Below, piece by piece: positions 1-64,000 of a stretch of DNA of 64,000 bases (positions are counted from its first letter, which is position 1; each line of letters starts with the position of its first letter). The DNA comes from Psilocybe azurescens. Lineage: Eukaryota; Basidiomycota; Agaricomycetes; Agaricales; Agrocybaceae. Location: assembly GCA_023853785.1 (NCBI GenBank), contig JAJIRX010000870.1:55590-119589 (forward strand), written 5' to 3'. The notes under the pieces were generated by a model. It worked only from the letters and a program-made list of their open reading frames with translations, was not told the DNA's origin and ran no database searches. A program made the translations under genes and the position numbers.

Positions 1-3000
1 TGCAGCTGGTCGCGACGCCGACCTTCATCCAGTTCATGCAGAAGCTGCTCGAGACGACGCAGGTCTCGCAGTCTGTGATTGTGCTCTCTCTGCATTACAT
101 ATATCGGCTGAAGGAGAACAACCGCTGGACGCCTGCGCAGCGGGGAGCGAGTTCCGCATTGCGGTGGCGGGCTTGATGATGGGGAATAAGTTTTGGATGA
201 GTGAGTATTCTTCTCTTTGCGTTTTGCGTATTTTTGAGGGGCTGGGTTGGGATTGCAATTGCGCACTTGAGTTCGCGTCCGCTGCCGTCTATTTTTACTC
301 TTCCTTTATAATTTTTTTTTCACAAGTCCAAAAGCTAATTACCCACTTCTCCCAAAAAGCAACACATACACGAACAAAACATGGTCCGAAGTGTCCGGCA
401 TCGAGCTGGACGAGATCAACCGCATGGAGCGCGAGTTCCTCGTCGGCGTCGACTTCAACCTCTACGTCGACAAGAGCACGTACGAGGCGTGGCTGAACCT
501 GCTCAAGGGGCTCGTGCTGGCGAAGGAGCGGGACTGCAGACGGTTCGGCGCGCATAATAGTGGGAGGGTGGGGACTAGAGGAGCGGAGAGGGAGCGGCGG
601 CACGGCGGGGTTTTGGGGAGGGCGTATGGCGGGCGGGAGAGGGAGAGGGCGGTGTACGCGAGCGGCGGCGGCGGCGGGCCTGCTGTGCGCTCGTACACCA
701 CCAACAATGCAGCTGTGGCGGCGAAACCCGCCGCGCCTGCGTCTGCGTACCCGCATGCGCACGCTTATGGAAGCAGCAGCAGCGGCAGGCCGACGATGCA
801 CCGCGCGCGCTCGAGCTCGCCGACGCTCCGGCGGGCCGTCCCCGCCTCTGTCCCTGCTCCTGCTGTTCATGCTCCTCCGGCTGTGCCTGTTGCGCCTGTT
901 TTTGGGTCCTCGGGTAGCGCGGCGTTCCATATCCCGCATGTCCAGCCCCAGCAGTACGCGGTGTACCCTTCAGTCAACACCAAGGTCCCGCCGGCGAGCA
1001 ATGGCAGCACTGCCAGCGCATACCCAAGTTCTGCGTACTCGTCACCCACACCAAGGGGCTCCAACTCCAACTCCAGCTATTCCTCCGCCCACAGCCAGAC
1101 GCAGACGCAGATGCTGACGATCAACACCAACACCGCGTCTTTCCCTGCCTCCTCCTCTGCCGCCTCTTCGCACCCGAATACAACCACGAGCACGAGCACC
1201 AAGCGCACGGCGGAAGCGGCGTTCTCGCCCACCTCGGCCGCGTTCGCGCACGTCCCGTCCAAGCGCGCCGTAGCCTCCGCTGCCTCGTCGATATCGCTCA
1301 GAATTCCGGAAACCGTCGTTGGAGGAGGAGGACAGGGCGTGAGCCCGCTGGAAAGCCTGTCGAGCTTTGAGCGGATGTCGATCGGCGGCGGGGTGTCGCC
1401 CGCGCCGAAGAAGCACGCGAGGCGCAATACGAATACGAACGCGAATGCGAGTGCGAATGCGAATGCGCTGCCGCAGCTGTCGACGGCGTATTCGTATAAT
1501 GTGAGCGAGGATCAGAGGAGGGGTCGGTCACAGGTTAGTTGTTTTAAAAATAACTGTTTATATGCGCATATATTGATTTTTTTTTTTCAATATTATCAGC
1601 CGCTGTATTTCTATGCACTGGCGTGCTCGCCTGTGAAGCAGCAGGAGTACGAGTACGGGTATTCAACTTCGTCTTCGTCGCCTGCACATTCGAGTGCCAA
1701 CTCGAACTCGAACGACATGGACACGGCACCGACGACGACGACGTTGTCGCAGGAGCAGGAACAGGAGATTGCAGATGCCGAGGCAGCGGCACAGGCGCAG
1801 GAGGTGGAGGCGCGGAGGCAGCAGTATCAGCAATATCAGCAGTCGCAGTCGCAGTACCCACAACAACCTCAACAACAGCAACAGCACCAACCTCAACAGC
1901 AGCACGGCCAGCGCAAAGCCCGCCTGCGGTACCACCAGCCCGACCTCAGCGGTTCCTCGTCTTCGTCTTCCTCCACCTCGTCGGCCGCGTACGGGTACTC
2001 GTACGCTGCGTACGCGGATATGAATATGGGCGCGGGCGCGGCGCCGCTGTACCCCCAGCAGCAGCCCCAGGTGCAACCACAGCAGCCTCAGCCTCAGCAG
2101 CACTATCCCGAACAACAACAGCAGCAGCAGCAGCAGCATGTGGGCAGCAACGGTAGGGCCACCAGCAACGGCAACACAGGCGCGCTGCCGCACTTCAGGG
2201 ACGACGTGTGGGCGCGCCCGCCTGCTCCCGCGAGCTCGTATGTCGCCGAGGAGAGTGAGCGACGCAGGGAGTATTCGAGTGCCAACAGTAGCGATGATGA
2301 GGCTGTTGATGAGGAGGGCAGCGAGGACAGCAGTGATAATGAGGAGCAAGGCAGTGAGGATGAGAGAGAAGGGAGCGGGAGTGGATCGGGCAGCGACGAG
2401 GACGAGGAGATGGAGTACGACGGGTCGCCTGTGCGCCGCCTCGCGCGCCCTCCTACTTCCGCTTCCTCCGCCGTGCATAACAATGGCACCACCACCAACA
2501 ACATCAAAAAGCTGAATACCCACTCCTCCGTCTCGTCCATCTCGTCGACCGTCACCGTCACTCCTGGGTCATACGACTATCGCCCGCGGACACCGCCCTC
2601 CAACGTCAGCCGCCATGCTGCGCCCGCGCCGTTCGCGAACGCAGGCCCGCCCGGAGTCGGAGTGTCGTTCTACAACACGCCGGGAGGAGGCGCAGGAGGA
2701 GGCTACGCGTGCTCGGCGTATGCTTATGGTGCTACTTCAACGTCGACATCGCATGCCGGTGCCGGTGCAAGTGCATATGGGAATGGGAATGGGTATACGA
2801 ATGGGAGTGCGTACGGGTATGGGTATTCGACGCCTCCTTATCCCTATTCCACTTCCACCTCCAACTCCAACTCGACCTGCAACGCGAACGCGAACTCAAC
2901 TGCGGGAGGATACGCCAGCGCGTACCCCGTGCACACGCACGCGCACACCACGCAGTCGCAGTACTCCTCGCCCGTGTCCTATATGGGCGACGTCGACGCC

Positions 3001-3348
3001 GTCAGTGCTTCCGGACCAGCACATGCGTACTCTGTTCCTCCTGCTGCTCATCAGCACCAGCAGAGTGGGAATGGGTATGTGGCTCAGCAGCAGCATCAGC
3101 AGTACCCGCATCAGCAGAATAATGCCACCGGACACGGGCACCAGCACCAGCAGCATCATCATGTGCCCCAAGGATACACATCGCAGTACTCGTCCCCTCA
3201 GCGCGGGTATGATGTGTACATGCGGACGGTGGCGCCCCTGCTCCTCGCGGTGTCTGATATGCTTTGTTCGATTCTTCTCTCTTTCTGGTTTTTTTGTCGA
3301 GTGTTTGGACCATTTCTTTTCGCCTTCTCTTTCCCTTTTCTCTCTTGA
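1..3348 (+). CDS. Pho80/Pcl-type cyclin with long low-complexity C-terminal tail (5' end outside window)
   Basis: The 5' end lies outside the window. Exons read about 3-200, 360-1533 and 1600-3348, with introns 201-359 (GTGAGT..AG) and 1534-1599 (GTTAGT..CAG). The first part encodes the cyclin fold: FIQFMQKLLETTQVS, then HYIYRLKENNRWTP, EFRIAVAGLMMGNKF, NTYTNKTWSEVSGIEL and EINRMEREFLVGVDFNLYV. That is the signature of Pho80/Pcl cyclins, which bind a Pho85-like CDK in phosphate, polarity or cell-cycle control. The remaining 800 or so residues are low complexity: Ser/Ala/Asn/Gln runs, a poly-Gln block near 1860-2130 and an acidic Glu/Ser stretch near 2250-2430. Two one-base gaps break the cyclin box, at 141-145 (CGGGG) and 191-194 (TTTT); restoring one base at each gives the expected family frame across the splice site. 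I take these as sequence error. The last 40 hydrophobic residues could be misread 3' sequence. Confidence 0.85.
201..359 (+). other. Intron in the cyclin box
   Basis: The intron starts GTGAGT and ends AAAAAG. Joining 200 to 360 gives the codons for D-N-T-Y-T-N-K-T-W, which is the family-conserved run between the two cyclin helices. This fixes both splice sites. At 159 nt it is longer than most introns in the window. Confidence 0.8.
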
Positions 3349-4060
3349 CGACGACTTGCTATGATTTTTTTTTTTGGCTCTTCCTTTCCCCTTCCCCCAT
3401 CCGCTTTTTGATGATGATGATAATGATGAAGAATTTTTCTCTATTCACAAGCAGCAACAACAACGATACCACAACAATCCATCCATCCATTCGTCCCATC
3501 CTATCTATCTTATTCTTTTTTTTTTTTTGCGACCGACGCCCAACGCCCCCTTGCAACGCCGAATCATATCATATTATCATTTTCCACCCATCGCCACGTC
3601 CCTATTACCTCTGCATAGACCCTCGTCCGCCCCTTTCTTCCGGTCGCTTTATTTTTTCATAATCCATTCATTCTATCCAATTCCCGTCGCATTTTTATCG
3701 TCTTTTTCCTCCTTCCTTCCTCTCGTCCCTCTCTCTGTCTCTCGCCCATCAGACGCAAAAACACTATTAGTATTAGCAAGCATAGTTTATTAGTCATAAA
3801 TTAGTTAGTTGCATTTTAGTCTCGCATTCTATCGCATTCACCAAACGTTACACAACTACCATTACTCCCATGTATGTATATAAAAGCAGCAGCATATTTT
3901 TTTCGAGTATACCGTTAAAAAAAATCGGTGAAATATTCTTTTCTGTTGTGTGAGGTTTCTGTTTCCACTCTGAGGCGTTGGCAAGCCGTCAAGAATGATT
4001 CGCTCACGTGAGTAATGTAGCTTGAAGGGGAGGACGCGTCGCTCATTCAACTGCCCAGCT
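3349..4060 (+). other. Pyrimidine-rich 3' flank of the cyclin gene
   Basis: Downstream of the cyclin stop the plus strand is dominated by C and T runs, including several T8-T11 tracts and a CATC tetramer run near 3477-3495. It contains AT-rich stretches such as tattagtattagc. This is the composition of a fungal 3' UTR and terminator region. The short open frames here are products of that bias. Confidence 0.4.
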
Positions 4061-7000
4061 ATGCGTCCTTTGAGCGCGTCAAACGGCGGTAGTATGGATA
4101 CGATACGTGTTTAAGCGCTTCAAATAGGAGGACGTTGAGTGATGGCCGTGGTTCGCGTTATCGCTCCTGCCGTTGGTTGGTAGGCGAAAACCAGGCACGT
4201 GATTGATTAATGAGACGCGTCGCGCGCTCTTCTAATTCGTTTTTATAAAAGTAAGCCGCTAAGTGGACATTTCGAAAGCAGGAAAGCCGAGTGCTATGTA
4301 TGACAGGCGATGTGACTTGTCCGTCGGCGTTGTGCGCTGTGCACTGCAGGCTACTTATCGTGATTCGCTGGGTCGAGACATGCCATTACTATGCTTCTCG
4401 TTTTGTTCCGTTCAAAGAGCTCTGTCTTCGGACTTCCGACTTGGGAGATGAAGCGGGAGGGAAGGGATACAGAGCGGGTAATAGATAAGTGTGTATGGGC
4501 ATAGCCTAGTCTGGTAGTATTAGGGGGTATGGAGAGATTTGGACTAAGTAGTCAGCTGTTTCTGAAATGGGATGGGATCATTAGATGGATGGATGGATGG
4601 ATGGATGGATGGCAGATGCAGTTTCAGTTGCTCTTTTGATTCGAGTAGGTTCTGATTTAGTATGTAAGAGGCGACGACGACGCGGATGAGAATAGGGTAA
4701 GCTTGGACGGATGCTGAGGATAAGCTTGAATATCAAGAGCTGCCAGCGGAGTTAGCTCGCGCTACTACTTGGAGTGTCGTACAGCACAAGTGTTACTCTA
4801 AAAGTGCATGATGTAACTACTGCCTTAGCAGTACAATAACAGCTATTACACATATATCTATAGCAGGTAACTGAGCTAATAACTTACAAGCCAACCTAGT
4901 CTCTAAACGTCGCACACAGGTGTCACTATAATGATTCTGGAGGGAGGGCCGGAAGAGGAAGTTGGAAGTCTGCAGTGCGCCAGGGGAAGACGAAAAGGAA
5001 GCGGGGGGAGCTACGCGGGATGCGAGCCATAACGTGTTGGATTTTGCCTTTCCGAGTTCGAACTTCGAAGGTTCGCGGAGAGTTCCACCTAGATTCAACG
5101 CACATCGAACGTTGAGCTGCCCGGAATGGATGACGGCGGCCATATTACGATGTCAAAATCTAACTCACCGCCGCTCTGGCGGTTACTTAGAGTAGGCTAT
5201 GCTGGTGGCAGGGTGTGCTCAACGGATGTATGTAGTTGACTTGCTCTTGAGCATATACGTGTTTGGGAATGGGGGTTTTTTCTACGTTTTTCCGATTTGT
5301 TGCCTTCTAGTGAAAGACCCATGCATGCATAATAATGATGATTAACAATGGACTCGGGTCGACTGTAGTTGCAAAACTGGGCTCAGGAAATTTACATTTT
5401 CAGTTGTTTGAGCTTTTACAGTGTTACGGTCTTCTCGTCGATGCTAAAGCCTCAGAAATAGGGGACGGTCCGACTGATTGTCCGAAAAACTCGGAGAGAT
5501 TGAGAGAGTGAAACTCTCCGTCGAGGTGAATTGTATAACGTGTATCAACAAAAAAATCCACGTATGCTTTCCTCTATGAATCTATCCTAAAATTAAGTCC
5601 ATTTATACGAGTACGACATGATGGCTAAGGATAATCTGCCTCGTTTGCCATAGATTTCACCTGCTGTGCCTTTACTCAAACTGTTACTCAATTCTCTGCT
5701 AATACTGTACCCTACATTCAGAATTCAGGGCAAGAGCTAAGTAATCTGACCCAAATTTTATCAAATTCCGGTACGATGCATTTATTCAGGTGTTATCTGA
5801 GTCCTGACATTGACTTCGCATAGTCTCCGCGACTTGGGGTGTGATTTTCCTTCGGAGTATCAGATGAATCGGTATTAAATCCCTGTAGTGTACCATGAGC
5901 ACCAAAAGAACGAGATAGTACCTCGAAAGAAATGGAGGAATGGAGATGGACCGTTATATAACATCATGTACAGGCGTTCGGTGAATATATCATATCTACT
6001 TCGATCACCCGGAAAGGGGAATATAACAATTTGATATGATTACTCAGTTGCCTTGTCTTGTACCAGCTTGTACATAGCGTCGCACTAATGAGGCGCTTGT
6101 GGTGGCGTCGGCGTTGAGCCATTTGAAAACTGATGCCGTCCGATATACTAAAATAGAGGCCTTGGATCTTACAGTACGTACATACGATTGAAAATTTGTC
6201 CGAAGGTAGGTCGCTGATGGATGTTATGCATACGGTATGCGCCGCACCCTACCGACTATCACAGCATATGACTCCCTTAGGATCTCTTACGATCCGATGA
6301 CAATTCTTGGAATTGCTGTGGTTAGTCCCCCATTCAAGCCCCATTCATCTCATTCATCTCACCGTTTCTGAATCGTTATGTAGCATATAAAGTCAGCTTA
6401 CTACAGATGGATATGGAAAATAGCCACTTGTTGGATATTCGCATTGTCCGGTAACCGGCTACAAATCGATCATTGAGCCGCTATAAAATGTAATTGTGTT
6501 CCTCTTCACCTCTGAGATGAGTTATGAAGGCTGAGCGCTGTGTTCCGAATCAGCGGCGTAGCTTGGAATTAGCTGATTATAGTACTTCGCCGGCTTGCAG
6601 GATTTCTAGAATCAAAGACTCTCTGCCTTGAGTCTGGATTCCTTTTAGTGGCTTCTTACAATTTTTAAGTATGTAACCGTCACGAAAGTCAAGGCTCAGC
6701 TGACGACTGGAAATTCTTGAGGAGCAGACGGCTAATCGATAAGGACTTGCGCTTGTCTTACGCCTGAGTTATTTGTTAATTACAGGAGGTTTACTAGGGA
6801 CGCTGTACGAGCCTTAATTTTTTAATTCATAAGAATTCATCCAACTTCCGAGGCAGCTGAGTTAAACTAAGTTCCACATGACTCTGAGTTCGGTCCTCTT
6901 CCAGCTCACCATGTGCGTTACTAGTTAGTGCCTGCCAGTGTTCCAATATTCCGCTTTACATTCTACCTGTCTGCGCTTAAACAGAAGACGTCTATCTATG

Positions 7001-10000
7001 GACTATCCGTACGCCCAGGAGCTCTTGAGCCCAACAGTCCTTTGTGCGATGATGCGTTTTACAATTGTCGCCAAAGCTTCTGCAGGCGAAACACAAAAAC
7101 CCACTTGTACACCTGGATGCCATGGAGTAAAGGCGTTAAGCGCCCCTTTCTCAGCTCCCATCATTCTACAACGAAGAGATTATTGTTAACTGGAGTGTGT
7201 GGATCGAGCCTGGGTTTGATTGTTGAGCCCTGAAAATTTGAAGCCAAGCCAAATGGGAAAGATATTCGGCTTTCGTTTCTGACGGATTCGGAGCGGTTCA
7301 TGCGTACGTAGTGGTAAGAATGGCTGCCGCGCGCCTGGAGCGCACGCTAGCTCCTGCTAGCTCACATAACTAGTCCATCTGTCGCGTGCGCGGGCAGATT
7401 TTCCAATGCCATGGAGTCTCATGGAGTCCGCTTATTTTTTCTCGGCCCTGAACAAGCCCTGATGGCTGAAAGTAGGGAGTGGCTCTTCCGTTAACTTAGC
7501 CCGTGCCATTTCTATTTCCCGGAGCATGTGACCGGGGAACTCAGGCAAGCGGACGCCGAGCGGCGAGCTCCCCTGTCGAACCGCAGAGAACCCTAAGCAA
7601 ACTTGAACGAAACTCAGATGTATGAGCCTTGAGGTTGGGGCCTTCAAAGCAAGGAAAAATATAGTTTTACATTAATAGATTAAATAGCGAGGTATAATTA
7701 ATCACCCTACAACCCTACATAGGTTCAGTAGTACGGTCTGAGATAGACAAGCCGAACCGCTCGACTTCAGCGAACCCGGTGTCAATAAGAGTTAGTAACA
7801 ATATCCCCCAATTATGGATATTTGAAGGTAAATGCGCGTACACATTTAATTGGGACCGAAACTGGGCCCCAGGGAATGGCAATACTTTATGACTTTATGT
7901 CGGAGTTGTTATACATGGATAAAAACCCTTACAGTGGGTAAGTACCTCCGATGGGTGATCCGCCTATAGTTGCTACAGGGGGGGTCTCCTGGATATGAAT
8001 TGTGTGTGATCATCTTTTTATGTGCCTTTCGGAGTACGCGAACCAAGCCGGGAAGACAAACTTGTATGTATCACTGTCAGACATCATGTCAAGCTCAAGA
8101 GCTATTGAGATCTGAAGTTAAATATAAGAGAATTTAACGTTTAGTTTTTCATCCGAAACAGAGAAAATTTTTACCGATTAGGAAGAGGAGCTGGGTGACA
8201 CCACTGGCGGTGTATGGTACCTGACTATAGAACAGGCGGCAACTATCTGGTGGCGATGACATGATGAGGACCATGGATGAGCAGCAATAGACATGGATGA
8301 GCAACGTTCATGCGCCAACCTTTTTCTCAAAGGGCGATGGGGTTAGTGCACGATCTGATGGGCCGTACTTGCTCTACATAACAATGGAGTGGTGTCAAGA
8401 AGGGAGGGACAATGGGGGTGCTTTAATGAGGGTACAATTTACGGTTGCTCTGATGTATCTCACTAGGCGTCCTACTCGTCAATTTAAGGGTCGTCATGTT
8501 AACCATGCCCCCGATATTTCTTCCAGACTCCGGCATGTAGTACAATTTGCATACGTGCCGGTTCACTCTCGGAAAATGCGCGAACATTGCGAACATTGCA
8601 TCCAAGTATTGTCTGGGAGGGGCATCAACATGTGATGGGATACGGAGGCGACCGTTGTGTCGTTTCTAGAATAGAGAGCATAGTGCGTATTCGCATGGTC
8701 ACTCAAACATGGGCCGGAGCAGACGCGGATTGTTTTTGGCCATGTCCGATGAAGGCCTACACCCTTCAAAAATGATCAGGGTGGTGTAGATGGGTTCCAT
8801 TGGGGAGATGTAAAGACCCTAAGGACCATATGTAATTGAATTCATTGAATAAGGAGACAGTGTACGGAAGAACTCCAGATAACACCTAGCTGGCATAACA
8901 TCTGGAATGATGGTTCACCCGCGGTGTGCGCGCCACTAACCCCTCAAGAGTCAAGACCCTCCGTAATTCGAAATTCGCCCGTCGATAAATGGAATCGATG
9001 GGAACTGGTGCAGGCAAGTATCCATCAGTCGTTTGAGGAAGCGGAGACAAAACAATATCATATGCATCGATTCTGTCGATGAGGACTAATCCACATGGGA
9101 TGTTCATTTTGCCCACCGTAAATATGGATGCGCAGCAACTAACACTGAGCGATCCGTTGTCCAATTCTGTGTGATTGCGGTAAATGGAAACACTGGAACG
9201 AGTAGTGGAAAGATGTGATGTGATTGATGGTCTGCCATAGTTGGAAATGTTGTTCCACCACTGGCTATTATGCCTTCTGAATGCATACAATGCTTACTTA
9301 CTCCGATTTATTGACGACAATAGCCTACAGTGGAGTACTCGGAGAATCTCAGAATCTATTTATGCTTTACGGAAGAGTAATCACTCACTATTCGCGACTA
9401 GAAGGGGTTGACCTCCGCTGTCCAAGCTAGTCCAAGGAACACAGTTAGGAAGGTAGCCAGAGTTGTCGATCTTGACGAGAGTGTGTTTGATTAAGCAATA
9501 CAAAAATACCGGAACTACCCCCAAAAGTTAGATCTGAGACGCATGCAAAGCAGGCCGAAGGCATTCTGCGGAAGCGATTTGGTCGACGAAAGGCTATGGG
9601 TATCGGACTTGGGGACCGGTGGCTACAAATGGATGCTCCTGCCAAAGCGTGTATTGAAGGAGAGTGAGAGTCCTTGGAAATGCCATGCACTAAGAACCGA
9701 ACGACGCTGATGCTTGTCACATGAAGGGAACCCAGAGTGCCTAGAATATGAAGGAAGATTAGGAGTTCCCCGACGTGACAAGAATAAAGGGCGAATCAGA
9801 AACATGTCCAAATCGAACCGCACGAAATCACACTCTTGAAAAAGAAAGAATGACACGCAAAGCTCCGTAGCCCTCGAGCCATGACAGTACCGTCACGCCT
9901 CATGTGCCATATGAATCGGGTTAAGACAGGCTGAATGAATGTCCACTATGAATTATAGACTACACTGAGAGATTCTCAGCCTGTGTTTCTGGGCTTATTT

Positions 10001-10862
10001 TAGGTTGTGACTGCAAGCGTGCTTCCTCAGCACGTAGCTTGGCCATAGCGGTGTCTCTGAAAGCCTGTGACATTGATAGTGAGAATTGGCTTGATTAACG
10101 GAAGTTGGGGATAGAAACAAGAATAGCTTGTTCAAAACCATTCATTCATAGTGAAATTATAGAAAGTTTGAATGAAATTGTGCGCTTACCTGGGAGAATA
10201 AAACTCCAGAAAGAACACCGCTCACTAGATGGTAAAAGGGGGTAAAAGATAGGTCTATTTGCAAAGCTCGAATGGATGCTCACAGACGCCACAAAGAAGG
10301 GTAGCATTCCTTTTGAGACCGAACAGGCGCTGTCCGATAACCGCTATTTGAAGGGATAGTTGTTTATACCATATATCATATAGATTGACCAAAGATTCTC
10401 GCCTGAAGCCAATCCGGAGGAAAGACCTGCAAAGATGCCTTCTTTCTGGCCTCCTAGACATTGAGATCCGTGTCAATTACTCGGACCGAACGAAATGATA
10501 TTGACACCTCCATGGTCCGAAAACTCTGAACGGTATACCTACCAGTCTCACAGTCTCAACCGCCTCTGCAGGAAGTCCAGCGCCATCCGATGTCGAAAAA
10601 TCCATATCACTTGGGGCATATAGCTGCTAAAAAGCTGTATCTTTCAAACAGAAATCTTGCACGATGATGAGAGTTGGAGACAGAAACGTAGGGGTTGTTG
10701 TCTTGAAACTATCACGTGCTATCACGTCCGGTCACATAGTGTGACATAATACGTAAATTTTTTGTTGATCCGTTTGCTCAGGCGACGGGGCAGCTTCGTT
10801 TCTTCGTTCACATTACTCAGAACATTGACCTCGGTTCCAATACTCAATCATATCCTGTCTAA
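4061..10862. other. Gene-poor stretch of 6.8 kb, nothing supportable
   Basis: I read both strands and found no frame with family-like composition, no chain of exons and no RNA gene. Open frames are at most about 134 residues and look like chance frames. The only clear structure is a tetranucleotide run near 4583-4612 and a short duplication of atggatgagca around 8274-8304. There are no recognisable LTRs or transposase motifs. It may be decayed accessory DNA or hold lncRNA, which cannot be judged from sequence alone. Confidence 0.4.
4583..4612. repeat. Tetranucleotide (ATGG)n microsatellite
   Basis: About seven uninterrupted copies of the ATGG/GGAT tetramer are visible. The run ends in ggcagatgca. 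It lies in noncoding DNA. Confidence 0.9.
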
Positions 10863-13800
10863 ATGTCTCCTGAACAGTCGTCTCGGAAGAAGGAGTCTGC
10901 GAAAAGTCTTCAGGAAATCCATGCATCAATCTTGGGTGCATTCAGAGAAGGCGATTTGTTAACAAATTGACTGAGCTCGTAACATCTTTCTAGAATTGCT
11001 CTCGACAGTCAAAGTTCTTCTTGATGAGCCCAAGAACACTCATCGGGCTTCTCTTAACGAGAAACTAATCCGGGTAGCTTCCCTGGCCGAGTCGTTCACA
11101 GAGCAACGCCCCAAGTCAAACAAGACTACTTGGACCCACCTTGCAGATTCCCTTGATCAGGAAGGTACGGTTCTCGTCTGAGCGGGCCAGTGTCTTGCCC
11201 AGTTAATACTCTGCCGAAGGGGTCAACCTATGGAATATATCTGGTTTAATTCACAAAGCTCCGGACGAGGTCGGACAAACGCATGTCACCACTCGTATGT
11301 TTTCCCTGTTTCGGTTCTAGTACTGCGATAACAATGTATTTGGGCGCCACTAGTTCGATTAGCAGCCTTCCGTTTGGTGGAAGCAGGGCTGGAAATGAAA
11401 CCAGGGATAGAAAGTCGGTGTTTCTGTTCGGCCATGGCTATTCTTATGGTATCACAACTTAAACTCCCTTACAGCATTGATCCACGCACTCCACCTAGCG
11501 AGCAAGACCGGCATGTGTCTATCTGGTATGGTTCCCATTACAGAGTTACTGATGTCACGATGTTGTACTGGGATGCATCTAACGCCGCTCTCCCTCCTAC
11601 AGAAAGCGGACAAAATGTTTTGGCAGTTGGCGTTCTAACGAGCGCCGCAAAGGTATCATTTGTCACGTTGAGGTCAATCAGATCCCCAGAATAATTACTG
11701 TTGTATAGTTTGAAGAGCAGCTTAGAAACGTGGATGACTTAGAAGACACCCAACGACGATCTATAGCATGCGCTACCGTCGTTTATTACTCCAGCAGAAT
11801 GGAAGCCGTGAGCGTTTTCCACTCACACGCTGATCATGGACTGATTGCTTCCCCAGGCCTGGAAAGATGGAAATGATAGTCTGGCGGAGTATATGTCACG
11901 GAAGATCACAGGTAATGCATGAGCCGTTGCTTCTTCCCTTGAAAACATATGAAGGAGTTAAATCACGTGTGAATCCAAGATGATAAGCACCGTCTTACCT
12001 TGCTCCCATCGCATGCAGTAAGCACTCCTGCTTAGAATAATTATACTCCTATATGTTACTAAGGGTGACATAGCGCGAGCTTCTTGCCTACAAGCTTCAT
12101 CAGATCGCTGGATCGTTCTTGACTACTGCACAAAGCGGATCGAAGACCGCAGATGCGATACAATGGTTGCAGCGGGCGTTCTCTGTGGCAGATCAACTAG
12201 AAGATGCAACGACCTACGGTGTAACGGGGTTAAAGGTATGTCAGCCCCAATTACCCTTTGTTTTGATTCAACCCTTTTTTTTTAGATGACGATAATGAGA
12301 ACAATGGGTAGGTCTTCTCAACCCTCTGCGTGCAATTTCACTACCTGACCAGATTCACACCAGCCAGAGCCTATTTTATATCGGAAGCATATGACCGCGC
12401 TGAAAGCGTTCTTGACGAACTGATTCCAATCATAGAGGCATCAAATGATCACGTAAGATATAACATCGATTACATGTTTCAAAGTGGTCAGCTACATATC
12501 AAGGTTTGCATTGTTTTCAGACAACATCCGAGTATCAGGAACTTCGCTGGCTGAGACTATCTGTCCTGAAAAAAGGAACGCGGGAGATGCATCTCTTCTC
12601 AATGGTTTGTTATGCTATCTGAAAAAAAAAAATTGGTGATCATCTTCATCTTTGTATTAACTTGTTGGAAACGAACAGCGTTCAAGTCCATAATCGATCA
12701 TATGGAGTTTTCGGAGCTTAACATTACAGAGTTCGGTGTCCGTCTCTCATTCAGGGATTCAGTCACTCAACTGTTGTTGTCTGCAGCGTTCTACAAGACT
12801 TAAGAACATTCAACCATCATTAGTAAGTTATACATGACATCGAAACCAACAGATATGGAATGAACTTAACGGGCGCATGGATTCAGCACACTTGTCACGG
12901 CGGTTCATCAACACACTCTAGGGCAATGTCTGGAACGTCACAAGGCAGAACCGGACCACATACATAGACTAATATTATCGTTGATCATACATTCCTCCAA
13001 GGATGAAGATCACACCAGGGCTATGAAAACACTCGACTCTACGTTCACATGTACGTTATCTCTGGGTCTCAAAGCTTTTCCCTTCTTCCTTGCAAATCGC
13101 AAATGGCAGCCATTGAGACAGTTTTCAAATAGCCGTCTGCGACGCTGACGTCGAACTTCCAAGAGTTATTTCTACTGCGTGCCTCACGGTCTGTACCTTT
13201 CTTCTATAACAGTTGATGCTGTATATCTGATGAAGGTCACACGCTTATGTATTTTATCTAGCTTATATGGCAATATGGAAGTCGCCATTACAAATCTAAG
13301 AAATGGTCGGAAGCAGCTGAATGGTTCATGGCCGGTAGCCACAGCTTGTTCCGGGTCAATAGCCCCTTGACTTCTGCGAAATGTTTCCGGAAAGTAGCAC
13401 TATGTCATATTGAGCAAGGGGAATACTTGTTGGCCTCCACGGTGATCCGTCGTTGTTCCACCGCCGAAGCATCGACTCATTACATTATCTTTCTCACTGC
13501 TATTCATCAAGGTCGGTTATTCAGCTCTTCCTACAAAATAAGGCGTACTATGCTCATTACAATGATAATCTCTATGATCTCAACATCCTAGGACTGGAAA
13601 GCGAAGGTTTGCCTTATATTTTCCATTTATAGATTTTTCTGATCAACATGGACTCTTAGCCATCCGGGCAGTCCAAGACATGTTGAAAGCTCCGGACTTT
13701 GACCGCAAGATGCTGCTGGTAGCCACCCAGATTTCCCACCAGTCGGAGATGAAACCGGTTCTTCTCGTCGTACTTGAAAGTCTTCTCAAGACCCTGAACA

Positions 13801-15700
13801 TTGGGTCAAATGGGGAGATTGTCGTTGAAGCTATGACACTCATGCGATGCATCGTCAAACTTGTTTTCAATCTTCTTCTTGAGCCCGCAGCAAACAAGTA
13901 ACCAATTATTTTTACCGCCGGAGTATACTAATCTTATTGTGCGTGCACGAGGCCCGTTCTGATTGACATTGTGGTAAAACAATTCCGCACAGGTAAGGTA
14001 TCGCTGTTGTCTTTGATGGTCAGACCGCGGCTCAACTCTGCTCCAGCACGTATTTTGACAGAAGCAGCAGTGTCGCAGAAGGTGGTCCCTCTTGTCTTCA
14101 AAGACATCTCATGGTTATGGAGAACTGCGTATAATTGCGCTGTGCAAGGATGCGCCGAATGGGAAAATGCAGGAGACCAGATCTCAGAATTATTTGATAT
14201 CGCTAGAGAGGTGATTCTTTGGTTCTGTGCCACAGCTGACGGCGTCTGACTATTCCTTCTATTGATTTTCATTGGATTTGCACACGAATAGCTGCTAGAA
14301 TGTTGTTGTCAAGCCTCACCTGTTGAGATCGACGCCGAACTATGTCTCCATCTTGCCAATGCTTCCTTTGCCGCTGTTTCTGGTCGAGGTCGGTGTAATG
14401 GCATGTTACCTTCCATACTACTCACACATACCAATTTGAATCCACAAGTATTCTCGGCTCGCGAGGTCTTGACGACAACTGGGGCTATTGATGTAAGCAG
14501 AACGGCGTACAGAGTGCAGCTGTCTCTTTCTAATTTTGTCTTGCCGCACCAGGAAGAGCACATGCGTGCTGTTCTCGCACAGATCAACAAAGCAATGTCC
14601 AAGATCAATGATATTTCTTGTCGAAAAAATGTTCAGGAAACTCGGGATAGTGATCGAATCCAGCACTTTCTACATGCGCTACGCGTCTTCCAAGCAGAGT
14701 TCTCGGCGCATCTTAAGGATTGGGATCAATTATCGCAGGACGTCGATGTGAAATGCGGATTTCTTTATCGCATATATTTTTGGCCTGAAATTTATGTTGG
14801 CAGGAAATCGCAAATTCGGGTCCATTAGCTTTCGGGACTTATGAGGCCATTGCTGATATCTTAGTGAGCACCCCTTTTCAACGATGTGCTCACATCTACT
14901 GATGGATATGAATAGTGGCTTGATTCGGCCTGTCCTGTACACGGTGCGTCAGTGTGCTCTTCATTTACACCGAATAAGCCTATAGTTGGTTGGCCCCTCC
15001 AGTTTTGTCCAAGTGCTTAGAGGTGCAGTTATTCTGCTACGGACAGATAATCTGGTACCCATGTGTCATGATGCTGATCTGATGCCAATTGTAGGCGATT
15101 CTGCGCGCAAGTTTGCATCATAGCTCTCTTTCTGTTGAGAAATTCTCTCGCTGGTTACGGGCTATTTGCACGATCAGCCTCTCTCGGGACACTACACCAG
15201 ACAGACAAAAGGCTATTGGATACGTTGAGCATGCCGTCAGCGTAATGGAAGACCATCATGAAGGGGAGGGTGAGGTTCGGCATTTCCCTTTGTTTCCTCC
15301 CTTCTCACCACCAACCATGTTTACCCATTTTTTGAAACACCTGCAGGTTTACCCCATGGATGAACGACAGTGGCTCCTGGCCACGGCGTACAATACCGGC
15401 ACAGAGTGTCTTCAGTCAGTTTGACTGTTGTTCGACACCTCTTCGATCCTGAAAGTCTATTTTCTCCCTTAGTGCATCGATGCTAGATGAAGCAAAGCGA
15501 TGGTTTGAGGTGTCGACCGTTATTTGTCGCTTCGTGCCTGGAGGAAAACAGCGTTCTGAGAAGGTACGTGCCTCATGTTTACACCTGGCGAATGCGTCCC
15601 ACCGAGCATTCGTCGATAATTGCCACAATTCGATCCCCAGATTTCGGAAACCTACAGTCATCTACTATCTCGATATGGGAATAAAACTTCAAACGCTTGA
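10863..15700 (+). CDS. SPO22/ZIP4-like meiosis protein (TPR-type), many exons
   Basis: This gene has roughly twenty or more short exons. The chosen start, ATG 10863 (MSPEQSSRKK), splices at 10935/10994 into LLSTVKVLLDEPKNTH. Diagnostic runs follow: WTHLADSLDQEG then VNLWNISGLIHKAPDE, LRLAAFRLVEAGLEMKPGIE, LIHALHLASKTG, SIACATVVYYSSRMEAAW, LLAYKLHQIAGSF and ARAYFISEAYDRAESVLDEL. Downstream come KCFRKVALCHIEQGEYLLAS, KMLLVATQISHQSEMKPVLL, WRTAYNCAVQGCAEWEN and KFSRWLRAICTISLSRD. The last exon ends in SRYGNKTSNA and stops at 15700. This is the SPO22/ZIP4 family, a helical-repeat scaffold linking synaptonemal complex assembly and crossover formation in meiosis I. One base appears missing in the A6 run at 12569-12574, since the next exon only joins in frame with seven A. 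Otherwise the gene looks intact. Exact borders of several middle exons are uncertain. Confidence 0.85.
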
Positions 15701-16800
15701 ACGCTCTCTGGTTCTTTGGTTCCGTGACAAACGATGGTCGGACTATTTTCTCGATGTTGATCATGATGTTCTGTTGGACTCTCTTCGTTCGCTCTAGCAT
15801 CGCTGGCTCAAGGAAATTAAACTTAGGCTCCTAGCCTGTGCTCGAACTGTATCTTTTAGACTTCTATTTTTGCTTTGGAATATCATTCCGCCGCAGGTTT
15901 ACCGTTATATCTGACTTCTGACACTGAATGACCTTCTGTATGTGAACGCTTACTACTTTGCCTTCTTGTACCCGCTGTATTCCCAAGAAGTCTCTCTTTA
16001 TGGGCTTTTCGCAAACGTGGGATTAGACTCCTCCATGTAGATCATAACTTCTCGGTGTACAATCAATAGCGAGTAATAAATCTATTCACACTTGATCAAT
16101 TCTGACCATGAGGTTATATTCATTAGAATGGGCTCCGCATAAGGTATATGTCAATGATACAATGCCACAGGTACGAAGAAACCAGGGCTAAATGTGTTGG
16201 TAGTATAGTATAAAGTAGTACCCCATTTCGTGTCCGAAATGAATATCTTCAGAATAAGTTATAACATATCGGATCATCCCTTTGATTTCATTAATAATTT
16301 TTGAATGCTGTCCAGAAGGTTCTTCCAGAAATCCAAATATCACGATCAGTTGCGGCGTACAATGACGATACGATAACATCTAAGGACTAGACTGATCCAT
16401 GCAGTCATTTTAGTACAACTTGCCTAATAACGGGATCCTTGGAAATCATGCGACCGTAACGATCGATAATTGAACGGAGAAAACACGTACTATCCTAGTT
16501 TTTCATCACAATATCGGCAAGTCCATCAGAATTATGATGCTGTAGCTTCCAGTAAGGCCTCAGGTGGTCACTTAGCATAGAAATCAGCTGAATCGGTGGT
16601 CCGGTCATACCCGCATTCTACTTAGGGATTCCGTGATTGGTACCAGCGCTCATCTACTCCAGAATTGAACGTTGAGATGTTGTCTGCATGATTAAAGTTC
16701 TGAGTCCTACATTAGGTACGCCACATTTACATCTCTCATTTCAAAGACCATCCGCGTCAATAGATCGAACAGGAGGCGTCATGACATTGGTGTTCAGGCT
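15701..16800. other. Intergenic, no gene seen
   Basis: This AT-rich spacer lies 3' of the SPO22/ZIP4-like gene. There are no conserved frames, repeats or RNA structures that I can support. Confidence 0.4.
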
Positions 16801-17958
16801 GCCACGCTAAGGGAAAGGATGTAAATAGCGCGGGTGTTCTTTCGGATATCCTGTACTCCGACGACGTGAAGAATAGCTTAGTGCTGACAATTTGCAAACA
16901 TGGATGTAGAGTGGCCGGAGCAGCTCAAGAACACGGGAAGCCATCGGTAGCGGTGAAGAACGGGACCAGATGTAGATTATTTTATCGATGATGTTTCCAA
17001 ATTTTAAAGCCGCATGTTTAGGATGTTGACTCCAGTCCAATGATATCTCTTCGTGTTCGTCGTGCCGCTGCATCCGGCTCATGATGTTCAGCAATCACTT
17101 TCAATTCCGAGGAATGACACACAGAGATGCACCTTGGAGAAGATAGCGACGCAGCAGTAAGCGGGATACGATAGCCCGATACCCGGTTCTAGGGAAAGGC
17201 CAATGGGCACGGGCGGGGGCAAAGTCGCATACGCTGTGTTCTCATGAGACCAAGCCTGACATGGGTCACCGCTACGAGGGTACGAGAATAAGGTCCCAAG
17301 AGGGGAACGCTAATGAATTGCTTGAAACAAAGTTAAAGGGGACTCACCGAACGTGTCAGAAAATGCCCCCAGTTGAGTGAGGTTATTAAGCGCAAATAGA
17401 AGGCGTTTCACAGACAGCTCGAGAAACAAAGCTCGCCGATTCCTTTTGGATTTATGATATTTTTCGTTGCATACGGAGGGCGCTCGGAGTACTGGTATCA
17501 ATAAGCGATGTCAGTGGAATAAAACTCTATGTACTACCATACGTTCGTAAACCTTGATCGAGTGAAAGTTTCACGACGTACGTCATGTAGTAGTTGTTTG
17601 CCGGCTCTACTGCCTTAAACGTCGGCGTCAATGGTATCAATCCAAGCGAGTAGGTAGCTGTTGATGAAATAGGCATATGAAGGGTTGTTAATTCCTGAGA
17701 GTTCAAAGACCAGTAACCGCATTTTCGAGGAAGACTATTTGCCAAGGTATCATTTCAGGATGGTCTGGTCCTATCATCCACACCGGCGGTGAAGGTCTGA
17801 GAAGTCCAGCCGACTAAGTCTGGCAAGGAATATTCAAAGCTGTCAAAGTAGACGATTTTCAGACCCTGGAAGCGATAACTGTGAATATCGACAGGGTACG
17901 ACCTACACACCACAGCCGCTCTCGTCCCACCACCATTAAAGCATTTTAGGTCTCTCAT
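16801..17958 (-). CDS. Possible unrecognised multi-exon gene
   Basis: Four minus-strand frames lie end to end: 17755-17958, 17527-17745, 17310-17501 and 16807-17094. Two can be joined by a plausible intron. The donor is GTAGTA just after the codons for LDQGLRTYG and the acceptor is ACCAG, followed by LRAPSVCNEKYHKSKRNRR. The next frame ends in a good donor, GTGAGT, after FSDTF. I recognise no family. Composition is ordinary and slightly hydrophobic near ANNYYMTYVVKLSLD. It could be a lineage-specific gene, a relic or chance. Confidence 0.2.
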
Positions 17959-18955
17959 GAGTAATTTTCACATTCCAAAATGAGGTGGTACTGACAAAAT
18001 TAGACAAAATTCTCTGGTAGATAGTGGAAGAAATCATCGGGTGGTCGAAGTTCGGCTGCAATCGGCTGACAAGAGCTTCACTTACAAGCAAACAATAATA
18101 CCTGCACGCTCAGCTGACAGCCGCAGGGTAGGGTACTCAAGACTCAAAGTCTCAAACAGCTCTTCGCTCTTACTCGATCCTTACCCACATTTCATAAAAA
18201 TGCACAATGGACCTCCCAAAAACTGACAGAAGGATTGACAAGGGCGACAGCCGGTGGCAGCAGTCTTTTCTAATTCCACTGTAATTTGTCATAACATATC
18301 ATTATTCCTGCCAGCCATTGCGAGTCGCGGCACTCTTCCTCGACTCTTCCGATAGATCTTTTCGAGCTCGATATCTCCCACTAAAGAATATCAACCCTAG
18401 TGAACTCCTGGAAGCCGTCCTGGCACTCACTGTATGATGCGACATCTCTGACCGACTTCAAAACTCCGAAAAGCCGTCAAGTGAGTTCGTTAAGTGGTAA
18501 ACTTCGGCAAGCTAAACTCATCCTATTCCGCAATCATCTAAATTTATATTTTGCATAGGGCTCCAGCTCCTTTCCTGTTGGAACGCGATCACGTGGATTT
18601 ACAAATTGCGTCGCGTCGCGCCGTCTCCTATCCCGTTACGTTGAATTGTACGGCAAGACCTCCACAAGTTTGCCGCAAGACTTTGTTTTATAAGACGTTT
18701 GTGTAAGTACCCACTTCCTTAAAGTTTCTATAGGCACTGCAGGGTGCCACCTGCAGAGTTTATGCTCCCTGCACCCAGGATCGCACTGTGTCCTGACGTG
18801 ACTTGCCTAGTATCGCGAAGGCAATGCTTCCTTCTAAGCGAGCTCCCTTATTCCGCCCCAGTCACCTCAGCTAGACCCGATATGAAGCGTGTCTCAGATT
18901 ACTCGCAACTTCTTATGTAATACTTACCAGTAGAGTCTTCATTGCTTGATTTCCA
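17959..18955. other. Intergenic, no gene seen
   Basis: I see no supportable frame or repeat here. The stretch separates the doubtful gene upstream from the relic paralogues downstream. Confidence 0.35.
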
Positions 18956-18959
18956 ACAC

Positions 18960-20165
18960 AATGCTCAGAGCAGCCCGGTCAGTGTTGCTGGTCCATGGCT
19001 CCGCCGTTTGTCTGGATCTCACCTCATCTTCGATGATGAGCTTGTGATGCAAGAATCACACATGCTGCAGGTATGGAATGGATCAAGCAATGTTCGCGAA
19101 ACTCTTGAATGAGCCCCATGACACAGTCCCCATGTCTTTACGCCGTCAATGTGGTTCATACTAATCCATTGAAATTCGTATTAATCGCTCCCCGTTTCGT
19201 GTTTGAGTAAACGACGGCTTCGGGTAATGCCCATTGTCGTGTGTGAAGATACGTATTCTATGATGAAGGATTCCGATGACGTTCTTGCAGGCTTGGCTAC
19301 CACATTGGGGGTGATTTTCATAGCTTCTTCTAAGTCAACTGTCTGATCAAAGGGGCTCTAATAGAAAGAAGAGCTCCTATGAGTGCGGATATGCCCAAGC
19401 AACTCTTGTTGGTTAGATCGTTGATACTGCTGGCCGTTGACGCATCTTTGGGCTTCGCGAGCCAAATAACGCATGTTCTACCCTTGACATGCATATGTTC
19501 TCTCGTCCTTGTTGAAGAGGACAGGAGCAATTGGGGTTATGAGAGGGACCTTATGAAGCTGTCGAAAGTAGATGTGGAGAGTGCACAGAATACAGATGCG
19601 CCTCCACCGCGACATAGTCTTCCAGGCCACCTCAAGGGTTTCACCGTCGGCGCAGTCCATGGTTATCCATTGGACTTCATGTGTCCTGCTATCCTCGATG
19701 GGTTCGAGTAGCAAACGCTGTATTCTCGATCTTGTACGTGAAGACACATATTCCAAAATAAAAGCTTCCGTCAGAGTTATCGCAGGCAGCAACTGCATCT
19801 GAGGTGATGTTCCATGGCTTTTTCTTAGTTAGAGGGATAAAGAGGCTAAAACCAGGTGCATAGAGGTCTTGGTGTCGCTTTGGAGAGCGGAGGACGGAGG
19901 CGGTGGTACAACTCTTCATTGGGAGATCGTCGACGTTACTGGAAGTTGCCTCCCTCCCATGCTTCATAGACCTAACGCACGGTAGTACCTCTTCCTACGA
20001 GTGTCTTTTGGTCAAATGTAGGCTCATTGTGACAGATATGCACCCATGTGGCTACGGGGGAAATAAATCAGTGTTGCTGATAGTTTGTTGTTTTGTCTGG
20101 AGTCACATCGCTTCACCGACGACGAGCTCGGGTCACGATGATTGCACACGCTGCAGCCATTAAAT
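18960..20165 (-). pseudogene. Tandem decayed copies of an unrecognised gene
   Basis: Two blocks on the minus strand are related. In block A (about 19500-19800) the reading is EAFILEYVSSRTRSRIQRLL and then EVQWITMDCADGETLE. In block B (about 19150-19330) it is ESFIIEYVSSHT, then RSRRLL, then EFQWISMNHIDGVKTW. A second pair of similar segments lies at about 18995-19073 and 20080-20160: both share ctgcagc..gtg, a run of GCTC/CGTC triplets, agatccagacaaa and cagcaacactga. Stops and frame changes interrupt both blocks. These look like remnants of a tandemly duplicated gene family whose function I do not recognise. Confidence 0.4.
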
Positions 20166-20421
20166 GAGACAATCAATGCCCCCGAAGCCCCCGAATGATC
20201 CAGCAGTCCAGCGGTACTAAGTATTACTGACTCGGTACTTGGGAATGGTTAACAATTCCAAAATGTCTGTGTCGCTATCATTTATCAACTAGGAAATTGC
20301 GTGTCCCTGAGTACGCGAGGGTCAGGTGTAATTTGGGGAAGAGGTCATAAACTGCTTTTCTTTCTTACAATATGTCTACTGGTATGTGAATATCCATCCT
20401 ACAGCATCCCTCAGTCATTTC

Positions 20422-23400
20422 TCAGACAATACCCAGCTCCCTCGCCTCTTCCCATTCTTTTGGGATACATCTTCTGGGCCGCAGCCGGGAACAAGCTGAG
20501 CCTAGCGTATCCACTCGCGAAGTCAAAGGATCCCTCACGGACATGAGAGCCTGAACCTTTTGGTTTGGAGCTACATGGACTTTCGCCATAGCCGGGTTGT
20601 CAAACTGTGGTAATGTGACAATGGGCTTCTCGAGCTTGGTGGTAAGCACATATGGAATGGTATACCTAGCAGACTTCATGAGCGATCTCTTCCCAGCCCA
20701 TTGGGGTGGTACGCTTACCGGTCTTTATCGATATTAAGTGTATTGACCCGATGAGTTGTAGCGACAAGCTTTCCACCAGTGAGACGCATGAATTGCATCC
20801 CTGTGTCAAGAAATATTAGTGCGATGACTGGGGAAAAAAACCTCAAGACGCACCGACGTTACACACTACTCCCCCTTCCACCATTGGGATATCAATCCAG
20901 GTACCACTGTGATTCTGTACTTGGAGACCTGGCCGAGACTGTATAAGGCAGGTCAAAAATGTAGATGGGTCACGATGCTCATGCATTCCATTGACAAAAC
21001 CTTCACGCTCCGAAGCTTTCATCTCCGGGGTGAGCGCAAGGTAATGCCAAATGGCGGCATTAAACTCGGTCTGGGAGGGGAAGTAGTCGTTGATTACCGA
21101 GGCCGGAACATCCAGAAGCTGGGCGATATGCTCGTTCAGCTCGAGGTTGAGTGAGTGATAGCGCTCAAAGAGTGCTTCGATGGTCTTTCGGAAACCTGGC
21201 AGGTCGGCTACTGGTGGCCATTGATTGGGGCCTGGAAGCCGTTAGAATGGTTGGACAAAAAGATTTTAAGGAGATGCCTACCTTCGTGGATGCGGAGCCA
21301 GAAAGGTACATTCGGGTCGACATGAGCGGGTCTTTCTGCTCCAAAGCGATAGGCTTCAGCATATGCCTAAAACGACTATTAATACCAGTCGGGCTTAGTG
21401 AAGTAAAGCACAACCTTATGGGGACCCTCAATGGTGTCTCCAGCGGAAATGACCACGCAATGAAGGCGAGTGCTCAGTTCCAATCGAGCTCTTCCAGTCT
21501 GCAGGTTTATTGAAGAATTGTGCCACGAGATCAAAGATTTGGTCTTGGAATGTCTGCTCGAATCCTGGTACATTGACAAAGATACCAAAGCCGACGTCCT
21601 CAAGCGCAAACTTCAGTTGCTTGAAGTACTCCGTAGGGTTAGATTTCGCAAGACAGAAGTCGATCGTAGGAACATCGTCGAAGTCCTGCTTGGAAGGTAC
21701 TGCAGGAGGTGGGGCAGGAGACTGAAGGGCTTCAGCGCGGTGAATAGCGGACCTCATCTTGGAAGCAAAAGATTCGACGTGCTGCTCGGATATCATGGTG
21801 TAGTGCTCGCCATCGACATCGATCATCTCATAATGCTTCCCAGAATAGTTTTTCCACTTGGAGAGTCGGTCACGTTTGTATTCCTCCCTCGTGCCCATTG
21901 AGGGGGAGAGGAATGGCGCTAAAACACCGTGGTCAAGGCCCCGTCAATGCGTCCTGAGGGTATGTAGGTCCGCCCTGGTTGTTCTTCAGTTATAGAGATA
22001 GATATTACGACTACACACAGAATACGCACCTGTGAATGATACATCATATGCAACATTCACCCAACGATGAAAGTAGTCAATAGGCATCTGGAGCTCCTCT
22101 AATCTCGACTGATTGCAATGGGCAAATGTCCACTCGATTAGCTCCCTTGAGTTGGGCGGTTCTGTGTCAGAATCACCACCAGGGTTCTGAAGAAGCAGCG
22201 ATAATTTGAAATGTTCAAAGTCTTCTGAACGAATTAGAGCCAAGAACATGGAGAGATTGAGCCTGAAATTCAGAAACTACTAGTTAGGTGGGTATGCCGA
22301 TCAGAAACATATGACTTACAGCGTCTCAACCCAGACCAGTTCCTTCACTCTAAACTGAATGAAAGGCGGTAGGTTCAATACTCCGAGCCAAGGGACCACC
22401 TTACCCCTTTGCTCCAAGAGCTTGCCTATCTCGAAAGCAATTCCAGCACCAAAACTGTATCCAGCAAGGTAGTACGGGCCTATGGGATTATTTTTCACGA
22501 TGGCGTCTGCGTATATTTCGACCATCTCCTGCATAGATGACGGAGGAATTTCGCCAGCTTCAAGCCTCTGGCACGCGAGGGCGTATACCGGACGGTCGTC
22601 ATTTAAGATGCGGGCAAGGTTGATGAAAATAAGAACTTCGCCGACACCGGGGTGAACAAGGTATAGGGGTGGCTTCGAACCTTGCGGGTTGAGACACAAG
22701 AGAGGATTGTAGGACGCTTGGTGGTCACTCCCCTGATCAACCAATTGTTGGACATAGGCCGAGATCTCGGAAATGATCGGACGTTGGAGCAGTTCAATGG
22801 TGGGGATATTGACGATGCCGAAACGATCCTGCAGGAATGTTTTGAGGCGGATGAGGTGCATGGAGGAAGCACCCATGTCAAAGATATTCTGAGACACGTC
22901 GATAGAGGCCAAATCAAGCTCGAAGACGACGGAGACTCCTTCGCATACGACCTCCTCTAACGCCGGAACGAGGGAGCAGAGGATGCTGCGCGTGCTTGTT
23001 CGCGTCTAATAGAAGCCTCGCCGATGTACTTGTCAATAATGTTGAACTTCTGCTCCCTGTAAGCCTTGGCGAGCGCAATACGAGAAACCTTGCCTAACGC
23101 AGTCTTGAAGAAGAAATTCGCGGGGAAGAGGGAGGACAACATGGGGAGCCTGTGAACAGAAGGCAGCACAAACGTTTTGAATTCGTTGGTTTGTACTGAG
23201 GACTGACTCTACCTCTTCGTTTGTTAACGAACCGAGAGTAGCCTCCTCTATGACGACCCCGGTATGCTGGTAGAACACAGTATATGTTTCAGTATCAGCA
23301 CCGTCAAGCCGCGTAGCACAAACAAAGACAAGAGAGCTTTCGGCGCCAGTAATGTTTGAATCCGGCTATATAATGCTCGATGTCAACGTTGGGGTGTTTG

Positions 23401-24924
23401 ACGCCCGTTAACGTTGATGACGTCCTTGTGTCTGCCGAGCATATGGACATTCCCGTCATCGTCAAGGAGTGCCAGGTCTCCAGTAACAAACCACCCATCG
23501 GAGGTGAAAGAGTCATTAGTCGCTGTCGGATTGGCATAATATTGAGAAAATATTGCAGGCCCAGACATCTGCAGTTGACCGGCAACACCTGGAGAACAAG
23601 GAAGTGACGTATGAGGGTCCATAATGCGTACCCTTCCCCCCTGCATGGGAAGTACCAATCGAGAGATAGGTATCGTTCCCATAGGCTGATACAGTCTGTC
23701 TTATAGGGAGGTTATTGTAGATAATCCCTGCCTATGATTCGGGTTAACGAGGGATTCAGAGTCAAGTTGAAAAGAGGATACGAACCCCAGTTTCGGTCAT
23801 TCAAAGCGGCCCTTAAAGTTGTTCGGGAAGAGCCGAAACGCTCAATGATGTTGCTGAATTCAACGGCTGTTGTTACCGGATTCGCTTCCCCTCCTGTGAT
23901 TAAAACTCTGAGCGCAGACAGGTTCATAGAAAGACCTGCCGAATCCAAGGGCGTAGAAGTAAGAGAGCCATCCCGACAGATCTGCGGCTAAAAAGAAAGT
24001 TGGGGCTGAAAGTGTGGGTGATGCGGTACCTAGAGCACCAGTCGAGCAGGTTTTGAGGCTTGCGAATAATAGCAGAAGGGGAGACTTGGTATTGACTGTA
24101 TAGAGAGTAATTTCAGTTGAATTCACTGGAGACTTTGATAAACCAATACTAACGATGCACCGGGCGCAGATGGCATGAAGATGAGCTTCCGTAACATTTG
24201 CGGCGTGGTCGAAATTGATCCAGTTAAAAAATATGTCACTCTCATTGGTCCCATGCTTCGATGTCTTGCCTTTCACAGCAGAGAGAAGTATTGAGTGTGG
24301 CAGGACCACCCCTTTGGAATTTCCCGTGGATCCCGATGTCAACATAATGGCAACCGTTTCGTCAGTCGAGGCAGCGCGGAAGGGGTATATTTGGTCATCG
24401 AGCAATGAGCTGGAACTTGATGTTGAGTTGGTAATCTGCTCGACGTCGACAGTCTTGAATTCTGGGACCAGCCTTTCAACGATTAGAAGTGTTCCAGGGT
24501 CAGATATGAAAGTGGGTTTATTGAAGAGGTCCTGTAGATGATTGAGGAGGAGAGCCTGTCGACTTTCGTCAGGGTGAAAGGGTGGCAATGGGCATATGGG
24601 GATGCCAGCTAGTACAGAGAATATTAGCGCCAAGAATTGAATAAAGAATTGCAAAATAGATCTGACCAAAAGCACATCCCCAAAATAATAAGATGTGCGT
24701 CCTTTGATCATCGAATTTGGTAACAACAATGTCTTTTCCGCCACTCTGGAGACCCGACGCGAGGAGTGCCTTCGCAATGCGTTTGGCAGACTTCGGCCAG
24801 ATCGACAAAAGTCAAGGAATTCGCTAAGTTCCCAGAGTCATCTAGGAAGTGAATGGTGTTATTTGAAGCTCCAGCACGCAGGGTGAGAAGCTTCGGTTAT
24901 CGTCGTCGGTTCAGTGTTATGCAT
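20422..24924 (-). pseudogene. NRPS-like A-T-TE-2OG dioxygenase, copy 1 (frame-broken)
   Basis: This is a paralogue of the gene at 34333-38830, colinear through all domains. The adenylation part shows LTSGSTGNSKGVVLPHS and FFNWINFDHAANVTEAHLHA. The carrier site is IFDMGASSMHLIRLK. The thioesterase has YLAGYSFGAGIAFEIG and its histidine in GEHYTMI. The fused dioxygenase runs from VPTIDFCLAKSNPTEYF to MHEHRDPSTFLTCL (HxD coded at 20969-20983). Unlike copy 2 it carries several one-base gains: near 24880 (start region), 24790, 23975, 23118-23121 (an extra base in the CCCCGCGAA context of the minus strand) and 22970. A compensated pair of shifts sits near the C-terminus (20460-20550). It starts at ATG 24924 and the stop is 20422-20424. 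The divergent neighbour is O-methyltransferase copy 1. It is likely a pseudogene, but read error cannot be excluded. Confidence 0.7.
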
Positions 24925-26795
24925 CTTGCAGCTAAGTAGCAGATGGAGATGTATAGACAAGGCGCGGTGTATCTTCATTATTTAAGCGATTCGTTACACA
25001 ATACCATAAAGATCACTCTGTGAGGTGAGAAAAAGAACATGGGTTTGAGAATTGGTTAGTATGGGGACTAAGATTTGAGGTCCCTAAGACCCATCGAAAA
25101 TATATTTGGCATACCATCCGTCGACTTGATTGAGAGGGAGCAAGTTCAATACACCCATGCTTCTTGAATTGATATCCATAGTTAGTACGTAGTGTTCCAA
25201 ATTAAAGTCGATGGGCTAACAAGAGCTCAGTACTCCGATGTAACCAACAATATTCATCACAGGCACGCTGGTGCAGAGTAAGCATCAGATAACTTAGAAT
25301 CTGAATCTCTGCCGTGATGAAAGTACTAAGACAGAGGAGTATTTCACCATTTAAAAAGCCTTTATGGGAAATAAAGCTCACGCTCAGAGCTCAGTTCTTG
25401 AGCGTCTGGAAATCTTTGCTATGATTGGTGTCAATACAATTGAACTGTCAAAGTCAAGTCCGGGCGCAAGACTGGCAACCGAATTATACCAGCTGCTTAT
25501 TCACTCCATTCTCAAAAATACATGGCTCTGCAATATAGTCCTCATAACAGTGTAAATTGACTTCGGATATCAGTCTCTCTGTGTTGTGCACTTTCAAGAC
25601 TGGATTAGGCAGGCTGAGTTTGATCGGACTGTCGTGAGCAGCACTGAAATTATGCCTCCGTCTAAATTCAATTTATGTATTGCCTATCGGTCTAAATATT
25701 GTCGGCTGAAGTCTACAACCCCTAATGAGCATGTTGATACTATTGGCCGCATCCAAATTCGACACATGGCTAGAAATAAAAGTCCCGAGAATCTTGCCGA
25801 AGTCTAGACGTCAGAAACTCGAGCTTAGGGCGACCGTTTTATCAGTGTGATCGAACTTGCATGAGCGTTCTACACAATCAGATCACGCAGCGGTCATGAG
25901 GCAGATTCCTATAGAATGAACGTTCAATAACTTACATAACCGTCCGGTTGACTGACGGACCTGGCACCAACAAGATACTCGACTGATGACCAGTAAGTAG
26001 TCCTGTAAGGTTCTGGCGCATTTGTTTGTGTGCATGACTTTTTGATGGTTTATATGCCATTATGATCGGTTATTCCAAAAATATGGACAAGAGCATGGAA
26101 AGGCGGCATTCACAATCTACTCTGTATGATTCTCGAATCCAATTGGCCTTTACGGTGATCCAAAACGGCGTTTTCTGAAGGCCAGAATAACTTCGTGAGA
26201 AGACCCGCTGAAAAGAGGGAAATTTACTCCCAGTGGCACACTATCTAGTGTCAAGCGCGCAGTAGTCACTACATAGCGGTTGGTCTATGTATATACCGAT
26301 TTTCCCTCGCTTCGGGATGATGCTAATGGTGATCTTGTCAGGGTTTCTCGGCTAGATGTGAAGATTATGATGATCATAGATAAGTCAGAAATGGCACATC
26401 GTGGACAAGATCAAGTGAGATTTGTTCGACCTACAACCAAGCATGTACATTAATTCCCTAGGACTATGATGATAATGCCCTAAGTCTGTGAAAACGTCTT
26501 GCGATTCGCTTCTTTCTAGCCCCAGGCGAGCTTGGCTTTGATCCCTGTGAACATAGAAGGGTCGTAGTGATGTTTTTCTACGATAAATCTCAGTTGCTGT
26601 TCTAACTTGTAACATTAGATTATTGGCCTCTTCTGATCACGATCCCACGATAACAAGAAATAGCGCCCGTGATACCAATCCAAGCTTGCTTCTCTGAGTG
26701 ATGCTTGAGTCAGCAAGATGTCACTCTGATTCAGGAGGTACTATATCTCAGAGGAAAGCATTCCGTTATTCTTCACTTCTTCAACCCGTTCCACA
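24925..26795. other. Divergent intergenic region, copy 1
   Basis: This 1.9 kb lies between the NRPS-like relic and O-methyltransferase 1, which point away from each other. It should hold both promoters. The matching interval in module 2 is only about 750 bp, so extra DNA was gained here or lost there. I see no gene or clear transposon inside it. Confidence 0.4.
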
Positions 26796-28448
26796 ATGTC
26801 GCCCATTGATCTCGCCAACGACCTTCAGAAACTCGTCACCTCTACGTACTCTGGGGACGTCACCGACCCGTTCAAGCTGTACAAGGCGAAACACAGCATT
26901 TCCGATCTCTGTCTGGCGCTATTGCGATCTGTCCAAGGCCCCGAAGAGTATACGGCTATCTTGGCTGGTAAGTCATGCAATTTACTATCCAGTAGCATGT
27001 TCCGGGACTTAACACTGTCTATGTTTAGAATCCTGCCAAGAGTCTTCAGCTCTGAATGTTGTCGCGTCTCTAGGCATTGCAGATCGTATCGCCGATTCTC
27101 CGAATGGCGAATTGAGCCTGAAGGAGTTAAGCGAAAAAGTGAAAGCAGATGAGAAGTATCTCAGTAGGCATCGGATTTTACGTGACTCTTGTTCGCTATA
27201 CTGAATTTTGCCATCTCAGGTGTTGTACTAAGCTCACTTGTTTATCATGGATATTTCGTGGAAGTCGGGGGCTTTGGCTCCCAAATCTATGCCAACAATG
27301 AATTTAGTAACTTGCTTCTTACCGAAGACACCAACGCCAAAGGTGGCAAGAGTATGAAAGATGCGGTTGGTTTATCGTGAGTATACACATCGAAGGGTTT
27401 CCCCGTCCCCATCTCATACTTTTTTCCAGAGCCGACGACGGGGCAAAAGCAACCACTCGTTTGGTGGACGCTGCAACCGGCAAAGGAAAAGGCAACGCGA
27501 AGACAGCCGCGAACATCGCCTTCGACTTCAGTGATAGTCTCTTCCAATGGATGGCTTCTCCCGGAAACGAATGGCGAGGAAAGAGGGCAGCCAAAGCCAT
27601 GGTTCAACTCCATGGAATGGCGAACGGAGGTATAGGCGAAGGTAGTATCACATCTATGCTACCGAAAATGGTCCCTGAACCAAACATCCAGATTATCTTT
27701 GGGAGAAGCTTGCAACACCGATCATCGATATCGGAGGTGGAATTGGTTCGTTTGAGGGAATGCTCCTTTCTATTCCCAAGAACAAAGAACTCTCGTTCAC
27801 GATCTTCGATATTGAGAAGACTGTCGATCATGCAAAGAAAGTTAGTCGTTTTATTTTGCCTTACCTTGCTCTTGCTCTTTTTCACTCTGACTGTGTAACA
27901 ATAGGTATGGACCGGAAAACCCCAATGGATGCAGGAGCGCGTGTCGTTCATCGCTGGTGATTTTATGAAATCATCTCCTGCTGACAGCAAGATTCCTACT
28001 CCGGCTCAAGGGGCAGGAACCTATGTTATCCGCCATGTTCTGCATGACTGGGATGATACACAGGTGGGATATATACCTCGAAATAAGGCATACGCGTTTT
28101 GACCTAAGCGTTTTCAGGTCGTCACCATCCTTACACATGTCCGAAATGCCATGCTCGGATCGCCCAGCTCCACCCCACCAAAGCTCCTCCTCGTAGAGAT
28201 GATGCTTACTGAAACTTCCTCTCGATTTACACGAACGACATCTTTGCAGTTGCTGTCTTTGAATGGAGGCGTGACACGCACCGAAGGCAAGTTTGGCTGT
28301 TTGTGCTATGCATGGGCCTTGCATCTGATGTTTGTCTTCGGCAGTTGAATTCCGAAAGCTTATCAAGCAAGCGGGTTTCATTGTCGAGAGCGTCACGGAA
28401 GTCAGAGGTGTAGATCTGGTCGTCGCGTTGAAACCAACACCCTTGTAG
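26796..28448 (+). CDS. SAM-dependent O-methyltransferase (COMT-like), copy 1
   Basis: Eight exons: 26796-26967, 27029-27163, 27220-27376, 27430-27641, 27692-27840, 27905-28063, 28118-28286 and 28345-28448. Together they give 1257 nt, so 418 residues with no break. The N-terminal winged-helix dimerisation part includes SSALNVVASLGIADRIAD and VLSSLVYHGYFVEVGGFGS. The SAM-binding motif I is IIDIGGGIGSFEG. The catalytic-type block is YVIRHVLHDWDDTQ, whose His is the base in plant-type caffeate O-methyltransferases. The C-terminus is KQAGFIVESVTEVRGVDLVV. It should transfer a methyl group from SAM to a phenolic or similar hydroxyl of a small aromatic product. Intron 7 starts with GC (GCAAGT) rather than GT, as in copy 2. 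It diverges from the NRPS-like gene and is predicted cytosolic. The acceptor is unknown. Confidence 0.88.
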
Positions 28449-29035
28449 ATCACGGGTCAGAGTCCCAGAGTCGACAACCTGAGATAAGATGGTTTGATGA
28501 TTGAAATATTGGTGTAGTCGTGTACTTGTCAAGCAGAGATTTGTCTATACAATTTATGGCTTTAAATATAACTAGGAGGTCGTGTCCCATACCAGATCGA
28601 AGTTGAATATATTGGTTTCGTGGCTAGATTTAGTTTCTGTGGAATGTTCGGATTTCAGTACGAAAGAACGACAGAACTTTGATCGCCGTTTCATGAGCTA
28701 ACGTTGAGATTTACTCTCAAAAAACAATAAGAGAGATTGAATGCAGGGAACATAGCAGTAGTAGAAATAAGAGGCGAAATAAGTGTCTGGGGCAGACAAT
28801 GTTTGAGGTCAAGACTGTCACGTTTCGCAGGAGTGGAGAACCCATAACCTTGATCAAGTTCACCTTTTCTTAACCCTTGCACACAAACAACATAATGAAT
28901 TCTTAGGATCATTGTCATTCAGCAGCCAGCTCCTTGCATCCTCTCTCTCAAGTCAATCTTATTCTCGCAGGCCAACGTAACTTGCAATAAAATTTATACA
29001 AATACAATCTTGAACGGCGAGCCCGAGTCTGGTAT
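28449..29035. other. Convergent spacer between O-methyltransferase 1 and the flavin monooxygenase
   Basis: The genes on either side end here tail to tail. The spacer is AT-rich, with no supportable frame or structure. It should contain both 3' UTRs. Confidence 0.4.
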
Positions 29036-31171
29036 TTATTTTGTATTTTTAAATATCTTCGCAAAATATCCCCTGACATCTTCTTCGTTATCCACCATGG
29101 CTCCAATGTAGGTATCCGGGCGCACTATGACAATTGTCGACGGCCTTGTGCAATTCTGTTCCACGTACGCATCGTACGCATACCCTGCTTGATCTTCTAC
29201 CACAAAATCTCCCTGCGACAAGCTTATGTCTGCTTTGGTGTAGCCGTTTTTCAAAATGCCAACACTCTTGATTAAATCAGAAGGATACTCTTGAAGAGAG
29301 GCGACGACAAGAGAAGAGAGGCTTGAATCCCTTGTAAAGATCAACACAGTGTGATAGGACGATCCGAAAACTTTAAACAAGCTTGTAGGACCGTCTGTCC
29401 CCTTGTGATGAACTAGACCGGAAGCATCAGGAGCACGATCTCCAGCGCGGACTGTAATCCCAGTTGAGAAGGCATAGCGGGTACCTTTTGTGTGTATGGT
29501 GTCGAGGACGAGAGGACTTCCTCGGTAGTGCATATGGAGCATGTCGAAATCTCCACCACGGTTCCAGGCGTCGTTGTCGTCAACAATGGAGCTTTTGAAC
29601 GTCTTCTCGTGGACCTCACGTGTCTTGTCGAGCATTTCCGCTATGACCGGTAATCGTTCAGGACCGTAGGAGTCAAGAAGAGAGGGGGAGAAATCCCCCT
29701 AACGACTGCAGCCATTTTCCAGCCCAAATTTACCTATAAAATCACGGCAAGTGTCAGATAAAATCAATTCGACAAGAGAGTCAACTTACTGCGTCGTGTA
29801 TTCCAGAGTTCAAACCTTGCGCACCTGTAAATTCTTTCATTGAGACTAGTCATTGACACCCGCATTGAAAAACATACCGCTCAGTGCAAATATATGGGCG
29901 GCGTCTGCGAAAAGCTCATGAGATCAAGAGTCAATCATTTTAGGGAGGAATACACACCCCCAGCTACGAAACAGCGATCCTGCGAGTATTTCTCGACTGT
30001 ACGAATATTTGGGCTATGTCGCACGCTCTCAGTAATACTGGAATACTGATATAGAGACCAAACTCACGTATACGAGGAAATCCAAAGGAGGTTCCCAAAT
30101 TTAATTTCTCGTCGCCCCGTAAGCTCATATATGTCTTCAATTAAGGCTTCCCGGCTGGACGCCACTTTCTGGTGATCTACCTCAGCCCCTGTGTATAGCA
30201 TGTACATGTACTTGGACGTCAAATCCTCGCCTGCACAGAGCGATATTCTGAAAGACGTCAGCTTAAAGTATTAGTTCGGCTGAAGCACGCACTGCTTTGT
30301 CATCGGTTCCCCGCAGAAGAACCACCTCTAAAGGGATCGGTGAGTTCAGAGTCTAGATCAATATTTTTGTGATGCACATACGTCACGATTCAAGCCCTCT
30401 AGAACTTCAATATCACCAATGATGTAGCTCTGTGACGTTGTCTCGCCATAGAAACTGAGGTTCAGCCTTTTCCTGACCATGCTGTGGGCACCCTCGGCCG
30501 ACAAAAGGTATGGGGTGGTGATCGTTTCCACAGTGTGATCATTAGCACCAGGAGCTTGACTTCTCAGAGTCACTGAGACAAAATCCGTATGCTGTTCGAA
30601 ATCTTGCATCTCAACGCCCCATTCGATCTCCACACCCGCGTTCCGCAGGTGAGCTCGAAGAATTTCTTCGTGGCGCGACTGCCACAAGATCACCGGATTT
30701 GGCTGGCAGGCGATCAATACGGTAATTTTATAGCTATATGGAGGAAATACTCACGTATGGACGATCTGGGGTGGGCGCTATATACGGTGCCATGTCGAAG
30801 ACCTTTGACGGCTCCCGAGCTTGTGGTAAGTATAGCTCGGTTGTCAAGGGTGGTCCAGCGATTTTCTGTATATCTGGGAGTGTCCCAAGGACGCCATGCA
30901 GCTCGAGCGTTCGAGGCATAATACCTCCGCCACGTTGTCCTATGAAAGGGCCGCTCCGCTTCTCAACGATACGGACCGATGCCCCATTCTGGACTAATGA
31001 CAACGCGAGAGTGAGCCCTGTTGGACCTGCACCGACCTAGAAGATAGTCAGCGAATGAAAAGAGGATAACCATGAGAAACATACGATGAGGATTGGAGTG
31101 GGCATTTTACCAGTGGCGATGTGAGTGGGCTTGAAATCGAGGATTTGGTTTGGAGAGACTCCCGCGACCAT
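29036..31171 (-). CDS. Class A FAD-dependent aromatic-ring monooxygenase
   Basis: The gene starts at ATG 31171 (MVAGVSPNQILDFKP) or possibly ATG 31105 (MPTPILIV), and stops at 29036-29038. The nucleotide-binding GxGxxG is split by an intron: ILIV joined to GAGPTGLTLALSLVQNGA. Then follow EKRSGPFIGQRGGGIMPRTL, WQSRHEEILRAHLRNAGVEI, LLSAEGAHSMVRKRLNLSFY, DAAHIFALSG, AQGLNSGIHDAVNLGWKMA and the RAGDRAPDAS motif. A C-terminal thioredoxin-fold part ends in VRPDTYIGAMVDNEEDVRGY. This is the phenol/resorcinol hydroxylase branch, which uses NADPH, FAD and O2 to hydroxylate activated aromatics. One base seems missing in the G5 run at 29684-29688 (SPPLF must become SPSLLDSYGPER). No counterpart was found in module 2. 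It likely hydroxylates the pathway aromatic; this is inference. Confidence 0.82.
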
Positions 31172-32102
31172 CTATAAAGATAAAAGGTTATTTTCCTTGA
31201 CCTTCTAGCCCGATGTCACGTAGAATTCCACTGTATTAGATCTTTGATTTTGGGAGGAAGCAAAGGAACACCATGTAAGACTATGTTGGTCCTAGATTAC
31301 AACACGTTAAATTTAGAGTCTATTTAAATACCCAACTCACTAGCCCCTGTGATCGCAGCGTTCGTCCGCTACCATACACCAACTGAAGATTTGTAAGACC
31401 ATGATAGAACCTCGTGTGAACGCTTGAGCATGCGATGCGCCGAAACGTAGAGATTTTGTGAACCTCATTCCTTGTATAGATAATTCAATATCTCGAATAA
31501 GATTGGCAATGAGAATTATCATAGACAATTTGGATGCCATTCTGATCGCAGCTATCACCCACATCCAGGAACTGCCAGTTGATCACGAGAACTGCGTTGA
31601 CGTCCTTACCCCAGGCGCTGAAGAATAGGATGGAACTGTCGAACGTGAGCATGCAGTACGAAGCTTGAGTACCAATGACCTTTAATAGGCAATTCTATAG
31701 AAACAAAACGTCATTCATAAGCATATCGTGTTCACACTGCCGCAAGGTATCACCAATCTGTCTAAGAGAAAGACATTCACTGGGAAAGTCTACCTACAAC
31801 TCGAATTCTGGTGCCGGTCAGATCGTACGTAAGGTAACCTCTCTTGAGCTCATATCTCAGTTCCACAACTCACACTAGTGCCAGTTCCGCCTACTCTACG
31901 ATGCGAGAAGTAGCCTTGGTGATCTTCAGCCTACAGGTCTTGGGATTTATGAGTGTATATTTGCTTATTTATTGATAGTCGCACCTTCAAGCCCGGCGGC
32001 AAATTTAGCAATCTCTCTTCATGCATTTTACTGTGGGATGCAAATTGTAAGGCGTCTGTTATAAGTCCTTCGAGCGTACTACAGTTTGCCCCAGGATCCA
32101 GC
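31172..32102. other. Divergent spacer upstream of membrane protein 1
   Basis: This stretch separates the minus-strand monooxygenase from the plus-strand membrane protein and so should hold both promoters. No frame or repeat is supportable. Confidence 0.4.
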
Positions 32103-33398
32103 ATGTCGTCAACCAATGCGACTCAGCCAAACTTTGCACAAATCCCTCTTCCTCCTGGTTTCACTTTGGCACAATTCCAAGCTCTTCAAGGGACTATTGG
32201 TGCGTATGTGCTTGCAACCAGTGGACGAAATAACTTACAGCGTTTTTAGTCAATGTTGCTATTGCCATGGCGGTTGCGGTTGCAATCGTGGTTTGGGACT
32301 TGTAAGAAAATCATTCACTCAACCTGGATCTCAGCTTGATATGTTTCTTTTTATTCAAGCCTCTCCATGATCCCGACCGAGCGAGACCTCTTCCGTCAGA
32401 AAGACAAGAAGTTGTGGAAGACACCTGCGGCGTGGGCGTAAGTATTTCAGTGTACCCCATCATATGTGATCGAGCTCACACTTTAAACCGGACAGATTTA
32501 TGGTTCTTCGCTATTCTGGAGTATTTGCTCTTGTTCCGGGGCTATTCTTTACTTCGTTGCAGAACCAACACTGTCAAGTAGCTGCTTCTTTAGGTGAAGT
32601 CGGTGTTGTTCTTGTCACCGGATCGGCGGGAATTATATTTGCCTATCGAGTATTCGCCATCTGGCGCTTCAACAAGCCCGTGGTCGTTCTCGTGTCAATC
32701 TTATATGTCTTTATGGTGTCCTGCTGGGTACGTCTCTGGCTTGAGTGTAAGACAAGTTGATACCTAATGACATAACAGATAGCAGTTGGCTCACAACTCC
32801 GTGCCTCCCAGGGTCCTCCTACACCCTTTGGCTCCAACTGCCAGCTGCATCCAGTCCCGGACTGGGACCCCCTTCCTTTCGCATCGTCTGTGTTATTCGA
32901 TGGTGTAGTTCTTTTCCTTACGGTCATTAAAATCCGGGAAGATCAAATCAAGGACTCCGCAATCGGAGGTCAGATTTTACGTGATAATATTCTCTACTTC
33001 GTCATCGTTTCTGTTACCAACATCGTTGTGCTGGTCATAAATTGTCTTGGCCCCAGATTTGACAATATAAAGCCGGTTACACTTCCGTACCCTACGCTTA
33101 TGACCACTGCTATGGGTACTCGGTGAGTTCTTCTTTTATAAGCTGGCCGACTTTCTGGCTCATTGTTTGACTTGACAGCGTCTACTTGAACCTGAGGTTG
33201 TACAATAAGAGAAGACACGAGATTTCGACGCTTCCAAATGTCTCTACAGGAGACACCATGCGATTCAAGTCCAACGATGTCCCGATACCTCTCAATTCAA
33301 TGAAAAGTGCCACCATGATAGTTCAGTCCACGGAAGTTCACAAAGATTGGAACGGTTCCTCGAAGGTTGATTTACAAACTGTTTCTGATAGCATCTGA
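32103..33398 (+). CDS. Seven-helix integral membrane protein (DUF6533-like), copy 1
   Basis: The start is ATG 32103 (MSSTNATQPNFAQIPLPPGF); exon 1 ends at 32199 (GTGCGT) and the stop is 33396-33398. Seven hydrophobic segments can be read in order: VNVAIAMAVAVAIVVWDL, FMVLRYSGVFALVPGLFF, VGVVLVTGSAGIIFAYRVF, VVVLVSILYVFMVSCW, SSVLFDGVVLFLTVIKI, NILYFVIVSVTNIVVLVINC and the segment near PYPTLMTTAMGTRVY. A polar C-terminal tail of about 60 residues follows. After helix 1 the WDLLSMIPTERDLFRQ and KLWKTPAAWAF blocks resemble the start of DUF6533-type proteins of Agaricomycetes, whose role is not established. A second copy lies at 50411-51787. Possible jobs are sensing or transport linked to the metabolite; that rests only on co-location. 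Confidence 0.75.
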
Positions 33399-34332
33399 TA
33401 GCATCTGCAGATACATACCCCGATTCCAATGTAGTCATGTATTTATTGTTGTTTGAAACATCCGCCAAGTATATATAGTTCAAGGGACAGGTTATTCTTG
33501 AATTGTGAGCATGACACTCAGACACTGGATTCGAATTGATTTAGCACTCGTCATCATGATTAAATAATAAAGATTCGAGTTCAGATTAGGATTTATAGCC
33601 ATGAATAAGACCAGAAGTGTCCAAATTGTCGTAGTATGTATGAACCGATACGTTTTTAAGAAACACTAGCGTATACTTTTGAGCGTCATCATCATTCGAC
33701 CGAAGAGAGTTGGGCCATATTGATTGAATATCAGCCAACCTGGTTATGTCCATATCAGACTATCACTAGTCCTGGGATGAATCTTACACCAACGTGTTTC
33801 AACAGCACAGAAAATAGCTTCGTGAAGCTAAAATGCCATCTTTTTTATACGAAAGGAGCGACAGAGACGGCGTTGAATGGGTTGAAGGCAGCCTTTGCAG
33901 ATGAGATGGGATACAGATCAATCTTGTAGAATTCCAGCTCAAGAGATGAGAACACTCACACTCGAGGATAAATTTATGCAGATAGACAGTGAGGAGGAAA
34001 GGCACTGGATTGCTGTAGAGTTATTTTAGTCTGGTTCAATTCCCAATTTTTGTTCGGCTTGTAGATTTCTTGAAGTTATAGAACTAGTCCCCTGATTTAG
34101 CGCCCAACGAAAGCCTAAGGGAGTTTCAACTGATAGTACGTGATGTACCACATAGGTCATCTGATATCCAAGGAGTCGCAAGACGCAATCACGGTGCGAC
34201 GTATGGCTCCATTAGCAAGCAGAAAGGTCATTTGAATAGTTAAAGAGCGGGGAATAAGAAGCACTAGAAAACTTTGAATATGATTTGGGTGATTATTATA
34301 TTATCATTAAAATATGGTCATTCTTGCCAATA
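33399..34332. other. Spacer between the two duplicated modules
   Basis: This spacer is AT-rich and tail to tail between membrane protein 1 and NRPS-like copy 2. No gene or junction repeat is evident. It is the place to look for the duplication breakpoint. Confidence 0.4.
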
Positions 34333-37300
34333 TTAGACTATACCCAACTTCTTCGCCTCCTCCCATTCCTTGGGATACATCTTCTGTGCTGCAGCTGGGA
34401 ACAAGCTCAGCCTAGCATATCCACTGCGTGTCGAGGGATCCTCAACGGCCATAAGGGCTTGGACTTTGCTATTTGGGGCAACGTGCACCTTGACTATAGA
34501 CGGGTTATCGAACTGAGGTAAAGGAACAACGGGCTTCTCGAGTTTGGTGGTGAGAACATATGGAATGGTGTACCTATGCGCAGTTGATAAGGTGCCTCAG
34601 AAAGAGCTCACAGTAGTGAACATACCTATCGCTATCTATTTTCAGGGTGTTAACTCGATGTGTCGTGGCGACAAGCTTGCCACCAGTGAGGCGCATAAAT
34701 TGCATACCTGCAATAAGGTGCATTAGTACAATGTCAAGCCAAGATCATTTCCATGACGCACCGACGTTGCATACTACTCCTCCTTCAACCATCGGAATGT
34801 CAACCCAGGCGCCACTATGATTCTGAACTTGAAGACCAGGGCGCGACTGGATCAAGCAGGTCAAGAATGTCGATGGGTCGCGATGCTCATGCATGCCATT
34901 CACAAAGCCTTCGCGCTCGGAAGCTTTCATCTCCGGGGTAAGCGCGAGGTAATGCCAGATGGCGGCATTGAACTCTGGCGGCGACGGAAAGTAGTCGTCA
35001 ATAACCGAGTTTGGTACGTCCAAGAGCGTTGCGATATCTTTGTTCAGTGCTAAGTTGAGCGCGCGATATCGATCGAAGAGTGTTTCAATTTTCTCTCGGA
35101 AACGAGGAAGATCGGCCCCAGATGGCCATTGATTAGGCCCTGATGAAGTTATATCAGCATTGCTAAAATGCAAATATAAATGCTATGCAGACCTTCATGA
35201 ATGCGAAGCCAGAAAGGAACGTTAGGGTTATCACGTGCTGGTCTCTCGGCGCCGAATCGGAAGGCTTCGGCATACGCCTAAGATCGATTATTAGCACCAT
35301 ACAATGAAAATAAGTGTAGAGCATCACAACCTTATGAGGTCCCTCGATGGTGTCACAGCGGAAATGACCACGTAAAGAAGGTGATTTGTCAGTTCCAATA
35401 GAGCTCTTCCATTCTTCCGGCTTCTTGAAGAATTGAGCAACGAGATCGAAAACCTCGTCTTGGAAGCTCTGCTCAAATCCTGACACGTTAATGAAGATAC
35501 CGAAGCCAACGTCTTCAAGAGCAAATTTAAGCTGGTTAAAGTACTCGGTAGGGTTGGATTTAGCAAGCGAGAAGTCAATTGTAGGGACGGCATCGAAGTT
35601 TTGCCTGGAAGGCACTGCAGGAGCAGGAGCAGGAGACTGCAAGGTCTCTGCACGATGAAGTGCCGCCCTCATCTTGGAAGCGAAAGATTCAACATGCGTC
35701 TCGGAGATCATGGTATAGTGCTCGCCGTCGACGTCGGCCATCTCGAAATTCTTTCCAGAATAGTCTTTCCATTTGGAAAGGCGGTCGCGCTTATATTCCT
35801 CTCTTGTTCCCATGGAAGGAAGAGGAATGGCACAGAAAACGGTGGTCAAGGCACTCTTGACGCATCCAGAGGGGACGTAAGTCCGTCCTAAAGTTGTGTA
35901 AGCGATGGATGTAGACATCAAATAACAAAACGCGCACCCGTGAAAGAGACGTCATACGCAACATTGATCCAGCGGTGGAAGTACTCGATGGGCATGTTGA
36001 GCTCCGCCAATCTCGACTGGTTACAGTGAGCGAAAGTCCACTCAATCAATTGCCTCGAGTTGGACGGTTCCAAGTCCGAGTCTCCTCCAGGATTCTGAAG
36101 AAGAAGGGCCGACTTGAAATGCTCAAAGTCATCGGAGCGAATGAGGGCCAAGAACATGGACAGGTTAAGCCTAAAGAAACGGGTCAAAAAAGTATACCAA
36201 AAATTTTTTTGACATACAATGTCTCTACCCAGACCAGCTCCTTCACTCTGAATTGAATGAAAGGTGGAAGATTCAGTACACCGAGCCAAGGAACCACTTT
36301 GCCCCTTGCCTCGAGTAGTTTGCCTATCTCGAAGGCAATACCAGCACCGAAACTATATCCAGCGAGGTAGTAAGGGCCTGTGGGGTTATTTTTCACGATG
36401 GCGTCTGCGTATATTTCGACCATCTCCCGCATTGACGACGGAGGAGTTTCGCCAGCTTCGAAGCCTCTAGCACGTAGGGCATACACCGGACGATCGTCGT
36501 TTAGGATGCGGGCGAGGTTAATGAAAATGAGAACTTCACCGACACCGGGATGGACAAGGTATACGGGGGCTTCGAACCTTGCGGGTTCAGACACAGAAGA
36601 GGATTATAGGGCGCCTGATGATCATTCCCCTGATCAACCAATTGCTGCACATACGACGAGATCTCGGAAATAATTGGGCGTTGGAGGAGCTCAATGGTGG
36701 GGATGTTGACGATGCCGAAACGGTCCTGCAGAAAGGTCTTCAGACGAATGAGATGCATGGAAGAGGCGCCCATGTCGAAAATATTCTGAGACAGGTCAAT
36801 GGTGGCCAAATCAAGCTCGAAGACAACCGAAACTCCTTCGCATACGGTTTTCTCCAAGTCGGAACGAGGAGCAGCAGATGCGGCGCGTGCCTTTTGGCGT
36901 CTAGCTGAAGCCTCGCCGATGTACTTCTCGATGATGTTGAATTTCTGCTCCCCATAAGCCTTGGCGAGCGCGATGCGAGAAACCTTGCCTAGCGCAGTCT
37001 TGAAGAAGAAATTGCGGGGAAGAGGGAGGACAACATGGGGAGCCTGCGAACAGAAGGCAGCACAAATGTTTCGAATGCGCTGGTTTGTATCGAGGACGGC
37101 CTTGAGGTCGTCGTCTGTCCATAAAGCGATGGTGTCCTCTTCTATGGCGACGCTAGTATGCTGGTAGAATATCGTATACGTTTCAGTATCAGCTCCCTCA
37201 AGCCTGAGAGCACAAGCAAAGACACAAGAACTTTCGACGCCATCAATATTTGAATCAGCGATATAATGTTCGATATCCACACAGGGATGCTTAACACCGT

Positions 37301-38830
37301 TCACGTTGATGACGTCCTTGTGTCTGCCGAGCATATGGACATTCCCATGGTCGTCAATGAGCGACAAGTCACCAGTGATAAACCAACCATCGGAAGTGAA
37401 GGAGTCGCTAGTGGCCGCCGGGTTGGCGTAGTACTCAGAGAAAATAGATGGCCCGGACATCTGAAGTTGGCCGACAACACCCGGCGGGCAAGGACTCGAC
37501 GTAACAGGATCCATAACGCGAACCTTGCCACCGACATGAGAAGTCCCAATGGAGAGATAGGTTACACCTTTGTAGTCGGACACGTTCCTCAGAATAGGGA
37601 GAGTATTATAAATGATTCCCGCCTATCATCGTGATCAATATTAGCAAACGTTTCGATGAAATGTAAAAAAAAACCAAAAATAGAAGGTACAAACCCCAGT
37701 TTCAGTCATTCCAAACGCGGCTCTCAACGTTGTTCGCGGAGCCCCGAAACGCTCGATGATATCGCTGAATTCAACGGCCGTAGTCACAGGGTTCGCTTCC
37801 CCTCCTGTGATTATAACTCTAAGCGCCGAGAGATCTAGGGTTCCAGTTGATTCCGACGAAGTGGGACTGAGGGTTGCATCACGACAGATCATGGCTAACA
37901 AGAAGTTAGGGCTAAAAGTGTGGGTAACGCGATACCTGGAGCACCAATCCAGGAGGTTCCTGGGTTTCCGAATGATCGCAGAGGGAATGACCTGATACTG
38001 TCTATGAAATGCGTCCGTTTAGCCATAACCAATCAAGGAATGGAGTAAAGAAATGCTCACGATGCACCGGCCCAGATGGCATGAAGATGAGCTTCTGTGA
38101 CATTTGCGACGTGGTCGAAGTTAATCCAGTTGAGGAATGTATCACTCTCCTTGGTACCATGCTTCAACGCCTTGCCTCTCACCGCGGAGAGCATAACTGA
38201 GTGTGGCAGGATCACTCCCTTGGAATTTCCAGTGGATCCCGATGTCAACATAATGGCAACTGTCTCGTCTGTAGAGGCAGCGCGGAAGGGGTATATTTGT
38301 GCATCGAGCGACGCGTCGAAAGTTGTCATGTTAAGAATTTGCTCGACATCGATGCTGCGTAATTCTGGCACGAGTCTTTTGGCAACTAAAAGCGCGCTTG
38401 CGTCTGAGATGAAAGTGGGACTCCCAAAGAGGTTCTGTAGATGATTGAGAAGTAGAGCTTGACGGCTTTCGTCAGGGGTGGAAAGGTGGCAATGGGCAAT
38501 AAGGAATGCCGGCTGTTGCGACGCGTATATCGGTTAGAAAGTCATTTCAAGAACGTAAACCAAGAGGAGACTGACCAAAGGCACATCCCCAGAATACAAG
38601 TATGTGTGACCTTTGATCATCGAACTTGGCGACAACGATGTCTTTGCCACCGCCCTGGAGACCTGAAGAAAGTAGCGCCTTCGCAATGAGCTTTGCAGAG
38701 TCGATGAGCTCAAAAAGGTGTAAGAGCTTGTCACGTCCCCGGATTCGCCAAGGAAGTGGACGACACTAGAGGATGTTTTGGCGCGGAGGGTGAGGAGCTC
38801 AGTAATAGTCGTTGGCCCATTGGTTTCCAT
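34333..38830 (-). CDS. NRPS-like synthetase A-T-TE fused to 2OG-Fe(II) dioxygenase, copy 2
   Basis: The start is ATG 38830 (METNGPTTITELLTLRAK) and the stop is 34333-34335; about 1300 residues over roughly ten exons. The adenylation domain has MLTSGSTGNSKGVILPHS, FLNWINFDHVANVTEAHLHA, ALRVIITGGEANPVTT and FFKTALGKVSRIALAKAYGE. It resembles the keto-acid-activating domains of atromentin-type synthetases. The carrier site is IFDMGASSMHLIRLK. The thioesterase has its serine in GYSFGAG and its histidine in VDGEHYTMI. Without a stop or new start the frame goes on to VPTIDFSLAKSNPTEYF, KFALEDVGFGIFINVSGF, HEHRDPSTFLTCLIQ (HxD), LVATTHRVN (distal His) and DRYTIPYVL (candidate 2OG Arg). Two one-base losses in homopolymers (38712-38716 and 36565-36569) break the frame; copy 1 shows the expected base at the second. 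It probably makes, then oxidises, an arylpyruvate-derived dimer; the substrate is inferred. Confidence 0.82.
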
Positions 38831-39583
38831 TTTGCAGCTGGAAAGGCAGAGATGTATTTGGGGACACCCAAGTATGTGCGACGGGTTTTAATGGCTCGTC
38901 GGTTACTTTCCATTGATGACGACCAAAAATCTTATCTGAGAGTGATGTGTATGTACCACTGTTGAGCGCTGAGCGGATCTTTTGAGGACCCTGCCCTGCC
39001 CTGACATCCCAGAATGCATGTGGGACAGATGGAAAGTTGTGAAAAAGGCTTGAGAGTACGTACACAAGGTTTGTACCTAATTTTAAATAAGCATCAAACA
39101 TGGAAACGGTCTAAAACATTTTCCGAATTGGACGAAAATTATACGTAAATTGTGTGGGTGATCATTTTGATTGAGTCGGTAATCAGTTATCCGATTTGAC
39201 CGCGCTTAACCGTCATCAGATGGCCTATTGGCAAAATGCTTACATATAATGCTCAAAACATCCGTATGTTTTGCAAGACGGTCACCATGATCGAAAATGT
39301 CAGAAATTGCCGCGAGATAAGCTCAGATGAGCCGGGACCGACATGGCTTGGGAACGAAGTCTACTCTCTTGTGGGCTGACAGCCAGCGCTAGAATGCAAG
39401 TACGTATGTTTTGCTTACCGGGTCAAAGAACAGTTCTCCATCTTTGTCTGCTCAATTTGGTCTTGATATCTGCGGATGTGGTAGGGGTTGTTCGAGTCGT
39501 TGCTGCTTGTGAAACGTCTTCAGTAAATTCAGTTGAAATTGCGTTATTTTATTAATAGGTCCTCTTCTTCATCACCCACCACA
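38831..39583. other. Divergent intergenic region, copy 2 (shared promoter)
   Basis: This 750 bp head-to-head spacer lies between NRPS-like copy 2 and O-methyltransferase copy 2. Such a layout suits co-expression from one bidirectional promoter region. I found no operator motif that I could support. Confidence 0.45.
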
Positions 39584-41255
39584 ATGTCCTCCATCGAGCT
39601 CGTGAACAACCTTCAGAAACTTGTTCTGTCCACATTCTCTGGGGAAATTACCAACCCGTTTGAAGTCTACAAGGCAAAACATCGAATCTCCGATCTTTGT
39701 CTGGCGCTTTTGAGATCTGTCCAAGGCCCTGAAGAATATACGGCCATCTTAGCTGGTACGATGACATATGAGCTGTGGGTAATAGGCGCTGATTATTATC
39801 ACCCTCATTTCTTTGTAGAATCTTGTCAAGAATCTTCAGCGCTGAATGTCATTGCATCGCTGGGCGTGGCGGACCACATCGCTGAATCTCTTAATGGACA
39901 GCTGAGCCTGAAAGAGTTGAGTGAGAAAGTCAAAGCCGACGAGCAGTATCTCAGCGAGTATTCCCTTGACCTATGATGGTCAATCATTCTTATTCTCTTT
40001 TACATGATAGGTGTTATGCTAAGCTCGCTTGTCTACCATGGCTACTTCGTAGAAGTGGACGGCTTTGGATCCCAAGTCTACGCCAACAACGAGTTCAGCA
40101 ACGTGCTTCTCACCGAAAACACCAATGCCAAAGCGGGTAAGGGCATGAAAGACGCTGTCGGCCTGGCGTGAGTACACAGCTCGAAGGCTCTTCCTGTGGA
40201 CGCTGAAGTTCATGTTTCAACAGAGCAGACGACGGGGCCAAAGCTACCACACGCTTGTTGGACGCTACGACCGGCCAAGGAAAGGTAAACGCAAAGACCG
40301 CAGCGAACATTGCCTTCGATTTCGACGGCAGTCTTTTCCACTGGATGTCCTCTCCCGGGAATGAGTGGCGAGGAAATAGGACAGCAAAGGCTATGGTCCA
40401 ACTTCATGGAATGGCGAACGGAGACATAGGGGAAGGTATAACTTGTCTACGCTCCCGAAGATTCATCCTGAACCCAGTTTCCGACAGACTATCCATGGGA
40501 GAAGCTTTCAACGCCAATCATCGATATCGGAGGTGGAATTGGGTCCTTCGAGGGGTGCTACTGGCTACTCCGAAGAACAAGGACCTGTCATTCACGATTT
40601 TCGATATCGAGAAGACTATAGAACATGCGAAGAAAGTGAGTCTACCTTTACAGCCATACCTCACCATACGCCCTTCTGATTTCAATGACCAAACATCAGG
40701 TTTGGACCGGTAAACCACAATGGATGCAAGACCGCGTATCTTTCATCGCCGGTGACTTCATACGACCATCTCCTGTTGACAGCAAGATTCCTACTCCAGC
40801 TCAAGGAGCAGGCACCTACGTCATCCGCCACGTCCTGCACGACTGGGACGATGCACAGGTATGCTCTATTTCTCAATTTACAGGATAGGATATATTTTTC
40901 AAAATATGTTTCCAGGTCGTCACTATCCTCACGCACGTCCGGAACGCCATGCTCGGATCGCCTGCGTCCACACCACCACCAAAGCTCCTTCTTGTAGAGA
41001 TGATGTTGACCGAGTGTTCCTCCCGCTTCACGCGAACGACCTCGTTGCAGCTGCTGTCTTTGAGTGGAGGTGTAACGCGTACAGAAGGCAAGTCTGGAGC
41101 CCTTTGTCATGCAGTATATCGCTCATCTCGGCGATCGTTTTCGTTTACCAGTCCAATTCCGCAAGCTGATCGAACAAGCGGGGTTCATTGTCGAGCACGT
41201 TGCCGAGGTCAGGGGTGTAGATCTGATTGTCGAATTGAAGCCGGCGCCCCTGTAG
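39584..41255 (+). CDS. SAM-dependent O-methyltransferase (COMT-like), copy 2
   Basis: Eight exons at the same positions as copy 1: 39584-39755, 39819-39953, 40011-40167, 40224-40435, 40488-40635, 40700-40858, 40916-41087 and 41152-41255. Exon lengths match copy 1 except exon 5 (148 against 149 nt) and exon 7 (one extra codon in PASTPPPK). The missing base in exon 5 falls in the G4 run at 40552-40555, straight after the SAM motif PIIDIGGGIGSFEG, and shifts the frame unless restored. The block YVIRHVLHDWDDAQ is intact and the protein ends GVDLIVELKPAPL. Introns 2 and 7 start with GC (GCGAGT and GCAAGT). It is predicted to methylate a phenolic product of the adjacent synthetase. I treat it as a functional gene with a consensus error. 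Confidence 0.85.
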
Positions 41256-41605
41256 TTTGTAAGTAGTCCTACATAAGTACATCGTCCCATTGTCAGAGAG
41301 GTGAAATTTCACACCCGAAATGGCCATTTACATGCCGATGTCATTAACCGCCAAAGTCTCCCAAGGTCTGACATTGGGGATAAACAATCCCTGTGATGGC
41401 CGCGGCTTGATAATGTCACGTGTGACAGCCCTGCACATCACAAATGTTGAGACACTGTAATTCCATGAGTTCTTTATGGTTTCCCTCCATTTTTTTTTGT
41501 ACAAGGGATATAGTATGCTATCTAGCAATAAATTAAAAGGCTGAATTTATATTTTTATAGCCAATAAAATGCCAAAAATCCAAAATTATGGTACAAATTG
41601 CAGTT

Positions 41606-44587
41606 TTAGTCCTCATCTATCCATTCATCATTATCATCCACATCCTGTAACTCCTGTTCATCATCACCAATCTCATCATCATCACTACTATCCTCTTCAA
41701 TCTCCCATTCACCATTCAAAAATAAATCAACAGCATCTGAGAGTGCCTTCCTCTTCTCATCAGCCAATGTGGGTAATGCACCAGTAGCAAGATTTGGTGC
41801 TCCAGCAAGCTTAAAAAGCTTCAGCTGGTCAGCCAGACAATTTCCTTTGAGCTTCATGACCTCCTCTTTGTCAAGTACTAACTCCAAATTTGCCAGCCGC
41901 TCTGCATTATCATTCTTTGTCTTCTCAAGTTTCTCCTTCCTTGTTGTTTTTTTTACTTGGCGTATATTGCGGAACTCAACAATGTCTTTGGCGCCGCTGC
42001 TTCTCCTCTCCTTGAGACTCACGAGCAAGCATGCGTAGGTATTGATAGTCCTCTGGTTCTGTGAATTTTGCTGCCATAAATGCTTGTGTATTATTTTTGT
42101 AAAACATGGCTAGTGCATTATGATTGAGCAGTGTTAGCTGTGGCTGTCGACTCATGAGCTGCCGGAAAGACCCAAGAGCACCTTCATTCTCATCATTTGT
42201 GGCTGGCAGCCATGCCAATTCTCTCTCCTCTGCAGTTGCTTCATCAATTAACCCTCCCTCAGCAAATTCAGATGTGAATCGCTCCCAAGTGTTTGCTGCA
42301 CCAGTGAAAAAAGCCACAAGCAAATCCTTAAAGTAAGGCAGTTTTTGGGCAATTTCAAGCACCTTGTTAACAACAGCAGAATTCTCCCATTCATCATCAT
42401 TCAGAGATGCAGTCAAGTGCAAGGAGGAAGCTCCAATGAGAATATCAGGGTTATCAATGATTTTTTGCATGTGGTCATATACATGGTGATGAAGAGGACC
42501 AAGGTCAAGCATGTTCTGATCTTTGTCTCTGGATGTACGAATGGATTTCATGTAGGGGTATGAGACAGATTCAGCATATATAGCAAGGACAGCAAACTCA
42601 GCAAGAGTAGCATCACAAAAGATTTTGCTCCATATGGTTAAACTGAGAGTTCTGCTTGTTTATGCGTGAAATGTATCAAAAACTCAATGAAGACATCTCT
42701 GTATAAAAGCAAGGCTGCAGCTGCATCACAATATGATTGGAAGCGATTGTTGGATGTGTCAGGGAATGTAAATGGAGTTCCAACATGCTCCCACCACCAA
42801 TAGCGAAAGACATCATGGTGTCCCTTCTTGTCATCCTTGTGATTGAAAATAGCACCAGCAATTTGAGCTGCCTTAATTGCACCACGGGCAGACTTCTCAA
42901 ATGCACGTTGCTGGGCTAGTGTAGGTACATCACCTTCCCCAAGAGCTGTGGTCCGCTCTTGGATAACTGGATCATTATCCCGATTAGCAAGAAGAACAGG
43001 TCCTGGCAATTTGAGCACATCCCATAGTGCTGACATGGCTGCATATCCACCACGGACTGTGTTAAGATCCTTGTGGCATCCGCAACCTGCCCAGATAAAG
43101 AGACGAAGAAACCGCTGCTCATTCTCTTCAAGGTCCTCAAATGCTTCCTTTCCAAGTTTTGCCACTATTCCCTCTACCATCTTTGCCCGCTTATCGGCTT
43201 TCACATTGTCAGATAATGTATTCCACTTGGATTGTCCACCCATTGTCTTAATCATTTTCTTCTCTGCCTCATTGAAGAGCTTGTTTATTTCCTCCATTGA
43301 CAATCCTAACATTGCTTCCTCACCAAGATGCTGATCCACAGCCCAAGCTTTAAGCTCTTCAAGTAGCCGTGCATCCTTCTTTTCTTTTGCACAATGATCT
43401 GTGTTCATCCCAACAAGCTTGATCAGAAGCTCAATAAACTTGACAAGCCTTCCTACACGCTTGCCAAATGGACTGCCATTATAGAGATCAATGATTTTTT
43501 TAAGAGTATTTTCCCAATCAATCATGGCCTCTTCACTTGATCCATCCCGTGATGATTGAATTCCAAGAAAACGTGTAGCTTGTTGTTTTGCTGTGCCAGC
43601 AGATGACAGTGATGCATAATCTTCAACAGGGAGGTGAACATGTCGGGAGTTATAATTGATACTGCGGTGTCCAGTTCCATCAGCACTGAAGGTCATGCTT
43701 TTGCATTTGCCATTTCATAACCAAGCTGAATTTGAGCTGCAAAATATCCTTCATGAATAACACGTGCAATGCTTGGGGGCTGATGGTACCAACAAGTGTA
43801 ATTCCAGCTGAATGAAGCACAGAAAAGATCACCTCATTGACATAGTTCCTTGAACATCCAGCTTTGACAAGTAGGCGCACTACATTTCGGGTTTCTTCAG
43901 TGAAGACACCTTTTTCATCAGATGATGAGTGGATGTCTCCTGCTTCACCTTTGCTTTTGCAGCTGCAACTGCATGATCTTTGACACCTGATGCATGAGCA
44001 ACAGATTTATGCAAACGTGAAGCCTCTCTTTGCAGTGCAGCAAGATTCAAATTGGCTATCTCTACTTTTGATTGAGCTTTGTCAAGCTGGGATGTCCAGC
44101 AAGCCATTGAATGTGAAAGTTCCATCTGAAGGCCATTATTGGCTTTTGTAAGTAGTGAAAGAGCTTGTTCAGAATCCTTGGATTTCTTTGAAAGGCGAGC
44201 AGACAGTTCTTTCTCAGCATACACAAGGATCTCCTTCTGCTGTTCAAGCCAGTCAATCTTGGCAGAACCATGGTTTGCTTTTTGGCGCTCCATGCGGAGA
44301 CTATGATATGTAGCCTCTTGCTTAGATCGCCAGTGAGAAACTTCACCCATAAGCTGGGCACACTTTTCCCAGGAAATCTCCAGATCAGAATGCAGGCTCT
44401 CACACTCTAAACTCTTCTGAGCAAGCTGCTGTTCTAACTCATTATTGCTGGCAAGTGCCTTCCTCAGTTGATCCCAGAGATCCTCAGCTGCAGTCTCAGA
44501 ACCAAGAGCAGCACGCTTCTGAGTCATAGATCCAAGAGCTTTCATCCGAGCTTGCTCTAGTTGCTGGTGAGATTTTTTAGGAGGCAT
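41606..44587 (-). mobile_element. Unclassified Agaricomycete transposon: coiled-coil protein plus putative DDE-type transposase
   Basis: The first frame (44587-43880, 235 aa) starts MPPKKSHQQLEQARMKALGS and is a long predicted coiled coil. It runs by frame change or intron into VFTEETRNVVRLLVKAGCS. The main part shows MTFSADGTGHRSINYNSRHV, KFIELLIKLVGMNTDHCAKE, FIWAGCGCHKDLNTVRGGYA, GAIFNHKDDKKGHHDVFRYW, NMLDLGPLHHHVYDHMQK, FEGGLIDEAT-like text and PATNDENEGALGSFRQLMS. It ends in an acidic tail, DSSDDDEIGDDEQELQDVDD. I recall proteins of this type as multi-copy in mushroom genomes. The acidic positions in SADGT, MNTDHC and DENEGALG could be a D-D-E set; this is inference. Several single-base shifts break it, including an A run at 43699-43702. 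It inserted between O-methyltransferase 2 and the hemerythrin gene. Confidence 0.65.
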
Positions 44588-44951
44588 AGCTGGGGTTTTC
44601 TGACATGAGAAATTGAGAATGAGTTAACAGATATTATCATACTCAGCCAAAAATATTGTTCATACCACTTATTCTGGGGCAAAATGTTGTCAAATGTGGA
44701 TATGTGATGATGTGATTGAATGTCTATGCTTAAATGAGCTAAAAGTACAAATTAGAGCTTGCTAAAGGCTTACAACAGTGAATTTAATGCTTTTCTATGC
44801 AGAAAATATGAGAAAAAGGGTTGAAGTAGTGCAATTATATGGCCTAGAGCGATATGTAGTGGTGGAAAGTATGCAAAAGTACTCTAAATGCGAGCCAGGA
44901 GTGCACCATTCTTGATGCAGAGCCTTTGCAGCATGTTCTGCCGCCATTTAG

Positions 44952-45276
44952 TAAGGTAGAGGACATGCGCTACTGTCAACATCATGTGTATGTGACCTCC
45001 TGTGTGACTCACTGCTGTTTCCACACCCGACCATGCTGTTGACTTACTCTTGTGCTTCAAAGTCACTTCATATTTCCAGCGGGGCAACTTTTTGACATAG
45101 TTTCTTCAAAAATTGTTTCCAACAAGTCATTCTTATTTTAATGAAGCAACTTTTGGTGCAGCCAAAATTTTATTTAACCAAGATTTGAGTATGCCCCAAG
45201 GGATTTACATGTTTTCCAGTGATTTTGTCACGCAAAGATCATGTGATGTAGACACAAGCGCATGTCCTCTACCTTA
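44952..45276. repeat. Inverted repeat pair bounding about 325 bp
   Basis: The 19-base sequence at 44952-44970 (taaggtagaggacatgcgc) occurs as its exact reverse complement at 45258-45276. The similarity continues inward with mismatches (gtcaacatcatgtg against the complement of catgatgtagacac). The core aaggtagagg recurs at about 45784-45793. It could be the ends of a small nonautonomous element or subterminal repeats of the neighbouring transposon. Confidence 0.7.
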
Positions 45277-45283
45277 ACATGTG

Positions 45284-45787
45284 GAATGCCATCAGTGGCT
45301 GTGCCATGCCAAATTGGTGTCCCAAACATTATTTCGAACATAACTCAGCAACCAGAGCACCTATGCATATAATCTATATGAGGTTTTTGCTCATAATTTT
45401 TATCTGAATCTACCTACAGCACTAATTTTTTAATTGTCGACCATATGCCCAAGATATATGCGAAATAGAATGCCCTCAGTGGCTGTGCCACACCAAATTG
45501 GTATGCCAATATGATTTTGAATAGAACTCAGCAACCAAGGCACCTATGCATATAGTTTGTAGGAGTATTTTGCTCATAATTTTGATATAAATCAAACTCC
45601 AGAACCAGAATTTTAAATTTTGGACCATATGTCCAAGATATATATGAAAAATGGGACATAAACATACATGGGGGTTGAAAATAAAAATTCCGGTTCTGGA
45701 GTTCGATTCAGATTGAAATTCTAAGCAAAATACTCCTATAAATCATATGCATAGGCACATTGGTTGCCAAGTTCTATTCAAAATAAG
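45284..45787. repeat. Two direct copies and one inverted copy of a 120-184 bp repeat
   Basis: The unit at 45284-45467 is repeated directly at 45468-45650. Both hold tcagtggctgtgcca, acctatgcatata, ttgctcataattttga/t and accatatg.ccaagatata. A third, inverted and shorter copy lies at 45672-45787; its complement reads attttgaatagaactt, cctatgcatatga, ataggagtattttgct and actccagaaccgga. This direct-plus-inverted layout just outside the transposase gene fits subterminal binding sites of a DNA transposon. Confidence 0.75.
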
Positions 45788-45799
45788 GTAGAGGCACAG

Positions 45800-47229
45800 A
45801 TTTGGCAGGGGAAACACACTCCTTTCGCTTTTTGACAACAATATTTAATATTTGAAAATTATACTCTTCTATTAACATCTAAAACACTTTTATGAACATA
45901 ATGGCAACAGCAGATTCTTTATTATCATGTTGTGGAAAGCCCAAACACAATGTCTCATAGAAATTGTGGCATCACAGTAGTCACATGCATGTCACATGCT
46001 CTCACCCTTAGTGGGGATTGGTCATCCCCACTGACATTAAACGTCATATATAAGCATATATCCCTACCCGAATGGCCCACACGGCCAGACGCGATCCTTA
46101 AGCGTCTTGTACTCAGACAGGGCCGAGTTGCAATGTCCTGAGTAATCGTAGTCGTGAAAGACAGAATGGTGTAGCGAAGCAAATTCAAGCAATGGCAGGC
46201 GGCAGACAGTATTATCGGGTTCAAAGCAAGCGTCACACCTTGATTCTAAGTAGAGGCAAGAAAGCAAAGTTTAGATGGGCTCGTACGTTTCAGGTTGGGC
46301 CTTTAGGTTAGACTCGGGAGTCGGTGTTACATGGCATCTCGGGAGGAAAATCGATATAAGCTAAAGACCAAAAACGAACACAGGGTCGTTCTTGAATCTT
46401 TAACTTGTAGGAAAGCATCCACGTTGGCCGTACGGACGCCGGTTGTCCTAGATAATCGCGAAGGGGTTGATAAATGGGTAATAGTTAAAGCCAAGCGTGC
46501 AGTTACTCAAGTGAGTATCCGGTAGCAGAGTCCTGGTTGAAATTCTCCACTCCCAAACGTCACTCTCTGCAGTATTATCCATTACTAAGTGGTAAGGACT
46601 GCAATGTGATGAACATTGAATAGGACGCTTGCGTAAACCGAATAGATTCAGATAACTAGGCCTATAAAGATTCTCAAGCGGGTCGATACATTACTGAGTC
46701 TGGCGGGAAGACAGCTCCTTGGGCATAGAGTTTGGTGTAACTTTCAGTCGAAGTCGGAAATGGACGAACTGTGAGACAAGCGAAGTTTATAGTCCCCGAA
46801 CAATGATTCAATTGACCTAAGTATCTACTAAGTTCTTCCACGTTCAACAGAAAGAGCCAAGTGAGCGTTCAGGTCGGCTATTGTCGTATGTCTCAAACTG
46901 AAGTCACTTGAAATTTGAAGATGATGTTGAACGGAAACAGTAGAGTATCAATCTAAAAATAGAAAACGGCGCATTAGTACTCATATGGGTGAAGCTTTAC
47001 TATCCCATCATTCCTCGCGCTCTAACCATACTTGCCATGAATAACATATTTTAACCAGTGGATATACCACTCCCTGACTAATACCAATTACTCACAAAGT
47101 CGCCGTAAGGAATGTCGCGCCCATTACGTATCGATTTTCACCCCAGCCAGCCCTAGCCAGCCCCGGCGCAATCACTCTAAGTATATGCTATTGAATGTGC
47201 CTTTTCTGTGTGTCATATGCAGAATTGGT
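45800..47229. other. Intergenic, no gene seen
   Basis: This region lies between the transposon's repeat-rich end and the 3' end of the hemerythrin-like gene. In the duplicated-module model a flavin monooxygenase would be expected around here or further right, but I find no trace of its motifs. Confidence 0.4.
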
Positions 47230-48229
47230 TTATGCGCCTGGTTGCTTGCGCACGTTTCCGGAGAAATCTAACGGGCCAAATTGCCACGCAGCGCTGTGTT
47301 TCCTTGAGAACCACCACCGAGCTGCCCATTTCGCTGGCGCTGGAATGGGAGGGAACCTAGACCCTTGCTATCAGAATCGGACGCTTTATCTAAGAAGATA
47401 TTATACACACCAAGGTGTAGCGGGATTCGCACACACGATAGTCATTGGCAGAGTTGTGTGGAAGTCGATGCCGGCGAACACAATTTTCTGGAATTCTTTG
47501 TCGATCGTCTTCAGCTCTGCCTCGGTGAATACTGCACTAATCTTGCTGCTCTCAAGTGTGGGGAGTTCCTAAAATAAAACGCAACTATCAGAATGAGATC
47601 CAGAGCAGAGAGAATTAAACACTGACATGAACCAAATGGTCATACATGAGGTCTCCGAATGAATTGATCTTAGCTAAGAAGACCTGCGCGTCATACTTCT
47701 CCTTGCCAGCCTGAACATCTCGCAGCCACTGCGCTGTTGCTTCGAGCTGAGGAACAAACGACGCGTGTTCCTCCACGTTAGAAGATAGAGAGCCTGCGCC
47801 GAGCTTCTTCTCCATTGTCGGAAAATAGAACGTTTCTTCCACAGTATGATGGTGATGGATACCATCAAACTATAGGATCGACAGTGAATTAAGTGGATAG
47901 GGACAGTGACTGAACTCATGTCCACGCACCACTGTCAAACAGAACACCGTGAACGGTTGCACTTTCTCCTCCGTGATGTAAGGAGCATGGGCAACAGCGG
48001 CATTGATTCCTTGAATGAAGACGTTGTGGGCAGCTGCCATGTTTCTGGACATCGTAGTGTCAATTCCCAGCGTATAATCATAGTTGTGAACTGAACGCAC
48101 ATGGCCTGGTAGTCGAACATATTGGAGTATTTGCCAGGAGGCATATCTAGCAAGCGAGTAAACCTTCAGCGGGTTAAGCGTTTCAAATAGAACGGACGAC
48201 ATACCTTGCAGAGGGTAGGGGGCAGGCAT
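47230..48229 (-). CDS. Hemerythrin-like (HHE cation-binding) domain protein
   Basis: The start is ATG 48229 (MPAPYPLQ) and the stop is 47230-47232. The chain of short exons reads DMPPGKYSNMFDYQA, NMAAAHNVFIQGINAAVAHA, EEKVQPFTVFCLTV, FDGIHHHHTVEETFYFPTME, NVEEHASFVPQLEATAQWL, NSFGDLMYDHLVH and ELPTLESSKISAVFTEAELK. It ends FPPIPAPAKWAARWWFSRKH and GPLDFSGNVRKQPGA. The spaced His and Glu residues (AAAHN, IHHHHTVEETFYFP, NVEEH, MYDHL) are the HHE four-helix iron-binding set. Fungal proteins of this type are soluble and little characterised. It has no copy in module 1. A role in iron or oxygen handling for the oxygenases is possible but unproven. Confidence 0.8.
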
Positions 48230-50410
48230 GGTGGAAGTTGGCAGAATGCGTTGCCTAACGTCTATAGATCGAGCTGGCTATATATACAGGTGGTGACCAA
48301 GCAGACGCTCAAGAAAGTTCTAAAGAACATCCAGGTGGGCGAACTGTACCAATGAATTATTAAGAAGCCTGTTTACGGTATGATATTTTTGGCTCATGAT
48401 CGTGAGATCTGAAACTTCAGACCCCTAAGTATTTGTAAAAGAAGCTTTGTAGTTGGTAAGTATGCATCAGTCCAGATTTACACTAGACTGTGCCGGTGAC
48501 CAAACGCTCCCACTATCGCCGTCGGTCCGTCCAATGCCAACTTTGCTAAATGTAAAAAAGGAAATGTTAGCAACTTTGAGCAGACCTCGTCGAGTCAAAA
48601 AAAAATTGGTGGGTGTTCATGAGACGAAAATTGGATTGACTTGTTTGGGATCACTGATTGAATGTTGCCTGTTGAGCCCAGATGCTTTAGAATCATATGG
48701 ATTATACAGAGGTCTGTGAAGTTGGAGAAACGATTGGGGTTATGAATATAGATGCATCAATATCAACCTCGTCGACTGCAGCCGTTGTGCCAGTGGTCCG
48801 TCCTGTCTGTTTTTTAAAAGTCGCATTTGGATCCGTTCCAAATCCAATCACAGATTTTTTTTGCGATCTTGAAATGCATAACCCCGGCACCGGATGTGGC
48901 CTATGATCGTAACGAACGGAAAGGACTGTGCCGTTTGTCAATGCTTATGGAGACTCTCCTAGGCTCTCTCTCGGAGGCAATCGTTGCAGTTTTGAAACCG
49001 ACATCCATCAACGACTATCGGAGTCCTGCCTTGGCTAATGCTAGATTCTGATAAGTGGTGAGCAACATGTGGTTTTAGGCGCTCTATACCTCGAACAAGG
49101 ATAGATAATCAGTGATATGTCAAAACGATTTGTCCATAAATGAGTACACAAAGATACAAGCAGTTTTTTGACTCTTGATTGAGCATAGAAGCTCGAGACG
49201 ATTTGATGCTCTTTGAGTCTTCTACGTACTGTTGAGGCAGTAGTGCATTGCCAACCGTGAGCTCGGATCAACTCTTTTGGAAATGGTCCGCGTGTTCGTT
49301 GCATGTTCAGGTGCGTTGAGAAAACTTGAGAGAGGCGTTGACTTGGGTTCTGAACAACGACTAGCCTCAAATGAGCACTAGGAGAGAGGTACGTCAATCC
49401 TCTGCTGTTCTTCAAAATCCTTGACTAATGATGCACTACAAATTCAAGGGAAATCGCTGCCAGACTTTGACAGACTTTGACGCCTTGACGTTGGGGCACG
49501 TGCCATGGGCTTTGCCTTATTCAGTGCACGGATGTCCCATCCGACTTGGTGCCGACATCCCAAGCTGAACCCAAGAGGCTACTGAACAAATGGAAGAAAA
49601 GGTTAAAACACGATGCTTCAATGGCGTCTCCGCCACCTTGGATCGATCATCGGTCGGGAGTGGTTGTCCCAATGGACGTAGACTACACAGATATGATATG
49701 CTATAGCGGATGCAAGCTAGGAGACCTTTCAAACAATCAAGTCGGGTTGATCCAACTTGATCAACAAGCCGCCCATTACGGTACAAAGTGGCAGCAAACC
49801 GCATGGCGTCGGAGGGCGTGGGCGTATTATACTTCTATTTGTTCGGTAGGTCCAGAACTCGTGCCTAGTCGTGCTTCTGAGTTTCAGGGGGGGAAATGTG
49901 ACCGTCTAACAGCCTGGGGCTTACTCCACGCCGTACGGGAGCTATAATACAATGGTCCGCCTTGGTCATCGCGCGTCGTCGCCTATCGTCGCACACTTGC
50001 GTCCATATCTAATCACGGTGAATATAGTGACCCGCAGAAGGTAATTGATGAACTCGTTGTCGAAAGGTTTATTTACTGAATATGGGCTGGGAATAGAGCG
50101 TCGGAAAAAGTTTTGAGTGAGAATTTCTATAAAATATGGTAGAATTCTCGCAATGTATGTGGCGCCAGCCTCAATATATCGGTCGTAGGGCCGGAATTAC
50201 GGGGCTGAGATTTAGTTGCGCAGACACCGGGCTATAAAATTCTATGTAACACGTTCCGAGAATAGAACTTGATAGAGATTACAACGGCGCGATCACATAT
50301 ATCGGCCGCATCATTTTTGGAATGACATACCAACTGGCTTCCGCTTTAAATAGGTAAGCCCTGTAATCTCGTATTTCCTTCGCCATCCCCTACCTAGCTT
50401 TTTGGTCGCT
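48230..50410. other. Intergenic, no gene seen
   Basis: This 2.2 kb lies between two divergently read genes. The longest frames (near 49546-49947 plus and 49041-49415 minus) lack family signals or splice logic. A short tandem cagactttga duplicate lies near 49460-49480. Confidence 0.35.
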
Positions 50411-51787
50411 ATGTCTTCTCCAGGTTCTCCTCCCGCGGCGCCTACGCCCGGCTTTGCAACTATCCCTCTTCCTCCTGGAATGACGCTGGAACAGTTCATG
50501 GCTCTTCAAACTGTAGTTGGTGTGTATGAGTTTTTAGCAGCATCGAGCTATACTTGACTTTTTATCAGTCAATCTGGCTATTGCGATGGCGGTCGCAGTT
50601 GGGATCGTGATTTGGGATTTGTAAGAACTTCTTATACCTATTCCAGGTTCTATAAACTCATTCTGCGATCAAGCATCTCCATGCTCCCTGCAGAGCGAGA
50701 GCTCTACCGCGAGAAAGACAGAAAGCAATGGTCGGCACCTGCAACCTGGGCGTATGTCATTTTTTTTATGATTTGATTATCAATCTCACGCTCTAATCGG
50801 GATAGGTTCATGGTGCTGCGCTACGCCGGAATCCTTGCGCTGTTTCCCGGTCTATTCTTCACGTCCGTACAGAATCAGCACTGCCAAGCAACTGCATCCA
50901 TAAGTCAGGTTGGCGTTATTCTTGTTACCGGATCTGCGGGGATAATCTTCGCCTACCGAGTCTTTGCTATCTGGCGCTTCAACAAGTTAGTTGTTGGAGG
51001 CGTCACATTCTTGTGGTTGTTCATGGTGTCTTCTTGGGTACGTCGACAGGGCTCCTCGATGATACATACCCTCATACCATAATCCTAAAGATCGCAGCAG
51101 GGTCGCAGCTCCGTGCGTCCCAGGGCCCTCCTACCAATTTCGGGTCAAATTGCATCCTCCACCCTGTCCCGACCTGGCAGCCCCTTCCATTCGCGTCGTC
51201 TGTGCTATACGACGTCGTTGTCCTAATCCTCACCCTCGCCAAGCTGCGAGGAGACAGGATCAAAGCTTTCTCCATCGGTAGCCAGATTTTGGAAGATAAC
51301 ATTCTCTACTTTGTCATCGTCACTGCCACAAATATCGCTGCGTTAGTCATCAACTGTCTAGGTGCAGAACACGACGATATCAAGCCCGTCGCGCTGCCCT
51401 TCCCCACTCTCATGACCGCCGCTATGGGTGCTCGGTGCGTTTTTTTTTAGCCTTCAATATTTTGTTGCAGTTTTATTGACCCAATCTATCTTTAGTGTCT
51501 ATCTGAATCTGAGAATGTACAACAAGAAGGTGAACGGAGAGCTATCAGGGTCAATTCCAACGCACAGCAGTGGTACTACGAGATCTGCAGTAGAAGACAC
51601 TATTCGCCTCAAAAACAACAACGGTGTCGACGAGAGCATTCGCATCCGAAAGCCTGGCGCCACCGACTCAATACCGCTCGGTTCGATAAAGAACTCCGTA
51701 GCCGTGCATCAGTCTTCTTATAGCGATATTGACCGGTGGCAAGACACCACCAAGGTCAACTATCAAAATATCAACGACAGTCTTTGA
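50411..51787 (+). CDS. Seven-helix integral membrane protein (DUF6533-like), copy 2
   Basis: The start is ATG 50411 (MSSPGSPPAAPTPGFATIPL) and the stop is 51785-51787. It is colinear with copy 1 at 32103-33398: PLPPGMTLEQFMALQTVV, NLAIAMAVAVGIVIWDL, ERELYREKDRKQW, FMVLRYAGILALFPGLFFTS, GSAGIIFAYRVFAIWRFNK, GSQLRASQGPPTNFGSNCIL, NILYFVIVTATNIAALVINC and PFPTLMTAAMGA. The cytosolic tail differs and is longer (VNGELSGSIPTHSSGTTRSA onward), rich in Ser, Asn and charged residues. Sequence is conserved in the helices and the QGPPT loop but not the tail, as expected of paralogues under selection for the membrane core. It marks the right end of module 2. Confidence 0.75.
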
Positions 51788-54751
51788 AGTTGTTCTTACC
51801 CGCTACCAACGCCGGCCGAGTCTGTGTCCGCCAACCACCATCGCTACGAAGATTTCAAAGTGATTGTCTGCCTCTTATTTCACACTCCCTCACCTGTCCA
51901 CCACCATTTTAATTTATTAATCTCATGAATCCATATCACGACCTCGCTTCTCAATACTATACTACGACCAATTCTATTTTACCTCACCTGCCCACTTCTG
52001 TTTCTAAATTCTATCAGCAAATTCTTGGGGTGGGCCATTCAGTATGATTGTTGTTTTATCTTACATACCTATCAAAACACGGTGGAATTTCAACGGAACA
52101 GTTTTTAAGTAGCATTTTTCTTGTTGGATTTACATTTTCTTTGTAAACTCGTAGCTTTCGTCCACTTTCTTTGTTAACTTGGGCGGTTGATGAAACAATT
52201 CAAATTTCAAAACAAAAAAAGCGTGATTGTGTTGGTCGTCAAATGCAGCCGGCGTAGTCGGAGAGGGAGCACACGGAGAGTTACATACTTGCGAGTCGTC
52301 AGTGTCTCCATCTTAACCCCTAACCGGTGGCAGAACATCGGAGATGCAGAATATCCATTGGCGCTGGAAAATGGGCGATCGGCAGCGCGCCCATACGCAT
52401 ATAGTACGAGACAGTACGTACACTCGGCAACTAGTGACTGGCAGGGTGCTGAACATGAAACGCCCATAAGCGCCGCGCGCGCTTTGAAATGAGCGTGCTC
52501 AACGCGTTAAATGAGCCCAAATGAGGTCAAATGTCACTTTGGCGACCAAATAAACTCCCAAGGACCAGCCGGTGAAAGTCGGCGAATAAGAAAAATCCTT
52601 GCGCATTTCAAATTTGTTTTTTGTTTGAACTGACCGTGTTCTGCCTTGTTCTGCAGCAGTCCTGCACTGTACAAGCTGTGCAGCGGTGCTTCAAGCTGAA
52701 CAAAGGGGCACAACCACATAGCCAGATACATACCCCGTCATTCTATTCATCTTCCATTTTTCATTCATTGTCCATCCATATTTAGCGCGTGTATTTCTGT
52801 CGCTCCAATAGTACAGTGCACAAAGGTTTTAGCAGGTGAAATTTAATGTGATCTTGGGCTTGGCCGACGCGTTTATGATTTGTATTCGTGTAATAGATTG
52901 GCATGGCTGGTTATTCAGATGCAAGCGCACTGTACTGTATCGCGAGTGGGCAATGTGCTATGTCATCTGTCAACATATATGCGCGCTATGGCTGAGAGAT
53001 CGAAATTTTCCAAGGTATATACTACTTATATAGGAAATCCGGAAGTGCGCTTCGCGTCCAATTCGCGTCCGGCGCGCACTTGCTCACTTACGCTCACGCG
53101 CGTTGCGGTCCAATCACGGTGATTGCCGGAATGCACGTGCTCCACATGACTCGCCCTTTGATTTCGACAGTTTGACCTGAACTCCAAAGCGTCAGCGTTC
53201 ATTCAATTCGTGACTTCTTTCTCAACTAATCATGGGCACATTCCTGTAGATATATGTAGTACTGGAACGAAGACTCAGTCTCAGTACCATATCAACTATA
53301 AATGTGAAGTACTTATCCTTCAACCAACAGCACTGGCCATTTTCATCTGGTTTTTAGTAGATGTAAATCCCAGACAGAATTTCTCTAGTATCTCTCATCT
53401 ACAGTCTATTAAGAATTGAGAAGGTTTTTGGCGATGCCCCATCTTTTAGACGATGATCCAGCCGACATTCTGATGATTAGCCAATTGCCCCTACAAATTA
53501 CAATCAGGGTAGACTTTTGATTTTTGTGCCATTTTCACGCTGCAAACGCGAAGCTACGGAAAAATGGTACTATTTTCTTATCATCGTTGTCTAGTTATTT
53601 AATATCAATCGTAACTCGAGGCGCTTGGCGTTCATCTATTTTTCGTGTATGATGCAACAAGAGATAGATCGTTTTCCTTTGTGAATAGACGCCACAGTTC
53701 AGCAGCAGTAAATGGAAAAAGTCGAGGGTTTGAATATTCGCCTGAAGGTTCTCTGGGGTTCTATAGGCCCATTATTCAACGCGCATTCATTCACGGCTTT
53801 CTCAACGCCACTTTGGAAAAAACGGAATTCGAATGCTTCTTCCTATGCCATCATCATGATTGACAGATCCAAGATTACAAGCCGGAAGAACTCATCGGTA
53901 TCTTCTCAGGACGAACCATCAGTATGAAGCTCATGAAGAACAACGGTATCACGACGGTGCCACCGAGTGCAGCGACAACAAATTGTATGAGACCATTGTA
54001 AGGCCAAAGACGCTCACGTTTTCAAGCCGATACATGACTGTATGAATTACGTTCATGATTCAATAGGCACCGATGAGGTATTATCTGGCATTATCAAAAT
54101 ACTCAATCGCTCCTTTGCTCGCACTCTGTGTCGTGGGGAAGACAATGGCCAGTGACCTACATTGGGCCAACATCACGGCCCTTCGTGCCATCAGAAATTC
54201 GCTTGAAACCAATCTCAAGTGCGATTTTTTTTTTCTTTGTTTTACATTTCTCGTGCATGGGATTTGGTCCACTCATACTTTTTTAGATTTTACTGTCTGC
54301 ACCCCTCTTCATTTTAAGTTTAGGTTTAAAGGGTCTTATTATTCGGAAGTAATAAAACCAAGTAGACTTTGATTGTCATAAAGTCCGGGTGGCTGTGTGA
54401 CTCTGGGCCTGTTTTGACAAATAAATGGCCAGCCGCGTCGTCGGGAAGGGTCAAAACAACGGCGGCAACGACGACAACAGGCAGACAACAAACAGGCCCA
54501 TAGACCACTCAGTACCCAACTACATCTTTCCCGGGCTGGCCTCGAGGCTTTGATTCTCAGACAGATATACGGACGGCATTCTCCCTTTGTCTCGCCTCGT
54601 GCAGTCACCCCATCAAAGTCATAAATAAGAATTGGCTCGAGTGACTCTGGGTTCCTGGGAGTCTTTCTTTTAAACAACCATCTTCGTTTCTCTCTCTCTA
54701 TCCTTTTTCTCCCCACCTCCTCCTTTCTCTCCCTCATCCACGATACAGAGC
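51788..54751. other. Intergenic, no gene seen
   Basis: These are mostly AT-rich spacers with no supportable frame. Near 54600-54750 the plus strand becomes C/T-rich (tctctctctatcc, ctcctttctctccctc), which fits a promoter or 5' UTR of the PH/CRIB gene that follows. Confidence 0.4.
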
Positions 54752-56184
54752 ATGGATTATAAACATCAGTCCTCGGTGTCCTCGTATAAACGAACCAAGG
54801 TCAACTCCACCTCCATTCCACAACTTATCCGCAGTGGCTCCGTCAATCTACGAGAGCGAACCACATTCAGCGGCGTTTTATGGAAGCCTAAACGACTCGA
54901 ACTCGATAGCGAGTCATTGACGATAAGCAGCGTGCGTTTTCTTCTTCAGAATGGTTCAACTCTGTGCCACAAGTCTAAATAGTTTCTTTTCAGCCTTCTT
55001 CGAACAAGCGCATTCGAATCAACCTGCAAGACATCACCAAGCTCGAACGAACGGATCTCTCCGACCACTCACTCGGCCTTAGGACAAAGGACAAGTGCTA
55101 CAACTTCTCTTTGCTTCAGACTCGGAGCTCTACGACTGGCAAGACGACATCTACCAGCGGTGCCCTTTGGGAAACTACAGTGCTCCTTCGACTTTGTGCA
55201 CAAATCGCACATAGGATCGGATAAGGTGGCAGGGACATTCACGGTGCGTTTCGTTCAATTAATGGGTGTTCGTGTTCTCACTCCTATCTTCTCACATGCA
55301 CGCCGGCTTCTTTTCCCATAGGACACCAACATTCTCCCCATCTATGCAGAGATCATTGGCGGACAGCCGGCTGTTTCCAAACCATCTTCTTCAATCGTCG
55401 TCTCCCCCCGCTCGCGACCTGTCTCTGGCGTCCCACTTGGCACCGTTCCTAAAGGAAGCGCATCTCCCTCTCACCCGGTTCTAGACGGTCTCTTTGCGAT
55501 CAAGCAGTCAGGACTCTTCGCAGGTTGGCTATGGAAGGAGCGGTGGCTGACACTTACGCCACAAGCTCTTGTCATTCATCGGCGAAGTTCCAAGGTGAGC
55601 TAGCCTCTTTACCTTACTCTTCCTGTCTTACGTCCAAAATCACCCGGGGGATCTATTCTTGTTTCTCAATTCCTTCTTCTTACTGACTGACTGATGTTCG
55701 CCTTGCTCCGCTCCGCCAGTCATCTCCCGTGTCCAAGAGCATCCCACTCCCTGCTCTTACTCGCATCGACATTGACGTCAAAAGGGATAACTGCCTCATC
55801 GTCGAATTCACGACACGCCCGAGTTCGTCCTCTTCCTCTGGGTCGGTTCCGACCGATGTACTTGCGATCGTCTTCAAAGGCAACACGAATCTGTATGAAT
55901 GGCGAGACGCCCTGTACCTCCGCAGCGCCCTCTCCTCGCCGATCGGAAACCCAACTAGTTTCGTGCATCACGTCCACGTCGGATTTGATCCTCTAACTGG
56001 TGCTTTCACCGTAAGTTGTGATTGATATCTGGATTAAGTTATAATCTTAACGACAATCATTTAGGGCCTTCCTGCCGAATGGGACTGGAACGCTCTTGCA
56101 AACCCAGGACCGTCGCCTTCCTCTGAGAAGAAGGCGCGCCGCCAGTCAAGGCGTAAATCTGCGCCCCTGGTTGGCACTAATTGA
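54752..56184 (+). CDS. Tandem PH-CRIB protein lacking a kinase domain (PAK-like N-terminus)
   Basis: The start is ATG 54752 (MDYKHQSSVSSYKRTKVNST) and the stop is 56182-56184. The first PH-like half is FSGVLWKPKRLELDSESLTI, then KRIRINLQDITKLERTDLSD and SELYDWQDDIYQRCPLGNYS, followed by a CRIB-like PFDFVHKSHIGSD. The second half is SGLFAGWLWKERWLTLTPQA, PLPALTRIDIDVKRDNCLIV and NLYEWRDALYLRS. It is followed by a good CRIB motif, IGNPTSFVHHVHVGFDPLTG, and then GAFTGLPAEW. Cla4/Skm1-type PAK kinases carry PH-CRIB before the kinase; here the protein ends about 30 residues after the second CRIB. It should bind Cdc42/Rac-GTP and phosphoinositides, perhaps as an adaptor or a competitor of the kinase. 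Two single-base gaps (TTT at 55110-55112 and CCTT at 55194-55197) break the first half and look like sequence error. Confidence 0.75.
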
Positions 56185-59052
56185 TGATGGCACACCCCAC
56201 CATATCATAATCCCAAACGCGCCACATATCCTTCCGTGCGCAAGTGTCTTGAACAGTCCATATTGTATTCTCGTCTCGTCTTGCAGCCCTCATTCCTCGC
56301 CCTCTCTACTTCTACCGGCCTAGAGCTTCCCTCAAGGAATGGCCTGTCGCATTTCTTTGTACGTATATTATTATTCTCGATCTTGGGTACAGGATAGTCC
56401 CATCATCATCCCCGCCATTATCGACCATCAAACTCCCATCCATCCCACGATCGTTTCTACTGTCACCTTCCGCGGATGACTGGACAACAACAGCAACAAC
56501 ACGTATATATGTGTCCCATTCTAGCATGTCGTTGTCCCTTTTTATGATCTCCATTTTCACGACAATTTTTTTATCCACGAGTTGGAATACGATGTTCGCT
56601 TGTCTATTTTGCTTTCCTACATCATCACCCATCCCTCACATTCCCCAGACCCCAGATACTTCCATTCGCTTTGTAGCGCTTTCCATGATAACCATCCTTC
56701 CATCCTTCCCATATCATCCAAATCATCTACACATGGACTTTACGTTCCTTTCTTCATCCCCTTGTCCCTAATTCCCTTGTTTCTGTCATACGTATACGTA
56801 TTATTATTGTACCAGTACTACTCAAGCCTCAAGCCTGTATGTCGTGTAAACCTTTCCCTTTTCGATTTTCGATTTCGATTCGATGATGTATACCCTCCGC
56901 CCTACTCTGCTCCATTCTGATTTTTGATTTATGCCAACTACGTATGCCTACTATGCCTATGCTAGGCCACTATCATCCTCCCCTGTGTGCCCTCTCTTTA
57001 CCCTTCTATCTCCCCCTGCTCCGCCCCCGCCTTATCTATCTCTATCTCCCTTCGACATTGCATGTTATATTTATTTTTGCTTTACATGGCTAGAAGCTCC
57101 TCTCTTTTAATTTGTTTTACTAGGTTCCTCCTTCCACCTCCTTCCCTTCTGAGGTATATTTAAATTTAGAATGAGTGGTTTTATATATACGACATAAATT
57201 CGATGGCCTGTGGTATCTGGATGATTATCATCCAGTGCGCTGGTAGGAGTATCGTCTGTCTGTCCGCACCAAGACCCAATTTATTCCGTCCTTTGCGCGA
57301 AGGAAGTTAGTGTGGCGTTTCGAGATCCATATCCACCTTAAGGATATGAAAACAAACCCTGCCTCTCTCGGCCAGGCTGGACCTTTTCTGGGACACACTT
57401 GCCTCTACGGGTTGAAGAAGGTGTTCTTGTTCTTGTTCTGAAGAAGCTGGAACTATTAAAAAACAGACAACAAATTAACAATAAGAGTAATTGTTGTTAT
57501 TGTCTGTTCAATGTCTACATATGTCAAAATCCCTTATGGGCCGCTTTAGGGTCTCGTCCCTAACTGGTCACATTCCCCAGCTCACTGTGATCGTGGGTTA
57601 CCAACCACCATCGTGACCGGTTGATTCTGACCCACCACGACTCCAGTGCGGCTTATCGTTTCATATTCCCAGTACTGCAGCCTGAGGATAGACGCTCGCT
57701 TCTAAGTAGTGTGACTGCACATGATGCTTTCTCTGGGAGGTTGTGAGGTGGGATCCAGACATTATCCTGTCAGGCCAAACTTAGCAGGTGGCTTAGTCGA
57801 GGCTGAGCGGCAAGCCTTGCTGCCGTAGTGGCGCACTCACTTCATTTGAATGGGCCAAGTCTCCGTGTGTATCTTGCAGAGTATCGCACGGAAAGTTCCT
57901 TCCCGGGCGATTCGGGTTCTCCAAAGCTGATGTCCATTTCCTTATTATGTCCCTTCTACTCTCCAAGTTCTGGACATGTCTGCAATATGGAGAAAGTCCC
58001 GTACACTGTATATAACAATGACATAATTTGTCCGGCTGAAGTGCGTGTCTGCATGCCGAGGTCTACTCATCTATGCTTATAAGTACAAACTGGGGAGTCG
58101 TTTTCGTCTGCTCCTCCGAGGTGACCTGAGGGTTGGCGAAATTACGTTCTAAGCAGACAAAGTACTTGTCGTGCTTCCTTTTGATGCTTGTCGAAAGGAA
58201 ATCTATGCCTGATCATGATCTCATGTGGAGCAGCACTTCTTCGGAGCAAGATTGATTATCGCTCGAAAGAGGTTCCAAGACATGTTTTGGAGTCCTCTCT
58301 GTCGGCGCTTGATGAGGTTTTGTAATTCAATGTTATTGATTATATTGTGCGTATATCAAGCCGATAAGCTATATGGATCTTTCTACTTAATTGTATGACC
58401 ACATGAGCTGCGAGCGACGCGCTACATACGAACTATAAGATGATATCATGGTATCAATCAAATTTGCACATACTTAAAATTGATGTAAGCACTTGCAAAA
58501 AGCTGGAAGTATTAATGGCTGATTCTAGAGAATGCCCGCTTCATGCGGGCAGATCTCACTTTGTACCGAAGGGATTACATGGTAACATCGGGACTTGGAC
58601 AGATGCCATAAACAGCCAGGCTCAGCAGCTGATCAGCTTCAATGTGGATGCTACTGTAATGGGCTTATAGTATATATCCCATATTACGATAATGGAGTGT
58701 AGGAGAGCCGATTTGAGTGGAAAGGCCGCAATCGGTAGCTGGGTGAATATTGTGATAAACCGAACACGCTTGAACATATATCAGTAGGTGTCTTATTTGT
58801 GACCTCACATTTTAAATTGTTGTATCATGTTACTCGTATGGATTCCAGAACTGAGAGTTAAGACTCGTTCATGGTGCGCGTCCGTGTCGCGTCGCGTGTA
58901 ATTTGTGTCGGCTGATTTCGTGAAGCTTACCCACATGACCTGGGATAGGTTGGGATTCACAGACTCATTGCTACAATACACATCCTTCACCGCGTTTACT
59001 CTACTCGCGGTCTCCTAGATTTTTATATTTCTTGTTGTTTTTGACGCTTCGA
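56185..59052. other. 3' flank and intergenic spacer, no gene seen
   Basis: The first kilobase is C/T-rich with many ccatcc and tcc runs, typical of a fungal 3' UTR and terminator. I checked it on the plus strand for a kinase domain continuing the PH/CRIB gene and found none. The rest is ordinary AT-rich spacer. Confidence 0.45.
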
Positions 59053-60143
59053 ATGGGCCAGTTACACTCTACATACAATGCATGGCATTCTTTAAGCATA
59101 TCATCTTTTCTCTTCATCCACCGATTAATCTTTGGTGAAAGCAAACTACTCGAACAGCCAAAATACCACGAATCTGCAGAGTCTCTCGCTGTACTCGCTC
59201 TCCGGTCTCTTCCGGTGGAGATCCTTCTTCATATATTCTCATTTCTAGAACTCAAGTCGTATATCAACTCCAAATATGCAAAGAGTGGCGGCGTCTTCTG
59301 CCTCTCGCTGATATACACCCTGCCCGACGCCGTCTCTTCGCACTTTATCAGAATATGATCAATATCCCACACTTCCTAAACTCTCGCACGTGGATACTCG
59401 ATAATCTTCTCCCATTCAACCGTCAGGCATACATTGATGCGCTCCTTGTACAATATCCAACGATTCCCGAGGAGTTTCGTATCTGGATCCTCGAATGGTC
59501 CGCCCGTCTTGCCGTAGCCTGTATGTGGCCTGGCCTCCCATTTATTGATTGTCGTAGAGCAAACGCCATGAAAAGATATGGAGTCAAATGGCTGGGATAT
59601 AAGGATGACTCTCCCGAACTTTTGGCTGTCATATACAAACAGAAAACACCTGACGTCAAATTCGTCCCTGGGCTTCTTGTATGGATGGCGAATACCTTCA
59701 CAGAATGGTTGATTTTTGATGAAGACGAGCCGAGCCTCTTTGGTCGAGTGTATGTCACCGATTTCATGGAGCTCGAGTCGTCGGCCGTCATCTCTCACGA
59801 GCGACAACCAAAGCCTGAAGACTACGACTACCCCGAGCCAGTATATTTGGATCCAGAAGGTGATCGCGAATTTACAGAACAAGGTCCGTATGATGATGCG
59901 GAGGAACCTGTTGACTCGGAAGGCTATTTAAATGTGCCTTACGCGGATTGGATCTGCTATCTGGAGCATCAGTGGGCACTGAGTGTTGGAAACATCTCAA
60001 ATGTTGGGGAATTACATCCCTATCGTGACAAAGCTATCCCTGAACCAGTAAAAACCGTTTTCGACCAAAGCGGTGCGGTCAATCTTCCTACATTTTCATG
60101 GAGCTCACGATTGGAACACACGGAACACTTGTATTCGAGTTAA
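59053..60143 (+). CDS. F-box domain protein
   Basis: The start is ATG 59053 (MGQLHSTYNAWHSLSISSF) and the stop is 60141-60143. The F-box reads LRSLPVEILLHIFSFLELKS, followed by QICKEWRRLLPLADIHPARR in a shifted frame. Then come RLFALYQNMINIPHFLNSRT, FNRQAYIDALLVQYPTIPEE, FRIWILEWSARLAVACMWPG and PGLLVWMANTFTEWLIFD, with an acidic patch near EQGPYDDAEEPVDSEGY. The HPARRRLF continuation is common in Agaricomycete F-box proteins. They act as substrate receptors of SCF ubiquitin ligases through Skp1. One base is missing around 59268-59272 between LKSYINS and QICKEW; with it the whole gene is one frame. No LRR or WD repeats are present and the target is unknown. Confidence 0.75.
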
Positions 60144-60339
60144 GTAGACTACGAAGCCCACTGGTCGTAGCTTGTGTTTATTATGTACCACTTTGAAGCG
60201 TTTAGTCGTTCACGATCAACTCGAGTGCACATTCCCCTCCTTTGTAGGGTTTAGGAGACTTTTGATCTCGCGCAGTTCATTGTTACACTGAACAGCAGCT
60301 AATATGATGAATATCTTGCGTTCTTCTCTAACACTACGA

Positions 60340-60740
60340 AGCTTCACGAATCTCGGCCCAATATAATTGCCTCGATGGAAAGAACACACTGCTTTCCGAT
60401 ACTTCCTCGTATTGACATGGCTTGCAGTAAGTCGTATAAATACATCGGCTATGTCCATCATTACGCAGCAGCACGCAAAGAGAGAAGAAGAAAAGTCCGT
60501 CGATGTAGTGCTTGATCGCATCGCAGATCGTCACGCTGAAAGCAAAGAGCAAGACCTGGCCACCAGCAAAGAAGGCAGTTCCAAAGACGATATCACCGAT
60601 AGGCCAGCGGTCTTCGAGGGTGCGGAAGACGAGAATGAGTTGTGAGACAATATAAATTGGTACACAGATGATTGGCCAGAGAAGGTAGATGATGAACAGA
60701 GCGATGGGTTTTGTGTAGTTGAACCCGAATTTCTCCACCT
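60340..60740 (-). pseudogene. C-terminal remnant of a CHS7-like chitin synthase export chaperone
   Basis: The minus-strand frame begins after a tag acceptor with VEKFGFNYTKPIALFIIYLL and continues PIICVPIYIVSQLILVFRTL, EDRWPIGDIVFGTAFFAGGQ, VLLFAFSVTICDAIKHYIDG and LFFFSLCVLL. This matches the last membrane helices of Chs7, an ER protein needed for export of chitin synthase III. After VLL the frame shifts before VMMDIAD, and the usual YK-WD-DLEFSV end is poorly kept. Upstream, where the first two thirds should lie, is the start of a NACHT gene on the opposite strand. This is most likely a truncated relic left by rearrangement. Confidence 0.65.
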
Positions 60741-60898
60741 ACATAGCATAGCTGACAGATGCTAATCAACCTATGACAGACATGTGCTGTGCAAAGTACT
60801 CACGCAACACACCCTTAGAGCTTGGAGGGATGGCTGGGCATCCTATTATCACCTCTTCCCACTCCAATCCCCCGTACATAGTACAAACTATAGTCGCC

Positions 60899-62070
60899 AT
60901 GTCTGACGCAAACTCGAATGCTCCACAAGTGCAAACTCTATCGATGATCACTGCGAACCAGATGATTGTATCTGGAGGCAACTTCAATCTCTTTGCCTCG
61001 GAAGCTCTGGCGCCTAATGAACATCGCAAAGGTACACGTGTATCGATCCCTCATTAAACTCTAGAACCATACTGACAAAAATTATCCCAGTTATCTACGA
61101 TTCTTTCAAGGATTACATATTATCGAACGCTGCCCACGATGCGGATGACCCTACCAATCCCTGGCCGAGGTGCTATCCAAATACACGTACCACCACGTTG
61201 GCTAGTCTAGAGAGCCTAGCGCAAGAGAAAGACAAACGCTCGACAATCATCTGGGTGTCTGGAGATCCTTCATCTGGCAAATCAGCAATCGCTGGTTCGG
61301 TGTGCGATATCCTGCAGGCAAAGGGACAATTAGGCGCCAGCTTTTTCTTTCGCCCAGGCGAGTACGACACTAAGCAGGGCTTTATTGCAACAATCGCATT
61401 CCACCTTGCCATTTCTATCCCAAGCGCACAACCTCACATTGCTGAAGCGCTTGCTGCGAATCCTTTTATTTTCCAACAATCGCCTCAAATTCAAATGGAA
61501 AAGCTGGTCATTCTGCCCTTGTTGGAGTGTAAGCTTGACTCCCCAAGAGTCATTGTCGTTGATGGTCTCGACATGTATGGCAACATAACTATGCAAGGTC
61601 GCATGATATCTGTCCTCGGCGAAGCCATGGATTGCCTCGATGGCATGCTCAAGATCGTCATCTTCACCCGTCCTCAACCAAACATCGCCAATCCCTTCGA
61701 ATCCGAACTTTTCAAACCAATCACTGCATTTATTGATCTAAATGATGAGCCTCCCACTCGTGAAGAAATACGCATTGTTCTCGAGAAAGAAATAGGGCAG
61801 ATCTCCACTCATCATGGTCTTTCTTCAGATTCGGAGGAGGCGTTGGTTGATTTAGTAATTTCAAATTCTTCTAATACTTTTTATTACGCAAATATCGTTT
61901 CGAAGTACATAGAAATGTCCTTCGCCAGCTATAGGAGCGCACAAAGGTGGCTCCAGATGTTATTTGGTCGTCTTCCTGTAGCTGTTGCAGCTGGCTCTTT
62001 TGTAGAAGTAGATAGTTTTTCCAACACTATTCCCGTCATTGGTGGTGCTGGTCTATTTTTTTTTGATTGA
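60899..62070 (+). CDS. Short NACHT-type P-loop NTPase (fungal NLR-like)
   Basis: Exon 1 is 60899-61031 (MSDANSNAPQVQTLSMITAN) and exon 2 is 61091-62070; together they give 370 residues in frame. The N-terminal part contains QMIVSGGNFNLFASEA, common before fungal NACHT domains. The Walker A is VSGDPSSGKSAIAGS. The sensor/Walker B region is RVIVVDGLDMYG and the R-finger-like segment is IVIFTRPQPN. Helical parts follow (IRIVLEKEIGQIS, YYANIVSKYIEMSFASY). The protein stops soon after LPVAVAAGSF with an odd tail, GGAGLFFFD, and no WD40, ankyrin or TPR repeats. It is therefore either truncated by the repeat region that starts at once downstream or a minimal family member. Such proteins act in self/non-self recognition and signalling. 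Confidence 0.75.
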
Positions 62071-62234
62071 TCGTTGTGTGTGACAGGTTCTGTCAAGAGA
62101 TCTATCTATAATATAAGATCAATAATATAAGAGAGTACGATGACTAAGATTACCCGAAAAGGAGAATCAAGTTACCTAATCATGACTAATTGGGGATCTT
62201 GCTCCCTCTCTAACGAGCTTTATGACCCGCCGCT

Positions 62235-62640
62235 ACGCGTCGGGGATTCGCTTCGCTCACCCCCTGTGCTTCACGGCAGGGTCAACAGCTCGCTGGGGCT
62301 GCGCCCCCAGACCCGCTTTGTCGGCGCCCTGCGCCTCCTCATTGAAAAATAAATAATAGCAGTCATAATTATAATATCTTGGGGGGAATGAGCAAAGCTC
62401 ATCCCCCCCTTATATCAGCACTTCACACCTCATTAAAGAAATTAATCATAGCAGTCATCTATATAATATATTTTTGTGGGGAATGAGCTTCGCTCATTCC
62501 CCCTCTTGCTTCACACCTCCTCACTCAAAAATAAACAACAATTATCTTTCATATAACATGTGGGCAGGAGATGACCACAGCTCACCCCCTCCCTTGCTTC
62601 ACAGCCAGGCCAACAGCTTGCTGGTATTTTTGAAGTCCAT
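62235..62640. repeat. Tandem degenerate units with GC-rich hairpins
   Basis: Four units of about 85-115 bp share an AT-rich spacer (aaaataaataatagcagtcat-type), a GC-rich hairpin and a gcttcac(a/g)-c-c block. The hairpin at 62478-62502 has a perfect 11-base stem, GGGGAATGAGC with its complement, and a TTC loop. Related ones lie near 62385-62408 and 62243-62265, and another GC-rich fold lies near 62293-62312. The last unit repeats the first unit's caacagctcgctgg as caacagcttgctgg. Confidence 0.75.
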
Positions 62641-64000
62641 TATAGAGCCACACAGCACTTCTATAGTCAAATTATATATACTCACAGTCAATAACAGTCA
62701 ATATTTCTGTCCTTATCTAAAAAGTGACCAAATACACTAATATATATACACAGAACTCTACATTCTGTGTCCATTAAATATTTCTTTGCTTTGTAAATCT
62801 GAAACCAAAATTTCAAATAATATTAGACCTACTCTAACTAATCCACAGTACCTTTGTCATGATGTCTGCAACTGTTTTAATATCTACACCCCTGTCCATA
62901 TCCACTCCCAATCAATTATCATTCTACTTTATATTTTATACAATACTGTACTACTCATTGACTATCCACAAATTATCTCATATGCACAGCACCTGTGGCA
63001 CTGTGAAATTTTAAATTTCATGCCTTATACTCTTTATCTTCACAATCAAAATAGTCTGCAAATTAATCACATCAATCTACAACCTATAGTTTATTAAAAA
63101 TAAAAGTCTATTTTCACACACAATACTTAACAGTCTATTTATTTTTACATGCATAAACCACACAGGAGCTTTATCATCAAAAAAATATTTTTATCACTTG
63201 TAGAGAACAGTAGATTGCCTATTTCCAATTAGGAAATTATATCCCAGTGCTATCTTGATATCCATATCTTTATTTAAATAGCATCCACACACTCACAATT
63301 TCCTCTACTACATATCAGTTTTAAAGCTTGCCAATGCAGTGCTCCTGCACCTTACTAAGTCAGTGCTGCACACCTCCATACTAAATATAATATAAATATT
63401 TTATCACTCCACCCTTTAAGTTTAATCAAAACCATTTGGAAATGTCACAACAAAGCATGGCACCTTTGGCACTATGCCTATAACAATATACATTCCCTCA
63501 ATATATCTCCAGCCCACTCTTCAGCAATCATTGTGTACATTATTTTTCACAAAAATAATCTTATTTTGCATTTTATATAAAACTGGAACCATCCTACACT
63601 TTTCACAATTAAAATAGCTGTCCTCTCACTCCACTACAGTTGTTCTGCAAATTAATCACATTAATCTACAGTCTATAGTACATTAAAATTTACATGTTAG
63701 TTCTTGTGCCCAATAGTTAACTGTGTCTATATTTTTACCCACTACATGAGTAAAGCACACTGGAGCTTCATCCTAAAAAGAATAATTTTATTATCTGTAC
63801 AGCACTGTAGACTGCCTATTTCCAGTTGTAAAATTGTGTCCCAGTTCTATCTTCCTATCTACATCTTTATTTAAATAGTTCCACCCTGTTCCATTCAAAA
63901 ACATTGTCACCAACTGATAGTTCATTTTATACTAACTTGTTTACTGTCCCAATTGTGTTCATTGTCTGCAAATTTATTCAGTGGTTTGCATTTGAATTTT
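62641..64000. repeat. AT-rich repetitive DNA with a duplicated 150 bp segment
   Basis: A+T content is visibly high and no frame is coding-like. A segment near 63140-63290 recurs with changes near 63740-63880. Both contain ggagctt.atc, gactgcctatttcca, cccag..ctatctt and atctttatttaaatag. Other pieces (ctgcaaattaatcacat.aatctaca near 63055 and 63655) recur in the same order about 600 bp apart. So a roughly 600 bp unit is repeated in tandem. It runs off the window. Confidence 0.6.

Follow-up and report, generated by a model that had tools for sequence, protein, structure and literature searches.

A Psilocybe azurescens synthetase of the PpaA1 kind with a fused dioxygenase domain and a possible late step in terphenyl tailoring

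The minus-strand gene at 34333..38830 of the window (the whole 64,000-nucleotide stretch of Psilocybe azurescens DNA analysed here) encodes a predicted synthetase that, by domain layout and residue spacing, belongs to the PpaA1 kind. It is likely a polyporic acid synthetase, and we tentatively propose, at a little under even weight, that its C-terminal 2-oxoglutarate (2OG) dioxygenase domain, D, would oxidise a later terphenyl intermediate, probably an O-methylated or hydroxylated one. The layout is already published; new here are the dN/dS of the D core, the conservation of HxD and of the Pro that follows it in 43 relatives, and the methyltransferase-like and FAD monooxygenase neighbours.

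Two copies of an A-T-TE-D synthetase gene

For this gene, copy 1, a hand-drawn exon model predicts 10 exons separated by nine GT-AG introns (47-72 nt), running from 38830 to 34333, with all four domains in one gene in the order A-T-TE-D. Pfam profiles were scored on separate exon pieces, and those listed for copy 1 pass their curated cut-offs. The A domain (exons 1-4, approximate limits 36850..38830) gives an AMP-binding match of 43.8 bits on the exon 2 piece 38063-38473. It is followed on the same strand by a T domain (approximately 36600..36849; PP-binding, 25.7 bits, cut-off 20.8) with its serine in FDMGASSM, and by a TE domain (approximately 35680..36599; Thioesterase, 85.0 bits on 36220-36573) with a GYSFG serine and a GEHYTMI histidine. 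D occupies exons 6-10 (34333..35583, also minus strand), with DIOX_N at 41.3 bits in exon 6 and 2OG-FeII_Oxy at 26.4 bits on 34763-35137. The catalytic residues expected of an Fe(II)/2OG dioxygenase are present: the HxD...H iron ligands, as HRD and the distal His of VATTHRV, and the Arg of DRYTIP, which we take to be the 2OG-binding residue. The layout, strand and extent proposed in an earlier note made from the sequence alone are thus borne out by the exon model and the Pfam matches, as are the HxD, distal His and candidate 2OG Arg that it had picked out.

The second paralogue that the note had named is also real. Copy 2 lies on the minus strand at about 20422..24924 and shares 77% DNA identity with copy 1 over 20424-24790; pieces of it match 2OG-FeII_Oxy (30.4 bits) and Thioesterase (79.2 bits). 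The 70.4 Mb genome, searched both at the DNA level and with the D domain, gave only these two synthetase copies, which both lie within the window. Comparison of the window with itself revealed three gene pairs duplicated in the same order: the synthetases (20424-24790 with 34335-38699), methyltransferase-like genes (26776-28448 with 39564-41255) and a third pair without a Pfam match (32243-33138 with 50560-51449), so that the duplicated blocks span 20424-33138 and 34335-51449. In the copy 1 block, the space separating the methyltransferase-like gene from the third gene holds long minus-strand ORFs (41606-44623); two are without a Pfam match, and our guess is that these ORFs represent a mobile element that has entered the duplicated region.

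The TE-D junction and the reading frame

Exon 6 (35887-35331) holds both the end of TE and the start of the dioxygenase, with GEHYTMI of the former and VPTIDF of the latter in one frame; the corresponding junction of copy 2 is a single open frame at 21943-21431. The earlier note had described one uninterrupted frame, which holds for this junction in both copies but not for the gene as a whole: upstream of the junction, copy 1 as assembled shifts frame three times, twice in A and once at the start of TE. As assembled, then, the gene is without a continuous frame through all four domains, and we count this against our preferred reading.

It is very improbable that TE and D are transcribed separately, or that their join is an assembly artefact. 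The junction falls inside a single exon in both copies, and the cloned cDNAs of ppaA1 and ppaA2 from Psilocybe cubensis carry all domains (PMC10316625). A search of public proteins with the fusion exon returned 21 proteins, seven of which run from TE into the dioxygenase; because the same run recurs there, neither chance nor misassembly accounts for it. A further four carry the dioxygenase start with no TE ahead of it, so separate forms may exist, although these proteins may be either stand-alone forms or the products of separate exons. The remainder comprise one protein with TE and then a D-like tail lacking the dioxygenase start motif, seven with the TE motif and no dioxygenase, and two with neither motif. 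The one-exon junctions, the seven fused proteins and the cDNAs together led us to reject a split into distinct TE and D genes, as well as a misassembled join, at this point. Of the nine plasmid records that tblastn matched to the fusion ORF, none covered more than 38% of it.

The frame changes themselves raise the possibility that one or both copies, copy 2 above all, are decaying pseudogenes. Frame changes in copy 2 outnumber those in copy 1, and 21 of the 23 exon indels that separate the copies have lengths not divisible by three; in 18 of these 21, copy 1 lacks bases that copy 2 has. Three of the frame-shifting indels lie in exon 6, none of them between GEHYTMI and VPTIDF. Against decay, the substitutions are strongly synonymous, with a dN/dS of 0.086 over the whole gene (Nei-Gojobori, 1319 of 1325 codons), although dS values of 0.95-1.62 between the copies make this ratio and the domain ratios below rough, a point that also counts against our preferred reading. 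As a control of assembly quality, we compared neighbouring pairs among the 34 HSP70 matches that this assembly contains. In five pairs (C477, C454, C719, C434 and C631) the DNA of the two matches overlaps and the profile continues while the frames differ; introns do not account for the switch. As HSP70 matches switch frame in this way, single-base sequencing error is the likelier cause of the synthetase frame changes than decay, with the proviso that some of the HSP70 genes could be pseudogenes themselves. Taken together, we regard pseudogene decay as unlikely. Single-base errors are probably common in this assembly, and frame-based readings of the genome warrant caution. Elsewhere in the assembly, many actin-family matches lie close together at C147:35806-49118 and C655:15458-29414, in what look like tandem arrays of actin-like genes.

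Likeness to PpaA1 and constraint on D

In PpaA1 and PpaA2 of P. cubensis, A-T-TE is extended at its C-terminal end by an Fe(II)/2OG dioxygenase domain (Seibold et al. 2023, PMC10316625), and PpaA1 has been characterised as a polyporic acid synthetase. The earlier note knew of no characterised example of this layout, a claim that does not survive the PpaA1 report, since PpaA1 is just such an enzyme as the note had named as its refutation, and an architecture new to the literature is ruled out by the two published proteins. The locus described here shares with them both the layout and the presence of two copies. It is also of similar size, at about 1332 residues with nine introns, compared with 1333 and 1326 residues and eight and nine introns in genes of 4432 and 4471 bp. 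Our comparison with PpaA1 rests on published residue numbers (Ser628, His1186, Asp1188, His1243, Pro1189 and Val1260) rather than on sequence identity. On this basis, the T serine stands at 626 here and at 628 in PpaA1, the distance from it to the HxD histidine is 557.7 codons compared with 558, and HxD and the distal His are 57 residues apart in both. The Pro directly after HxD and the Val 17 residues past the distal His are likewise present here as in PpaA1. For PpaA2, no product was obtained (PMC10316625), which weighs against our preferred reading.

Substrate preference can be approached through specificity position 5, occupied by Val302 in PpaA1 and by Ile298 in CorA, the synthetase of Terana caerulea (PMC9603100). 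At the Val302 position, located by offset from the T serine and not by structural alignment, copy 1 has Ile. This is one of the two residues, Ile or Val, that mark clade I polyporic acid synthetases, a class linked to phenylpyruvate (PMC10316625). By analogy, the A-T-TE part of copy 1 likely makes polyporic acid. CorA resembles it as a clade I polyporic acid synthetase, to which copy 1 is likened by analogy, in the Ile and in its adjacent O-methyltransferase genes, but as described consists of A-T-TE only, D being a feature of the present locus (PMC9603100).

What D does is less clear from the published work. In Aspergillus, PpaA1 with point mutations in the D iron ligands, or with D deleted, still gave polyporic acid and phlebiopsins, and the protein remained fully active with D mutated or absent; fusing D to CorA produced no change (PMC10316625). 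The expression hosts convert added polyporic acid into phlebiopsins without PpaA1. The authors judged D of PpaA1 to be catalytically inactive and a catalytic function unlikely, citing Pro1189 and Val1260 as an argument against substrate binding, and considered that its role warrants further study. The suggestion in the earlier note that the product is oxidised as it leaves the enzyme finds no support in these experiments; if D acts, its substrate is likely not the product that has just left the enzyme. The same results weaken our later-substrate reading, because mutating or deleting D of PpaA1 altered nothing that was measured. They favour instead a protein that makes polyporic acid only, with D a non-catalytic passenger or a part with a structural or interaction role, an explanation that we take seriously while thinking it rather less than probable.

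Conservation of D does not fit easily with a passenger. A search with the HxD exon gave 43 relatives. All of them have the Asp; the His is present in 42, and the one other has a gap there. Nine of the 43 could be reached by the upstream pattern, and all nine have both the distal His and the Arg. The Pro directly after HxD, one of the two residues cited against substrate binding, is present in 43 of 43 and is thus a family trait. The equivalent of Val1260 is present in both relatives in which it could be read, P0043 and P0060, and also appears to be a trait of the family. The solved structures nearest to the HxD exon are 2OG enzymes, including thymine dioxygenase (PDB 5c3o and 5c3p; E 4.7e-7 and 5.7e-7), which is a 2OG-Fe(II) oxygenase like D but stand-alone rather than fused, and which carries aromatic residues where D has Pro and Val (PMC10316625). 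The D-like protein P0043 comes from Cubamyces sp. BRFM 1775, where its source names it 'Clavaminate synthase-like protein'. It has HRDP together with the distal His, Arg and Val, and may represent a stand-alone form of D. Its predicted model is poor (mean pLDDT 63.1, pTM 0.38), which we again count against our preferred reading.

Between the two synthetase copies, and within approximate domain limits, dN/dS is 0.045 for the D core (276 codons), 0.039 for T (83 codons) and 0.051 for TE (271 codons). That for A is higher (0.14, 589 codons), and misaligned codons around the frame changes have likely inflated it. D thus appears to be constrained about as tightly as T and TE, and is likely still useful. 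A low dN/dS of this sort indicates usefulness but does not prove catalysis, as constraint does not distinguish a structural from a catalytic role.

Neighbouring genes and a proposed late step

Each synthetase is flanked by a divergent, plus-strand methyltransferase-like gene, at 39564..41255 beside copy 1 and at 26776..28448 beside copy 2. Their Methyltransf_2 scores, 20.6 and 21.8 bits respectively, come from exon fragments and fall under the curated cut-off of 22.3, which counts against the reading that we prefer. The assignment has a second basis in a IIDIGGGIGSFEG motif, which we take to be typical of SAM binding. A solved-structure search with a methyltransferase fragment gave two matches, with E values of 0.21 and 0.56. 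Between the copies, on the minus strand at 29039..31036, lies a gene for a phenol-hydroxylase-like FAD monooxygenase, supported by solved relatives and by two FAD_binding_3 matches (54.9 and 41.8 bits, cut-off 22), with Phe_hydrox_dim at 21.5 bits, under its cut-off of 24.9. Self-comparison found no second copy of this gene within the window. Pfam scoring of nine further ORFs in the window gave a single match, to the SPO22/ZIP4 meiosis protein in the plus-strand ORF at 13262-13588 (23.8 bits, below the cut-off of 27.5). In the plus-strand ORF at 61021-62067, NPHP3_N, which is the NTPase part of a NACHT-like protein, scores 68.0 bits against a cut-off of 24.8.

These neighbours, seen at the locus described here, suggest how the pathway might run. 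The A domain would activate phenylpyruvate, consistent with its Ile at the specificity position, T would carry the activated phenylpyruvate, and TE would dimerise it and then release polyporic acid. The products of the methyltransferase-like and FAD monooxygenase genes would likely methylate and hydroxylate polyporic acid, and D would act last, on the tailored intermediate, with Fe(II) and 2OG. A D domain that works on a later intermediate would explain both its constraint and the null effect in Aspergillus, where the synthetase was expressed without partners.

Several observations support a later substrate for D. The methyltransferase-like gene is duplicated with each synthetase and the FAD monooxygenase gene lies between; D has a low dN/dS, kept iron ligands and 2OG enzymes as structural relatives; and layout and numbering match a proven polyporic acid synthetase. 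The corA gene of T. caerulea likewise adjoins three O-methyltransferase genes, with no backbone-oxidising gene nearby in the part of the account available (PMC9603100). In the allantofuranone (alf) pathway of Allantophomopsis lycopodina, which also combines a polyporic acid synthetase, an O-methyltransferase and a dioxygenase, the dioxygenase works after methylation (PMC12105029). That system differs in being from an ascomycete and in its dioxygenase, AlfB, a separate aromatic ring-cleaving enzyme described as being of the extradiol type rather than a fused 2OG enzyme. The more specific claim, that D of the PpaA1 type is catalytically active and, as a tailoring oxygenase, takes as its substrate polyporic acid that the products of neighbouring genes have methylated or hydroxylated, we regard as plausible but somewhat less likely than not.

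For synthetases of the PpaA1 kind, the locus adds a D domain held about as tightly as T and TE, a Pro that is family-wide, and named candidate partner genes, whose methyltransferase-like and FAD monooxygenase products could supply the substrate that D has been missing. If D is indeed active on a tailored derivative, a single synthetase would catalyse the opening step of its pathway as well as a late one.
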